A DNA stretch of 43,043 bases, from positions 1-43,043 of the forward strand of contig JAFSLL010000163.1 in the NCBI GenBank assembly GCA_017448455.1, given 5' to 3'. This stretch comes from Oscillospiraceae bacterium (GTDB lineage Bacteria > Bacillota > Clostridia > Oscillospirales > Oscillospiraceae). A program made the translations under genes and the position numbers. The notes below the pieces were generated by a model. That model was not told where the DNA came from. It did no database searches and saw nothing but the letters and a program-made list of their open reading frames with translations. Shown in pieces: positions 1 to 43,043 of this stretch. The first letter of the stretch is position 1, and every line of letters starts with the position of its first letter.

Positions 1-236
1 CGAGAGGACCGGGATGGACAGACCTCTGGTGCACCAGTTGTCGTGCCAACGGCACAGCTGGGTAGCTATGTCTGGACGAGATAAACGCTGAAGGCATCTA
101 AGCGTGAAACTCCCCCTAAGATAAGATCTCCCATCCATTGGAGTAAGGGCCGAAGAAGACTACTTCGTTGATAGGCCGGCGGTGTAAGCACGGTGACGTG
201 TTCAGCCTACCGGTACTAATAGCCCGAGGGCTTGAC
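1..236 (+). rRNA. 23S ribosomal RNA, 3' end (partial)
   Basis: The first ~236 bases match the conserved 3' end of bacterial 23S rRNA, including the sarcin-ricin-distal segment GTGCACCAGTTGTC and the terminal GTACTAATAG...GGGCTTGACC. The gene is cut by the left edge. The exact 3' end is estimated from the conserved terminal helix. Confidence 0.97.
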
Positions 237-305
237 CTACTGTATGCAGGTTTGTCCTTGTACCTCCTCTTCTCTGTTCAGTTTTCAGGGTGTGTCTCTG
301 AAATA

Positions 306-423
<118 letters not shown>

Positions 424-455
424 AGAGCCGCTCGATTCGAGCGGCTCTGCTTTTT
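424..455 (+). terminator. rRNA operon terminator
   Basis: A perfect 10-bp stem (AGAGCCGCTC, 5-nt loop GATTC, GAGCGGCTCT) is followed by GCTTTTT. It is a strong rho-independent terminator directly after 5S. Confidence 0.93.
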
Positions 456-504
456 ATGATTTGTCAAGTTTAATTGTTTATATTCAACTTTAGGAGGTAT
501 GATC

Positions 505-1044
505 ATGGCAAACAAGTACGCAGGAACCAAAACGGAAAAGAACCTCTGGGAAGCCTTTGCCGGAGAGAGCCAGGCCAGAAACAAGTATACTTATTTTGCT
601 TCTGTCGCAAAAAAGGCCGGGTATGAGCAGATCGCGGCACTCTTCCTGAAGACCGCGGACAATGAGAAGGAGCATGCCAAGCTCTGGTTCAAAGAGCTGG
701 GTGAGCTGGGAACGACCGAAGAGAATCTTCTGCACGCGGCGGAAGGGGAAAACTTCGAGTGGACGGACATGTATGAGCGCATGGCGCAGGAAGCCGAAGA
801 AGAGGGTTTCCCTGAACTGGCGCAGAAGTTCCGCGGCGTTGCCGCCATCGAAAAGGCACACGAGGAGCGGTATCGCAGGCTTCTTCAGAACGTCGAGGAG
901 AAAACCGTATTTGAAAAAAGCGGCGTGAAGGTCTGGGAGTGCCGAAACTGCGGTCATCTCGTCGTCGGCACCGCGGCGCCGGAGGTATGTCCTGTCTGCA
1001 ACCATCCGCAGGCTTATTTCGAGGTTCGGGAAGAGAACTATTGA
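505..1044 (+). CDS. rbr: Rubrerythrin
   Basis: A 179-residue cytoplasmic di-iron peroxidase. In this family the protein reduces hydrogen peroxide with electrons from a rubredoxin-like centre and protects anaerobes from oxidative stress. The N-terminal ferritin-like four-helix domain shows the ligand motifs (GESQARNKY near residue 20, NEKEHAK near 53, EKAHEERY near 115). The C-terminus carries a rubredoxin-like iron site with paired cysteines (CRNCGH, CPVCNHP). Length is normal. AGGAGG at 492-497 is 7 nt before the ATG at 505 but only 1 nt from the in-frame ATG at 499, so 505 is the chosen start. It is a single-gene unit between the rRNA terminator and its own terminator at 1067-1102. Confidence 0.96.
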
Positions 1045-1057
1045 TCCTACATTCCGT

Positions 1058-1810
1058 ATGACAGCGGCAGCTGGGGAAGTGTCCCTCAGCTGCTGTTTTT
1101 TATTTCATACGGATGAAAACGGCATCCTCCCGAAGCTGGACAACAGCCTTCCGGCCGGAACCTATGAGCTGCGCGAAATCGAAGCGAAAGCCGGCTACCA
1201 GAAGCTGTCTGGCTATATCGGCTTTACGGTGAGCGAGACCGGTGCGGTTTCCCTGGACAGCGCTCCCGAGGGCACGGTGCTGACAGAAGCCGATCAGGAA
1301 GACGGCAGTATCGCCTACACCCTGACGATCCGCAACTACCGGACGGTTCAGCTTCTCCTGCGCAAGATCAGCGATGCCGGAGAATCCCTGCGTGGGGCAA
1401 AGTTCCAGCTCTGCAGGATGGCGTCCGCCTGGGAAGCGGTTTCCGAATACGCGGAAATCGATATGACCGAAACGGCGGAGTTCAGCCTTGCCTGCCTGAC
1501 CGCGGGACACTACCGCCTCATGGAGACCCATGCTCCGGAAGGCTATGTCATCCTCACAAAATGCGTCTATTTCCACATCGCCGAGGACGGAACCGTGTCT
1601 CTGACCGATGAAAGCGGCAGCGGAGAAAACGGAAACGAACTCGCGGTACTCAGCACGGAAAACGGCCCGGTCCTCAGCGTGATCAACACTGCCGGCGCCG
1701 CCCTGCCCGCCACCGGCGGCATGGGAACCGGACTCTTCCAGGGGCTCGGTATCATCCTGGTGCTCACGGCAGGCGCTCTCCTGCTTGCCAGAAAGCGCGT
1801 TGCAGACTGA
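1058..1810 (+). pseudogene. 5'-truncated LPXTG surface protein remnant (SpaA-like domains)
   Basis: The open frame encodes the C-terminal part of a sortase-anchored surface protein. Recognisable sequence begins only near 1106 (HTDENG...LPAGTYELREIEAKAGY), which is the second half of a SpaA/Cna-B prealbumin-like domain. A second SpaA-like domain follows at residues ~95-175 (KISDAGESLRGAKFQL ... ETHAPEGY), then LPATG at residues 216-220, a hydrophobic span and a basic tail (ARKRVAD). There is no signal peptide, no ribosome binding site, and the nominal ATG at 1058 lies in the rubrerythrin terminator. I infer that a deletion or recombination fused this terminator to the inside of a once longer gene. 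It is probably neither expressed nor exported. The intact domains downstream suggest a recent event. Confidence 0.8.
1067..1102 (+). terminator. Rubrerythrin terminator
   Basis: GCAGCTGGGGA (1067-1077) pairs with TCCCTCAGCTGC (1082-1093) with one bulged base and is followed by a T-run at 1096-1102. It lies 22 nt after the rubrerythrin stop. The next open frame begins inside this hairpin. Confidence 0.85.
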
Positions 1811-1950
1811 GCACAAAAGCAGAAATCGGAAAGTGGAGCGGGATTTGACAAGGTGTGTTTTATATAATTCATGACTGGCAAGGAAGACTTTGGCAGCCTG
1901 ATCAACGAACTGTGCAAGAAGGAAAAGAATAAGGGAATGAAAAAAGAAAT

Positions 1951-1984
1951 CGGCCTGGGCTGTGCTATGTCTGCAGCCAGGCCG
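1951..1984 (-). terminator. Terminator of the Gfo/Idh-transketolase operon (bidirectional)
   Basis: CGGCCTGGGCTG (1951-1962) pairs with CAGCCAGGCCG (1974-1984). Read on the minus strand it is followed by ATTTCTTTTTTC, a good U-tract. Read on the plus strand it is followed by GTTTTC. It closes the minus-strand operon ending at 2081 and could also stop reads from the LPXTG remnant. The rest of 1811-2080 shows no supported gene. Confidence 0.75.
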
Positions 1985-2080
1985 GTTTTCGAGGTTTGTT
2001 AATCGTTGCAGTTTGCCGAAACACAAAGCGGAAGCGGTATCCAAGCATGAACTATTTATGGAAGTTCATACTTACAGGTT

Positions 2081-3112
2081 TTACTCTATTTCTCCCCAGT
2101 CGGGGACTTTGACGGTGATCTGTTCCTCGCTGGACTTCTTGGCTGCCAGAGAATAGATCAGCGCAGAGATGCCGTCGGAGAGCGGGGTCTCAAACTCGGT
2201 GCCGTTTTTCAGGCTTTCCTGGAAGGACTGGTGTGCGTAGTAGATCACATCGCCGGTAGCATGGTCGTAGGAGTCGTTGAACTGCAGCGACTCGGCATAC
2301 GGCATATCCTCGGTCTTCCATGTAAGCTTGGTGAACTCAAACATCCCCTCACCAGTAAGGAAGATAGAGCCCTTGGTGCCGATATAGGCCCGGGAGCAGG
2401 TGGGAATATCACATGCCCAGGAAGCGGCAATGGTACCAATGGCGCCATTGCGCAGACGGATCGTGATGCTGGTGTGGTTGTCAAACTTAGGGACGGAGGC
2501 AATGGTGCCCGTATAGTTGCAGGCGATGGTATCAAAGCCGCCCGCCATGGCGGTGATGAGCTTCCAGTCATGGCTGACGGACTCCACTGTCATGCCGCAG
2601 GCGAGGTTGGGGTCCGTGCGCCAGGAGGCGCCCAGGTTCTTTGCGTGGAAGCCGAAGCCGGGGCTGAGGCGGGAGAAGGCGATGTCCACCGGTTCGCCGA
2701 ACATGCCTGTCTTCACCAGCTCCAGCATCTTGCGGTAGGCAGGGCGGTAGTAGTGGGCAAAGCCAACCATGATCTTCGCGTCATACGCATCAGCCATGTT
2801 CTTGATCTTCATGGCGTCCTCCATGGTGCAGGCGACAGGCTTTTCCATGTACAGAGGGATGTGGTGCTTCAGCACCATCTCCACATAGTCCAGGCGTTTG
2901 GTGGGCGGCGTGGAGATGACCACATAGTCAGCTTTTACTACATACTCTTCGATCTCTTCATAGGCACAGGCAGGGCAGCCGAACTCCTTCGCCACCAGGT
3001 TTGCATTGGTTTCGCTGATATCAAAGCCACCGATGACCTCGCCGCCCAGACGGACGACGGCGCGGCCGTGATGCCGGGCAATATCGCCACAGCCAATCAA
3101 AAACACCTTCAT
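2081..3112 (-). CDS. Gfo/Idh/MocA-family NAD(P)-dependent oxidoreductase
   Basis: A 343-residue cytoplasmic dehydrogenase. The N-terminal Rossmann fold shows VFLIGCGDIARHH (glycine-rich loop, residues 4-16). The family's EKP motif is at residues 90-92 (YMEKPVA), and a conserved His-Asp pair follows near residue 180 (VSHDW). Members oxidise or reduce hydroxyls of sugars, cyclitols and sugar acids; the substrate cannot be read from sequence. It is the last gene of the five-gene operon, 16 nt after the transketolase C-terminal subunit, with AGGAGG before its ATG. Context suggests that it acts on the same carbon compound as the transketolase, either making or using a keto intermediate. Confidence 0.9.
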   Translation of the reverse strand: MKVFLIGCGDIARHHGRAVVRLGGEVIGGFDISETNANLVAKEFGCPACAYEEIEEYVVKADYVVISTPPTKRLDYVEMVLKHHIPLYMEKPVACTMEDAMKIKNMADAYDAKIMVGFAHYYRPAYRKMLELVKTGMFGEPVDIAFSRLSPGFGFHAKNLGASWRTDPNLACGMTVESVSHDWKLITAMAGGFDTIACNYTGTIASVPKFDNHTSITIRLRNGAIGTIAASWACDIPTCSRAYIGTKGSIFLTGEGMFEFTKLTWKTEDMPYAESLQFNDSYDHATGDVIYYAHQSFQESLKNGTEFETPLSDGISALIYSLAAKKSSEEQITVKVPDWGEIE

Positions 3113-3128
3113 GTATGCTCCTCCTTTT

Positions 3129-4064
3129 TCATTTCTGCATCGCCTTCACGGAGGCGATGATATTCTCGACCGTAACACCGTTCATCATTAGCAGCCGCTC
3201 ATAGGGGGCGGACTGACCGAACTGATCCTGGATACCGATGCGTTTGACCTTACCCTTGCCTGCTTCGGCGACGAGCTCGCAGACCGCACTGCCAAGACCG
3301 TTGAGAATGTTGTGATCCTCTACGGTGACGATCTTTCCGATCTCCTCGATGCAGCCTATGACGGCCTCGTTATCCAGAGGCTTGATGGTGTGCATGTCCA
3401 GTACACGGCAGGCAAGGCCTTCTGCGGCCAGCTGTTCGGCGGCCTCGCAGGCGAGGCGCACCGTATCGCCGTTTGCGATGATGGCGGCGTCCTTGCCATC
3501 GCGCAGGAGCTTAGCCTTGCCCAGTTCAAAGTCCTCGTTCTCGTCGTAGATCACGGGCACGGCATCGCGGGTAAAGCGCAGGTAAATGGGGCCGTCAAAT
3601 TCGGCCGCAGCGCGCACCAGCTTGCGGGCAGAGGTGTAGTCGGCAGGCATGACCACGGTCATATTGGGGATCGTGCGCAGAATGCCCATATCCTCAATGG
3701 CCTGGTGGGAAGCCCCGTCATTGGCAGGCGTCACGCCGCCGTGAGAACAGGCGATCTTCACATTGAGTTTGGGATAGGCGATTTCCTGACGGATCATCTC
3801 GCACATGCGCATGGAGCCGAAGGCCGCATAGGTGACCACAAAGGGAATCTTGCCGCAGGTGGCGAGACCCGCTGCCACGCCGGCGCAGTTTTGCTCGGCG
3901 ATGCCAACATTTAAATACTGCTCGGGCAGAGACTTCCGAAACTCACCGGTTTTGCAGCTCTTGCCAATATCTGCGTCCACCACCAGGATATTCTTATTTT
4001 CTTTGCCCAACTTCACGATCTCGTCGCCAAAACCGTTGCGGGTTGGGATCTTTTTCGTTTCCAT
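3129..4064 (-). CDS. Transketolase, C-terminal subunit (split transketolase)
   Basis: A 311-residue protein matching the pyrimidine-binding and C-terminal domains of a two-subunit transketolase. NVGIAEQNCAGVAAGLA at residues 52-68 holds the glutamate (57) that activates thiamine diphosphate, and the typical HGGVTPANDGASHQAIED follows near residue 109. With the N-terminal subunit it should form a cytoplasmic ThDP enzyme that moves two-carbon ketol units between ketoses and aldoses. It begins 2 nt after the partner's stop, so the two are translationally coupled. Split transketolases of this size are common in Bacillota and archaea and often serve specialised pathways rather than the pentose phosphate route. 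Confidence 0.93.
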   Translation of the reverse strand: METKKIPTRNGFGDEIVKLGKENKNILVVDADIGKSCKTGEFRKSLPEQYLNVGIAEQNCAGVAAGLATCGKIPFVVTYAAFGSMRMCEMIRQEIAYPKLNVKIACSHGGVTPANDGASHQAIEDMGILRTIPNMTVVMPADYTSARKLVRAAAEFDGPIYLRFTRDAVPVIYDENEDFELGKAKLLRDGKDAAIIANGDTVRLACEAAEQLAAEGLACRVLDMHTIKPLDNEAVIGCIEEIGKIVTVEDHNILNGLGSAVCELVAEAGKGKVKRIGIQDQFGQSAPYERLLMMNGVTVENIIASVKAMQK

Positions 4065-4066
4065 GC

Positions 4067-4903
4067 TTACGCCTCCTCTCCGCGATTGAGCTCTTCCATG
4101 GCCTGCAGGTACTGTTCGTCATTGGGCGCCGTGCCGTGCCAGCCGCAGACGTTCTCCATAAAGCTCACGCCTTTGCCCTTGACGGTCTTGCCCACAATGC
4201 ACTTGGGCAGTCCGTTTTTTGCAGCCACAGCTCTGTCCATTACAGCGACCAGTTCCGCCATGTCGTTGCCGTTACAGCTGTAGACTTCAAATCCGAAGGC
4301 CTCAAATTTCTTTGCCAGATCGATGGGCGGCATGATTTCCTCACAGGTACCGTCCAACTGCAGGTTGTTCCAGTCCACAAAGACGATCAAATTGTCCAGC
4401 TTATACTTGTAAGCAGTGCCACATGCCTCCCAGATCTCCCCCTCATTGCATTCGCCATCGCCCAAAGCGGAGAAAACCTTGTAGTCCTTACCGTCAAGCT
4501 TTGCCGCCAGCGCCATGCCCACTGCGCAGGCCAGCCCCTGACCGAGTGAACCGGTCGAGATGTCGATACCGGGACATTTGTTCATGCTGGGATGGCCCTG
4601 GAGAGGTGAACCCTCCTTGCGCAGGGTGTCCAGGACCTCCATGGGGAAATAGCCTTTCATGGCCAGCGCTGCGTACTGAGCGGGGCACACATGGCCCTTG
4701 GAGAGGACAAAGCGGTCACGGTCTTCCCAGCGGGGATCAGCAGGATCCACATTCATATACTTGAAGTAGCAGGCGGTCATAAAGTCCGCCACGGAGAGAG
4801 AGCCGCCTGGATGGCCGCTCTGTGCCTTCCAGATCATATCAAGGATATGCTTACGCAGCTCATTGGCGGTAACTTTCAACTCGGAAACAGAGATATTCTG
4901 CAT
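4067..4903 (-). CDS. Transketolase, N-terminal subunit (split transketolase)
   Basis: A 278-residue ThDP-binding half of a split transketolase. Motifs: SGHPGGSLS at residues 29-37, LSKGH at 67-71, and the ThDP-Mg signature from GDGECNEG (148-155) to NN (179-180). The frame stays open upstream to 5065, but that extension overlaps the cyclase gene and looks like no known protein. The ATG at 4903 has AAGGAG just upstream and gives the usual family N-terminus, so I start there. It lies 34 nt after the cyclase gene and 2 nt before its partner subunit. The two subunits should assemble as a heterotetramer; this is inferred from the family. Confidence 0.93.
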   Translation of the reverse strand: MQNISVSELKVTANELRKHILDMIWKAQSGHPGGSLSVADFMTACYFKYMNVDPADPRWEDRDRFVLSKGHVCPAQYAALAMKGYFPMEVLDTLRKEGSPLQGHPSMNKCPGIDISTGSLGQGLACAVGMALAAKLDGKDYKVFSALGDGECNEGEIWEACGTAYKYKLDNLIVFVDWNNLQLDGTCEEIMPPIDLAKKFEAFGFEVYSCNGNDMAELVAVMDRAVAAKNGLPKCIVGKTVKGKGVSFMENVCGWHGTAPNDEQYLQAMEELNRGEEA

Positions 4904-4937
4904 GACAATCTCCTTTCTCAGCCCTGTCTGGCGAGGC

Positions 4938-5603
4938 TTATTCCTCGATCCACGCGATGGCCCTGCCGGGAGCGCCGCTGGCGCCTTCGATCTTGAGTGG
5001 CAGGAAGGCGAAGTTCCAGCGCTTCTCGGAGAGAAGTTCCCTGGGCAGATATACTTCTTCACCATACCAGATGTTGTTCTTCAGCGCGATCTTGTGGGTG
5101 GGACCGCCGCCATCCTCGGGCCGGGGACCGCCAACGCTCAGACCGTCGATGCACACGCCCTTAACACCGTGATCTACCATCCACTGTGCACCCTCCGGTG
5201 TGAGGAAGGTCCAGTTATCCACGTAGTCCACGCCCCAGTCCCGCTTGAGACCCAAGCCGGTGCAAAGGAGCACGATGTCACCAGGCCTCACCACATCGGC
5301 GTAGCGGTCCAGCAGTTCCGGACCGATGCCGGTGTGCACGGGCAGATCAAAGAAGTCCATGGGGACAGCCTCCCCCACCAGGTTTTCAATGGGGTACGCG
5401 GCAGCATCCAGACCATCGATGAAGTGATGGCGCGGCGCGTCGAAGTGTGTGGAGGTGTGGGTGTTCATGTACAGGCGCTCGGACTGATAGCCATCGCTGG
5501 CGATCTTTGTCTCGTAGTTGATCTCACACAGCTCATAGGGCAAGTAACCGGGGTTGTTGTGGAAAAAAGTCTGGGAGCAGTCGATAAGCTTTTTGATTTT
5601 CAT
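4938..5603 (-). CDS. Cyclase-family metal-dependent hydrolase (kynurenine formamidase-like fold)
   Basis: A 221-residue protein of the cyclase family (PF04199 type). The metal-binding motif THTSTHFDAPRH is at residues 48-59, and the C-terminus FLPLKIEGASGAPGRA is characteristic. Known members hydrolyse amides (N-formylkynurenine, isatin) or lactones using a divalent metal. No tryptophan-degradation genes lie nearby. Beside a Gfo/Idh dehydrogenase and a transketolase, a lactonase or ring-opening role on a sugar-derived compound is plausible, but that is inference. AAGGAG precedes the ATG. It is the second gene of the operon, 54 nt after the membrane protein. Confidence 0.88.
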   Translation of the reverse strand: MKIKKLIDCSQTFFHNNPGYLPYELCEINYETKIASDGYQSERLYMNTHTSTHFDAPRHHFIDGLDAAAYPIENLVGEAVPMDFFDLPVHTGIGPELLDRYADVVRPGDIVLLCTGLGLKRDWGVDYVDNWTFLTPEGAQWMVDHGVKGVCIDGLSVGGPRPEDGGGPTHKIALKNNIWYGEEVYLPRELLSEKRWNFAFLPLKIEGASGAPGRAIAWIEE

Positions 5604-5657
5604 GGTGAATTCTCCTTTTCAATAAATCTGTATGGTATTTTGACTTCAAAAAAGGGA

Positions 5658-6485
5658 TTACAGGATTATGTAGTAGAGGATATAGATGATAATGCTCATA
5701 ACGCCAATAGTAGTTGCAGGCGGATCGATATGGGTGCTGGCATCCGTGTTGATCGCATCTCCGATCACGGTGCACACAAGCGAGGCCAGCATGCCCCAGA
5801 TTGCGGAAGCCAGCAGGCTGCCGTTGGTGGCAAGCATGGCGTACCCGGCCGTGCAGGTGATGTGGTGTGTGGGAGGGAAGTTTGGTTCCAGAAACCAGAA
5901 GATCAGAGAGGCAAGGCTCAGGAAGAAGGGAAGCCAGGGGTTGCCGCTTTTCTGGATGATCCCCCCGGCCATAAAGCCGGCAGCCAGCCCCAGAAATGCC
6001 CAGTAGATCCACTCCTTTTTACTGCCTGCGTAGCGGGGAATAGCTTTCATGTTTCGGTTGAGGAACCTGCCGTCTCCGAAAAAGATTCTGGCCAGGCAGG
6101 AGAAGAGGATCACCGAGACGCTGCCGCCGTCGATCACCAGGCCCAGCTTGTTGATGAGTGTGACCAGAAACATGGAGGCAACTGCAACCAACCCTGAGAC
6201 CAACAGCACCGACACGTCCTGAAACTTGGCGAGGCTTGTGAGGATGGCGGAACCGCTCAGCTCGTGCCGGCGGACTTTGGAGGCAAAGGCTGTGGCGACC
6301 ACAGAACCGGTGAAGGCGATGTAGGGGAAGAGACCGTAGGAAACAACGTCACTGATCATCGCATATTCGGGAAAAGCGCACATGGCAACCATGACCAGGC
6401 CGGCGAGAAGACATTCCTCAAAGGCTCCGACCAGCGCGGCGATGATCCCACCGCAAAACGCGATTGCAAGCATATACAGCGTCAT
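5658..6485 (-). CDS. Multi-pass membrane protein, possible transporter (unrecognised family)
   Basis: I do not recognise this 275-residue protein. It has about eight hydrophobic segments, beginning with an uncleaved N-terminal helix, and charged loops such as FFGDGRFLNRNMK and RYAGSKKEW. Two similar polar motifs sit in the C-terminal half: PPTHHITCTAG and NTDASTHIDPPA, both with a Thr-His pair next to proline and membrane. The frame continues to a TTG at 6512, but AGGAGG is 8 nt before the ATG at 6485, so I start there. It is the first gene of the operon and the only membrane protein in it, so substrate uptake or product export is the natural guess. The promoter at 6539-6567 and the regulator's likely operators lie just upstream. 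Confidence 0.75.
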   Translation of the reverse strand: MTLYMLAIAFCGGIIAALVGAFEECLLAGLVMVAMCAFPEYAMISDVVSYGLFPYIAFTGSVVATAFASKVRRHELSGSAILTSLAKFQDVSVLLVSGLVAVASMFLVTLINKLGLVIDGGSVSVILFSCLARIFFGDGRFLNRNMKAIPRYAGSKKEWIYWAFLGLAAGFMAGGIIQKSGNPWLPFFLSLASLIFWFLEPNFPPTHHITCTAGYAMLATNGSLLASAIWGMLASLVCTVIGDAINTDASTHIDPPATTIGVMSIIIYILYYIIL

Positions 6486-6513
6486 GGAGCTTGCCTCCTT
6501 TTGTTTGCTCAAC

Positions 6514-6525
6514 GTTCAACATTGA
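6514..6525. promoter_or_regulatory. Candidate GntR operator, copy 1
   Basis: GTTCAACATTGA lies 28 nt upstream of the membrane-protein start codon, between its -10 box and its ribosome binding site. Bound regulator would block the operon's early transcribed region. The same 12 bases recur at 6628-6639. Confidence 0.5.
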
Positions 6526-6538
6526 TTCTACTGACTTA

Positions 6539-6567
6539 TTCATATCACGAATTGTTGTGTCCGTCAA
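6539..6567 (-). promoter_or_regulatory. Promoter of the membrane protein-transketolase operon
   Basis: On the minus strand TTGACG (6562-6567) and TATGAA (6539-6544) are separated by exactly 17 nt. The promoter faces the operon, whose first codon is at 6485. Confidence 0.65.
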
Positions 6568-6627
6568 GCTTTTTTCTTCCGCTTTCACGAAGTTTGGAAG
6601 AATGTACAAATTGCGCGGCTGTTCATT

Positions 6628-6639
6628 GTTCAACATTGA
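6628..6639. promoter_or_regulatory. Candidate GntR operator, copy 2
   Basis: A second GTTCAACATTGA. It overlaps the dyad TGTTCAACA, which fits the TNGTNNNACNA-like pattern of FadR-subfamily operators. It is 20 nt before the regulator's -35 box, well placed for autoregulation. A related sequence, TTCAATGATCAA, occurs at 6691-6702. Confidence 0.5.
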
Positions 6640-6658
6640 CAAACGTGCCGCCGTTCTC

Positions 6659-6687
6659 TTGACAAAGCGTTCACCCCCTGTTACACT
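6659..6687 (+). promoter_or_regulatory. Promoter of the GntR regulator gene
   Basis: TTGACA (6659-6664) is followed after 17 nt by TACACT (6682-6687), about 38 nt before the regulator's ATG. Confidence 0.7.
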
Positions 6688-6724
6688 CGGTTCAATGATC
6701 AATATTATACTTAGGAGAGTCCTT

Positions 6725-7450
6725 ATGGATATTCAGAAGATCAATAACAACGCGGTGCAGCAGATCATAGATGCCTTTACGCAGCAGCTGATACAGGGGA
6801 AGCTGCATCCTGGCGATCAGATTCCTACGGAGGTAGAGCTGTCGGAGAAGTTTGGCGTAGCCCGCAACACCACACGGGAGGCCATCAAGATTCTGGTAGC
6901 CATGGGTGTTTTGGAGATTCGCCGCCCGGTGGGCACCTTTGTGTGTGGGGGCTTCTCTGAGCCCATGATCTCTCCCTTGCTCTATGGCATTATCCTCGGT
7001 CGAGGCGACAGCTACAACGAATTGATGGATATGCGGGAGATCATGGAGACCGGCACCATGCTGACGGTGATCCGCAATGCCAGTGATGAGGAGATTGCGA
7101 CCCTGTCCAAGCCTCTGGAGGCTCTGGGCAGGGCCTGCAGAAAAAAGAAGCCCTCCACACAGGAGGTCTTTGACCGGGACGATGATTTCCACGAGGCGGT
7201 CATGGCACTGGCACACAATCGTATGGTGGAACGGATCGCCTCCACGGTACGTCTCATGACCCACGACATGCGGAGAGAGAGCGTGGAACTGATGCTCTCG
7301 TCGAACCGGGCAGAAGAGCTGTATCAGGCGCATGAGAAGCTCTGTCGCATCCTCATCGAGCGAGACGTGGATGGTGTGTATCGCGAGATCCGCAGCACCT
7401 ATTTTGTCCCCGACGAGGAAAAGAAAGTGATTGCGCTGTCGGAACGATGA
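6725..7450 (+). CDS. GntR-family transcriptional regulator, FadR/FCD subfamily
   Basis: A 241-residue regulator. The N-terminal winged helix-turn-helix (residues ~8-73) shows LHPGDQIPTEVELSEKFGVA and RNTTREAIKIL. The C-terminal all-helical FCD ligand-binding domain covers residues ~95-225, with a candidate metal-ligand segment at DRDDDFHEAVMALAHN. Family members bind small carboxylic or sugar acids, often with a metal, and release DNA. The frame is open upstream to 6464, but AGGAG shortly before the ATG at 6725 and the normal family N-terminus fix the start. It is divergent from the five-gene operon and, with shared repeats between them, almost certainly controls that operon. The FCD domain hints that the inducer is an organic or sugar acid. 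Confidence 0.92.
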   Translation: MDIQKINNNAVQQIIDAFTQQLIQGKLHPGDQIPTEVELSEKFGVARNTTREAIKILVAMGVLEIRRPVGTFVCGGFSEPMISPLLYGIILGRGDSYNELMDMREIMETGTMLTVIRNASDEEIATLSKPLEALGRACRKKKPSTQEVFDRDDDFHEAVMALAHNRMVERIASTVRLMTHDMRRESVELMLSSNRAEELYQAHEKLCRILIERDVDGVYREIRSTYFVPDEEKKVIALSER

Positions 7451-7533
7451 GATGTGTGAGAGCATGTGAAGTTGGTGGTGAGGTCCACTCGTAAGGCCCG
7501 TATCGAAACAGAAAACCAGAAATCACAAAGGCG

Positions 7534-7569
7534 TCCCCTGGATATCGGAACCTCCGCTTATCCAGGGGA
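7534..7569. other. Perfect long hairpin in the gap between the regulator and the giant surface protein
   Basis: TCCCCTGGATA (7534-7544) and TATCCAGGGGA (7559-7569) are exact inverted complements around a 14-nt loop. Neither side has a real T-run, so it is a weak or atypical terminator at best. It may instead be an RNA structure or a protein-binding dyad. The remainder of 7451-7748 shows a possible -10 box TATAAT at 7639-7644 without a convincing -35, and no supported gene. Confidence 0.55.
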
Positions 7570-7748
7570 ATTTCCCTGCCTCATGACAATCCTGCAAATT
7601 TTTGAAATACTCTTGTTTTCCGGAGGGGAAGATGATAATATAATACAATTAATTGTTCAGGTCAGTTTGATAAAGCTTACTGAACAAATGAGGAATACTC
7701 CTTAAACATATTGATCCGACAGGTAACAGAGCAACGGAGGCCTAAACC

Positions 7749-10700
7749 GTGGGAAAGAACAAAGCCTTTAAGCTTTTTAATAATAAACGGATTCGCAAGA
7801 TCGCCATGTTACTTGCGATAGTGGTCGTGTTCACGACGACCTATGCCCTCATCCTGCCCGCTATCTCGCTGGACGGGGACCGCGCCGATGAGGATCCTGC
7901 CGTCTTTATTGAGCCGGCAGAAGAGCTTGTTGGGGAGTCTTCCCTGACAGAACTCACCGCGACCGTGGAGGCTCTTGCTCCGGAAACGGTACAGGAAACG
8001 GCAGCCGAGACTCCCGTTGAGGAGACGCCCGCGGTGGAATCCACGGAAGAAACTCCGGCTGTGGAGACCCCGGCTGTCGAGCAGCCCGCGGCAGAAACCC
8101 CGGCGCAGGAGACCCCTGCGGCGGAGACGTCTGCTGTTGAAGGCACAGCGGTTAAGAAGGCGTCCTCGGAGAATAGAAACGCCAACAAAGCGAAGCACGC
8201 GGTCGGCCCGTTCCTCGTGGAGGAAGTTCTCGGAGACCTGACTGTCACCGCGGACGCCGAAGCCGGCGTCCTTCCCGAAGGCAGCAGGATGGAACTGCGC
8301 AGCGTTAAAGACCTGCGCTACATTGACGCGGTCTCTACGGCGGTCAGCGGCGAGATGCAGAACGCCCGCTTTGTGGACATCCGCTTTATCGACCCGAATG
8401 GCGTTGAGGTCGATCCCGCCGGCCCGGTCCACTTCTCCTTCCGGAACTATCTGCTCGGTGACGAGACGGTCGGCACGGTCGTCTATGTCAATGATGAGGA
8501 ACTATACAGTGAAGAGATCGCCGAAGAGGAGGCCAGACTCTACGGTCTGATTGTCGACCCCGCGGAGGAATGGAACTATATCGACGAGGTCACCTTCTGG
8601 TCTGACAGCGTCGGAACCTACGGCCTGGTTGTAACCAACAGGCCGGAAGAAGCGCCGGCAGAAGAAGCCGTGGAAGCAGGCATCACCGCGTCTCCTGCCC
8701 CGGAAGCTTCTGCGGCGCGCGAAGGGGCTGAAGACCTCGTCGATGAGGAAGCCCTCGAAGAGAAGATGCCCGCGCAGCACTTTGAGATGGTCAGCTATGG
8801 CCTGACCGTCACGGTTGACGCGCCCGCCGGCGCCTTCCCTGCCAACAGCAGGATGCAGGTTGTCCCGGTTGTGAGCCGGAGCCTGATTGATGCCATCACC
8901 GGAGCGGTGGAAGGTGAAGTGAAGTCTGTCACAGCAGTTGACATCACCTTCTATGGGCCGGACGGTATCGAGATCGAGCCTCTGAGAGAGATCAATGTCT
9001 CCCTGCGCCACGCGGTCGTCGAGTCAGCGGACAAGGTCGACGTCGTCCACCTGGATGCCAACAGGAACGCGGAGATCGTGGAGCAGAGCGACGCGGCGAC
9101 GGAAGCCGACGAGGTGACCTTTACGGCGGATCAGTTCTCGATTTACGCCCTTGTCGAGACCGTGACCGTCACGGTAGATTACCTCACCGCGGACGGTCAG
9201 ACTTACGGCATTACGGTGCAGTTTGAGCCGGATGCCGGCGTCCCGGACGGCGCGATGCTTTCGGTCACGGAGCTGAGCGAAGACAGCAGCAAATACAGCG
9301 AATACCTGAAACAGACCGCGGAAGCAATCGACAGCCGGGTCATCGATCTCGACTATATCAAGCTGCTGGACATCCGCATCGTTGACGGAAACGGGAACAA
9401 AGTGACGCTGAACGCACCGGTCGATGTTCAGATTCAGCTGCGCGACAGAGAGCAGACGGACAACACCGCACAGGTGGTCCACTTCGAAGGAGTGGAGGAA
9501 ACTCCCATTTTGATGGAGAGCAGTGTGGACGGCGACACGGTCGCGTTTTCCACGGACGGCTTCTCGGTATACGCTGTGGTGGAAGACGGCAGCACAGAGG
9601 ATGAGGCACGCGCGACGGTCAACTTCTTCGGCAAAGACACATTGACGCCGATCGCGACGCTGTATGTCAAGAACCGCGATACGGCGGAAGAACTGGAAGA
9701 AATCGTCTATGATCCGGGCTGCGGGCAGCTGGACAGCAGCAAGAAAGAGCTGTTTGACGGCTGGGTCATCAGCACCGTTAATACGACGGACGGATCTTCC
9801 TATACCATCGAGACCGAAGGAAAAACCATCGAGGAAGTCCGGGACTATCTGGAAAATCTGGAAATCAGGGAAGGCGATGTCGTCAACATTTACGCGAAGA
9901 TCGTCCGGACGATCACGGTGTCCTATCAGGGCGAAGCGGAAAACACGCTGATCGGCTCGGTCGTTCTCAAGGTTCTGGGCTCGGACGATCCGAATGATGC
10001 CGGCAACATAGGAACGTATACCATCAGCATGGCGTACACACCGGCCACCTCCACGCAGGCCTTTATGGGCTGGAACGTCGCGGAAGGCGCGTCGAACATC
10101 CTTGCCGCCGTCTATGAAGGCGAATCCGCCACTGCGCCTTATCAGAACGGCACCACCCTCACGCTGAAAGGCGATGTGAAACTGTCGGTCAACGCGCCGT
10201 TCGGCCACTGGCTGGTCTTTGACGAGAACGGCCACGGTGCGACGTATAACGCGCCACAGTTTGTGAAAGATCAGGAGACCACCTCGGTTCCGCCCGTCGA
10301 CATGGCGCGTATGGGCTATACCTTCGGCGGCTGGTGGCGGCTGAAGGACAATGTCTCGATTACGAATGTGCCCAAAGATGCCGATGGTTACTATATCATT
10401 TCCGATGACTACTTCACCCCGTTTGCGTTCGGCAGCGAGCTGGATGACAACCAGACTGTCTATGCCAAATGGACCTCCGCCGCGACCGCAAATTATACGG
10501 TGATCGTCTGGAAGGAACGGATGACGGACACCTATGCCGAAAACGGCGGAACCGGCGAGGGAAAACAGAAGAATTACGACTTCGCGGAGTCCTACACCTT
10601 TAACGGAACCGTGGGCCAGTACGCGACTGCCGTGAGCAACGGCACCAGTTCTGTTGTCGACGGTGATGCGGCCGGCACCCGATACTACAACGCACGGATT

Positions 10701-13700
10701 CGGGGTACGGATGTCAGCGGAAGCGACGTCAACAGGACGATCTCCTATACCGGTTATCACTGCGCCGGGTATGACACAGACGTCGAAGTGAGGCCCGAGG
10801 GCACTTCCGTTGTGAATGTCTACTACGACCGGAACACGGTGACCTACACCTTCTACACTTATGGCAGCAGCGGCGGCGGAACCTGGTGGCTGTGCAAAGA
10901 AAACGGCGATAATATCATCAGGAGTGGCCAGAATGCAACCAGCAGCACGGAAATTGCAACTCGAAACGGAAACAATTATTCTCAGTATACCGGGCGCGTG
11001 GCGTATGACGACGGAGAAACATATTATTATTCTACAACCGGCGCCTGCGGCGGAACCAATATGCGGGAAGCGCATTGGGAATACAAAACGTCCGGTTCTC
11101 AGTGGAATGTCTACCAGCAGTCGACGGGCCTTTACGGCGAGCCGCTGAACTGGCCGACAGATCCGAGCATCTGGTGGTATGAGAACCACAATAACACGTC
11201 CGGCACCGGCACGCGCATGACCTATAAGGACGCGTTCCTGCCGCTGGATTCCGATATGACTGTCGAATACTGGGGCAATACCGCTTCCGCTTCCGGGACG
11301 ATTCATTTCTGGACGCAGGATGTGAATGGCAGCACCTATACGGATCAGGTACAGGTCAACACAGGTAACGCCAACTTCAGCATCAACGACAAGTTCACCG
11401 GCTTCTATGCTTACCAGTATCGGACCGATTACGGGAACTGGCAGAATGTAGGTGCGTATAACGAAAGCACCGGTATTTACGGCAGTCCCGTGTCGTATAA
11501 TAACCGATTGGATATCCGATACAACCGGATAAGCGCGACGATCACCTTCCTGGACGGCGCGTATTACGACGGTGACGGCAATCCGGTCGAAGACGAAACT
11601 CCGCAGGCGGAGCCGTTCCATACGACGGAGCCTTACTTCTACGGCGCGGATGTCAGCGCCTACAACAAAGGCGGCACCAGCTACTATACACCGCCGGAGA
11701 AGAGCGGATACACCTTCGCCGGCTGGTACGCGGACGATGCCTGCACCGTGCTGTATGCCTTCGGCACCATGCCCGCTTCCGGTATTACGGTGTACGCGAA
11801 GTGGATTCAGAATCAGTACCGCGTATTCCTGCATCCAAATGTTCCGGAGTCGGATACTTCCCTGAACTGGGGTTCCGGATCGCAGAATATGAACTTCCGC
11901 GTCTCATCTGGCAAAAAGGTCAGCGCGCCCACCGGCACGAGGACCGGATACCGGTTTATCGGCTGGTACCTGGACGAAGCCTGCACAGAGGTCTTTGATG
12001 CGAGCCGCTTTGTTCTGAATGATACCACCGTTACTACGCCATATGACAAAACTGTCGATATGACGGACGTCATGAACAAATACGGCAATATTGAAGGTGA
12101 AGGCACCAACTCCGATGCGATCGCAGGACGTTTCTGGATTACCAGAAAGCTGGATCTCTACGCCAAGTGGAGGGCCGAACTCGTCGGCGCGGAAGGCATC
12201 GGCGTCAAGTATGACCCCAACGGCGGTTCGAACGCGCCGAGCGATACAACCCTGTATCTGGACAATACCGATACCGTTGCGCAGGGAGCGCCGACACCCC
12301 CGGATCATACGCAGCAGTTCCTGCACTGGGTGATGCAGAAATGGGATGAAGAAAAGGGTGAATACGTCGATCTGGAGGGTGACGAATACATCATCTATCC
12401 CGGCGCCTCCTTCACGGTCCTGAAAGCCAACGCCCGAATCGAGGAGCTGGAAAGCAGCACGCCGGAGGACCCCCATTACAGATACACGGTTCAGCTCCGT
12501 GCGGAATACGGACCGAAGGACACGCCCACGCCCACACATCTGACCTGGTATGCCAACGGGGGTATCTCTCAGGACGGTACTACAGACCAATACACGGATC
12601 CTGCGCTGCAGATTAACGAAGCCGTGGCGATCCATCCGGCGGACACCTTTAAACGCGACGGTTATGCGTTCCTCGGCTGGGCCAGAGTGGATTCTACCGC
12701 GGAAGGGTATACGCTTTCGCCGAAGGAACTGACCGAAGAAGATCTCTTCCTGAAGTATGATAACGGGAAGTTCTATGCGCAGCTTACCGAAGGATCCGAC
12801 GCGTGGACAGAGGTGGAAGAGGTAGCCGCGGACGAAAAGATGCCCTATCACGACATCTATGCCGTCTGGGAGAAGAAAACCTATACCGTGACGGTCACCA
12901 AATCCGTGAACGGCATACCGGGCGATGAGGACCTCCCGTTTACCTTTACACCGAAATTCACCGGTCTGCCCGGAAGCGAATATACCTCCGCGTTCCGGCT
13001 GGTTGGAAACGAGAACGGCACTGAGATCGGGTCCGGGGACGAAACGGTGCATTACGACCACGTGAAAACCTTTATCGAAGTGCCTTACGGAACGGTCTTC
13101 ACCATCACAGAGCAGCTTAACGACGCGTTCAACACCTCCCTGTCCTATACGGTGAGCAATGCGGACAAACCGGAAGAGAACATCACGGTTACGGGCGCGG
13201 TCAACGGAGTCGAAATTACCGCCAACGGTGATGTGGCCCTTACCGTGACCAACACGAGGAAGATACAGCTTGTCCGGATCCTGAAAACAGAACCGGATAA
13301 GAGCTCCCCGCTGGGCGGCTCGCAATTTACGGTCAATGTCGCCGGAACGGACTATACGCTGACCTCTGACACAGACGGGTATCTGAAGAACGAGACCTTC
13401 CAGGATGGCGTTTTGACGGTCCCGTACGGTACCTACACGTTGACGGAAACGAAGGCACCGGATGGATATATCCTGCTGCCGACCGCGGTGTCCATTACCG
13501 TTGACGCTGACGGTGTCCACGCAGCGCCATATGACGTCAAAGACCCAACCGCGGCAGAGAACTGCTACACCGTCATTGTTCCCAATAACCCCGGCGCGGA
13601 ACTTCCCCATACCGGCGGGATTGGTGTATATGCGCTCCATGTTCTTGGCAGCTGTCTGATTCTCACGGCGGCAGCGATCCTGTTGCGGAAAAGGAAGACA

Positions 13701-13706
13701 GAATAA
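7749..13706 (+). CDS. Giant LPXTG-anchored surface protein with InlB-type repeats
   Basis: A 1985-residue sortase substrate. The start is GTG at 7749 with ACGGAGG at 7735-7741. Residues ~15-45 form an export signal ending in the clostridial-type TTYALILPAISLD motif. Residues ~88-135 are a Pro/Thr/Glu-rich stalk. Three related beta domains follow (~150-300, ~345-475, ~475-615), each pairing an LTVTADA-like opening with a final strand such as VGTYGLVV, FSIYALVE or FSVYAVVE. InlB/Listeria-Bacteroides repeats include MGYTFGGWW (~850), GYTFAGWYADD (~1320), GYRFIGWYLDE (~1400) and YAFLGWARVDS (~1640). Residues ~905-1320 are rich in Tyr, Gly, Ser and Trp. Then come a VTKSVNGIPGDEDLPFTF domain (~1711-1835), a SpaA-like domain ending ETKAPDGYILLP, LPHTG at 1952-1956, a membrane span and RKRKTE. 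Its likely role is adhesion or surface interaction. No sortase gene is in the window. Confidence 0.93.
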   Translation: MGKNKAFKLFNNKRIRKIAMLLAIVVVFTTTYALILPAISLDGDRADEDPAVFIEPAEELVGESSLTELTATVEALAPETVQETAAETPVEETPAVESTEETPAVETPAVEQPAAETPAQETPAAETSAVEGTAVKKASSENRNANKAKHAVGPFLVEEVLGDLTVTADAEAGVLPEGSRMELRSVKDLRYIDAVSTAVSGEMQNARFVDIRFIDPNGVEVDPAGPVHFSFRNYLLGDETVGTVVYVNDEELYSEEIAEEEARLYGLIVDPAEEWNYIDEVTFWSDSVGTYGLVVTNRPEEAPAEEAVEAGITASPAPEASAAREGAEDLVDEEALEEKMPAQHFEMVSYGLTVTVDAPAGAFPANSRMQVVPVVSRSLIDAITGAVEGEVKSVTAVDITFYGPDGIEIEPLREINVSLRHAVVESADKVDVVHLDANRNAEIVEQSDAATEADEVTFTADQFSIYALVETVTVTVDYLTADGQTYGITVQFEPDAGVPDGAMLSVTELSEDSSKYSEYLKQTAEAIDSRVIDLDYIKLLDIRIVDGNGNKVTLNAPVDVQIQLRDREQTDNTAQVVHFEGVEETPILMESSVDGDTVAFSTDGFSVYAVVEDGSTEDEARATVNFFGKDTLTPIATLYVKNRDTAEELEEIVYDPGCGQLDSSKKELFDGWVISTVNTTDGSSYTIETEGKTIEEVRDYLENLEIREGDVVNIYAKIVRTITVSYQGEAENTLIGSVVLKVLGSDDPNDAGNIGTYTISMAYTPATSTQAFMGWNVAEGASNILAAVYEGESATAPYQNGTTLTLKGDVKLSVNAPFGHWLVFDENGHGATYNAPQFVKDQETTSVPPVDMARMGYTFGGWWRLKDNVSITNVPKDADGYYIISDDYFTPFAFGSELDDNQTVYAKWTSAATANYTVIVWKERMTDTYAENGGTGEGKQKNYDFAESYTFNGTVGQYATAVSNGTSSVVDGDAAGTRYYNARIRGTDVSGSDVNRTISYTGYHCAGYDTDVEVRPEGTSVVNVYYDRNTVTYTFYTYGSSGGGTWWLCKENGDNIIRSGQNATSSTEIATRNGNNYSQYTGRVAYDDGETYYYSTTGACGGTNMREAHWEYKTSGSQWNVYQQSTGLYGEPLNWPTDPSIWWYENHNNTSGTGTRMTYKDAFLPLDSDMTVEYWGNTASASGTIHFWTQDVNGSTYTDQVQVNTGNANFSINDKFTGFYAYQYRTDYGNWQNVGAYNESTGIYGSPVSYNNRLDIRYNRISATITFLDGAYYDGDGNPVEDETPQAEPFHTTEPYFYGADVSAYNKGGTSYYTPPEKSGYTFAGWYADDACTVLYAFGTMPASGITVYAKWIQNQYRVFLHPNVPESDTSLNWGSGSQNMNFRVSSGKKVSAPTGTRTGYRFIGWYLDEACTEVFDASRFVLNDTTVTTPYDKTVDMTDVMNKYGNIEGEGTNSDAIAGRFWITRKLDLYAKWRAELVGAEGIGVKYDPNGGSNAPSDTTLYLDNTDTVAQGAPTPPDHTQQFLHWVMQKWDEEKGEYVDLEGDEYIIYPGASFTVLKANARIEELESSTPEDPHYRYTVQLRAEYGPKDTPTPTHLTWYANGGISQDGTTDQYTDPALQINEAVAIHPADTFKRDGYAFLGWARVDSTAEGYTLSPKELTEEDLFLKYDNGKFYAQLTEGSDAWTEVEEVAADEKMPYHDIYAVWEKKTYTVTVTKSVNGIPGDEDLPFTFTPKFTGLPGSEYTSAFRLVGNENGTEIGSGDETVHYDHVKTFIEVPYGTVFTITEQLNDAFNTSLSYTVSNADKPEENITVTGAVNGVEITANGDVALTVTNTRKIQLVRILKTEPDKSSPLGGSQFTVNVAGTDYTLTSDTDGYLKNETFQDGVLTVPYGTYTLTETKAPDGYILLPTAVSITVDADGVHAAPYDVKDPTAAENCYTVIVPNNPGAELPHTGGIGVYALHVLGSCLILTAAAILLRKRKTE

Positions 13707-13757
13707 CACCGGCGTCAGGACAGAAGACTTTTGTATAGGATGCAGAGGGATCCGGAT

Positions 13758-14414
13758 ATGTATATGTATTATTTCCTTGCCGGAGACATTCTTTTGGTGT
13801 TTCTTGCTTCTCTGATCGTAAACAAACAGCTCCATCTGCCGTTGTGGAAACTGGTCGTTTTCACGCTGGCCATCGTCCCGGTCGGCTTTTTCTGCGGAAA
13901 GCTGATGCGGCTGGTTGAGGCCGGAACCTGGACCGGCGTTTCCTTCTATGGCGCGGTGCTGTTTGCTCCGGTCCCAATGGTGCTGATTGGCCTGCTGCTT
14001 CGAATCCGGCCGGCCGACATGCTGGATCTGTGCGCGCCGGCGGGCTGTATCGCGCTGGTTTTCATGAAAATCCAGTGCAAAATAACCGGATGCTGCTTTG
14101 GAAGGATCCTCCGGTATGAAGCAAACGGAAGACCGGTTCGGTTTCCCAGCCAGATCGTAGAGATGATCTGCGGAATCGTCCTGCTGGCGGTTATTCTGCA
14201 GATGATTCGATCGGGAAAACAGCGCGGCACGGTGTTTGCGTGGTTTATGCTCTTATATGGAGCATCCCGCTTTGTGCTGAATCTGCTGAGAGATACCTCG
14301 CCCTTCCTGATTGGCCTCTCTGCGGGATGTTTCTGGTCCGTGATCTCTGTCCTGATCGGCGGAAGCGTTCTCCTGTATCAGCGCAGAAAGAAGAAAATGA
14401 AAACTGCCTCATGA
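13758..14414 (+). CDS. Lgt-like (prolipoprotein diacylglyceryl transferase family) membrane protein
   Basis: A 218-residue protein with about seven hydrophobic segments. Its centre, KIQCKITGCCFGRI followed by VRFPSQIVEMI, resembles the Lgt active-site region (GCFxxGCCYG...PSQ in clostridial Lgt relatives). At 218 residues it is shorter than housekeeping Lgt (about 260-300). I start at ATG 13758 because AGAGGGA is 7 nt upstream; in-frame starts at 13731 (TTG) and 13740 (ATG) are possible. It lies 51 nt after the giant LPXTG gene and shares its direction, so the two are probably co-transcribed. It may lipidate a special substrate or modify the surface protein; no substrate is evident. It converges on the next gene across a shared terminator. 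Confidence 0.75.
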   Translation: MYMYYFLAGDILLVFLASLIVNKQLHLPLWKLVVFTLAIVPVGFFCGKLMRLVEAGTWTGVSFYGAVLFAPVPMVLIGLLLRIRPADMLDLCAPAGCIALVFMKIQCKITGCCFGRILRYEANGRPVRFPSQIVEMICGIVLLAVILQMIRSGKQRGTVFAWFMLLYGASRFVLNLLRDTSPFLIGLSAGCFWSVISVLIGGSVLLYQRRKKKMKTAS

Positions 14415-14446
14415 AGCACGGTCTTCGCGCATGGGGAAATAAAAAC

Positions 14447-14468
14447 GCAGCCGGGGAATCCCGGCTGC
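14447..14468. terminator. Bidirectional terminator between convergent genes
   Basis: GCAGCCGGG (14447-14455), loop GAAT, CCCGGCTGC (14460-14468). A TTTTATTT tract follows on the plus strand and an A-run at 14441-14445 gives a U-tract on the minus strand. It serves both the Lgt-like gene and the repeat protein ending at 14501. Confidence 0.9.
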
Positions 14469-14500
14469 AGTTTTATTTGGGGAGTTTATTCTGTTTTGAA

Positions 14501-15955
14501 TCAGGCCTCGCCCTTCTCGTTTACCGTGAAAGTGACGGGCACTTCTACGGTTTCACCGCTGTCAAGCGTGAAGACGACCGCGGCCTGGTAGGTTCCCGGT
14601 GCCAGTTCTGTAACCGGACGGACAGACCAGGTAGAATTGTTGATCTTGCCTGCAGGAACGGTTTTGCCGGAGGTAGAGCTGAGCGTGAAGGCTTCCGTAT
14701 TCTCTCCGACAAGCTCCGCGGACGTGATCACGGCAGGAAGCGCACTGTCATTTTCAACGATGACCGGACGCGCACTCTGGCGCGCGTAGCCTGCGTCGAC
14801 GGCATCAAACTCCGGCGCGGTGAACAGCAGAAAACTGAGGTTCAGGACTGCGGGCTCACTGGGCAGGACATTGTCGGATACGGCGATGGCGGTCACAACG
14901 GTGCTTTCGGATACGGCAATCGGCGCTTCATAGAGCGTGCCGGATTCTTCCGTGGGAAGGCTGCCGTCCAGCGTGTAATAGATCCGGCTGCCTTCGGGGC
15001 CGCAGATGCTGACCGATTTCTCTTCCGCGTAGGTGCCGCTCTCAAGGTCAAAAGCGGGGCTTTCTGTCTGGATGCTGAGTGTCAGGGTGACATCGGCATC
15101 GACTTCGGAGAGAAGCATGCTTCCATCCTCTTCGTCCCGGGTGATGACTCCGGCGTTTGTCTCCGCCCCCGCGATCCAATATCCGGGAGCAGGGCTGATC
15201 CGGCAGATGCCGTCCTCGCTCACCAGCATCTTCTCGGAGCCGGGCTCAATGTTGGCGCCGTCCAGCTCGATAAAGGGCTCATAGTAATCCGCGAACTTCA
15301 GCTCATAGCAGCCGAAAATCACACTGTCGGCGACATCTCCGCCGAAGCCGAAGATCAGCGCGCCGTTGTTGTACACCGTACCGGCGTTGTTGTAAACGGT
15401 ACCGCCGTTTGCATAAACGATGCCGCCGTTGTTGTAGACCGTGCCCTCGTTGCTGTAAACGGTACCGCCGTTGTTGTAGACCACCGCCAGATTGCTGTAG
15501 ACGACACCGGCGTTGTTGAAGACGGTCATGCCTTCATAGGCGTAAAGCACCTGATCGGCGTTTGCCGTGACATAGTCCTTTTCCGGAGCCTCGGCAGGCT
15601 CAGTCTCACCGTCCGGTTCAATCAGATCGGCGAGCGCGGCAGCGGCTTCCGCTTCTTCCGGCGTGGGGTTTGTCTGGGAAGCAGACGGCGAGGGAAGCGC
15701 ATCCTCAGAGGGCAGCTCCTCACTGTCTTCCTGGAAGAATGCATCTTCTTCCTCTGTTTCTGCAGGAAGCGCATCCTCAGCTGCCTCCGCGTCTTCCGGA
15801 GAAGAGGCGTCTTCCGGTTCCTCGGCAGGATCATCCTGTTCCGTAAAGTCCGCGAGCCGCTCCAGATTCACAGAAGGCGCCGCGAGCGCGGCTGCGGGCA
15901 GGAGACAGACCAACAGAGCGAGAATCATGAACAGGGCGAACAGTTTCTTTTTCAT
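14501..15955 (-). CDS. Secreted protein with GTVYNNG heptapeptide repeats and chitobiase-type domain
   Basis: A 484-residue secreted protein I cannot assign to a named family. Residues 1-26 are a clear Sec signal peptide (MKKKLFALFM ... AAALAA). Residues ~35-127 form a very acidic, Ala/Pro/Ser-rich linker. Residues 143-198 hold eight consecutive seven-residue repeats, consensus G-T-V-Y-N-N-G, plus a degenerate ninth (ALIFGFG); the pattern suggests a narrow beta-solenoid. Residues ~304-380 resemble the chitobiase/beta-hexosaminidase C-terminal domain (IYYTLDGSLPT). The last ~90 residues form an Ig-like beta domain. There is no LPXTG or other anchor, so it is released or held non-covalently. 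AAAGGAGG precedes the ATG and the promoter is at 15995-16024. It is divergent from the lipoprotein-glycan operon. Confidence 0.82.
   Translation of the reverse strand: MKKKLFALFMILALLVCLLPAAALAAPSVNLERLADFTEQDDPAEEPEDASSPEDAEAAEDALPAETEEEDAFFQEDSEELPSEDALPSPSASQTNPTPEEAEAAAALADLIEPDGETEPAEAPEKDYVTANADQVLYAYEGMTVFNNAGVVYSNLAVVYNNGGTVYSNEGTVYNNGGIVYANGGTVYNNAGTVYNNGALIFGFGGDVADSVIFGCYELKFADYYEPFIELDGANIEPGSEKMLVSEDGICRISPAPGYWIAGAETNAGVITRDEEDGSMLLSEVDADVTLTLSIQTESPAFDLESGTYAEEKSVSICGPEGSRIYYTLDGSLPTEESGTLYEAPIAVSESTVVTAIAVSDNVLPSEPAVLNLSFLLFTAPEFDAVDAGYARQSARPVIVENDSALPAVITSAELVGENTEAFTLSSTSGKTVPAGKINNSTWSVRPVTELAPGTYQAAVVFTLDSGETVEVPVTFTVNEKGEA
15362..15529 (-). repeat. Eight tandem 21-bp repeats within the secreted protein gene
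   Basis: Eight units of exactly 21 bp encode the GTVYNNG heptads. The plus-strand unit is approximately GCCGTTGTTGTAGACCGTACC. Units 1, 4 and 6 are nearly identical while units 3 and 7 have diverged more, so copy-number change by slippage or recombination is plausible. Confidence 0.9.
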
Positions 15956-15994
15956 CTGATTTTCCTCCTTTCTGAAAGAAATGATTACACCGGT

Positions 15995-16024
15995 ATTATA
16001 CCCCAGCGAAAGGAAGACTGTAAA
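15995..16024 (-). promoter_or_regulatory. Promoter of the repeat protein gene
   Basis: On the minus strand TTTACA (16019-16024) and TATAAT (15995-16000) are spaced 18 nt apart, about 40 nt upstream of the ATG at 15955. Confidence 0.65.
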
Positions 16025-16074
16025 GGCGCGAAATCTGAAGATTTGTTGAATATTTTGATGTACCTGTTTTTCAG

Positions 16075-16103
16075 TTGAAGCGAGAGGAAAGAAATGGTAT
16101 AAT
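16075..16103 (+). promoter_or_regulatory. Promoter of the eight-gene lipoprotein-glycan operon
   Basis: TTGAAG (16075-16080), 17 nt, then a perfect TATAAT (16098-16103), about 52 nt before the first ATG at 16156. No equally good promoter was found further inside the operon. Confidence 0.72.
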
Positions 16104-16155
16104 AATAAGAACTATACCCTCATCAAGAGAGACTGCAAACAAGAAGGACAAGCCG

Positions 16156-17460
16156 ATGAAAAGAACTGCTTTTCTGTTTCTGTTAATCTGTATCCTGCTG
16201 CTCGCTGCCTGCGGCAGTGCAAACACCGGCGTGATCGAGTCGGAGGAACCCGCTGCGGCGGAAACGTCAGAGCCGATTCCGACACCTACTCCGGTTCCGG
16301 AGCTGACATTCCCGGACGGATCTGTTCATTCCGCAGAGGAAACGACACTGGATCTCACAGCCCTGACGCATGCGGACGTCGCGGAAACCGCTGCCCTGCT
16401 GGCACAGATGCCGGAACTGAAAGAAATTGATCTCGGCAGTGACGGCGCCTGGGTGGAAAAGGAAGAAGAACGCGAAGAGCTCAACGCAATTACTTCCCAG
16501 GTAGAGCGGCCGGAGACGGCAGCGAGAGACCTGACCTGGGATGACCTGCTTCAGCTGCAGGAAGCCGCGCCGGACGCGGAGCTGCTGTACCGCTTTGTTT
16601 TCTACGGCCGTTACCTGACAACCTGGGATGAGGAGATGGACCTGAACCACAGCGTCATGACGGATGAAGGCGCCGCGGTGCGTAAAATTCTCCCGCTGAT
16701 GAAGCGCTGCACACTTCTGGACATGGACTCCTGCGGCGTATCCAACGAGAGCATGGCGGAGATCCGGGACGCCTGGCCCGAGATGAATGTTGTATGGCGC
16801 ATCTGGTTTGCCAACGGATACTTCACAGTTCGGACGGACATTGAAATGCTGTGGTGCGCCAACTTCTATCCGTTCATGACTTCGGAGTTTACGCAGGATC
16901 TGAAGTACTGCACAAAGCTCAAATATCTGGATCTGGGCCACTGCCTGGAGCTGCACGACTGGGACTTCATCCGCTATATGCCCGATCTGGAAGTGCTGAT
17001 CATTACCGCCAGCGGCTGGGAGAACCTGGACATGCTGGAAAACTGCACCAAGCTGGAATTCCTTGAAGTCCCGCCCATGTCCCATACCTATGTGGATCTG
17101 CGTCCGCTGGAGAAGCTGACCAACCTCGAATACCTGAACATCTGCGGGATCGGCCAGTCGGACGGCTGGGAAGTACTGCTGAATATGACCAAGCTCAAAC
17201 GCCTCTGGATCGGACTCTGGACGGCGCAGTCCTTCCCGGAAGGAGCGATCGAGCAGATCTATGCTGCGCTGCCGGATACCGAGATCAACGTGACCGAGCA
17301 GATGGCGGCGGTGGGCAGCTGGCGTGTGAATCCGGACGGATCCGTGCCGGAACGCTATCTCCTGCTGCGGGAGCAGTTTGACTATGACCACTGGCAGGAT
17401 CATGCGCCCTACGCCTATAATGATCCGCTGTATAAGGCTCCATGGGAGCGCCGAAGCTGA
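16156..17460 (+). CDS. Leucine-rich-repeat lipoprotein (first of a tandem pair)
   Basis: A 434-residue exported lipoprotein. The signal peptide ends in the lipobox LLLAACGS, with the lipidated cysteine at residue 20. A short Thr/Pro/Glu-rich linker follows. The rest is a divergent leucine-rich-repeat array with recurring CTKLKYLDLG, MPDLEVLII, CTKLEFLEV, LTNLEYLNI and MTKLKRLWIG units. The C-terminus carries a non-LRR signature, ERYLLLREQFDYD followed by YNDPLY, which is also present in the next protein. AAGGA precedes the ATG; the frame extends upstream to 16075 but that part covers the promoter. No enzyme motif is visible. It probably acts as a binding or scaffolding protein at the outer face of the membrane. 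It is the first gene of the operon that also encodes glycan enzymes. Confidence 0.85.
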   Translation: MKRTAFLFLLICILLLAACGSANTGVIESEEPAAAETSEPIPTPTPVPELTFPDGSVHSAEETTLDLTALTHADVAETAALLAQMPELKEIDLGSDGAWVEKEEEREELNAITSQVERPETAARDLTWDDLLQLQEAAPDAELLYRFVFYGRYLTTWDEEMDLNHSVMTDEGAAVRKILPLMKRCTLLDMDSCGVSNESMAEIRDAWPEMNVVWRIWFANGYFTVRTDIEMLWCANFYPFMTSEFTQDLKYCTKLKYLDLGHCLELHDWDFIRYMPDLEVLIITASGWENLDMLENCTKLEFLEVPPMSHTYVDLRPLEKLTNLEYLNICGIGQSDGWEVLLNMTKLKRLWIGLWTAQSFPEGAIEQIYAALPDTEINVTEQMAAVGSWRVNPDGSVPERYLLLREQFDYDHWQDHAPYAYNDPLYKAPWERRS

Positions 17461-17463
17461 GAA

Positions 17464-18768
17464 ATGAGACCGATGGCAACGACGGAAACGGGCGTCGGCA
17501 CGAAGAGAGGGAAAGCGTTTTATAAGCGGCTGTGGATCGCCGCCGCCGCGACCGCGCTGATGCTGCTCTGCGGCTGCGGAGCCGCGTCCACAGATCCGGA
17601 GCCGGAAACACCCTCCCCGGAACCGGCAGCGGCAGCGGAACCGACCGCAACACCGAAGCCGGTGGAGACGGTATTGTTCCCGGACGGAACAGAGCATCTG
17701 CTGACAGAGAGGCGGGTTGCGCTGCCCTCCCTCTGCCACGCGGATGTCGATCAGGCCGTGGATGCGCTGCAGCGGCTTCCGGATCTCCAGTACGTCTACC
17801 TCGGCAGAGAGGGAACGGAGGAGTCGCCGCGGGATCTCAGCTGGGAGGACATCCGAAAGCTTCAAAACGCCTGCCCGGAGACCGATTTTCAATATACCTT
17901 TACCCTCTTCGGCAAGACCTTTCACACGCTGGATCAGGAAATGAACTTCCACCATGTGACGATGGATGACGAAGGCGCGGCGGTGCGGGAGGTGCTCCCC
18001 TGCATGACGAAGTGCCGGTTTCTGAACATGGACTTCAGCGGCGTGTCTTCCGAGAGCATGGCGAAGATCCGGGATGAGAACCCGCAGATGGAAGTCGTCT
18101 GGCGGATCTGGTTCGGAACCGACTGCAGCGTGCGGACAGACGTGGAGCGTATCCTCGCCTCCAACCTGAATCATAAGCTCTCCGACGCCAACACCCAGGA
18201 TTTGAAGTACTGCACGAAAGTCCGGTTTCTGGATATCGGCCATAACACGCTGCTGCATGATTTCCGTTTTCTGGAATATATGCCGGACCTGGAAGTGGCC
18301 ATCATCTGCATCACCGGACTGGAGGACCTGACGCCGGTCTCCTATTGCACAAAGCTGGAATATCTGGAGATCAACACCCTGTTCTGGGGACAGGATCTGG
18401 ATTTTCAGCCGCTTGCTTCGCTGACAAATCTGGAACACCTCTGCGCTACCCGGCTGGGGCATATCAAACACTGGGAGGCGCTCAAAAACCTGACCAAGCT
18501 GAAGCGGCTCTGGCTCGGGAAATATACCTATCTGCCGGACGGCGCGCTGGAAGAGCTGCAGGCGGCCCTGCCGGATACGGTGATTAACACCACCTATACC
18601 GGCGGAAGCGGCGAAGAATGGCGCCATGACAGCTCCGGCTATACCGAGCGCTACGCGCTGCTGAGAGAACAGTTTGAGTATTCCAATTACGGACGGGTCT
18701 GTTCCTCGTGGTACAATGACCCGGAGTACTTCAAGGAGGGCGAATACCACTATCGCCCGGAAAAATAA
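17464..18768 (+). CDS. Leucine-rich-repeat lipoprotein (second of a tandem pair)
   Basis: A 434-residue paralogue of the preceding protein, 3 nt downstream. It has a longer basic N-terminus before the hydrophobic core (ALMLLCGCGA) with its lipidated cysteine near residue 36-38, then a Pro/Glu/Ala-rich linker. It shares blocks with its neighbour along the whole length: DEGAAVRE, VVWRIWF, QDLKYCTK, MPDLEV, LTKLKRLWLG, ERYALLREQFEY and YNDPEY. It lacks the ~20-residue charged insert seen near residue 100 of the first copy. The start could be ATG 17464 or ATG 17473; neither has a strong ribosome binding site, so coupling to the upstream gene is likely. The pair arose by tandem duplication and has diverged considerably. 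Function unknown. Confidence 0.85.
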   Translation: MRPMATTETGVGTKRGKAFYKRLWIAAAATALMLLCGCGAASTDPEPETPSPEPAAAAEPTATPKPVETVLFPDGTEHLLTERRVALPSLCHADVDQAVDALQRLPDLQYVYLGREGTEESPRDLSWEDIRKLQNACPETDFQYTFTLFGKTFHTLDQEMNFHHVTMDDEGAAVREVLPCMTKCRFLNMDFSGVSSESMAKIRDENPQMEVVWRIWFGTDCSVRTDVERILASNLNHKLSDANTQDLKYCTKVRFLDIGHNTLLHDFRFLEYMPDLEVAIICITGLEDLTPVSYCTKLEYLEINTLFWGQDLDFQPLASLTNLEHLCATRLGHIKHWEALKNLTKLKRLWLGKYTYLPDGALEELQAALPDTVINTTYTGGSGEEWRHDSSGYTERYALLREQFEYSNYGRVCSSWYNDPEYFKEGEYHYRPEK

Positions 18769-18803
18769 CACAGCACCCGAAACATAACAGACAAGAGGAA
18801 CCG

Positions 18804-19787
18804 ATGGAAAACAGAAACGACTGCAGAGTATCCGTGCTCTGCGCAACATATAATCACGAAGAGTATCTGCGGATGACGCTGGACAGTTTTCTGGCGCAGA
18901 AAACGGATTTTCCGTTTGAAGTGCTGGTAAACGATGATGCCTCGACCGATTCCACGGCGGAAATCCTGCGGGAATACGCGGCGAAATACCCGGACATTAT
19001 CCGCCCCTTTTATCAGACGGAGAACCTGTATTCCCGCCGGATTAACCTTTATGATGTCGTGTTTTTCCCAGAAGTCCGCGGAAAGTATATCGCCCTCTGC
19101 GAAGGGGACGATTACTGGTGCGACCCGGAAAAGCTGCAGCGGCAGGTTGACTGGCTGGAAACGCACCCGGACTACTCCGCCTGTGTCCATAATACCATCG
19201 GGCACTTTTCCGATGCGGAGGACCGTGTGCTGTTCGCGCAGGACGGAGACCGCGACATTCCCTTTACCCAGGTGATCCGCGGAATGTCCCACGCCTACCA
19301 TACCAGCTCCATTCTGGCCCGCAGCGAATATATCCTCAACCCGCCGGATTACCGGAATGTGGCCTATGAACAGGGCTATTTTACCGACTACGCCATCGGG
19401 GTCCGGCTCTGCCTGGCGGGCAGGGTGCGGTTTCTGGACCGCTGTATGTCGGTCTATCGGATCGGGAGCAATCCGTCCGCCTGGAGCAGGGGAGTCGGAC
19501 AGGAGTACAGCAAGCTCACACGCTTTGTGCGCGGGGAGATTGCCATGCTGAAGACCCTGCGGCAGCATGACCTGACCGACGAACAGGCGGCGGAAGTGGA
19601 TGAGGTGATCCTCGAGCGGGAATATGAGCTGCTCTATTTAGAGGGAAAAGTGGACCAGATGGTCAGGCCGCCCTATGACCGGATTCACCGCAGCATGGGC
19701 CGCGGACGGATCCTCTCGACACAGCTGAAACGGATGTTCCCCCGTCTGCACCGGCTTTACCGCAGACGCCGCGGATACGAGGACTGA
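18804..19787 (+). CDS. Family 2 glycosyltransferase
   Basis: A 327-residue cytoplasmic GT-A fold glycosyltransferase. The N-terminus VSVLCATYNHEEYLRMTLDS, the nucleotide-binding VNDDASTDST (residues 42-51) and the metal-binding region ALCEGDDYWCDPEK (97-110) are typical of GT2. It transfers a sugar from an activated nucleotide donor to a lipid-linked or growing glycan; donor and acceptor are unknown. The C-terminus is very basic (RLYRRRRGYED), consistent with peripheral membrane association. AGAGGAAC precedes the ATG. It lies 35 nt after the LRR lipoproteins and 6 nt before the flippase gene. Confidence 0.92.
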   Translation: MENRNDCRVSVLCATYNHEEYLRMTLDSFLAQKTDFPFEVLVNDDASTDSTAEILREYAAKYPDIIRPFYQTENLYSRRINLYDVVFFPEVRGKYIALCEGDDYWCDPEKLQRQVDWLETHPDYSACVHNTIGHFSDAEDRVLFAQDGDRDIPFTQVIRGMSHAYHTSSILARSEYILNPPDYRNVAYEQGYFTDYAIGVRLCLAGRVRFLDRCMSVYRIGSNPSAWSRGVGQEYSKLTRFVRGEIAMLKTLRQHDLTDEQAAEVDEVILEREYELLYLEGKVDQMVRPPYDRIHRSMGRGRILSTQLKRMFPRLHRLYRRRRGYED

Positions 19788-19793
19788 AGATCC

Positions 19794-21242
19794 ATGGACA
19801 AGCGAAGCAAAGTTTTCAGCAACCTGATCTGGCGTTTTTTCGAGCGCGGCGGCTCCCAGTTGGTCAGCTTTGCTGTCTCCATCGTGCTGGCCCGGATTCT
19901 GGATCCGGCGACCTACGGAACGGTCAGCAAGGTTCTGGTCATTACCGCGGTCATGCTGGTGTTTGTGGACAGCGGCATGGCAAACGCCCTCATCCAGAAG
20001 AAAGATCCGGATGACCTGGATTTTTCCTCGGTCTTCTATTTTAACATCTGTTTCTGCCTGGTCCTGTATGTGCTGCTGTTTTTCACGGCGCCGTGGATCG
20101 CGGTTCTTTATAAAGACACAGGCCTGACTCCCCTTGTGCGCGTACTGGGCCTGACGCTGATCTTCTCCGGGCTGAAGAACGTACAGCAGGCCTATGTATC
20201 CAAGACCATGCAGTTTCGGCGCTTCTTCTTTGCGACGCTGGGCGGCACGCTGTTTTCGGCGGTGCTGGGCATCACGATGGCCTACCGCGGCTTTGGCGTC
20301 TGGGCACTGGTGGCACAGCAGATCTCCAACGTGGCCGTGAACACCGCCATTCTGTGGTTTACGGTCGGCTGGAAACCGAAACGCATGTTTTCCTGGCAGC
20401 GTCTGACCGGGCTTCTGCAATACGGCTGGAAACTGCTGGTTGCCTCGCTGATCGACCAGGTCTATATCAAGATCTATCCGCTGGTCATCGGGATCCGATA
20501 TACCAGCGAGGACATCGCCTTTTACGAGAAGGGCATGAACTGGCCGAATCTGATCGTGGAAAACATCAACAACTCCATGGACAGCGTCCTGCTGCCGGTG
20601 CTCTCTGCAGAACAGGATCAGAAAGACCGCGTCCGCGAGATGACCCGCCGCGCGATTAAAACAGGCACCTATATCATTATGCCGCTGATGGCGGGTCTTG
20701 CCGCCTGCGCGACGCCGCTTGTCCGCCTGCTGATGACGGAAAAGTGGCTCCCAAGCGTGCCCTACCTGCAGATTTTCTGCATTATCTATGCGTTCTTTCC
20801 TCTGCATACGGCGAACCTCAACGCCATTAAGGCGATGGGCCGCAGCGATATCTTCCTGATTCTGGAGATTGTAAAAAGAGGGCTGGAGCTGGTGATCCTG
20901 CTGATCACCATGCGTTACGGCGTCTTCGCGATGGTAATCGGTCTGCTGCTCTCCGAGCTTGCCTCCCAGGGAATCAATGCCTTCCCGAACCGGAAGCTGC
21001 TGGACTATCCCTATTGGCAGCAGCTGAAGGACATGCTGCCGGCGATTCTGCTGTCGCTTGCCATGGCGGCGGTCGTTTACCCGATCTGCCTGCTCGGCTT
21101 TCCGGACTGGCTGACCCTGCTGATCCAGATTCCGCTCGGCGTGCTGATCTATGTGCTTGGCTCCAAAATTCTGAAGCTGGAGAGTTTTACCTATCTTCTC
21201 TCCGCAGCGAAAACCATGCTGAACAAACGAAAGGCGGGATAA
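19794..21242 (+). CDS. MOP-superfamily polysaccharide flippase (Wzx/PST-like)
   Basis: A 482-residue integral membrane protein with about 12-14 hydrophobic helices. The N-terminus resembles the WzxC/PST branch (LIWRFFERGGSQLVSFAVSI, then LARILDPATYGTVS). Family members move undecaprenyl-linked oligosaccharides across the cytoplasmic membrane. It begins 6 nt after the glycosyltransferase and ends 5 nt before the ATP-grasp gene. No Wzy polymerase or chain-length regulator is in the operon, so the product may be a short oligosaccharide or be finished by enzymes encoded elsewhere. Confidence 0.93.
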   Translation: MDKRSKVFSNLIWRFFERGGSQLVSFAVSIVLARILDPATYGTVSKVLVITAVMLVFVDSGMANALIQKKDPDDLDFSSVFYFNICFCLVLYVLLFFTAPWIAVLYKDTGLTPLVRVLGLTLIFSGLKNVQQAYVSKTMQFRRFFFATLGGTLFSAVLGITMAYRGFGVWALVAQQISNVAVNTAILWFTVGWKPKRMFSWQRLTGLLQYGWKLLVASLIDQVYIKIYPLVIGIRYTSEDIAFYEKGMNWPNLIVENINNSMDSVLLPVLSAEQDQKDRVREMTRRAIKTGTYIIMPLMAGLAACATPLVRLLMTEKWLPSVPYLQIFCIIYAFFPLHTANLNAIKAMGRSDIFLILEIVKRGLELVILLITMRYGVFAMVIGLLLSELASQGINAFPNRKLLDYPYWQQLKDMLPAILLSLAMAAVVYPICLLGFPDWLTLLIQIPLGVLIYVLGSKILKLESFTYLLSAAKTMLNKRKAG

Positions 21243-21247
21243 CCGCA

Positions 21248-22462
21248 ATGAAAAAACTGCTCCTTCTGGGAGGCTCGCGCTATCTGCTCCCCGTGATTCG
21301 GGAGGCGAAGGCGCTGGGCTGCCACACCATCACCTGCGACTATCTGCCGGATAATATCGCGCACCGGTATTCCGACGAGTATCACAATGTGAGCATCATC
21401 GACAGAGACGCTGTTCTGCGGCTGGCAAAAGAGCTGGAGATCGACGGCATCATGTCCTTTGCCTGTGACCCCGGTGTTGTCACGGCGGCTTATGTGGCGG
21501 AGCAGCTCGGACTGCCGAATGTCGGGCCGTATGAGTCGGTTGCCATCCTGCAGGATAAGGGACGGTTCCGCAGCTTTCTCCGGGAGCACGGCTTTCGGGT
21601 ACCCATGTCTTACAGCTTCGCGACCGCGGAGGAAGCCCTTTCCCGGATAGACGAGTTTACCTGGCCGCAGATTGTGAAGCCGGTGGATTCCGCCGGCAGC
21701 AAGGGCGTCAGCCGCGTGGACAGCCCCGCGCAGCTGGAGGACGCGATCCGATTCGCGCTTTCTTTCAGCCACTGCGGACGGTTCATCATGGAGGATTTTA
21801 TCCGGCAGCAGGGCTTCTCTTCCGACACGGACTGCTTTTCTGTGGACGGGGAGCTCCGCTTTGTGTCTTTCAACAACCAGTATTTTGACGCCGAGGCGGA
21901 CAATCCCTATGCCCCGATCGGCTATACCTGGCCTTCCGTGATGCCGGAGCACATCCAGCAGGAGCTTACATCCGAAATCCAGCGCCTGCTCAGCCTGCTG
22001 CGGATGCGGACCTCGGTATATAACATCGAAACGCGCCAGGGCACGGACGGACACGGCTATCTGATGGAAGTCTCCCCGCGCGGCGGCGGAAACCGCCTCA
22101 GCGAGATGCTGGAATACTGCACCGGAACAAAGCTGATCCAAAACGCGGTCAGGGCGGCGGTCGGGCTGCCGGTGGATGACATGCGCCATCCCGGCTACCG
22201 CGGGCACTGGTCCATTGTCATGCTGCACGCCCAGCGTGACGGCATCTTCCGCGAGCTGCAGATCGCCGAAGCGGCCCGCCCCTATGTCGTGGAAGAGGAT
22301 CTCTGGGTTTCTCCCGGGGACCGGGTCGAAGCGATGACCGGCGCCAACAAGGCCATCGGCTCCCTGGTGATGAACTGGCCATCCGATGAGGAGCGGGATG
22401 CCCGCATGGCGGATGTGGAAGCCTGGGTCCGGGTCCTGACAGAGGAGCGGACAGATGCGTAA
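21248..22462 (+). CDS. ATP-grasp family ligase
   Basis: A 404-residue cytoplasmic enzyme. It has a pre-ATP-grasp Rossmann-like start (KKLLLLGGSRYLLPVIREAK), the ATP-binding strand and loop PQIVKPVDSAGSKGVSRV, the hinge RFIMEDFI, and the magnesium-binding end LMEVSPRGGGN. The family joins a carboxylate to an amine or thiol with ATP, through an acyl phosphate. The ATG at 21248, in the usual family position, is used rather than upstream in-frame codons inside the flippase gene. It overlaps the next gene by 8 nt. In an envelope-glycan operon it may couple an amino acid or similar acid to an amino sugar. The substrate is unknown. Confidence 0.9.
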   Translation: MKKLLLLGGSRYLLPVIREAKALGCHTITCDYLPDNIAHRYSDEYHNVSIIDRDAVLRLAKELEIDGIMSFACDPGVVTAAYVAEQLGLPNVGPYESVAILQDKGRFRSFLREHGFRVPMSYSFATAEEALSRIDEFTWPQIVKPVDSAGSKGVSRVDSPAQLEDAIRFALSFSHCGRFIMEDFIRQQGFSSDTDCFSVDGELRFVSFNNQYFDAEADNPYAPIGYTWPSVMPEHIQQELTSEIQRLLSLLRMRTSVYNIETRQGTDGHGYLMEVSPRGGGNRLSEMLEYCTGTKLIQNAVRAAVGLPVDDMRHPGYRGHWSIVMLHAQRDGIFRELQIAEAARPYVVEEDLWVSPGDRVEAMTGANKAIGSLVMNWPSDEERDARMADVEAWVRVLTEERTDA

Positions 22463-23402
22463 GGAGATTGGCGGCTACTTCGAACTGGAGCGCTTTTCCG
22501 GCGTGCTGCCGCATGAAGGGGCGCTGGCCCTCTCAAGCGGGAGAGCCTGTCTTGCCTATCTGATCGAACAGAGACAGATCCGAAAAATGCTGCTGCCGGA
22601 CTTTATCTGTGACGTGGTGGAACAGGTCTGCGAATCGCACCGGGTGGCGCTGCGGCGCTATGCGATCAGAGAGGACCTGCGGCCGCCCGAACTGCAGCCG
22701 GAGGACGGGGAATGGGTCTATCTGGTCAATTATTACGGACAGCTGACCCAGGAGGAACTGCGCGGCTATGCGGCAAAGTATCCCCGTGTGATCATCGACA
22801 ACGCGCAGGCTTTTTTCGCACCGGCGATTCCCGGGGTGGATACGCTCTACACCTGCCGAAAGTTTTTCGGCGTGTCGGACGGCGGGTTTCTGTATACCGA
22901 TGCGCCGGAAAGGGCGCTGGAGAGGGACGAGTCCTGGGCAAGAATGCGTTTTGTGCTCGGCCGCTATGAGCGCCCTGCCGGGGAGTTCTTTGCCGAGGCG
23001 TCTCAGAATAACGATCTCCTCCCGGAAGAGCCAAAGCAGATGTCCGCACTGACGGAGAATCTGCTCCGGGCAGTGGATTATGATGCGGTCCGAAAAAGAC
23101 GGACGGAGAATTATCAGATCCTGAACGAGGTGCTGGGTTCCTTCAACTGCCAGTCCGTACGGCATACGGAAGGCGCCTATGCCTATCCGCTGATGCTGGA
23201 AGAAGGAGAGCGGATCCGGAAGGAGCTGATCGCGCGGAAAATCTTTGTAGCCCAGCTCTGGCCGAATGTCCTGCGGAGCTGCCCGGAGGAGTCTCCTGCC
23301 TGCAGGCTGACCCGGCAGATCCTCCCGCTTCCCTGTGACCAGCGATATGGGCAGGAAGAGATGCAGCTGATCATCGACGCGGTGCGAACCAGCCTTTTGT
23401 AA
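22455..23402 (+). CDS. DegT-like aminotransferase-fold protein (short, divergent)
   Basis: A 315-residue protein with the outline of a type I PLP enzyme of the DegT/DnrJ kind but shorter and divergent. Visible landmarks are ALSSGRACLAYLI (phosphate-binding region, residues 25-37), YLVNYYGQL (89-97), the PLP-facing IIDNAQAFF (113-121, Asp115) and CRKFFGVSDGG (134-144), where Lys136 is the likely Schiff-base lysine. The shared start overlaps the ATP-grasp gene by 8 nt, so the two are translationally coupled and may act in sequence. Whether it transfers an amino group or does another PLP reaction cannot be told. It should work with the full-length DegT protein encoded next. Confidence 0.8.
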   Translation: MRKEIGGYFELERFSGVLPHEGALALSSGRACLAYLIEQRQIRKMLLPDFICDVVEQVCESHRVALRRYAIREDLRPPELQPEDGEWVYLVNYYGQLTQEELRGYAAKYPRVIIDNAQAFFAPAIPGVDTLYTCRKFFGVSDGGFLYTDAPERALERDESWARMRFVLGRYERPAGEFFAEASQNNDLLPEEPKQMSALTENLLRAVDYDAVRKRRTENYQILNEVLGSFNCQSVRHTEGAYAYPLMLEEGERIRKELIARKIFVAQLWPNVLRSCPEESPACRLTRQILPLPCDQRYGQEEMQLIIDAVRTSLL

Positions 23403-23419
23403 AAAGGAGATAGAGAAAA

Positions 23420-24520
23420 ATGAGTGTTTTTGTAACGCGGTCATCCATGCCGCCGTTTGAAGAGTACTGCGAGGAGATCCGTGAGCTCTGGGACAGCCAC
23501 TGGCTGACCAACATGGGCACCAAGCACCGGCAGCTGGAGGCGGAGCTGAAGAAATACCTCAACTGCGGCCCCATGACCCTGTTTACAAACGGGCACCTGG
23601 CCCTGGAGAATGTGATTGAGGCCTTTGACCTGCATGGGGAGATCATCACGACGCCGTTTACCTTTGCGTCCACGACCCACGCCATTGTCCGCAGCGGCTG
23701 CACGCCGGTTTTCTGCGATATCGATCCAAAGACCTATACGCTGGATCCGGAGAAGCTGGAAGCCCTGATCACGGAGCGCACCGTCGCGATCCTGCCGGTA
23801 CACGTCTACGGCAACCTCTGCGATGTGGACCGGATCGGCGACATCGCGAAACGGCACGGCCTGCCGGTGATCTATGACGCCGCGCACGCCTTCGGCGTGT
23901 TCCGCGACGGCGTGAGCGCGGCCTGCTTTGGGGATGCCGCGATGTTCAGTTTTCATGCGACAAAGGTCTTCAACACGATTGAGGGTGGTGCGGTCTGCTG
24001 CCACAGTGAAGAACTGCTGCAGCGGCTCTGCGACCTGAAAAACTTCGGCATCCACAGCGAGGAAGAGGTACCCTATGTCGGCGGGAACGCGAAGATGAAC
24101 GAATTCTGCGCGGCGATGGGCCTGTGCAATCTGCGGCACCTGGAGAGTGAGATTGCCAAACGGCGTCTGGTGGCAGAGCGTTATGACACCCGCCTCGCCG
24201 GAACCGAGGGTATCCGGCTCAACGGAAAGCAGCCGGGCGTACAGTCCAATTACGCCTATTACCCGGTGGTGTTTGACGGGTACCCATATACGCGCGACGA
24301 GATCTTTGCCCGCCTCGCGGCGGAAGGAATCATCCCGCGGAAGTACTTCTACCCCCTGACCAACGCTTTCGGCTGTTATGCCGGGAGACCCGGCTTTGAT
24401 CCGGCGTCGACCCCGGTCGCGCAGCGCGTGGCGGCGTCTGTCCTGACCCTGCCGATGTATGCCGATCTGCCGCTGGAAACGGTCGACCGCATCTGTGAAC
24501 TGATTTTGGAAAAAGACTGA
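23420..24520 (+). CDS. DegT/DnrJ/EryC1/StrS-family sugar aminotransferase
   Basis: A 366-residue PLP enzyme of normal family length. Motifs: LFTNGHLALE (54-63), TPFTFASTTHAI (78-89), the PLP-stacking and binding IYDAAHAFG (151-159, Asp153) and SFHATKVFN with the Schiff-base Lys182. Family members install an amino group on a keto-sugar nucleotide, for example 3- or 4-amino-deoxy sugars. AAAGGAGA precedes the ATG. It lies 17 nt after the short aminotransferase-like gene. No nucleotidyltransferase or dehydratase needed to make the keto-sugar is present here, so the precursor must come from elsewhere. Confidence 0.93.
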   Translation: MSVFVTRSSMPPFEEYCEEIRELWDSHWLTNMGTKHRQLEAELKKYLNCGPMTLFTNGHLALENVIEAFDLHGEIITTPFTFASTTHAIVRSGCTPVFCDIDPKTYTLDPEKLEALITERTVAILPVHVYGNLCDVDRIGDIAKRHGLPVIYDAAHAFGVFRDGVSAACFGDAAMFSFHATKVFNTIEGGAVCCHSEELLQRLCDLKNFGIHSEEEVPYVGGNAKMNEFCAAMGLCNLRHLESEIAKRRLVAERYDTRLAGTEGIRLNGKQPGVQSNYAYYPVVFDGYPYTRDEIFARLAAEGIIPRKYFYPLTNAFGCYAGRPGFDPASTPVAQRVAASVLTLPMYADLPLETVDRICELILEKD

Positions 24521-24544
24521 ATCCCGGAAGGAACGGAAGAACAC

Positions 24545-26152
24545 ATGCGCCCAATCCTGAAAAACAAGCTTTATCTCTATCTGACAGAGTTTTTCGCCGG
24601 CATGGCCGTGATGGCGGTGGAGCTCGGCGCGAGCCGGCTGCTCGCCCCCTACTTTTCCTCCTCGCAGATTGTCTGGACGATTATCATCGGTACGATCATG
24701 ATCGCCATGGCGCTTGGCAACATCTACGGCGGGAAAAGCGCGGACCGGGATCCGAACCCGGACAGACTCTATCGCCGGATTATCATTGCCGCAGTCTGGA
24801 TCGCGCTGATCCCGGTCGTCGGGAAATATATCATTCTCGGCATCTCCGCGGTGATGATTTTCTCTGTCAATTCCAATTACCTGATCTGGGCGGCCTTCGC
24901 GGCCTGTATGCTGATCTTTGTCTTTCCGCTTTTCCTGCTCGGAACCGTCACGCCTTCACTGGCCAAGTATACGATGGAGAACCTGGAGGACAACGCCCGC
25001 ATCGTCGGCACACTCGGTGCCGCCAACACCATCGGCAGCATCATCGGCACCTTTGTTCCGACCTTTATATCCATCCCGGCGGTCGGCACGTCCGTCACCT
25101 TCCTCATCTTTGCGGGAATCCTGCTGGTGCTGGCGCTGCTCTACTTCTTCAGCGCGAAGCAGAAGAGTACGGCGGCCGTCGTGGGAATCGTCCTGTTTCT
25201 TGCAAGCTGCGCGCTCGGACACCGCTCCAACTTTGCGTTCTGGAAGGATAACCTGCTGTATGAGGGCGAATCCATCTACAACTACCTGCAGGTGGAGGAA
25301 ACGGACGACAGCGTGATTCTGTCTACCAATGTCCTTTTCGGCGTGCAGTCGATCCTGCGCAAGGACGCGAACCTGACCGGCATGTACTACGACTATGCCA
25401 TGGCAGCGCCCTTCATGGCCGGGATTGAGGAAAAAACAGCCGAGGGAGAGGACTTTTCTCTGCTGATCCTCGGTATGGGAACCGGCACTTATGGCAGTCA
25501 GTGCGCAAGATACTATCCGGAGATCCAGGTGGAAGGCGTCGAAATTGACGGCAAGATCACCGATCTCGCCCGGGAATACTTTGAAATGCCGGAAGACCTG
25601 CCGGTCAGCACCTACGACGGCCGGGCCTGGCTGCACGCGGTGGACACAAAATACGACGTAATCATGGTCGATGCCTATCAGGACATCACGATTCCGTTTC
25701 AGATGTCGTCCATTGAGTTCTTCACCCTCGTACGGGACCACCTGAAGGACGGCGGCGTCATGGTGGTCAACATGAACATGCGCGGCCAGAAAGAGGGCAA
25801 CATCAACCAGTATCTGGCGGACACCATCGCGCATGTCTTCTCGGAGATCTACACGGTCGATGTTCTTCACAACACCAACCGAGAGCTCTTCGCTTCCAAC
25901 AGTCCGGAGATGCTTTCTGTGATGGAACGAAACCTCGCTCTCTGCCAGGACGCCGAGCTGCAGACCATGCTGCGGCGCGTAACGGCAAGCCTGAGCGCAT
26001 ATGAGGCGGGCCCGTACCTGATGACCGATGACCGCGCGCCGGTGGAGCTGCTGGGAATGCAGGTCATCGATGACCTGATCCGCGACGAGGTCGCGTGGTA
26101 TAAACAGCTTTATGAAGAATACGGCATTCAGGGAATCATCGGCAGCTTTTAA
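24545..26152 (+). CDS. Membrane protein with C-terminal spermidine-synthase-like domain
   Basis: A 535-residue two-part protein. The first ~225 residues hold six or seven transmembrane helices, starting with FFAGMAVMAVELGASRLLAP, which is typical of fused membrane/spermidine-synthase proteins. The C-terminal ~300 residues are a cytosolic Rossmann domain with LILGMGTGTYGSQ (~308-320), the acidic VEGVEIDG and MVDAYQDITIPFQMSS. The family resembles polyamine synthases and methyltransferases, using S-adenosylmethionine or its decarboxylated form. The usual polyamine-pathway neighbours are absent. As the last gene of a glycan operon, 24 nt after the aminotransferase, it may transfer an aminopropyl or similar group at the membrane. 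That is inference. Confidence 0.87.
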   Translation: MRPILKNKLYLYLTEFFAGMAVMAVELGASRLLAPYFSSSQIVWTIIIGTIMIAMALGNIYGGKSADRDPNPDRLYRRIIIAAVWIALIPVVGKYIILGISAVMIFSVNSNYLIWAAFAACMLIFVFPLFLLGTVTPSLAKYTMENLEDNARIVGTLGAANTIGSIIGTFVPTFISIPAVGTSVTFLIFAGILLVLALLYFFSAKQKSTAAVVGIVLFLASCALGHRSNFAFWKDNLLYEGESIYNYLQVEETDDSVILSTNVLFGVQSILRKDANLTGMYYDYAMAAPFMAGIEEKTAEGEDFSLLILGMGTGTYGSQCARYYPEIQVEGVEIDGKITDLAREYFEMPEDLPVSTYDGRAWLHAVDTKYDVIMVDAYQDITIPFQMSSIEFFTLVRDHLKDGGVMVVNMNMRGQKEGNINQYLADTIAHVFSEIYTVDVLHNTNRELFASNSPEMLSVMERNLALCQDAELQTMLRRVTASLSAYEAGPYLMTDDRAPVELLGMQVIDDLIRDEVAWYKQLYEEYGIQGIIGSF

Positions 26153-26171
26153 CAGCCTGTATAATGAAAAA

Positions 26172-26195
26172 TCGCCCGGTCTTTCGACCGGGCGA
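26172..26195. terminator. Terminator closing the lipoprotein-glycan operon (bidirectional)
   Basis: TCGCCCGGT, loop CTTTCG, ACCGGGCGA, then TTTTTT at 26201-26206. The reverse strand ends in TTTT. It lies between two convergent operons. Confidence 0.92.
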
Positions 26196-26211
26196 AACTG
26201 TTTTTTAGGGA

Positions 26212-27156
26212 TTATTTTGCTTTTACATAGGGTTTGCCGTTTGCCGCCGGCACACGGGACTTGCCGACGAAGAGGATGAGCACAATTACCGTGACGGCAT
26301 AGGGGATCATGGAGATCAGCTGCATGTTAATGCCGGAAGAACCGCCGAGAACAACTTTCAGTCCGGAGCAGAAGCCAAACAGAAGGCATCCGACCAGGGC
26401 GCCCTGCGGACGAAACTTACCGAAGATAACAGCGGCAATGGCAATAAAGCCCTGACCGACAATGGAGATGGGACGGAACTGTGTGGAGATCGCCATCGTG
26501 ACACAGGCACCGCCCAGGCCGGAGAGGAAACCGGAAATGCACACGCAGAGGAACCTCATCCGAAGGACGTTGATGCCGAGCGTTTCACAGGCCTGAGGAT
26601 GTTCGCCGCAGGCGCGGAGCCGGAGCCCGAAGCGGGTTTTGTAAAAGACAAACCAGACAATCAAAACGGCAATAAAAACAAGATAGGTAGACGCGTAGTT
26701 GGCGAAGATGTTGTCCATAAACCGGCCAAAAACAGTACCGGTATCAAACACGCCGCGGAAAAGACGGGGGATCTTCATGCTGGCTTCCAGCGGAATGGTG
26801 TCCGTGGAGTTAAACATGACCTTGGCAATCATAATGACAATGCCGGGTCCCAGCATATTGATTGCCGTACCGGCGATGGTCTGGTCGGCGCCGAGATTAA
26901 CCGTGGCGATGGCGTGCAGCATGCCGAAGAAGGCGCCGGCGAGACCGCCGCAGAGAAAGCCGATCCAGGGGTTGCCGGTGAAGTAGGCGACAACCGTTCC
27001 CGTAAAAGCGCCGGCCGTCATCATGCCTTCTATACCGATGTTTACGACACCGGAAACTTCCGAGAAGCAGGAACCAAGAGCGGCATACAGAAGGGGTGTG
27101 GTGTAGATCAGCGTGGCATAGAGGATGATACCGAGGTTATTCACAAATTCCGTCAT
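26212..27156 (-). CDS. Nucleoside-type ABC transporter permease (NupQ/YufQ-like)
   Basis: A 314-residue inner-membrane permease of the BPD_transp_2 family with about eight to ten helices. The family signature is visible at VNIGIEGMMTAGAF and in CGEHPQACETLGINVLRMR, the cytoplasmic loop that contacts the ATPase. Together with the second permease, the two-domain ATPase and the BMP lipoprotein it should import nucleosides. It overlaps the upstream permease by 4 nt and is the last gene of its operon. Confidence 0.92.
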   Translation of the reverse strand: MTEFVNNLGIILYATLIYTTPLLYAALGSCFSEVSGVVNIGIEGMMTAGAFTGTVVAYFTGNPWIGFLCGGLAGAFFGMLHAIATVNLGADQTIAGTAINMLGPGIVIMIAKVMFNSTDTIPLEASMKIPRLFRGVFDTGTVFGRFMDNIFANYASTYLVFIAVLIVWFVFYKTRFGLRLRACGEHPQACETLGINVLRMRFLCVCISGFLSGLGGACVTMAISTQFRPISIVGQGFIAIAAVIFGKFRPQGALVGCLLFGFCSGLKVVLGGSSGINMQLISMIPYAVTVIVLILFVGKSRVPAANGKPYVKAK

Positions 27157-28280
27157 TGTTTATCGCCCTCCTTCTTTTCGCTTTCTTTGGCAGGTGGTGC
27201 AGTATCCCGTACCCCTCGTTTCAGATATTTCAGACGCTCAAAAACAATCGAGATTGCGATGAAGAAGACGACGGTTCCCACAATGACATTGACCAGCTGT
27301 GTCGGTGCCCCAACCAGGTTAAGCTTGCTGCCGCCGTAGATCAGCGCACCGTAAAACAGGCCTGCGATGAAAACACCAAAGGGATTGGAACAGCCCATCA
27401 GCGCGACAACGATACCGGCAAAACCGAATCCCTCCTGGCTGGAGAAGACGCTGACACGGCTTCCCATTCCCATCAGCTGAAGGGCACCGCCGAGGCCGGC
27501 CAGCGCGCCGGAGATGGCGAGCGCTGTCAGAATGGAGCCGTTGACATTGATTCCACCGTACTCTGCGGCAAAACGGTTGGAGCCGACCGCTTTCAGCTCA
27601 TAACCGAGCGTGGTCTTGTCGATAATAAACCAGACAAGGAACATCATGGCAATCGCGACAAGAATTCCCCAGTTGGCGGTGGGGCAGAGGCCGAGCTCTT
27701 TGATCAGGTCCTTGGAGAGAAGGGTGCTCGCGTTTGCGGAGATGTTCTTGGTCGCCTCCGCCGTGCCGTCGCTGTGGATGGCGGGGATGCCGGCAATAAA
27801 GTTGGAAAGGTAGAAGGCAATCCAGTTAAACATGATCATGGAGAGCACTTCATTGATTCCCCATTTGGTTTTCAGAAAGCCAACAATAATGCCCCATACA
27901 GCACCGGCGGCCATCGCCGCGAGAAAACACAGAGGGATCAGAACAGGCTTGGGAAGACCGCCGAACAGAATTCCCACAACGGCCGCAGCCATGGATCCGA
28001 CAACAAACTGGCCTTCAGCGCCGATATTAAACACGCCGGTTTTAAAGGAGAAGGCGACGGACAGGCCGACGACAATATAGGGGATGGCATAAACGACTAC
28101 ATAGGAAAAACCTTTTACGCTGGTTACGCTTGTCAGCAGCCGGCCGTAAGCCGCGCCAACCGAGATCCCCATAATTGACAGAAAGACAGCCCCGACAAGA
28201 AAGCCCAGAATGATCGACAGAATCGTATGGAGAAACCGGTTGGTGGATAGAATCTCGATGAAGGATTTTTTCGTCTTCAT
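27153..28280 (-). CDS. Nucleoside-type ABC transporter permease (NupP/YufP-like)
   Basis: A 375-residue permease partner. It has an N-terminal cytoplasmic stretch and helix, FSFKTGVFNIGAEGQF near residue 80, and the ATPase-contact loop YELKAVGSNRFAAEYGGINV. The C-terminus is charged (ESEKKEGDKQ). It overlaps the ATPase gene by 4 nt at one end and the second permease by 4 nt at the other, so all three are translationally coupled. Confidence 0.92.
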   Translation of the reverse strand: MKTKKSFIEILSTNRFLHTILSIILGFLVGAVFLSIMGISVGAAYGRLLTSVTSVKGFSYVVVYAIPYIVVGLSVAFSFKTGVFNIGAEGQFVVGSMAAAVVGILFGGLPKPVLIPLCFLAAMAAGAVWGIIVGFLKTKWGINEVLSMIMFNWIAFYLSNFIAGIPAIHSDGTAEATKNISANASTLLSKDLIKELGLCPTANWGILVAIAMMFLVWFIIDKTTLGYELKAVGSNRFAAEYGGINVNGSILTALAISGALAGLGGALQLMGMGSRVSVFSSQEGFGFAGIVVALMGCSNPFGVFIAGLFYGALIYGGSKLNLVGAPTQLVNVIVGTVVFFIAISIVFERLKYLKRGVRDTAPPAKESEKKEGDKQ

Positions 28281-29815
28281 GCTGATTTACCTCCTGCCAT
28301 CATGAGACCGAGCTCGTTTTCATTGGCGTCTTTGCCGGGAATCGAGCTGACGATCTGTCCGTCGAAAATGACATCGATGATATCGGAAAGGCCCATGATT
28401 TCGTCCAGCTCAAAGGAAACAAGGAGCACAGCTTTTCCTTTGTTGCGCTGTTCGACGATATATTTGTGGACATATTCAATAGCGCCGACGTCCAATCCGC
28501 GGGTCGGGTTTACCGCGATCAGCAGATCTTTGTCATTCTGCACCTCACGCGCGATGATTACCTTCTGCTGGTTTCCGCCGGAAAGCGTGCCGGCAGGGCG
28601 CTTTTCGCTGTTCTGCGGACGGATGTCATACTGTGTGATAGACCGGGAGGCGTGCTGGAAGATGGGATCGCGCTGAAGTACGCTCTTCTTTGAGAAAGGA
28701 GACTCTCCGTAGTTCTGGAGGATGAGGTTATCTTCAATGGAGGAGCTGAGGACAAGGCCGTGCTTCTGGCGGTCGGCGGGAATGCTGGATACACCGTGGT
28801 CAAACCCGAAGCGCGGGCTCTTGTTGAAGACATCTACGCCGTTTACAAGGATCTGACCGGAAGTCCCCTTTCGAAGACCGGTGATGACTTCGATCAGTTC
28901 GGTCTGGCCGTTGCCGTCGATGCCGGCGATGCCGACAATCTCTCCGCGCCGAACCTGCAGGTTCAGCCCTTTTACGATTTCCACACCACGGTAGTCCAGG
29001 CAGTGCAGGTCCTTCACATCCAGAACGACCTCGCCCGGCGTCTGCTCGGGCTTGTCAACCTTAAAGGCAACCTTGCGGCCAACCATCATGCTGGCAAGAT
29101 CGTTTTCGTCCACCGTGCTGACATCCACGGTGCCGATATATTTCCCGAGTCGGATAATGGTGCAGAAATCGGCAGATTCTTTGATCTCTTTCAGTTTGTG
29201 CGTGATGAGGATGATGCTTTTCCCGTCCTTGGTGAGGTTGTGCATGATTTCAATCAGTTCCACAATCTCCTGGGGGGTCAGGGAGGACGTCGGCTCATCC
29301 AGGATGAGAATGTCGGCCCCACGATACAGTGCCTTCAGGATCTCGACGCGCTGCTGCATTCCGACTGAAATATCCTCAATCTTAGCGTCGGGGTCGATGG
29401 AGAGACCGTATTTCTCGGAAATGTCCACAACGTTTTTTCGCGCGGTTTCCATATCCAGAGAAACGCCTTTCCGCGGTTCCGTTCCCAATACGATGTTTTC
29501 CGTGACCGTAAAGGGCTGTACAAGCATGAAGTGCTGATGGACCATGCCAATCCCCGCATCGATGGCGTCACGGGGGTTATTCATCTCGATTTTCTTCCCG
29601 TTGACCAGGATATCTCCGGAAGTAGGCTTGAGCAAACCGTATAACTGGTTCATCAAGGTCGATTTTCCGGCGCCGTTTTCGCCGAGGATCGCATGGATTT
29701 CGCCCTTGTGGACAGTAAGATTGATTCCGTCATTCGCCGTAAAGTTGCCAAATCTCTTGACAATATTACGCATTTCAATAACGGGAACATTCATGTCCAC
29801 ATATTGTCTTGCCAA
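28277..29815 (-). CDS. Nucleoside-type ABC transporter ATPase, two ABC domains (NupO/YufO-like)
   Basis: A 512-residue protein with two fused ATPase domains, as in sugar and nucleoside importers. The first has a good Walker A (GENGAGKST), the signature ISVGMQQRVEI and Walker B ILILDEPTSSLT. The second has a degenerate Walker A (GIDGNGQTEL), the signature LSGGNQQKV and the family's NPTRGLDVGA. The start is a TTG at 29815, chosen because AGGAGG lies 8 nt upstream; the in-frame ATG at 29794 has no such site. It lies 37 nt after the FucI-like gene and overlaps the permease by 4 nt. Confidence 0.94.
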   Translation of the reverse strand: MARQYVDMNVPVIEMRNIVKRFGNFTANDGINLTVHKGEIHAILGENGAGKSTLMNQLYGLLKPTSGDILVNGKKIEMNNPRDAIDAGIGMVHQHFMLVQPFTVTENIVLGTEPRKGVSLDMETARKNVVDISEKYGLSIDPDAKIEDISVGMQQRVEILKALYRGADILILDEPTSSLTPQEIVELIEIMHNLTKDGKSIILITHKLKEIKESADFCTIIRLGKYIGTVDVSTVDENDLASMMVGRKVAFKVDKPEQTPGEVVLDVKDLHCLDYRGVEIVKGLNLQVRRGEIVGIAGIDGNGQTELIEVITGLRKGTSGQILVNGVDVFNKSPRFGFDHGVSSIPADRQKHGLVLSSSIEDNLILQNYGESPFSKKSVLQRDPIFQHASRSITQYDIRPQNSEKRPAGTLSGGNQQKVIIAREVQNDKDLLIAVNPTRGLDVGAIEYVHKYIVEQRNKGKAVLLVSFELDEIMGLSDIIDVIFDGQIVSSIPGKDANENELGLMMAGGKSA

Positions 29816-29852
29816 TTAGACCGCCTCCTTATAAAATCTGTTGAATACTTGT

Positions 29853-31037
29853 TTACAGTATACGGAAAAACGCGTCCACATCTGCTGCGTGATTCCCACG
29901 GCAGATAATATGATGGTTATTAATCGGCGCAGTCAGGAAATAGGAAAAATCATCCAGGCATACTTTAATCTGGGTGCGGCAGAGCGTATCGCTGAACGGG
30001 ACGGCTTTGATGACGCCCTCCTGCGCATGGTAGCGGGAAAGATCTCCCTCGCATTTGAAGACGGTGCAGGGGCCTTCCTCAAAAGTACCCTGAACGGCGA
30101 CGCCGATACCGGATTCAAAATGGGTGTTGAGGCAGAAGGCCTTCAGCATGGTTGTCGGGATGGTGCAGTGGGCGAAAACCGCCTCGCCGTTCTTCGTGTC
30201 AAAACGGCTGGGGTTGCAGAGGAAGAGGGGTTCGTTCGTGATGCTGCCCAGAATGGCCATGGAGAGCAGAGAAGGGATGTCGCCTTCACAGCCGCCGTAG
30301 ATCCCTTCGGAATTCAGAATCGAAAGACCGAGACAGCCGGTCGTGTGAACCGTGTCGAGCAGGTCGAAGCAGCGTACGGAAACACCGCAGAGATCATAAC
30401 GCGCGCACAGACGCTTGAAAGCGCCATAGACAAAAAGCGCTTTTTCAATTTCCTGCCGGTCAAACGTCTGCTGCTGGAACAGCTGCGTATACTGGTTTGG
30501 CTCATATTCTTCCCTGGCAATTTCGGCGAGCAGTTCTTCCATCGGGATGGAGACAAAACCAAGACCAAGCTTCTGCATCATTGCGTCAGGAGAATAACTG
30601 CTGGCGATCAGCCAGTCGGAGGGAGTGCCGATACAGCCGATCTTTTTCCCCTTTAAGCGGGCTTTCGCCCGAAAGGCAGCCTGCAGGGAACGTATTTTAG
30701 AGGCAATCTCCTCAATGTCGCCGTGTAAAATCTCGCCGCTTCCGCCGTGCTTACGCAGGAAGCTGAGAATTTCCATGGAGGCAGCGAGAGAGTTGCTGTC
30801 GCCACTGGTCAGAATATAACAGTGACGCTGCTTCAGCTGTTCAAAAACTTCCAGGAAGAAGCCTTCGCTCCCACCGGAAGCGACATAAAGAAGGGCAAAA
30901 TCATCTGCGAGATACTGTTCCAGAGAGACGCGCACCAGCGGTTCTCCGAGAGCATCTGAGACCGCATTGATGAAGCGGTTCATCTGCTCTTTGGTAAGCT
31001 GAGAGAGAGGGCTCTGGATTTGATAATAATCGGCCAT
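29853..31037 (-). CDS. L-fucose isomerase-like (FucI/AraA C-terminal-like) protein
   Basis: A 394-residue cytoplasmic protein related to the fucose/arabinose isomerase superfamily. The most telling motif is GGCEGDIPSLLSMAIL near residues 247-262, which carries a metal-binding acid in the family. IGCIGTPSDWLI near residue 134 marks the preceding Rossmann-like domain. It is shorter than true FucI (~590 residues), like the many uncharacterised family members. It is encoded between the BMP lipoprotein and the transporter ATPase, after the terminator at 31115-31150. A pentose or deoxy-sugar isomerase role linked to the imported substrate is possible, but no standard nucleoside route needs one. GAGGAG precedes the ATG. 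Confidence 0.8.
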   Translation of the reverse strand: MADYYQIQSPLSQLTKEQMNRFINAVSDALGEPLVRVSLEQYLADDFALLYVASGGSEGFFLEVFEQLKQRHCYILTSGDSNSLAASMEILSFLRKHGGSGEILHGDIEEIASKIRSLQAAFRAKARLKGKKIGCIGTPSDWLIASSYSPDAMMQKLGLGFVSIPMEELLAEIAREEYEPNQYTQLFQQQTFDRQEIEKALFVYGAFKRLCARYDLCGVSVRCFDLLDTVHTTGCLGLSILNSEGIYGGCEGDIPSLLSMAILGSITNEPLFLCNPSRFDTKNGEAVFAHCTIPTTMLKAFCLNTHFESGIGVAVQGTFEEGPCTVFKCEGDLSRYHAQEGVIKAVPFSDTLCRTQIKVCLDDFSYFLTAPINNHHIICRGNHAADVDAFFRIL

Positions 31038-31114
31038 GAGAATACTCCTCGTCTGATCAAAAGATAGTTTATTCTACCATAGACGGCACGCATTTTCTAT
31101 ACTTTCTTTCCACA

Positions 31115-31150
31115 AAAACAAAAAAGCCCTTTGCCTGATGGCAAAGGGCT
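31115..31150 (-). terminator. Terminator or attenuator after the BMP lipoprotein gene
   Basis: On the minus strand AGCCCTTTGCC, loop ATCA, GGCAAAGGGCT is followed by a T-rich run. It lies between the binding-protein gene and the rest of the transporter genes, so it would leave more binding protein than membrane components. Confidence 0.88.
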
Positions 31151-31176
31151 GGAGAATCGGAATATGACCGGCAGAA

Positions 31177-32247
31177 TCAGCCAAGCGTGAATGCGGGGCA
31201 CTCAGCAGTGGTGGTGGGAACGGTCTTTTCGCCGTTGATGATGGCAGCCTTGGCGGCCTCAACAACCTCAAGAACCTCAGCGGGGATGTGGTCACGGGTC
31301 GGAGCAAGGTCAACACCACCGTTGGACAGGTCATACATATGAACACCGGCAGTGAAAGCACCGTCTTTAACGGCCTTGGAGATGTCCTGAGAGGCAACGT
31401 CGACGCGCTTCATGGCAGAGGTGATCACGTGGTCCGGAGCAAGGATGGACTGGTCGGTGTCAACACCGATGGCCCAGATACCCTCTTCGTTGCAGGCTTC
31501 GATAACACCCATTCCGGTGCCGCCGGCAGCATGGTAGATCACATCAGCGCCCTTGGTGATCATGTCCTTCGCAGCGGTGGAACCACCGGCGGAGTCACCG
31601 AAGTTGTTGGCGTTGTACTGAAGAACGGTAGCGTCCGGGCAAGCCTCGAGAACACCGGTGATGTAGCCGATGCCGAAGAGGTTCATGGAATCGGAAACCA
31701 TGCCCTGAACATAACCAACCGTCTTGGACTCTGTGACGGAACCGGCAACGAGGCCGACGAGATAGGAGGCCTGCTCCTGAGCGAACATCAGGCAGGCAAC
31801 GTTCGGCAGGTCGATGCTGGCGTCATCGATGATGGCAAAGAGCTGATCGGGATTGGCCTCAGCAGCCTCACGGGTTGCGTCAGCGAGCATGTAGCCAACG
31901 CAGATGACCAGATCGTAACCCTCGTCGATGAAGGTGTTGATGTTGGTCTGATAGTCAGCGTCGGTCTTGCTCTCCAGATAGTTTACCTCGAAAGAAGGAT
32001 CTTCAGCAGCGAGAGCCTGAAGGCCTTCCCAGGAAGTCTGGTTGAAAGACTTGTCATTGACGCCACCGACGTCGGTGACCATGCCGATTTTGACAACGGC
32101 AGCTTCCTCAGCAGGGGCGGCCTCAGCGGCAGGAGCGGCTTCCTCGGCGGGAGCGGCTTCGGTCGCAGCCGGAGCGGCAGACTGGCCGCAGGCGGCGAGA
32201 GCGAAGATCATGCAGAGTGCGAGAGCAAGCGCAAGAATCTTTTTCAT
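31177..32247 (-). CDS. BMP-family nucleoside-binding lipoprotein
   Basis: A 356-residue ABC substrate-binding protein of the BMP/PnrA/Med family. The signal peptide ends in ALAACGQS with the lipidated cysteine at residue 20, followed by an Ala/Pro/Glu-rich linker to about residue 50. The mature domain opens KIGMVTDVGGVNDKSFNQ, the family signature, in which the Asp and Phe line the nucleoside pocket. It captures purine or other nucleosides outside the membrane and passes them to the permeases. It has its own promoter (32304-32333) and a terminator after it. GGAGGAAAAC precedes the ATG. It sits between deoD and the other transporter genes, which supports nucleosides as substrate. Confidence 0.95.
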   Translation of the reverse strand: MKKILALALALCMIFALAACGQSAAPAATEAAPAEEAAPAAEAAPAEEAAVVKIGMVTDVGGVNDKSFNQTSWEGLQALAAEDPSFEVNYLESKTDADYQTNINTFIDEGYDLVICVGYMLADATREAAEANPDQLFAIIDDASIDLPNVACLMFAQEQASYLVGLVAGSVTESKTVGYVQGMVSDSMNLFGIGYITGVLEACPDATVLQYNANNFGDSAGGSTAAKDMITKGADVIYHAAGGTGMGVIEACNEEGIWAIGVDTDQSILAPDHVITSAMKRVDVASQDISKAVKDGAFTAGVHMYDLSNGGVDLAPTRDHIPAEVLEVVEAAKAAIINGEKTVPTTTAECPAFTLG

Positions 32248-32303
32248 TGTTTTCCTCCAAATTTAATATTTTTCCCGGGAATACGGTCCCGGCACCAAAC
32301 ACA

Positions 32304-32333
32304 ATTATACCATGTACAGGGATACAGAATCAA
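32304..32333 (-). promoter_or_regulatory. Promoter of the BMP lipoprotein gene
   Basis: On the minus strand TTGATT (32328-32333) and a perfect TATAAT (32304-32309) are spaced 18 nt apart, about 57 nt upstream of the ATG. The leader contains a small hairpin, CCGGGA-N6-TCCCGG, near 32275-32292. Confidence 0.7.
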
Positions 32334-32367
32334 GATAAACTTGCAGAAAGTCAGGGCTTTGTTTCTG

Positions 32368-33108
32368 TCAGGCCATCTTTGCCATGGCGACGGCGGTATC
32401 CAGCGCGATTTCCATCATCTGGGTGAAGGAATTCTGCCGTTCTTCAGCGGGAAGATTGTCCTCAGGACGGTAGATGTGGTCGGAAATGGTGCAGATGCAG
32501 AGCGCGCGCTTTCCGGCATAGGCGGCGTTGGCATAGAGGCCGGCGGCTTCCATCTCCACCGCGAGGACACCCATGCGCTTCCACAGATCGTTTTTGCCGC
32601 AGCCTTCGGCGGCATAGAAGGGATCGGAAGAAAGAATGTTGCCGACACGGATGCTGACCCCGCGCTCCTTCGCAACCTGAACCGCGGTGCTGAGCAGCGT
32701 GTAGTCCGCGATTGGGGCAAAGGTGGCGGTCTCGCCGAGGCCGAAGCTCTTTACATAGTTGGAGTTGGTGCAGGCGGCCTGCCCGGCGACGACATCCCGC
32801 AGCTTCAGGTCGTCCTGCAGGGCGCCGGCGGAGCCGATACGAATGATGTTGTCCACGTCGTAGAAGTTAAAGAGCTCCCAGCTGTAAATGCCGATCGAGG
32901 GGATGCCCATGCCGGAGGCCATCACCGTGACGGGGACGCCCTTCCAGGTGCCAGTGTGTCCCTGCACACCGCGCACGTTGTTGACGAGCACCGGGTCGGT
33001 TAAAAAATTCTCCGCGATAAACTTCGCGCGAAGGGGATCGCCGGGCATCAGGACGGTTTTTGCGATCTGGTCTTTCCGGGCGTTGATATGCGGGGTTGGA
33101 ATTGACAT
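32368..33108 (-). CDS. deoD: Purine-nucleoside phosphorylase, DeoD type
   Basis: A 246-residue cytoplasmic enzyme that splits purine nucleosides with phosphate into the base and (deoxy)ribose 1-phosphate. Hallmarks of the hexameric DeoD type are MPGDPLRAKFIAE (residues ~21-33), the phosphate and ribose-site VRGVQGHTGTWKGVPVTVMA, IRIGSAGALQ, and VEMEAAGLY near residue 178. Length is normal. The promoter is at 33156-33184. It is the first gene of the nucleoside import region and sits back-to-back with udk, a second salvage gene. Confidence 0.97.
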   Translation of the reverse strand: MSIPTPHINARKDQIAKTVLMPGDPLRAKFIAENFLTDPVLVNNVRGVQGHTGTWKGVPVTVMASGMGIPSIGIYSWELFNFYDVDNIIRIGSAGALQDDLKLRDVVAGQAACTNSNYVKSFGLGETATFAPIADYTLLSTAVQVAKERGVSIRVGNILSSDPFYAAEGCGKNDLWKRMGVLAVEMEAAGLYANAAYAGKRALCICTISDHIYRPEDNLPAEERQNSFTQMMEIALDTAVAMAKMA

Positions 33109-33155
33109 TTTTCAGTCCTCCTGTCTGTTTTGGTTGGGCTTCTGAATTATAAAAA

Positions 33156-33184
33156 AGTATAATGGAGAAAGCGGAAAAAGTCAA
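33156..33184 (-). promoter_or_regulatory. Promoter of deoD
   Basis: On the minus strand TTGACT (33179-33184), 17 nt, TATACT (33156-33161), about 48 nt before the deoD ATG. One base separates its -35 box from that of the divergent udk promoter. Confidence 0.72.
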
Positions 33185-33185
33185 A

Positions 33186-33214
33186 TTGAAAGAGACGGCA
33201 TTCTGTGGTATGAT
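33186..33214 (+). promoter_or_regulatory. Promoter of the udk-tdk-suf transcription unit
   Basis: TTGAAA (33186-33191), 17 nt, TATGAT (33209-33214), with the preceding TG of an extended -10. It lies 29 nt before the udk ATG. Confidence 0.72.
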
Positions 33215-33242
33215 AGCAAAAATGAACTGTGGAGGAAATGCC

Positions 33243-33860
33243 ATGCAGAAGGTTATGGTCATCGGCATCGCCGGCGGAACCGGCAGCGGGAAAACCACCA
33301 TTACACGGCGCCTCATGCAGCGCTTCGGCAACAGCGTCTGCATGATTTCCTATGATAACTATTACAAGGCCCGGCACGATACCCCTTTTGAGGAGAGGGC
33401 AAAGATCAACTATGACCATCCGGACGCGTTTGACACGGAGCTGTTTCTGCAGGATCTGCGCGCGCTCAAGGCTGGAAAGGCCATTCAGTGCCCGCAGTAT
33501 GACTATGCGATCCATGACCGGCTGGAACAGACAAAGACGATCCGCCCGGCCAAGGTCATCCTGGTGGAAGGGATCCTGATCTTCGCCAGCCAGGAGCTCT
33601 GTGACGAGATGGATATTAAGATTTTTGTCGACGCGGACGCGGACGTCCGTATCCTCCGCCGCATCGTGCGCGATGTGCGTGACCGCGGACGGAGTCTGGA
33701 GAGCGTGGTCAACCAGTACCTGACCACGGTCAAGCCGATGCATGAGCAGTTTGTCGAGCCATCCAAGCGCCGGGCGGATATCATCATCCCAGAAGGCGGC
33801 CACAACCTGGTGGCGCTGGACATGATCATGGAGCGCGTCCGCGCGCATATCGAACGGTAA
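33243..33860 (+). CDS. udk: Uridine kinase family protein
   Basis: A 205-residue P-loop kinase. The Walker A motif is GIAGGTGSGKTT near residues 8-19, the substrate-site DNYYK and YDHPDAFD follow, and the C-terminal HEQFVEPSKRRADIIIP is typical of Udk. It phosphorylates uridine and cytidine to the monophosphates for pyrimidine salvage. The frame is open to 33162, but GGAGG lies just before the ATG at 33243 and the normal N-terminus begins there. It is the first gene of a four-gene unit with tdk, sufC and sufB, driven from 33186-33214. Confidence 0.93.
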   Translation: MQKVMVIGIAGGTGSGKTTITRRLMQRFGNSVCMISYDNYYKARHDTPFEERAKINYDHPDAFDTELFLQDLRALKAGKAIQCPQYDYAIHDRLEQTKTIRPAKVILVEGILIFASQELCDEMDIKIFVDADADVRILRRIVRDVRDRGRSLESVVNQYLTTVKPMHEQFVEPSKRRADIIIPEGGHNLVALDMIMERVRAHIER

Positions 33861-33872
33861 GGGAAGAGAAAG

Positions 33873-34478
33873 ATGGCGAAACTGTATTTCAAATACGGAG
33901 CAATGGGCTCCTCCAAATCCGCGCAGGCGCTGATCACAAAATTCAATTATGAGGAACTGGGCATGACCGTCTGGCTCATCAAGCCGAGTATCGATACACG
34001 CGACGGCGCCGACCTGATCCGCAGCCGGATCGGCCTCTCCTGCAAAGCGCAGGTCATTACGCCGGAACAAAGCATCATCGAAGCCTACCGCAAGGCAGGG
34101 CGGCACGATGTCATCATCGCGGACGAAGCGCAGTTTTTCACACCTGAGCAGATTGACGAACTGCGTACGCTGGTGGACGATGACGATTTGCCGGTGCTGT
34201 GCTTCGGCCTGCGTACCGACTTCCTGACGCACTTTTTCCCGGGCGCCCAGCGGCTGATGGAGCTCGCGGACTCGCTGACCGAGATCAAAACCGTCTGCGC
34301 CTGTGGCCGCAAGGCGACCGTCAACGCGCGCCTGGACGCGACGGGGCGTATTATCACCGAAGGGGCACAGGTCTTCCTCGGCGGAAACGACAGCTACATG
34401 GCCATGTGCCACAAGTGCTGGAAACAGAAAATCCGCGAACAGCGGAAAGAAAATCAATCAGAAGAAACGGAGAGCTGA
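33873..34478 (+). CDS. tdk: Thymidine kinase (type II, TK1-like)
   Basis: A 201-residue cytoplasmic enzyme that phosphorylates thymidine and deoxyuridine. It opens AKLYFKYGAMGSSKSAQAL, in which the P-loop reads GSSKS rather than the common SGKS. Walker B is IIADEAQFF near residue 88, and four zinc-binding cysteines are seen in VCACGRKA and MCHKCW. Length is normal. It lies 12 nt after udk and 6 nt before sufC, so it is co-transcribed. The substituted P-loop glycine is visible but everything else is intact, so I expect an active enzyme. Confidence 0.93.
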   Translation: MAKLYFKYGAMGSSKSAQALITKFNYEELGMTVWLIKPSIDTRDGADLIRSRIGLSCKAQVITPEQSIIEAYRKAGRHDVIIADEAQFFTPEQIDELRTLVDDDDLPVLCFGLRTDFLTHFFPGAQRLMELADSLTEIKTVCACGRKATVNARLDATGRIITEGAQVFLGGNDSYMAMCHKCWKQKIREQRKENQSEETES

Positions 34479-34484
34479 CAGGAG

Positions 34485-35204
34485 ATGCTGGAAATACGCG
34501 ACCTTCGGTTTGCGGTCGAGGAAGACGGCAAAACCAAAGAAATTTTACATGACCTGAATCTGCAGATTGACGACGGAAAGTTTGTGGTCATCACCGGCCC
34601 AAACGGCAGTGGAAAGTCCACCCTTGCCCGTCTGATCATGGGCATTGAAAAGCCGACAGCGGGGAAGATCCTCTTCGACGGCACGGATATCACCGACTTG
34701 GACGTAACGGCCCGGGCAAAACTGGGAGTCAGCTTTGCCTTTCAGCAGCCGGTCCGCTTCAAGGGGATTCGGGTAAAGGACCTGCTGCGCCTCGCCTCCG
34801 GGAAAAACCTTTCCGTCTCCGCTGCCTGTGAGTACCTCTCGGAAGTCGGCCTCTGCGCAAGGGACTACATTGACCGGGAAATCAATTCGTCTCTGTCCGG
34901 AGGAGAACTGAAGCGGATTGAAATCGCGACCCTGCTTGCCCGGCATACAAGGCTCAGCGTGTTCGACGAGCCGGAAGCCGGGATTGACCTGTGGAGCTTT
35001 CAGAATCTGATCCGCATCTTTGAGAAGATGCAGCGCGAGATCGAGGACAGCTCCATCGTGATCATCTCGCACCAGGAGCGGATCCTGCGCATCGCGGACG
35101 AGATTGTCGTCCTGTCTGCCGGCAGAATTCAGAAACAGGGCAGCCCGGAAGAGATCCTTCCCGGTCTCGTCGGCAGCGCCGGCGTCTGCGAAAAGCTGCA
35201 GTGA
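34485..35204 (+). CDS. sufC: SufC-like Fe-S cluster assembly ATPase
   Basis: A 239-residue soluble ABC ATPase. Walker A GPNGSGKST near residue 38, signature SLSGGELKRIEI, Walker B LSVFDEPEAGID and the switch HQE. The GGELKR signature and DEPEAGID are the SufC type rather than an importer. It powers Fe-S scaffold rearrangement in complex with SufB. It is encoded 6 nt after tdk and 12 nt before the SufB/D-like gene. No sufS, sufU or sufD is nearby, so this is a two-gene SufBC unit. Confidence 0.92.
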   Translation: MLEIRDLRFAVEEDGKTKEILHDLNLQIDDGKFVVITGPNGSGKSTLARLIMGIEKPTAGKILFDGTDITDLDVTARAKLGVSFAFQQPVRFKGIRVKDLLRLASGKNLSVSAACEYLSEVGLCARDYIDREINSSLSGGELKRIEIATLLARHTRLSVFDEPEAGIDLWSFQNLIRIFEKMQREIEDSSIVIISHQERILRIADEIVVLSAGRIQKQGSPEEILPGLVGSAGVCEKLQ

Positions 35205-35216
35205 GGAGGGGAGAAA

Positions 35217-36143
35217 ATGGTAAAACTGGATGCCATACAAAAGCGCCTGATCGAGGAAATCGCCGACCTCCACGGCGTGCCGAGTGGCGCCTATAACTTC
35301 CGCGCCAACAGCCAGCTGGCAGGACGCAACACGACCGCCAACATTGACATTATCTCAAAGGAAGACGGCAGCGGAATCGATATCCGCATCAAACCGGGCA
35401 CAAAAAACGAAAGTGTGCATATCCCGGTCGTGCTTTCCGAGAGCGGAATCAAGGAGACGGTCTATAACGATTTTTACATCGGAGAGGGAAGCGACGTCGT
35501 GATCGTGGCTGGCTGCGGCATAGACAACTGCGGTTCTCAGGATTCCGAGCATGACGGAATACACCGCTTCTATGTGGAAAAGAACGCGAAGGTCCGTTAT
35601 GTGGAGAAACACTACGGTTCCGGTGACGGGCGCGGCCAGCGCATTCTGAATCCGGTGACGGAAGTCTATATGGACGAGAACAGCTCCATGGAGATGGAGA
35701 TGGAGCAGATCAAGGGCGTGGACTCCACCGACCGCAAGACCATCGCGGCGCTGAAGGCCGGCGCAAAGCTGGTCGTGAAGGAGCGCCTGATGACCCACGG
35801 AACACAGTACGCGCTCAGCACCTACCAGGTGGACCTGAACGGGGAGGGTGCAACGGCGGACGTGGTGTCCCGGTCGGTGGCCAAGGATGATTCCTCGCAG
35901 ACCTTCAACGCCCGGATTACCGGCAACGCCCCCTGCAGCGGGCATACGGAATGTGACTCCATCATCATGGACAACGGACACATTCTGGCGATTCCCTCGC
36001 TGGAAGCGAACAATGTGGACGCCATGCTGGTGCATGAGGCGGCAATCGGGAAGATCGCCGGCGACCAGCTCATCAAGCTGATGACCCTCGGCCTCACGGA
36101 GCAGCAGGCGGAAGAACAGATCATCAACGGATTCCTGCGCTGA
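35217..36143 (+). CDS. SufB/SufD-family Fe-S cluster scaffold protein
   Basis: A 308-residue member of the SufBD family, clearly shorter than classical SufB (~470). The conserved C-terminal core is present: SGHTECDSIIMD, AIPSLEANNVDAMLVHEAAI and a final segment ending INGFL. With SufC it should form the minimal SufBC complex known from archaea and some Clostridia, thought to be an ancestral Fe-S assembly system. GAGGGGA precedes the ATG. The stop codon overlaps the terminator region of the convergent dapF gene. Confidence 0.9.
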   Translation: MVKLDAIQKRLIEEIADLHGVPSGAYNFRANSQLAGRNTTANIDIISKEDGSGIDIRIKPGTKNESVHIPVVLSESGIKETVYNDFYIGEGSDVVIVAGCGIDNCGSQDSEHDGIHRFYVEKNAKVRYVEKHYGSGDGRGQRILNPVTEVYMDENSSMEMEMEQIKGVDSTDRKTIAALKAGAKLVVKERLMTHGTQYALSTYQVDLNGEGATADVVSRSVAKDDSSQTFNARITGNAPCSGHTECDSIIMDNGHILAIPSLEANNVDAMLVHEAAIGKIAGDQLIKLMTLGLTEQQAEEQIINGFLR

Positions 36144-36151
36144 AAACAGAG

Positions 36152-36175
36152 ATGCCCTCTGAATGGAGGGCATCA
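36152..36175 (-). terminator. Terminator of dapF (convergent with sufB)
   Basis: GATGCCCTC, 6-nt loop, GAGGGCATC. On the minus strand it is followed by TCTGTTTTC, which overlaps the sufB stop. On the plus strand there is no T-run. Confidence 0.75.
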
Positions 36176-36179
36176 GACA

Positions 36180-37010
36180 TTACAGAGCATATTCACCGGT
36201 TTCGACCACGGCGGTCGGCCCGGTGAGGAGAATGTCCCGGACGGTATCCCCGTCACGCCGCAGGCGTACACGGAGGAGCCCGCCGGGCATTTCTATTTCC
36301 AGACAGTTCCCGGGGACGACTCCCTGCAGGATCAGACTGACGGCCACAGCGCCGCAGCCGGTGCCGCAGGCAAGAGTGAAGTCCTCTACACCGCGTTCAA
36401 AGGTAATTGCCCGCACGCGGTTTTCGGAAAGAGGACTGACGAAGGTGACATTCGCGCCTTTCGGGAAAGTCGGGCTGTGCCGCAGGGCGCGGGCACGTTC
36501 GCGGAGCAGATCGGGATCCTGAAACACCGTTTCCTCCGAGAGAACGACCGCGTGCGGAATTCCGGGCGAGCCGAGCTCCACATAACTGCAGCGCACACTG
36601 CCGCTGTCCGTTTCCGCATCGCAGACCAGACGGATGACGGAAGGATCATTGAGCCGGACTTCGTACTGCTCCTGCGTGATCCGGCGGCCGGATACCAGTC
36701 CCGCCGTGGTCTGAACACGGATATTCTCCGGATCCGGAGCAAGCCCGTGTTCCGCGCCGTAGCGCGCAATGCACCGCGCCCCGTTGCCGCACATCTCGCC
36801 CAGGGAACCGTCGGAATTATAAAACAGCATCCCGAAGTCCGCAGGGGCTTCGGCAGGCACGACAACGATCATCCCATCCGCTCCGGGGCCGGTTTCGGGA
36901 CTGCAAAGACGCAGGGCAAGGATGCTCAGATCCTCGCCCTGCAGCTCACCGCGCAGGTTTTCCGTCAGAATGAAGGAATTGCCCGCACCGTGCATTTTGG
37001 TATAGTACAT
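36180..37010 (-). CDS. dapF: Diaminopimelate epimerase
   Basis: A 276-residue cytoplasmic epimerase that converts LL- to meso-diaminopimelate for lysine and peptidoglycan. The two catalytic cysteines are seen in EMCGNGARC (Cys74) and ACGTGCGAVA (Cys215). The N-terminus YYTKMHGAGNSFI is the family's usual MHGxGND region, with Ser in place of the common Asp. The frame extends to 37115 inside the upstream gene, but the ATG at 37010 gives the standard start. It begins 1 nt after the symporter's stop, so it is coupled to that gene. Confidence 0.94.
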   Translation of the reverse strand: MYYTKMHGAGNSFILTENLRGELQGEDLSILALRLCSPETGPGADGMIVVVPAEAPADFGMLFYNSDGSLGEMCGNGARCIARYGAEHGLAPDPENIRVQTTAGLVSGRRITQEQYEVRLNDPSVIRLVCDAETDSGSVRCSYVELGSPGIPHAVVLSEETVFQDPDLLRERARALRHSPTFPKGANVTFVSPLSENRVRAITFERGVEDFTLACGTGCGAVAVSLILQGVVPGNCLEIEMPGGLLRVRLRRDGDTVRDILLTGPTAVVETGEYAL

Positions 37011-37011
37011 C

Positions 37012-38274
37012 TTACTCTTTCGGAGCCGCAGCCTGTTCCGCGGCGTCGCGCTGCAGCTTCTTCTGCAGCCAGTCCTTGCCGTCGTTGAAGCGGGAGACAA
37101 CAAAGGAAGCGACATAGTCGCCGGCGGCGTTGACCATGGTGGCAGGAGGATCTACCAGATCACCGATTGCCTGTGCAATGGGGAAGGCCACAGCCAGCTG
37201 CTCCGGGAAGAAGAGGGAGCAGAGCACCAGCTCGCCGGTACCGCCGCCGCCGGGGATACCGGACATGGCAACGGAGGAGACGGTCGCGACAATAATGGCG
37301 ATCAGCGCGTCCGTCGTGGCAAAGTCCTTGCCGAACATGCCGAAGAGGAAGGCGACCTTGATAATGGCGCTCATGCCGGAACCATCCATGTTCATCGTAG
37401 CGCCCATCGGGAGCACGATATCCGTGACATCCTTGGAAATACCGGTGTCTTCGGAGACTTCCATGTTGGTGGGGATCGTCGCGACCGAGGAGCAGGTGCC
37501 GAAGGCAACGGCAGCCGGGCGGAAGAGATGCTGGAACATGACCTTGACAGCGCCCTTGCCGCCGCCGAAGCGGGCGTAGAGCGGGAAGCAGAGGAACATG
37601 TAGGCAAAGGCCACCACATAGTAGAGGATGATGGCGCGGGCATAGCTGGAGACGAAGTCGGCGCCGTGCGCGGCGACCAGCGCGGCGAAGAAGCCGAAGA
37701 AGCCGATCGGCGCATAGTAGCTGATGAGCTTGATGACATTCATGAGTGCGCGGGTAATCTCATCCAGCAACTTCGCGACACGGGTTTCCGGGCCGCCGCA
37801 CATCTGAACACCGAAGCCGAAGAAGATACCGGCGATAATCAGTTGCAGGATAGACCTGCGGCTCCAGAGCTCAGGGAAGTCAGACTTGGTGAAGAAGCCG
37901 ACGATCATCTCGCCCGCGTTCATGGCGGTCGCGGAGGTCTCTTCAAAGACCGGGTCGCCCATGTAGATCGGGACGAAACGGACAATCACATACATGATGA
38001 CGGAAGCGATGATGGTCGTGCACATAAAGGTGACCACGGTGGTCCCCATCAGCTTGCCGGCACGCTTCGCGCTCTTCATGTTGGCGATGGAGGAAGAGAT
38101 CGAGAAGAAGACCATCGGGACAACGACGCAGAACATCATGTTGATAAACAGTGTTCCAAGTGGTTCCAGCGCTGAGGCGCCGTCCCAGGCAAAGCCGACA
38201 GCAATGCCGAGGACAATGCCGAGAATCATCGTGAAGAAAAACCAGTTGTTCTTGAGGGAGTTATTGCTCTTCAT
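37012..38274 (-). CDS. Dicarboxylate/amino acid:cation symporter (DAACS family)
   Basis: A 420-residue secondary transporter with the glutamate-transporter fold. The serine-rich hairpin region reads CSSVATIPTNMEVSE, followed by the family signature LPMGATMNMDGSGM. The second hairpin is GIPGGGGTGELVL and the substrate helix DLVDPPATMVNAAGD. It takes up an amino acid or dicarboxylate with sodium or protons. Substrate cannot be fixed from sequence; the GGGG hairpin and the -DP-TM-N helix are consistent with a serine/threonine- or aspartate-type member. AGGAGG precedes the ATG and an AT-rich tract (38308-38345) is the probable promoter area. It is coupled to dapF downstream. Confidence 0.92.
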   Translation of the reverse strand: MKSNNSLKNNWFFFTMILGIVLGIAVGFAWDGASALEPLGTLFINMMFCVVVPMVFFSISSSIANMKSAKRAGKLMGTTVVTFMCTTIIASVIMYVIVRFVPIYMGDPVFEETSATAMNAGEMIVGFFTKSDFPELWSRRSILQLIIAGIFFGFGVQMCGGPETRVAKLLDEITRALMNVIKLISYYAPIGFFGFFAALVAAHGADFVSSYARAIILYYVVAFAYMFLCFPLYARFGGGKGAVKVMFQHLFRPAAVAFGTCSSVATIPTNMEVSEDTGISKDVTDIVLPMGATMNMDGSGMSAIIKVAFLFGMFGKDFATTDALIAIIVATVSSVAMSGIPGGGGTGELVLCSLFFPEQLAVAFPIAQAIGDLVDPPATMVNAAGDYVASFVVSRFNDGKDWLQKKLQRDAAEQAAAPKE

Positions 38275-38386
38275 TGGTTTAGCCTCCTGAAGCAGAATTG
38301 CGATTTTATTATATAAAAAATTATTGCAAAATAAATAGGTGTTTGTGCTAAAAAACTTGTAAAAAGTGCTTTTTGGACAGAAAGAG

Positions 38387-38420
38387 AGGCTCCGAAGCGG
38401 AAAAAGGCCGTTTCGGAGCC
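38387..38420 (-). terminator. Terminator of the M32 carboxypeptidase gene (bidirectional)
   Basis: GGCTCCGAA (38388-38396) pairs with TTCGGAGCC (38412-38420). On the minus strand TCTCTTTCT follows; on the plus strand GTTTTTT follows. It lies 22 nt after the carboxypeptidase stop. Confidence 0.78.
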
Positions 38421-38442
38421 GTTTTTTCGGGAAAAGATGCGT

Positions 38443-39945
38443 TCAGCGCAGGGCGTACAGCTCGGTGAACTTCCGTTCCAGATAATCCAGGTAGTAGTTT
38501 ACATTCAGCGGTTCCCCGGTCACAGCACGCAGCCATTCATCCGGGCTCATCAGGCCGGCGATGGAAAAGACATGTTCTTTCAGCCAGTCGCGTACCCGGA
38601 AGAGTTCTCCGGAGCGGATGACCTCGGTCAGATCGAAGTCCTGCTGCATCCGGTGCAGGATCTGCGCGCCATAGGCGTTTCCGAGCGCGTAGGAGGGGAA
38701 GTAGCCCAGCGCGTAGCCGGACCAGTGCACATCCTGCAGGCAGCCGAGGCTGTCCGAGGGGACCTCCAGCCCGAGATATTCTTTGTATTTGGCGTTCCAG
38801 AGCGAGGGAACTTCATCAACGGAGATCCGACCGTTGACAAACTCTTTCTCCAGCTCATAGCGCACCAGGATGTGCAGGCAGTAGGTCAGCTCGTCCGCCT
38901 CCATGCGGATCAGGCAGGGGGAGGCGATGTTCACGGCCTCGTACAGTTCCCGCGCGGAAACATCCCGGAAGGTATCGCCGGTCAGTTCATGGATGACGGG
39001 AAGGATAAACTCCGCGAAAGCCTCGCTGCGCCCGACAATATTCTCATAAAAACGCGAGATGCATTCGTGCATGCCGTTGGTCATCCGGTCCGCACAGTGA
39101 TTTTCCTCAAAAGATGCGGGCTCGTTCTGCATGAACAGGGCGTGGCCGCCCTCATGCAGTGTGGAGTAGATGTTGGAGATGAAATTCTCCTCGTAATAAT
39201 GCGTGGTAACGCGGACATCCCGCGCACCGAAATTGGTGGTGAACGGATGCTCGGTGGTCATCAGGACCAGGGCGCTCTCCCGCAGCCCCTCCAGCCGGAG
39301 AAGCCGACGGGACATGGCCTCCTGCTGCGAGATCGGGCAGGGGCGCTTGAGGAAGTCCGAGCGGATCGGCTTTCCTTCACGGAGAATACGGCGCAGCAGC
39401 GGCAGGATCCGTTCCTTCAGCGCGCCGAAAAAGGCGTCAAGCTGTTCCTCCGAGCAGCCTTTTTCGTTGTCATCCAGGCACGCGTCGTAATAGCTGCCGG
39501 GCAGCGCGTCGCGCAGGTCGAGAGCCCTGCGGGTATAGTCGACCAGATCTGCGAAAGAGTCACGGAAAATAGAGAAGTCATTTTGCTGTTTGGCTTTCAA
39601 CCAGTTTCCGTATGCCCGGTTGCTGACGAGATCCATCTCATAGGAAAACGCCGGGGAAAAGTTCTTTGTCTTACAGTAGTCCTCATAGAGGCAGTCGACA
39701 GCGCGCCGCTGCTCCGTGTCGAGCTGCTCACGCTGCGCGTGAAGACGGCACAGGAGCTCAACATAGCGCTCGGAGTGGGTCAGATCAAAAATGTGCTTTG
39801 CCAGTACTGCCATGTCGTCGCCGGCGCGGGCAATGCCCTCCTCCGGCGCGCAGCATTCCATATCAAACTGGATTTTTCCGATCGCGCGGCCGTAGGCGTC
39901 GCACTCGTCCAGAATCTCAAACAGGGTTTTCAAATCTTCGTTCAT
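38443..39945 (-). CDS. M32-family metallocarboxypeptidase (Taq-type)
   Basis: A 500-residue cytoplasmic zinc carboxypeptidase. The HEXXH zinc motif is HEGGHALF near residues 262-269. The family's DVRVTTHYYEENF precedes it, while ENIVGRSEAFAEF and a charged segment holding the third zinc ligand come after it. It removes C-terminal residues from peptides for amino-acid recycling. The frame extends to 39981, but AGGAGG lies a few bases before the ATG at 39945, so I start there. Length matches the family (about 500). It has a terminator at 38387-38420 and appears to be a single-gene unit. Confidence 0.94.
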   Translation of the reverse strand: MNEDLKTLFEILDECDAYGRAIGKIQFDMECCAPEEGIARAGDDMAVLAKHIFDLTHSERYVELLCRLHAQREQLDTEQRRAVDCLYEDYCKTKNFSPAFSYEMDLVSNRAYGNWLKAKQQNDFSIFRDSFADLVDYTRRALDLRDALPGSYYDACLDDNEKGCSEEQLDAFFGALKERILPLLRRILREGKPIRSDFLKRPCPISQQEAMSRRLLRLEGLRESALVLMTTEHPFTTNFGARDVRVTTHYYEENFISNIYSTLHEGGHALFMQNEPASFEENHCADRMTNGMHECISRFYENIVGRSEAFAEFILPVIHELTGDTFRDVSARELYEAVNIASPCLIRMEADELTYCLHILVRYELEKEFVNGRISVDEVPSLWNAKYKEYLGLEVPSDSLGCLQDVHWSGYALGYFPSYALGNAYGAQILHRMQQDFDLTEVIRSGELFRVRDWLKEHVFSIAGLMSPDEWLRAVTGEPLNVNYYLDYLERKFTELYALR

Positions 39946-40030
39946 GTCATCATCCTCCTTAGAGCAGGAGAAGCATACCACATTTTGCCGTCAAAGTCCA
40001 TGGCCGCATGAAGCGCAGCGGCAAAAGAAA

Positions 40031-40055
40031 AGCCCGCTCCGGAGAGGAGCGGGCT
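40031..40055 (-). terminator. Terminator of glycogen phosphorylase gene
   Basis: AGCCCGCTCC, loop GGAGA, GGAGCGGGCT. On the minus strand it is followed by TTTCTTTTG. It lies 11 nt after the glgP stop. Confidence 0.9.
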
Positions 40056-40066
40056 GAAGAAACAGA

Positions 40067-42469
40067 TTACAGGTTCCAGATACGGTCGGCGTATTCCAGA
40101 ATCGCACGGTCGGCGGCGAAGAAGCCGCTTTCTGCCGTGTTCACGAGAGCGAGGCGGGCGCGCTCGTTTTCATCGGTGATCCGGCTGTACAGACGGTCAC
40201 GGCAGTTGACATAGGCGCGGTAGTCGGCGATGAGCATGTACTGGTCGCCGCCGTAGAGCAGACTGGAGACCAGGTCGGAATAGCTCTTTCCGTCCGAGAA
40301 GCCCTGGCTGAAGCGCTGCATAATCCGGGTGATCTCCGGATCCCGGTTGGCGATGGAAGCGGGGTCGTAGCCGTTGCGCTTCCAGGAGGCGATCTCGTCG
40401 GTATGCAGACCGAAGAGGAACATGTTCTCGTCTCCGAGGCGCTCGTACATCTCAACGTTGGCGCCGTCCAGCGTGCCGATGGTCACAGCGCCGTTCATCA
40501 TCAGCTTCATGCAGCCGGTACCGGATGCCTCCTTGCCGGCGGTGGAAATCTGCTCGGAGACGTCGGCGGCGGGGACAATGGCCTCAGCCGCGGAGACGCG
40601 GTAATTTTCCACAAAGCAGACCTGCAGGCGATCCTTGCAGAGCGGATCGCTGTTGATGTCCTTCTGCATCGAGAGCAGCAGCTCAATGATGCGCTTAGCC
40701 GTGCGGTAACCGGCCGCCGCCTTGGCACCGAAGATAAAGCTGCGCGGCGTGAAATCCATGTTCGGGTTGTCATGCAGCTGCATCTGCAGACTGGCAATAC
40801 TCATCGCGCAGAGGAGCTGCCGCTTGTACTCATGCAGACGCTTGATCTGCACATCCATCATGGCGTCGGGATTGATGCAGATGTCGCTGCCATTATGCTG
40901 CAGGAATGTCGTAAAACGTTCGCGGTTGCCACGCTTGATGGCGTTGATTCTGCGGAGAACCTCCGCATCACCTTCAAAAGCGCGGAGTTCGGAAAGCTTT
41001 TCCGCGTTCTGGAGATAATCGTCGTTACCCAGCAGTTCCACGATCAGACGGTGAAGCTCAGGGTTGATCTGCGCAAGCCAGCGGCGGTGGTCAATGCCGT
41101 TGGTGACATGGGTAAAGCGATCCGGGCGCAGCGTGGCAATATCCCGGAACAGGTCATTGCGGAGAATCTCACCGTGGAGACGGGAAACGCCGTTGACCAT
41201 CTTGCAGGCGGAGAGGCAGAGGTTGGCCATATGGACCTTGCCGTCGCGGATGATCAGGTTGCGGCCGACCCGTTCGTCCCAGCCGAAGGACTGGACCAGG
41301 TAGTCACACCAGCGGCGGTTGATTTCACACATAATCTCCCACAGCCGGGGAAGGAGCTGCTGAACCAACGTCTGCGGCCATTTCTCCAGGGCTTCGGACA
41401 TGACGGTGTGGTTGGTGTAGGCGACGCTGTTGCGGACGAGCTCCCAGGCTTCGTCCCAGCCGAGGCCGTGCTCATCCATGAACAGACGCATCAGCTCCGG
41501 AATAATCATGGTAGGATGCGTGTCATTGATCTGGATGATGTGGTGATCGGAAAAGCTGTGGATATCGCCCCACTTCTGGATGTGCTTGCGCACAATGTCC
41601 TGCGCGCTGGCAGAGACGAAGAAATACTGCTGCTTCAGACGCAGGGTCTTGCCTTCAATGTGATCGTCGGCAGGGTAGAGCACCTTGGTGATTACCTCGG
41701 CCATGGTGCGCTGTTCCATACTCTTGACATACTCACCGGAGGAGAACAGATACATATCCAGCGAGTTCGGGCTGTGGGCATCCCAAAGCCGAAGTGTGTT
41801 GATGGCCCTTTCGTCATACCCCGCGATCAGCATATCACGGGGAACGGCGACAACGGCGGTATAGCCGGTGTGCTCCGCATGATAGCGGCCGTGGCTGTCC
41901 CACTGCGGGGTAATCTGTCCGCCGAAGCGAACCTCAACCGCGTCTTCATAGCGGGGGATCAGCCAGCTCTCCATAGCCGTGCGCCAGTTATCGGCAACTT
42001 CTGTCTGCTTTCCGTCGCGGAACTGCTGTTTGAAAATGCCGAGCTCATAGCAGATGGAATAACCGGTTCCCTCCAGACCGAGGGAGGCCATGCTGTCCAT
42101 GTAGCAGGCGGCGAGACGGCCGAGACCGCCGTTGCCGAGGCCGGCATCGGGCTCCGCCTCAAAGATGTCGGAAGCGTTGTAGCCCAGGTCTTCAAGGGCG
42201 CCGTACAGAGCATCGCCCACGCCGAGATTGTATGCGTTTTTCATCAGGCTGCGGCCCATGAGAAATTCCATGGACATGTAGTGAACTTCTTTTTCAACGC
42301 GGTGCGGATCTTCAATGGCGAGGAAGCGGCTCATGAGTTCGCGAATTACGATGGCAGACGCCTGAAACACCTGGTCTTCCGTGGCATCGGAAGGTGCAAC
42401 GCTGAAGTGTGCGGCGAGCTTATCGGCGATGGCACTGCGCATCTCATCGCGGGAAATCTGTCCAAGCAT
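40067..42469 (-). CDS. glgP: Glycogen/starch/maltodextrin phosphorylase
   Basis: An 800-residue GT35 enzyme that releases glucose 1-phosphate from alpha-1,4-glucans using phosphate and PLP. Landmarks: YMSMEFLMGRSL near residue 60, GNGGLGRLAACYMDS near 110, QINDTHPT in the middle, and the PLP-lysine block EASGTGCMKLMMNGAVTIG then DGANVEM near residue 650. Length is normal for bacterial enzymes. The frame runs upstream to 42568, but GGAGG lies before the ATG at 42469. A clear promoter is at 42524-42552, and three direct repeats further upstream may be regulator sites. No other glycogen genes are in the window. Confidence 0.97.
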   Translation of the reverse strand: MLGQISRDEMRSAIADKLAAHFSVAPSDATEDQVFQASAIVIRELMSRFLAIEDPHRVEKEVHYMSMEFLMGRSLMKNAYNLGVGDALYGALEDLGYNASDIFEAEPDAGLGNGGLGRLAACYMDSMASLGLEGTGYSICYELGIFKQQFRDGKQTEVADNWRTAMESWLIPRYEDAVEVRFGGQITPQWDSHGRYHAEHTGYTAVVAVPRDMLIAGYDERAINTLRLWDAHSPNSLDMYLFSSGEYVKSMEQRTMAEVITKVLYPADDHIEGKTLRLKQQYFFVSASAQDIVRKHIQKWGDIHSFSDHHIIQINDTHPTMIIPELMRLFMDEHGLGWDEAWELVRNSVAYTNHTVMSEALEKWPQTLVQQLLPRLWEIMCEINRRWCDYLVQSFGWDERVGRNLIIRDGKVHMANLCLSACKMVNGVSRLHGEILRNDLFRDIATLRPDRFTHVTNGIDHRRWLAQINPELHRLIVELLGNDDYLQNAEKLSELRAFEGDAEVLRRINAIKRGNRERFTTFLQHNGSDICINPDAMMDVQIKRLHEYKRQLLCAMSIASLQMQLHDNPNMDFTPRSFIFGAKAAAGYRTAKRIIELLLSMQKDINSDPLCKDRLQVCFVENYRVSAAEAIVPAADVSEQISTAGKEASGTGCMKLMMNGAVTIGTLDGANVEMYERLGDENMFLFGLHTDEIASWKRNGYDPASIANRDPEITRIMQRFSQGFSDGKSYSDLVSSLLYGGDQYMLIADYRAYVNCRDRLYSRITDENERARLALVNTAESGFFAADRAILEYADRIWNL

Positions 42470-42523
42470 ATATAAACCTCCAAAAGGATTGTCGTTTCTA
42501 CTATGTATATAAACGCATCGAAC

Positions 42524-42552
42524 AGTATATCGAATCCATACCGGCCCGTCAA
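42524..42552 (-). promoter_or_regulatory. Promoter of glgP
   Basis: On the minus strand TTGACG (42547-42552), 17 nt, TATACT (42524-42529), about 55 nt upstream of the glgP ATG. Confidence 0.75.
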
Positions 42553-42579
42553 TCGGTAAAAGAACCAAAATTCAGTGTG

Positions 42580-42727
42580 TTTTGAACAAATCCCGGCCAA
42601 AACTGTCGGCAGGCTGCAAAAGCAGTAGAAAGAATGACCGTTTCCAAGAAACGGGAAACACTTTCCGCGGCAGAAAAAACATTTTGAACAAGATCGGCGT
42701 TGCGTCTTTTTGAACAAAACGAGCGAA
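42580..42727. repeat. Three TTTTGAACAA repeats upstream of glgP
   Basis: TTTTGAACAA occurs at 42580-42589, 42682-42691 and 42718-42727. The last extends to the dyad-like TTTTGAACAAAA. Spacings are 102 and 36 bp start to start. They lie just upstream of the glgP promoter and may be regulator sites. A 7-bp inverted repeat, CCGTTTC-CAA-GAAACGG, sits between them at 42638-42654. No gene was found in 42553-43043. Confidence 0.55.
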
Positions 42728-42918
42728 AATAACAGGCACCTGATTTTTCCGGCAGCGGCAGGCTGTTCATGGGCAGAAATGGGACGAAAAAGTTCATAAA
42801 TCTCGGCGTTTTGTCATTAATAGATAACTATTTGACAACAAACAAAAATGGCAATGCCCGGATGCCGTACAATAACTTTTCCAACCCTATGTAGTACGCA
42901 AAGAGAATAAATTTTTTC

Positions 42919-42960
42919 GCCATCTTTTTTGTGCGATCTGCACAGAGAGATGGCTTTTTT
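42919..42960 (+). terminator. Orphan plus-strand terminator or attenuator near the right edge
   Basis: GCCATCT (42919-42925) pairs with AGATGGC (42948-42954). An inner stem GTGC/GCAC around GATCT and T-A/T-G pairs between make a near-continuous stem, followed by TTTTTT. No gene ends here on this strand. It would suit a small RNA or a transcription attenuator for a gene beyond the window. Confidence 0.7.
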
Positions 42961-43043
42961 ACTGCAAAAATTTTGTCATTTGACCAATTACTTACAGACC
43001 CAAAGTCCGGTTTATCCGCATTCCAGGCAACAATTGTGGAAAC

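What the first reader, a model, noticed from the sequence alone, without database searches (positions are those of the whole stretch)
16075..26195. Eight-gene operon joining paired LRR lipoproteins to an unusual amino-glycan pathway
Seen: one promoter, gaps of 3-35 nt (one 8-nt overlap) and one strong terminator bind together two LRR lipoproteins, a GT2, a flippase, an ATP-grasp ligase, two aminotransferase-type proteins and a membrane spermidine-synthase-like protein. Known: flippase, GT and DegT genes mark envelope glycans; ATP-grasp enzymes make amides; spermidine-synthase-like enzymes transfer aminopropyl or methyl groups. Inference: the operon makes a lipid-linked sugar carrying an amide- or polyamine-like decoration, and the lipoproteins receive, sense or organise it outside. 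I know of no described system with this gene set.
Basis: partly seen in the sequence, partly recalled or inferred. Interest (0 to 1): 0.72.

Follow-up and report, generated by a model that had tools for sequence, protein, structure and literature searches.

The report
Surface-sugar operon with paired LRR lipoproteins
An uncultured gut bacterium carries a conserved operon that pairs two surface lipoproteins with genes for an unusual amino-sugar coat; the sugar genes recur in many other bacteria but seem unstudied, while the lipoprotein link was found only in one small lineage.

Summary
In detail: eight same-strand genes (16156-26152), gaps 3-35 nt, one 8-nt overlap, a promoter-like site and a terminator-like hairpin. 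The operon is conserved: LRR(-LRR)-GT2-flippase-ATP-grasp-PLP enzyme-DegT recurs in 8 further species of the genus; the spermidine-synthase-like gene ends it in 6 of 9. The parts have different histories. The glycan part is a widespread cassette: relatives of the sixth protein sit in sugar clusters of Ruminococcus, Blautia, Granulicatella and Selenomonas, directly behind an ATP-grasp gene in 53 of 79 loci, often with DegT, flippase, RmlA and RmlB. In the genus, 19 other GT2-flippase loci lack LRRs, and the ATP-grasp/PLP slot is exchanged: ATP-grasp alone, another ATP-grasp, a hexapeptide transferase, or nothing. The LRR family is in 100 of 102 genus genomes; 40 of 40 other LRR stretches show no such glycan genes. 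These two subfamilies are mostly operon-linked: LRR1 12 of 15, LRR2 5 of 6. A divergent secreted protein with VYNNGG-like heptads is conserved beside them. Best reading: an N-acylated 4-amino-6-deoxy-sugar glycan with its own surface lipoproteins. The polyamine idea is weak.

The parts
16075..16103 (+). promoter-like site TTGAAG-17-TATAAT (TG before the -10) of the operon
   Evidence: sequence read
16156..17460 (+). LRR1: leucine-rich-repeat lipoprotein, lipobox LAAC
   Evidence: PF12799 34.7 bits (cut-off 27); lipobox; 12 of 15 known members of its subfamily operon-linked
17464..18768 (+). LRR2: leucine-rich-repeat lipoprotein, lipobox LCGC
   Evidence: PF12799 30 bits (cut-off 27); lipobox; AlphaFold pLDDT 87.7; Foldseek ranks internalin LRR structures first
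18804..19787 (+). GT2 glycosyltransferase
   Evidence: PF00535 70.8 bits; 79-83% identical in the other LRR-type operons
19794..21242 (+). MOP/Wzx-type flippase
   Evidence: PF13440 306.4 bits; best NCBIfam model an O-glycosylation flippase, below its cut-off
21248..22462 (+). ATP-grasp ligase, amino-acid-ligase-like
   Evidence: PF13535 40.3 bits, ATPgrasp_N, LAL_C2 just under cut-off; nearest PDB sequences 4dim and L-amino acid ligase 3vot
22455..23402 (+). PLPx: divergent DegT-fold PLP enzyme without a Pfam model or NCBIfam model of its own; K136 and D115 invariant
23420..24520 (+). DegT sugar aminotransferase, DesI-like (C4 amination inferred)
   Evidence: PF01041 306.6 bits; best NCBIfam TIGR04427 DesI, below cut-off; best PDB 2po3
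24545..26152 (+). fused MFS/spermidine-synthase-like membrane protein
   Evidence: NF037959 209 bits (cut-off 40)
26172..26195 (.). bidirectional terminator-like hairpin
14501..15955 (-). divergent secreted protein: signal peptide (by eye), eight xV(Y/F)xNx(G/A)-type heptads, CHB_HEX_C_1; conserved beside the LRR genes
15995..16024 (-). promoter-like site TTTACA-18-TATAAT (11 of 12) of the divergent gene

Best explanation
A surface-glycan operon with its own pair of surface lipoproteins. Inferred steps: an RmlB-type dehydratase encoded elsewhere in the genome supplies a nucleotide 4-keto-6-deoxyhexose; the DegT enzyme aminates C4; the ATP-grasp ligase joins the carboxylate of an amino (or hydroxy) acid to that amine as an amide; PLPx, a divergent DegT-fold PLP enzyme, makes or further aminates the acyl part; GT2 transfers the finished sugar to a lipid-linked acceptor; the MOP flippase turns it outward. 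LRR1 and LRR2, lipid-anchored outside, are made together with the glycan and most likely bind or organise this particular glycan (or what it is attached to). Shown: gene content, family membership, conserved order, slot swapping, bias of the two LRR subfamilies to the operon. Not shown: any product, any LRR ligand, the transcript.
For: Order kept in 9 species with GT2 79-83% and LRRs about 53-73% identical to the window's. In 79 PLPx neighbourhoods: ATP-grasp directly upstream in 53, DegT anywhere in 61, RmlB-like in 27, RmlA-like in 26. Two RmlB genes over cut-off in the window's genome. The gene between flippase and DegT is exchanged between genus members: ATP-grasp, ATP-grasp of another type, or hexapeptide transferase, as expected of an enzyme that acylates the DegT product. 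DegT is nearest DesI by sequence. LRR1 subfamily 12 of 15 and LRR2 5 of 6 known members operon-linked. The GT2 tree puts the LRR-type operons in one clade (support 0.84). The block from the divergent heptad gene to DegT recurs while the window's prolipoprotein transferase, LPXTG-type protein and transporter genes have no hit in the flanks held (flanks 0.8-6.4 kb upstream and 2.9-8.9 kb downstream, none upstream for G143).
Against: No initiating transferase or polymerase in the operon and only one GT. The wider LRR family is nearly universal in the genus, and 40 of 40 other LRR stretches lack these glycan genes. LRR1-type genes also stand alone: G143:C53 and G163:C70 (genomes with the operon) and G212:C48 (a genome 57% complete in which no GT2 or PLPx match was found). 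None of 19 further GT2-flippase loci fetched has an LRR hit (upstream room under 1 kb in two), so LRRs are not needed for the chassis. G008 has GT2-flippase-ATP-grasp-PLPx-DegT without an LRR; a second GT2-flippase copy in G163, inside the LRR-type clade, has a peptidase-like reading frame (by eye) upstream instead. The DegT tree gives no support value for the LRR-type group, and the flippase tree splits it. DesI cut-off not reached (279.7 of 650 bits). No expression data.
Confidence: 0.47

Rival explanations
1. Shared transcription only: the LRR lipoproteins are ordinary members of a genus-wide surface family that happen to be driven by the same promoter as a glycan cassette, with no physical or functional tie to the glycan.
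For: LRR family in 100 of 102 genus genomes, 359 matches; 40 of 40 other LRR stretches without these glycan genes; three stand-alone LRR1-type genes; LRR-free GT2-flippase loci.
Against: LRR directly in front of GT2 in 9 of 9 LRR-type operons (G157 with a single LRR; G010 split over two contigs); LRR1 and LRR2 subfamilies mostly operon-linked.
Confidence: 0.32
2. The LRR lipoproteins (or the divergent heptad protein) are the acceptors: the operon is a dedicated protein O-glycosylation unit.
For: Best NCBIfam hit of the flippase is an O-glycosylation flippase (284.2 of 720 bits); a single GT suggests a short glycan; candidate carrier proteins lie beside the cassette.
Against: No oligosaccharyltransferase among the eight genes; flippase hit is below cut-off. 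Oligosaccharyltransferases elsewhere in the genome were not searched.
Confidence: 0.12
3. One reading: the spermidine-synthase-like protein adds an aminopropyl (polyamine-like) or methyl group to the glycan.
For: It closes the cassette in 6 of 9 LRR-type operons and in 12 of 19 further GT2 loci, even where the acyl slot is empty (G191).
Against: Not at the end in 3 of 9; 12 of 13 copies fetched elsewhere have no hit to the operon's glycan genes (in one of them, G170, a glycosyltransferase-like reading frame lies about 1 kb away, by eye). Aligned with a solved aminopropyltransferase the DGSDP stretch reads DAYQD, so the usual catalytic Asp (motif recalled) is not in register.
Confidence: 0.08

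Closest known systems
Wzx-dependent surface polysaccharide clusters with dTDP-4-amino-4,6-dideoxyhexose (viosamine/Qui4N type; names recalled)
   Same: DegT DesI-like aminotransferase, GT2, MOP flippase, RmlA/RmlB-like neighbours in relatives
   Different: ATP-grasp plus PLPx instead of a plain acetyltransferase; no polymerase or initiating transferase in the operon; LRR lipoproteins in front
GT2-Wzx-ATP-grasp-PLPx-DegT cassette of Ruminococcus flavefaciens, Blautia, Granulicatella, Selenomonas (no description found in my searches)
   Same: same genes, often same order
   Different: directly after PLPx those loci often have a second ATP-grasp (26 of 79) or a GNAT (13 of 79), and RmlA/RmlB alongside; no LRR hit in the 72 of 80 loci that are not LRR-type operons
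Internalin-type leucine-rich repeat surface proteins
   Same: LRR solenoid; nearest PDB sequences and folds are internalins
   Different: lipobox anchor; global TM-scores only about 0.25-0.3; internalin NCBIfam models far below cut-off
ATP-grasp peptide ligases (Burroughs et al. 2015, PMC4431377; passages read)
   Same: linked peptide ligases of O-antigen and teichuronopeptides, with a second ligase or GNAT next door, are discussed there
   Different: that paper treats the R2K families; this gene set is not in the passages seen

Membership tests
DegT/DnrJ/EryC1/StrS sugar aminotransferase (PF01041), DEGT | profile match over cut-off and PLP lysine | tested here: met
   306.6 bits against 19.8; K182 invariant in 13 of 13
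DegT/DnrJ/EryC1/StrS sugar aminotransferase, PLPx | Pfam profile match | tested here: not met
   0 of 22 members hit any Pfam model; 1 of 22 a weak NCBIfam PseC hit
DegT fold, PLPx | fold and active-site lysine and aspartate | tested here: met
   Foldseek best DesV 2oga E 8.4e-13, TM 0.65, rmsd 6.9 A, so divergent; profile-profile with DEGT 94.1%; K136 and D115 invariant in 22. This is about fold, not reaction
DesI C4-aminotransferase | NCBIfam equivalog cut-off | tested here: not met
   279.7 of 650 bits; substrate therefore only inferred
MOP/Wzx flippase | PF13440 over cut-off | tested here: met
   306.4 bits against 23
L-amino-acid ligase of the ATP-grasp fold | ATP-grasp core plus LAL_C2 domain | tested here: inconclusive
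   core met; LAL_C2 27.6 of 29.4 bits
Wzx/Wzy polysaccharide locus | initiating phosphoglycosyl transferase and polymerase in the locus | tested here: not met
   neither among the eight genes; three Bac_transf genes lie on other contigs; polymerases elsewhere not searched
Spermidine synthase | aminopropyl transfer | not testable with these tools
   NCBIfam MFS_SpdSyn subfamily cut-off met (209 against 40 bits); activity cannot be tested
LRR lipoprotein | LRR profile and lipobox | tested here: met
   lipobox by pattern only

The most novel reading that the evidence does not exclude
A serotype-like locus in a commensal lineage: the acylation slot of an amino sugar changes between species, and in one clade a pair of LRR lipoproteins and a divergent VYNNGG-heptad secreted protein were recruited as receptors or scaffold for that specific decorated sugar, building a self-recognising surface layer.
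Probability: 0.15. Interest if true: 0.65.

Novelty: new variant of a known kind. Interest (0 to 1): 0.45.

Why it matters
The glycan half exposes a widespread envelope cassette with a PLP enzyme family that no Pfam model covered in 22 of 22 members tested and that has about 300 relatives in one species-level genome collection. It offers testable chemistry: exchange of the presumed N-acylating gene beside a sugar aminotransferase. The LRR half is a case where surface LRR lipoproteins can be tied by conserved gene order to one glycan, giving a candidate ligand for a large family of unknown function.

Tried and rejected
Polyamine decoration by the spermidine-synthase-like protein: rejected as main reading. 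That gene as a mere chance neighbour: also not adopted, since it closes 12 of 19 further GT2 loci. The idea that LRR pairs in general mark glycan loci: rejected; 40 of 40 other LRR stretches have no hit to this operon's glycan genes. By eye, from naive ORF lists that are unreliable in GC-rich DNA, their neighbours look mostly unrelated to sugars, though glycosyltransferase-like frames lie near LRRs in G001 (L041) and G006 (L035). PDB and PHROGs sequence searches with PLPx found nothing. Literature: searches (listings seen) showed no paper on this gene set; passages of PMC4431377 were read; most subscription journals are not held.

Limits: the genomes are mostly fragmented assemblies and many contigs end inside loci, so absence on short contigs is weak evidence. 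The genus name is inferred from one record title, Candidatus Limivicinus; other records say Oscillospiraceae, Ruminococcaceae or Clostridiales bacterium. The G010 operon is split over contigs C117 and C51 and its unity is inferred. G143's contig ends inside LRR1. Of the GT2 places listed I fetched 19 beyond the LRR-type operons, chosen among the better matches; G201:C206, G146:C107 and the weaker ones were not fetched for this, except those that also came with PLPx. The LRR tree holds 78 rows, not all 359 matches. Start codons in relatives were picked by script.
Full report
Observation. The first start is corrected to the ATG at 16156; 16075 is the -35 hexamer of the promoter-like site. Families: LRR_4 for both lipoproteins, Glycos_transf_2, Polysacc_synt_3, ATP-grasp_4 with ATPgrasp_N and near-threshold LAL_C2, no Pfam family for the sixth protein, DegT_DnrJ_EryC1, Spermine_synth with the NCBIfam fused MFS/spermidine synthase model. 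Promoter and terminator scans exceed chance only slightly over the region, so conservation is the real test.

Conservation in the genus. The sixth protein (PLPx) was sought in 102 genomes of the genus: 35 have a match at E 0.001 or better, 18 of them strong (E below 1e-55). Around 9 of the 18 (the window and G015, G010, G170, G157, G155, G197, G143, G163) the order is LRR(-LRR)-GT2-flippase-ATP-grasp-PLPx-DegT; G157 has one LRR; the spermidine-synthase-like gene follows in 6 of 9. With script-picked starts, the 8-nt ATP-grasp/PLPx overlap recurs in 6 of the 8 other operons; most gaps are under 60 nt, the larger ones 83 nt (LRR-GT2 in G143), 137 nt (LRR-GT2 in G157) and 193 nt (GT2-flippase in G015). 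The other 9 strong PLPx places have no LRR hit.

Chassis and slot. GT2 relatives at E 1e-40 or better occur in 62 of 102 genus genomes. I fetched 19 further GT2 places among the better matches, and one place with the spermidine-synthase-like gene alone. All 19 have the flippase next to GT2, none has an LRR hit, 12 have the spermidine-synthase-like gene in the same stretch; several contigs end early. Behind the flippase lies the same ATP-grasp without PLPx (four loci; a fifth, G163's second copy, is cut by the contig end), an ATP-grasp of another type with a C-terminal extension (eight loci read, one of them shortened; PF15632 in the one tested), a hexapeptide transferase (one), or nothing (G191). 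DegT is missing in three loci with an otherwise complete row (G189, G172, G191). Exchange of an acyl-transfer type gene beside the aminotransferase is what one expects if that gene acylates the new amine; this is inference from gene order.

Wider distribution of the cassette. A scan of species-representative genomes with the PLPx alignment found 300 relatives among 320 pattern matches; the best 80 were kept. Eight of the 80 are the LRR-type genus loci, and LRR hits occur only in those eight. In the 79 loci where PLPx was clustered (L180 was not), the gene directly upstream is an ATP-grasp in 53; directly downstream an ATP-grasp in 26, DegT in 16, a GNAT in 13; anywhere in the locus DegT 61, flippase 42, GT2 36, RmlB-like 27, RmlA-like 26 (clusters by BLAST, family names by eye except four proteins tested). 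In Ruminococcus flavefaciens XPD3002 the order is GT2-flippase-ATP-grasp-PLPx-ATP-grasp-epimerase-DegT-RmlA-RmlB. In 101 genomes spread over the family PLPx matched in 9, five strongly, the window's own included.

PLPx. 22 members share an invariant lysine (K136) and aspartate (D115). The AlphaFold model is confident (mean pLDDT 88.6). Foldseek ranks DegT sugar aminotransferases first (DesV, E 8.4e-13; TM 0.65 with rmsd 6.9 A, so divergent). Profile-profile comparison with the DegT family of the same operon gives 94.1%, E 1.2e-7, and pairs K136 with its lysine. Pfam sees none of the 22 and NCBIfam one, weakly. Its reaction is open.

DegT and sugar. NCBIfam's best model is DesI but below cut-off; the nearest solved sequence is 2po3. 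The window's genome has two RmlB genes over cut-off and three initiating transferases, all on other contigs. A 4-amino-4,6-dideoxyhexose is likely, not shown.

LRR proteins. The LRR2 family is in 25 of 25 genus genomes first searched and in none of 15 genomes of 15 other families, and in 100 of 102 genus genomes with 359 matches (summed). A tree of 78 rows shows an LRR1 clade with 12 of 13 rows operon-linked and an LRR2 clade with 5 of 6. Six further strong matches were then fetched: two (G163:C70, G212:C48) are nearest to LRR1-clade rows and stand without glycan genes, so LRR1 is 12 of 15. Of the four stand-alone members of the two subfamilies three are in genomes that also have the operon; G212 is 57% complete and shows no PLPx or GT2 match. 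None of 40 LRR stretches outside the LRR-type operons has a hit to the operon's glycan genes or to the heptad protein. Quick trees: GT2 groups the LRR-type operons with one LRR-less copy of G163 inside (support 0.84); DegT groups them without a support value; the flippase tree splits them, so flippases have probably been exchanged. Lipoboxes are visible by pattern in 14 of 17 operon rows; two of the rest are contig-end fragments and one start is unsure. The LRR2 model is a solenoid (pLDDT 87.7), nearest internalin LRRs with low global TM; this says nothing about host interaction.

Divergent partner. In the 8 LRR-type operons with upstream sequence, window included, a divergent gene encodes a relative of the window's 14501-15955 protein; G143's contig ends first. 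Five relatives listed at those loci match only its N-terminal and heptad part. A strict heptad pattern counts 8 in the window and 4 to 8 in G015, G170, G155, G163 and G010; in G197 the heptads are degenerate, and in G157 the pattern picked an unrelated frame, so its heptads are not confirmed that way. The window's prolipoprotein transferase, LPXTG-type protein and transporter genes have no hit in the flanks held. The protein also occurs away from the operon: 65 of 102 genomes have some match, many only to the CHB_HEX_C part, and it lies on the same stretch as some LRR-free cassettes.

Mechanism and verdict. The glycan half most likely builds and exports an N-acylated 4-amino-6-deoxy sugar unit; the LRR pair most likely serves that surface structure. 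The first step is well supported by family and neighbourhood; the second rests on gene order and on the bias of two LRR subfamilies to the operon. The spermidine-synthase-like protein is a frequent but separable companion whose chemistry is unknown. Overall: a new variant of a known kind, of moderate interest.

Noticed in passing
14501-15955 (-): Secreted protein with eight tandem xV(Y/F)xNx(G/A)-type heptads and a CHB_HEX_C_1 domain, divergent to the operon and conserved there in 8 of 8 LRR-type loci with sequence; Pfam reports only the C-terminal domains, not the heptads.
   Followed up: partly
7749-13706 (+) and 13731-14414 (+): A 1985-residue LPXTG-type surface protein with Listeria-Bacteroides repeats, followed by an Lgt-like prolipoprotein diacylglyceryl transferase (PF01790, 72 bits).
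   Followed up: no
26212-32247 (-): Nucleoside-type ABC transporter genes (by eye) with a PnrA-like binding protein (PF02608), convergent with the operon; in G185 and G002 the same transporter lies upstream of the GT2 locus instead.
   Followed up: partly
L060 (G000:C176) and L059 (G000:C47): The window's genome has further ATP-grasp pieces at contig ends, one near an initiating transferase and a DegT gene: possibly a second glycan cluster.
   Followed up: no
L044 and L047: Another LRR pair lies near a large lipoprotein-like frame of about 800 residues in both the window's genome and G015 (by eye); may be a separate LRR system.
   Followed up: no
L186, 10304-11587: ATP-grasp with a C-terminal extension containing DFDDTL (HAD-like by eye), the alternative occupant of the slot.
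   Followed up: partly
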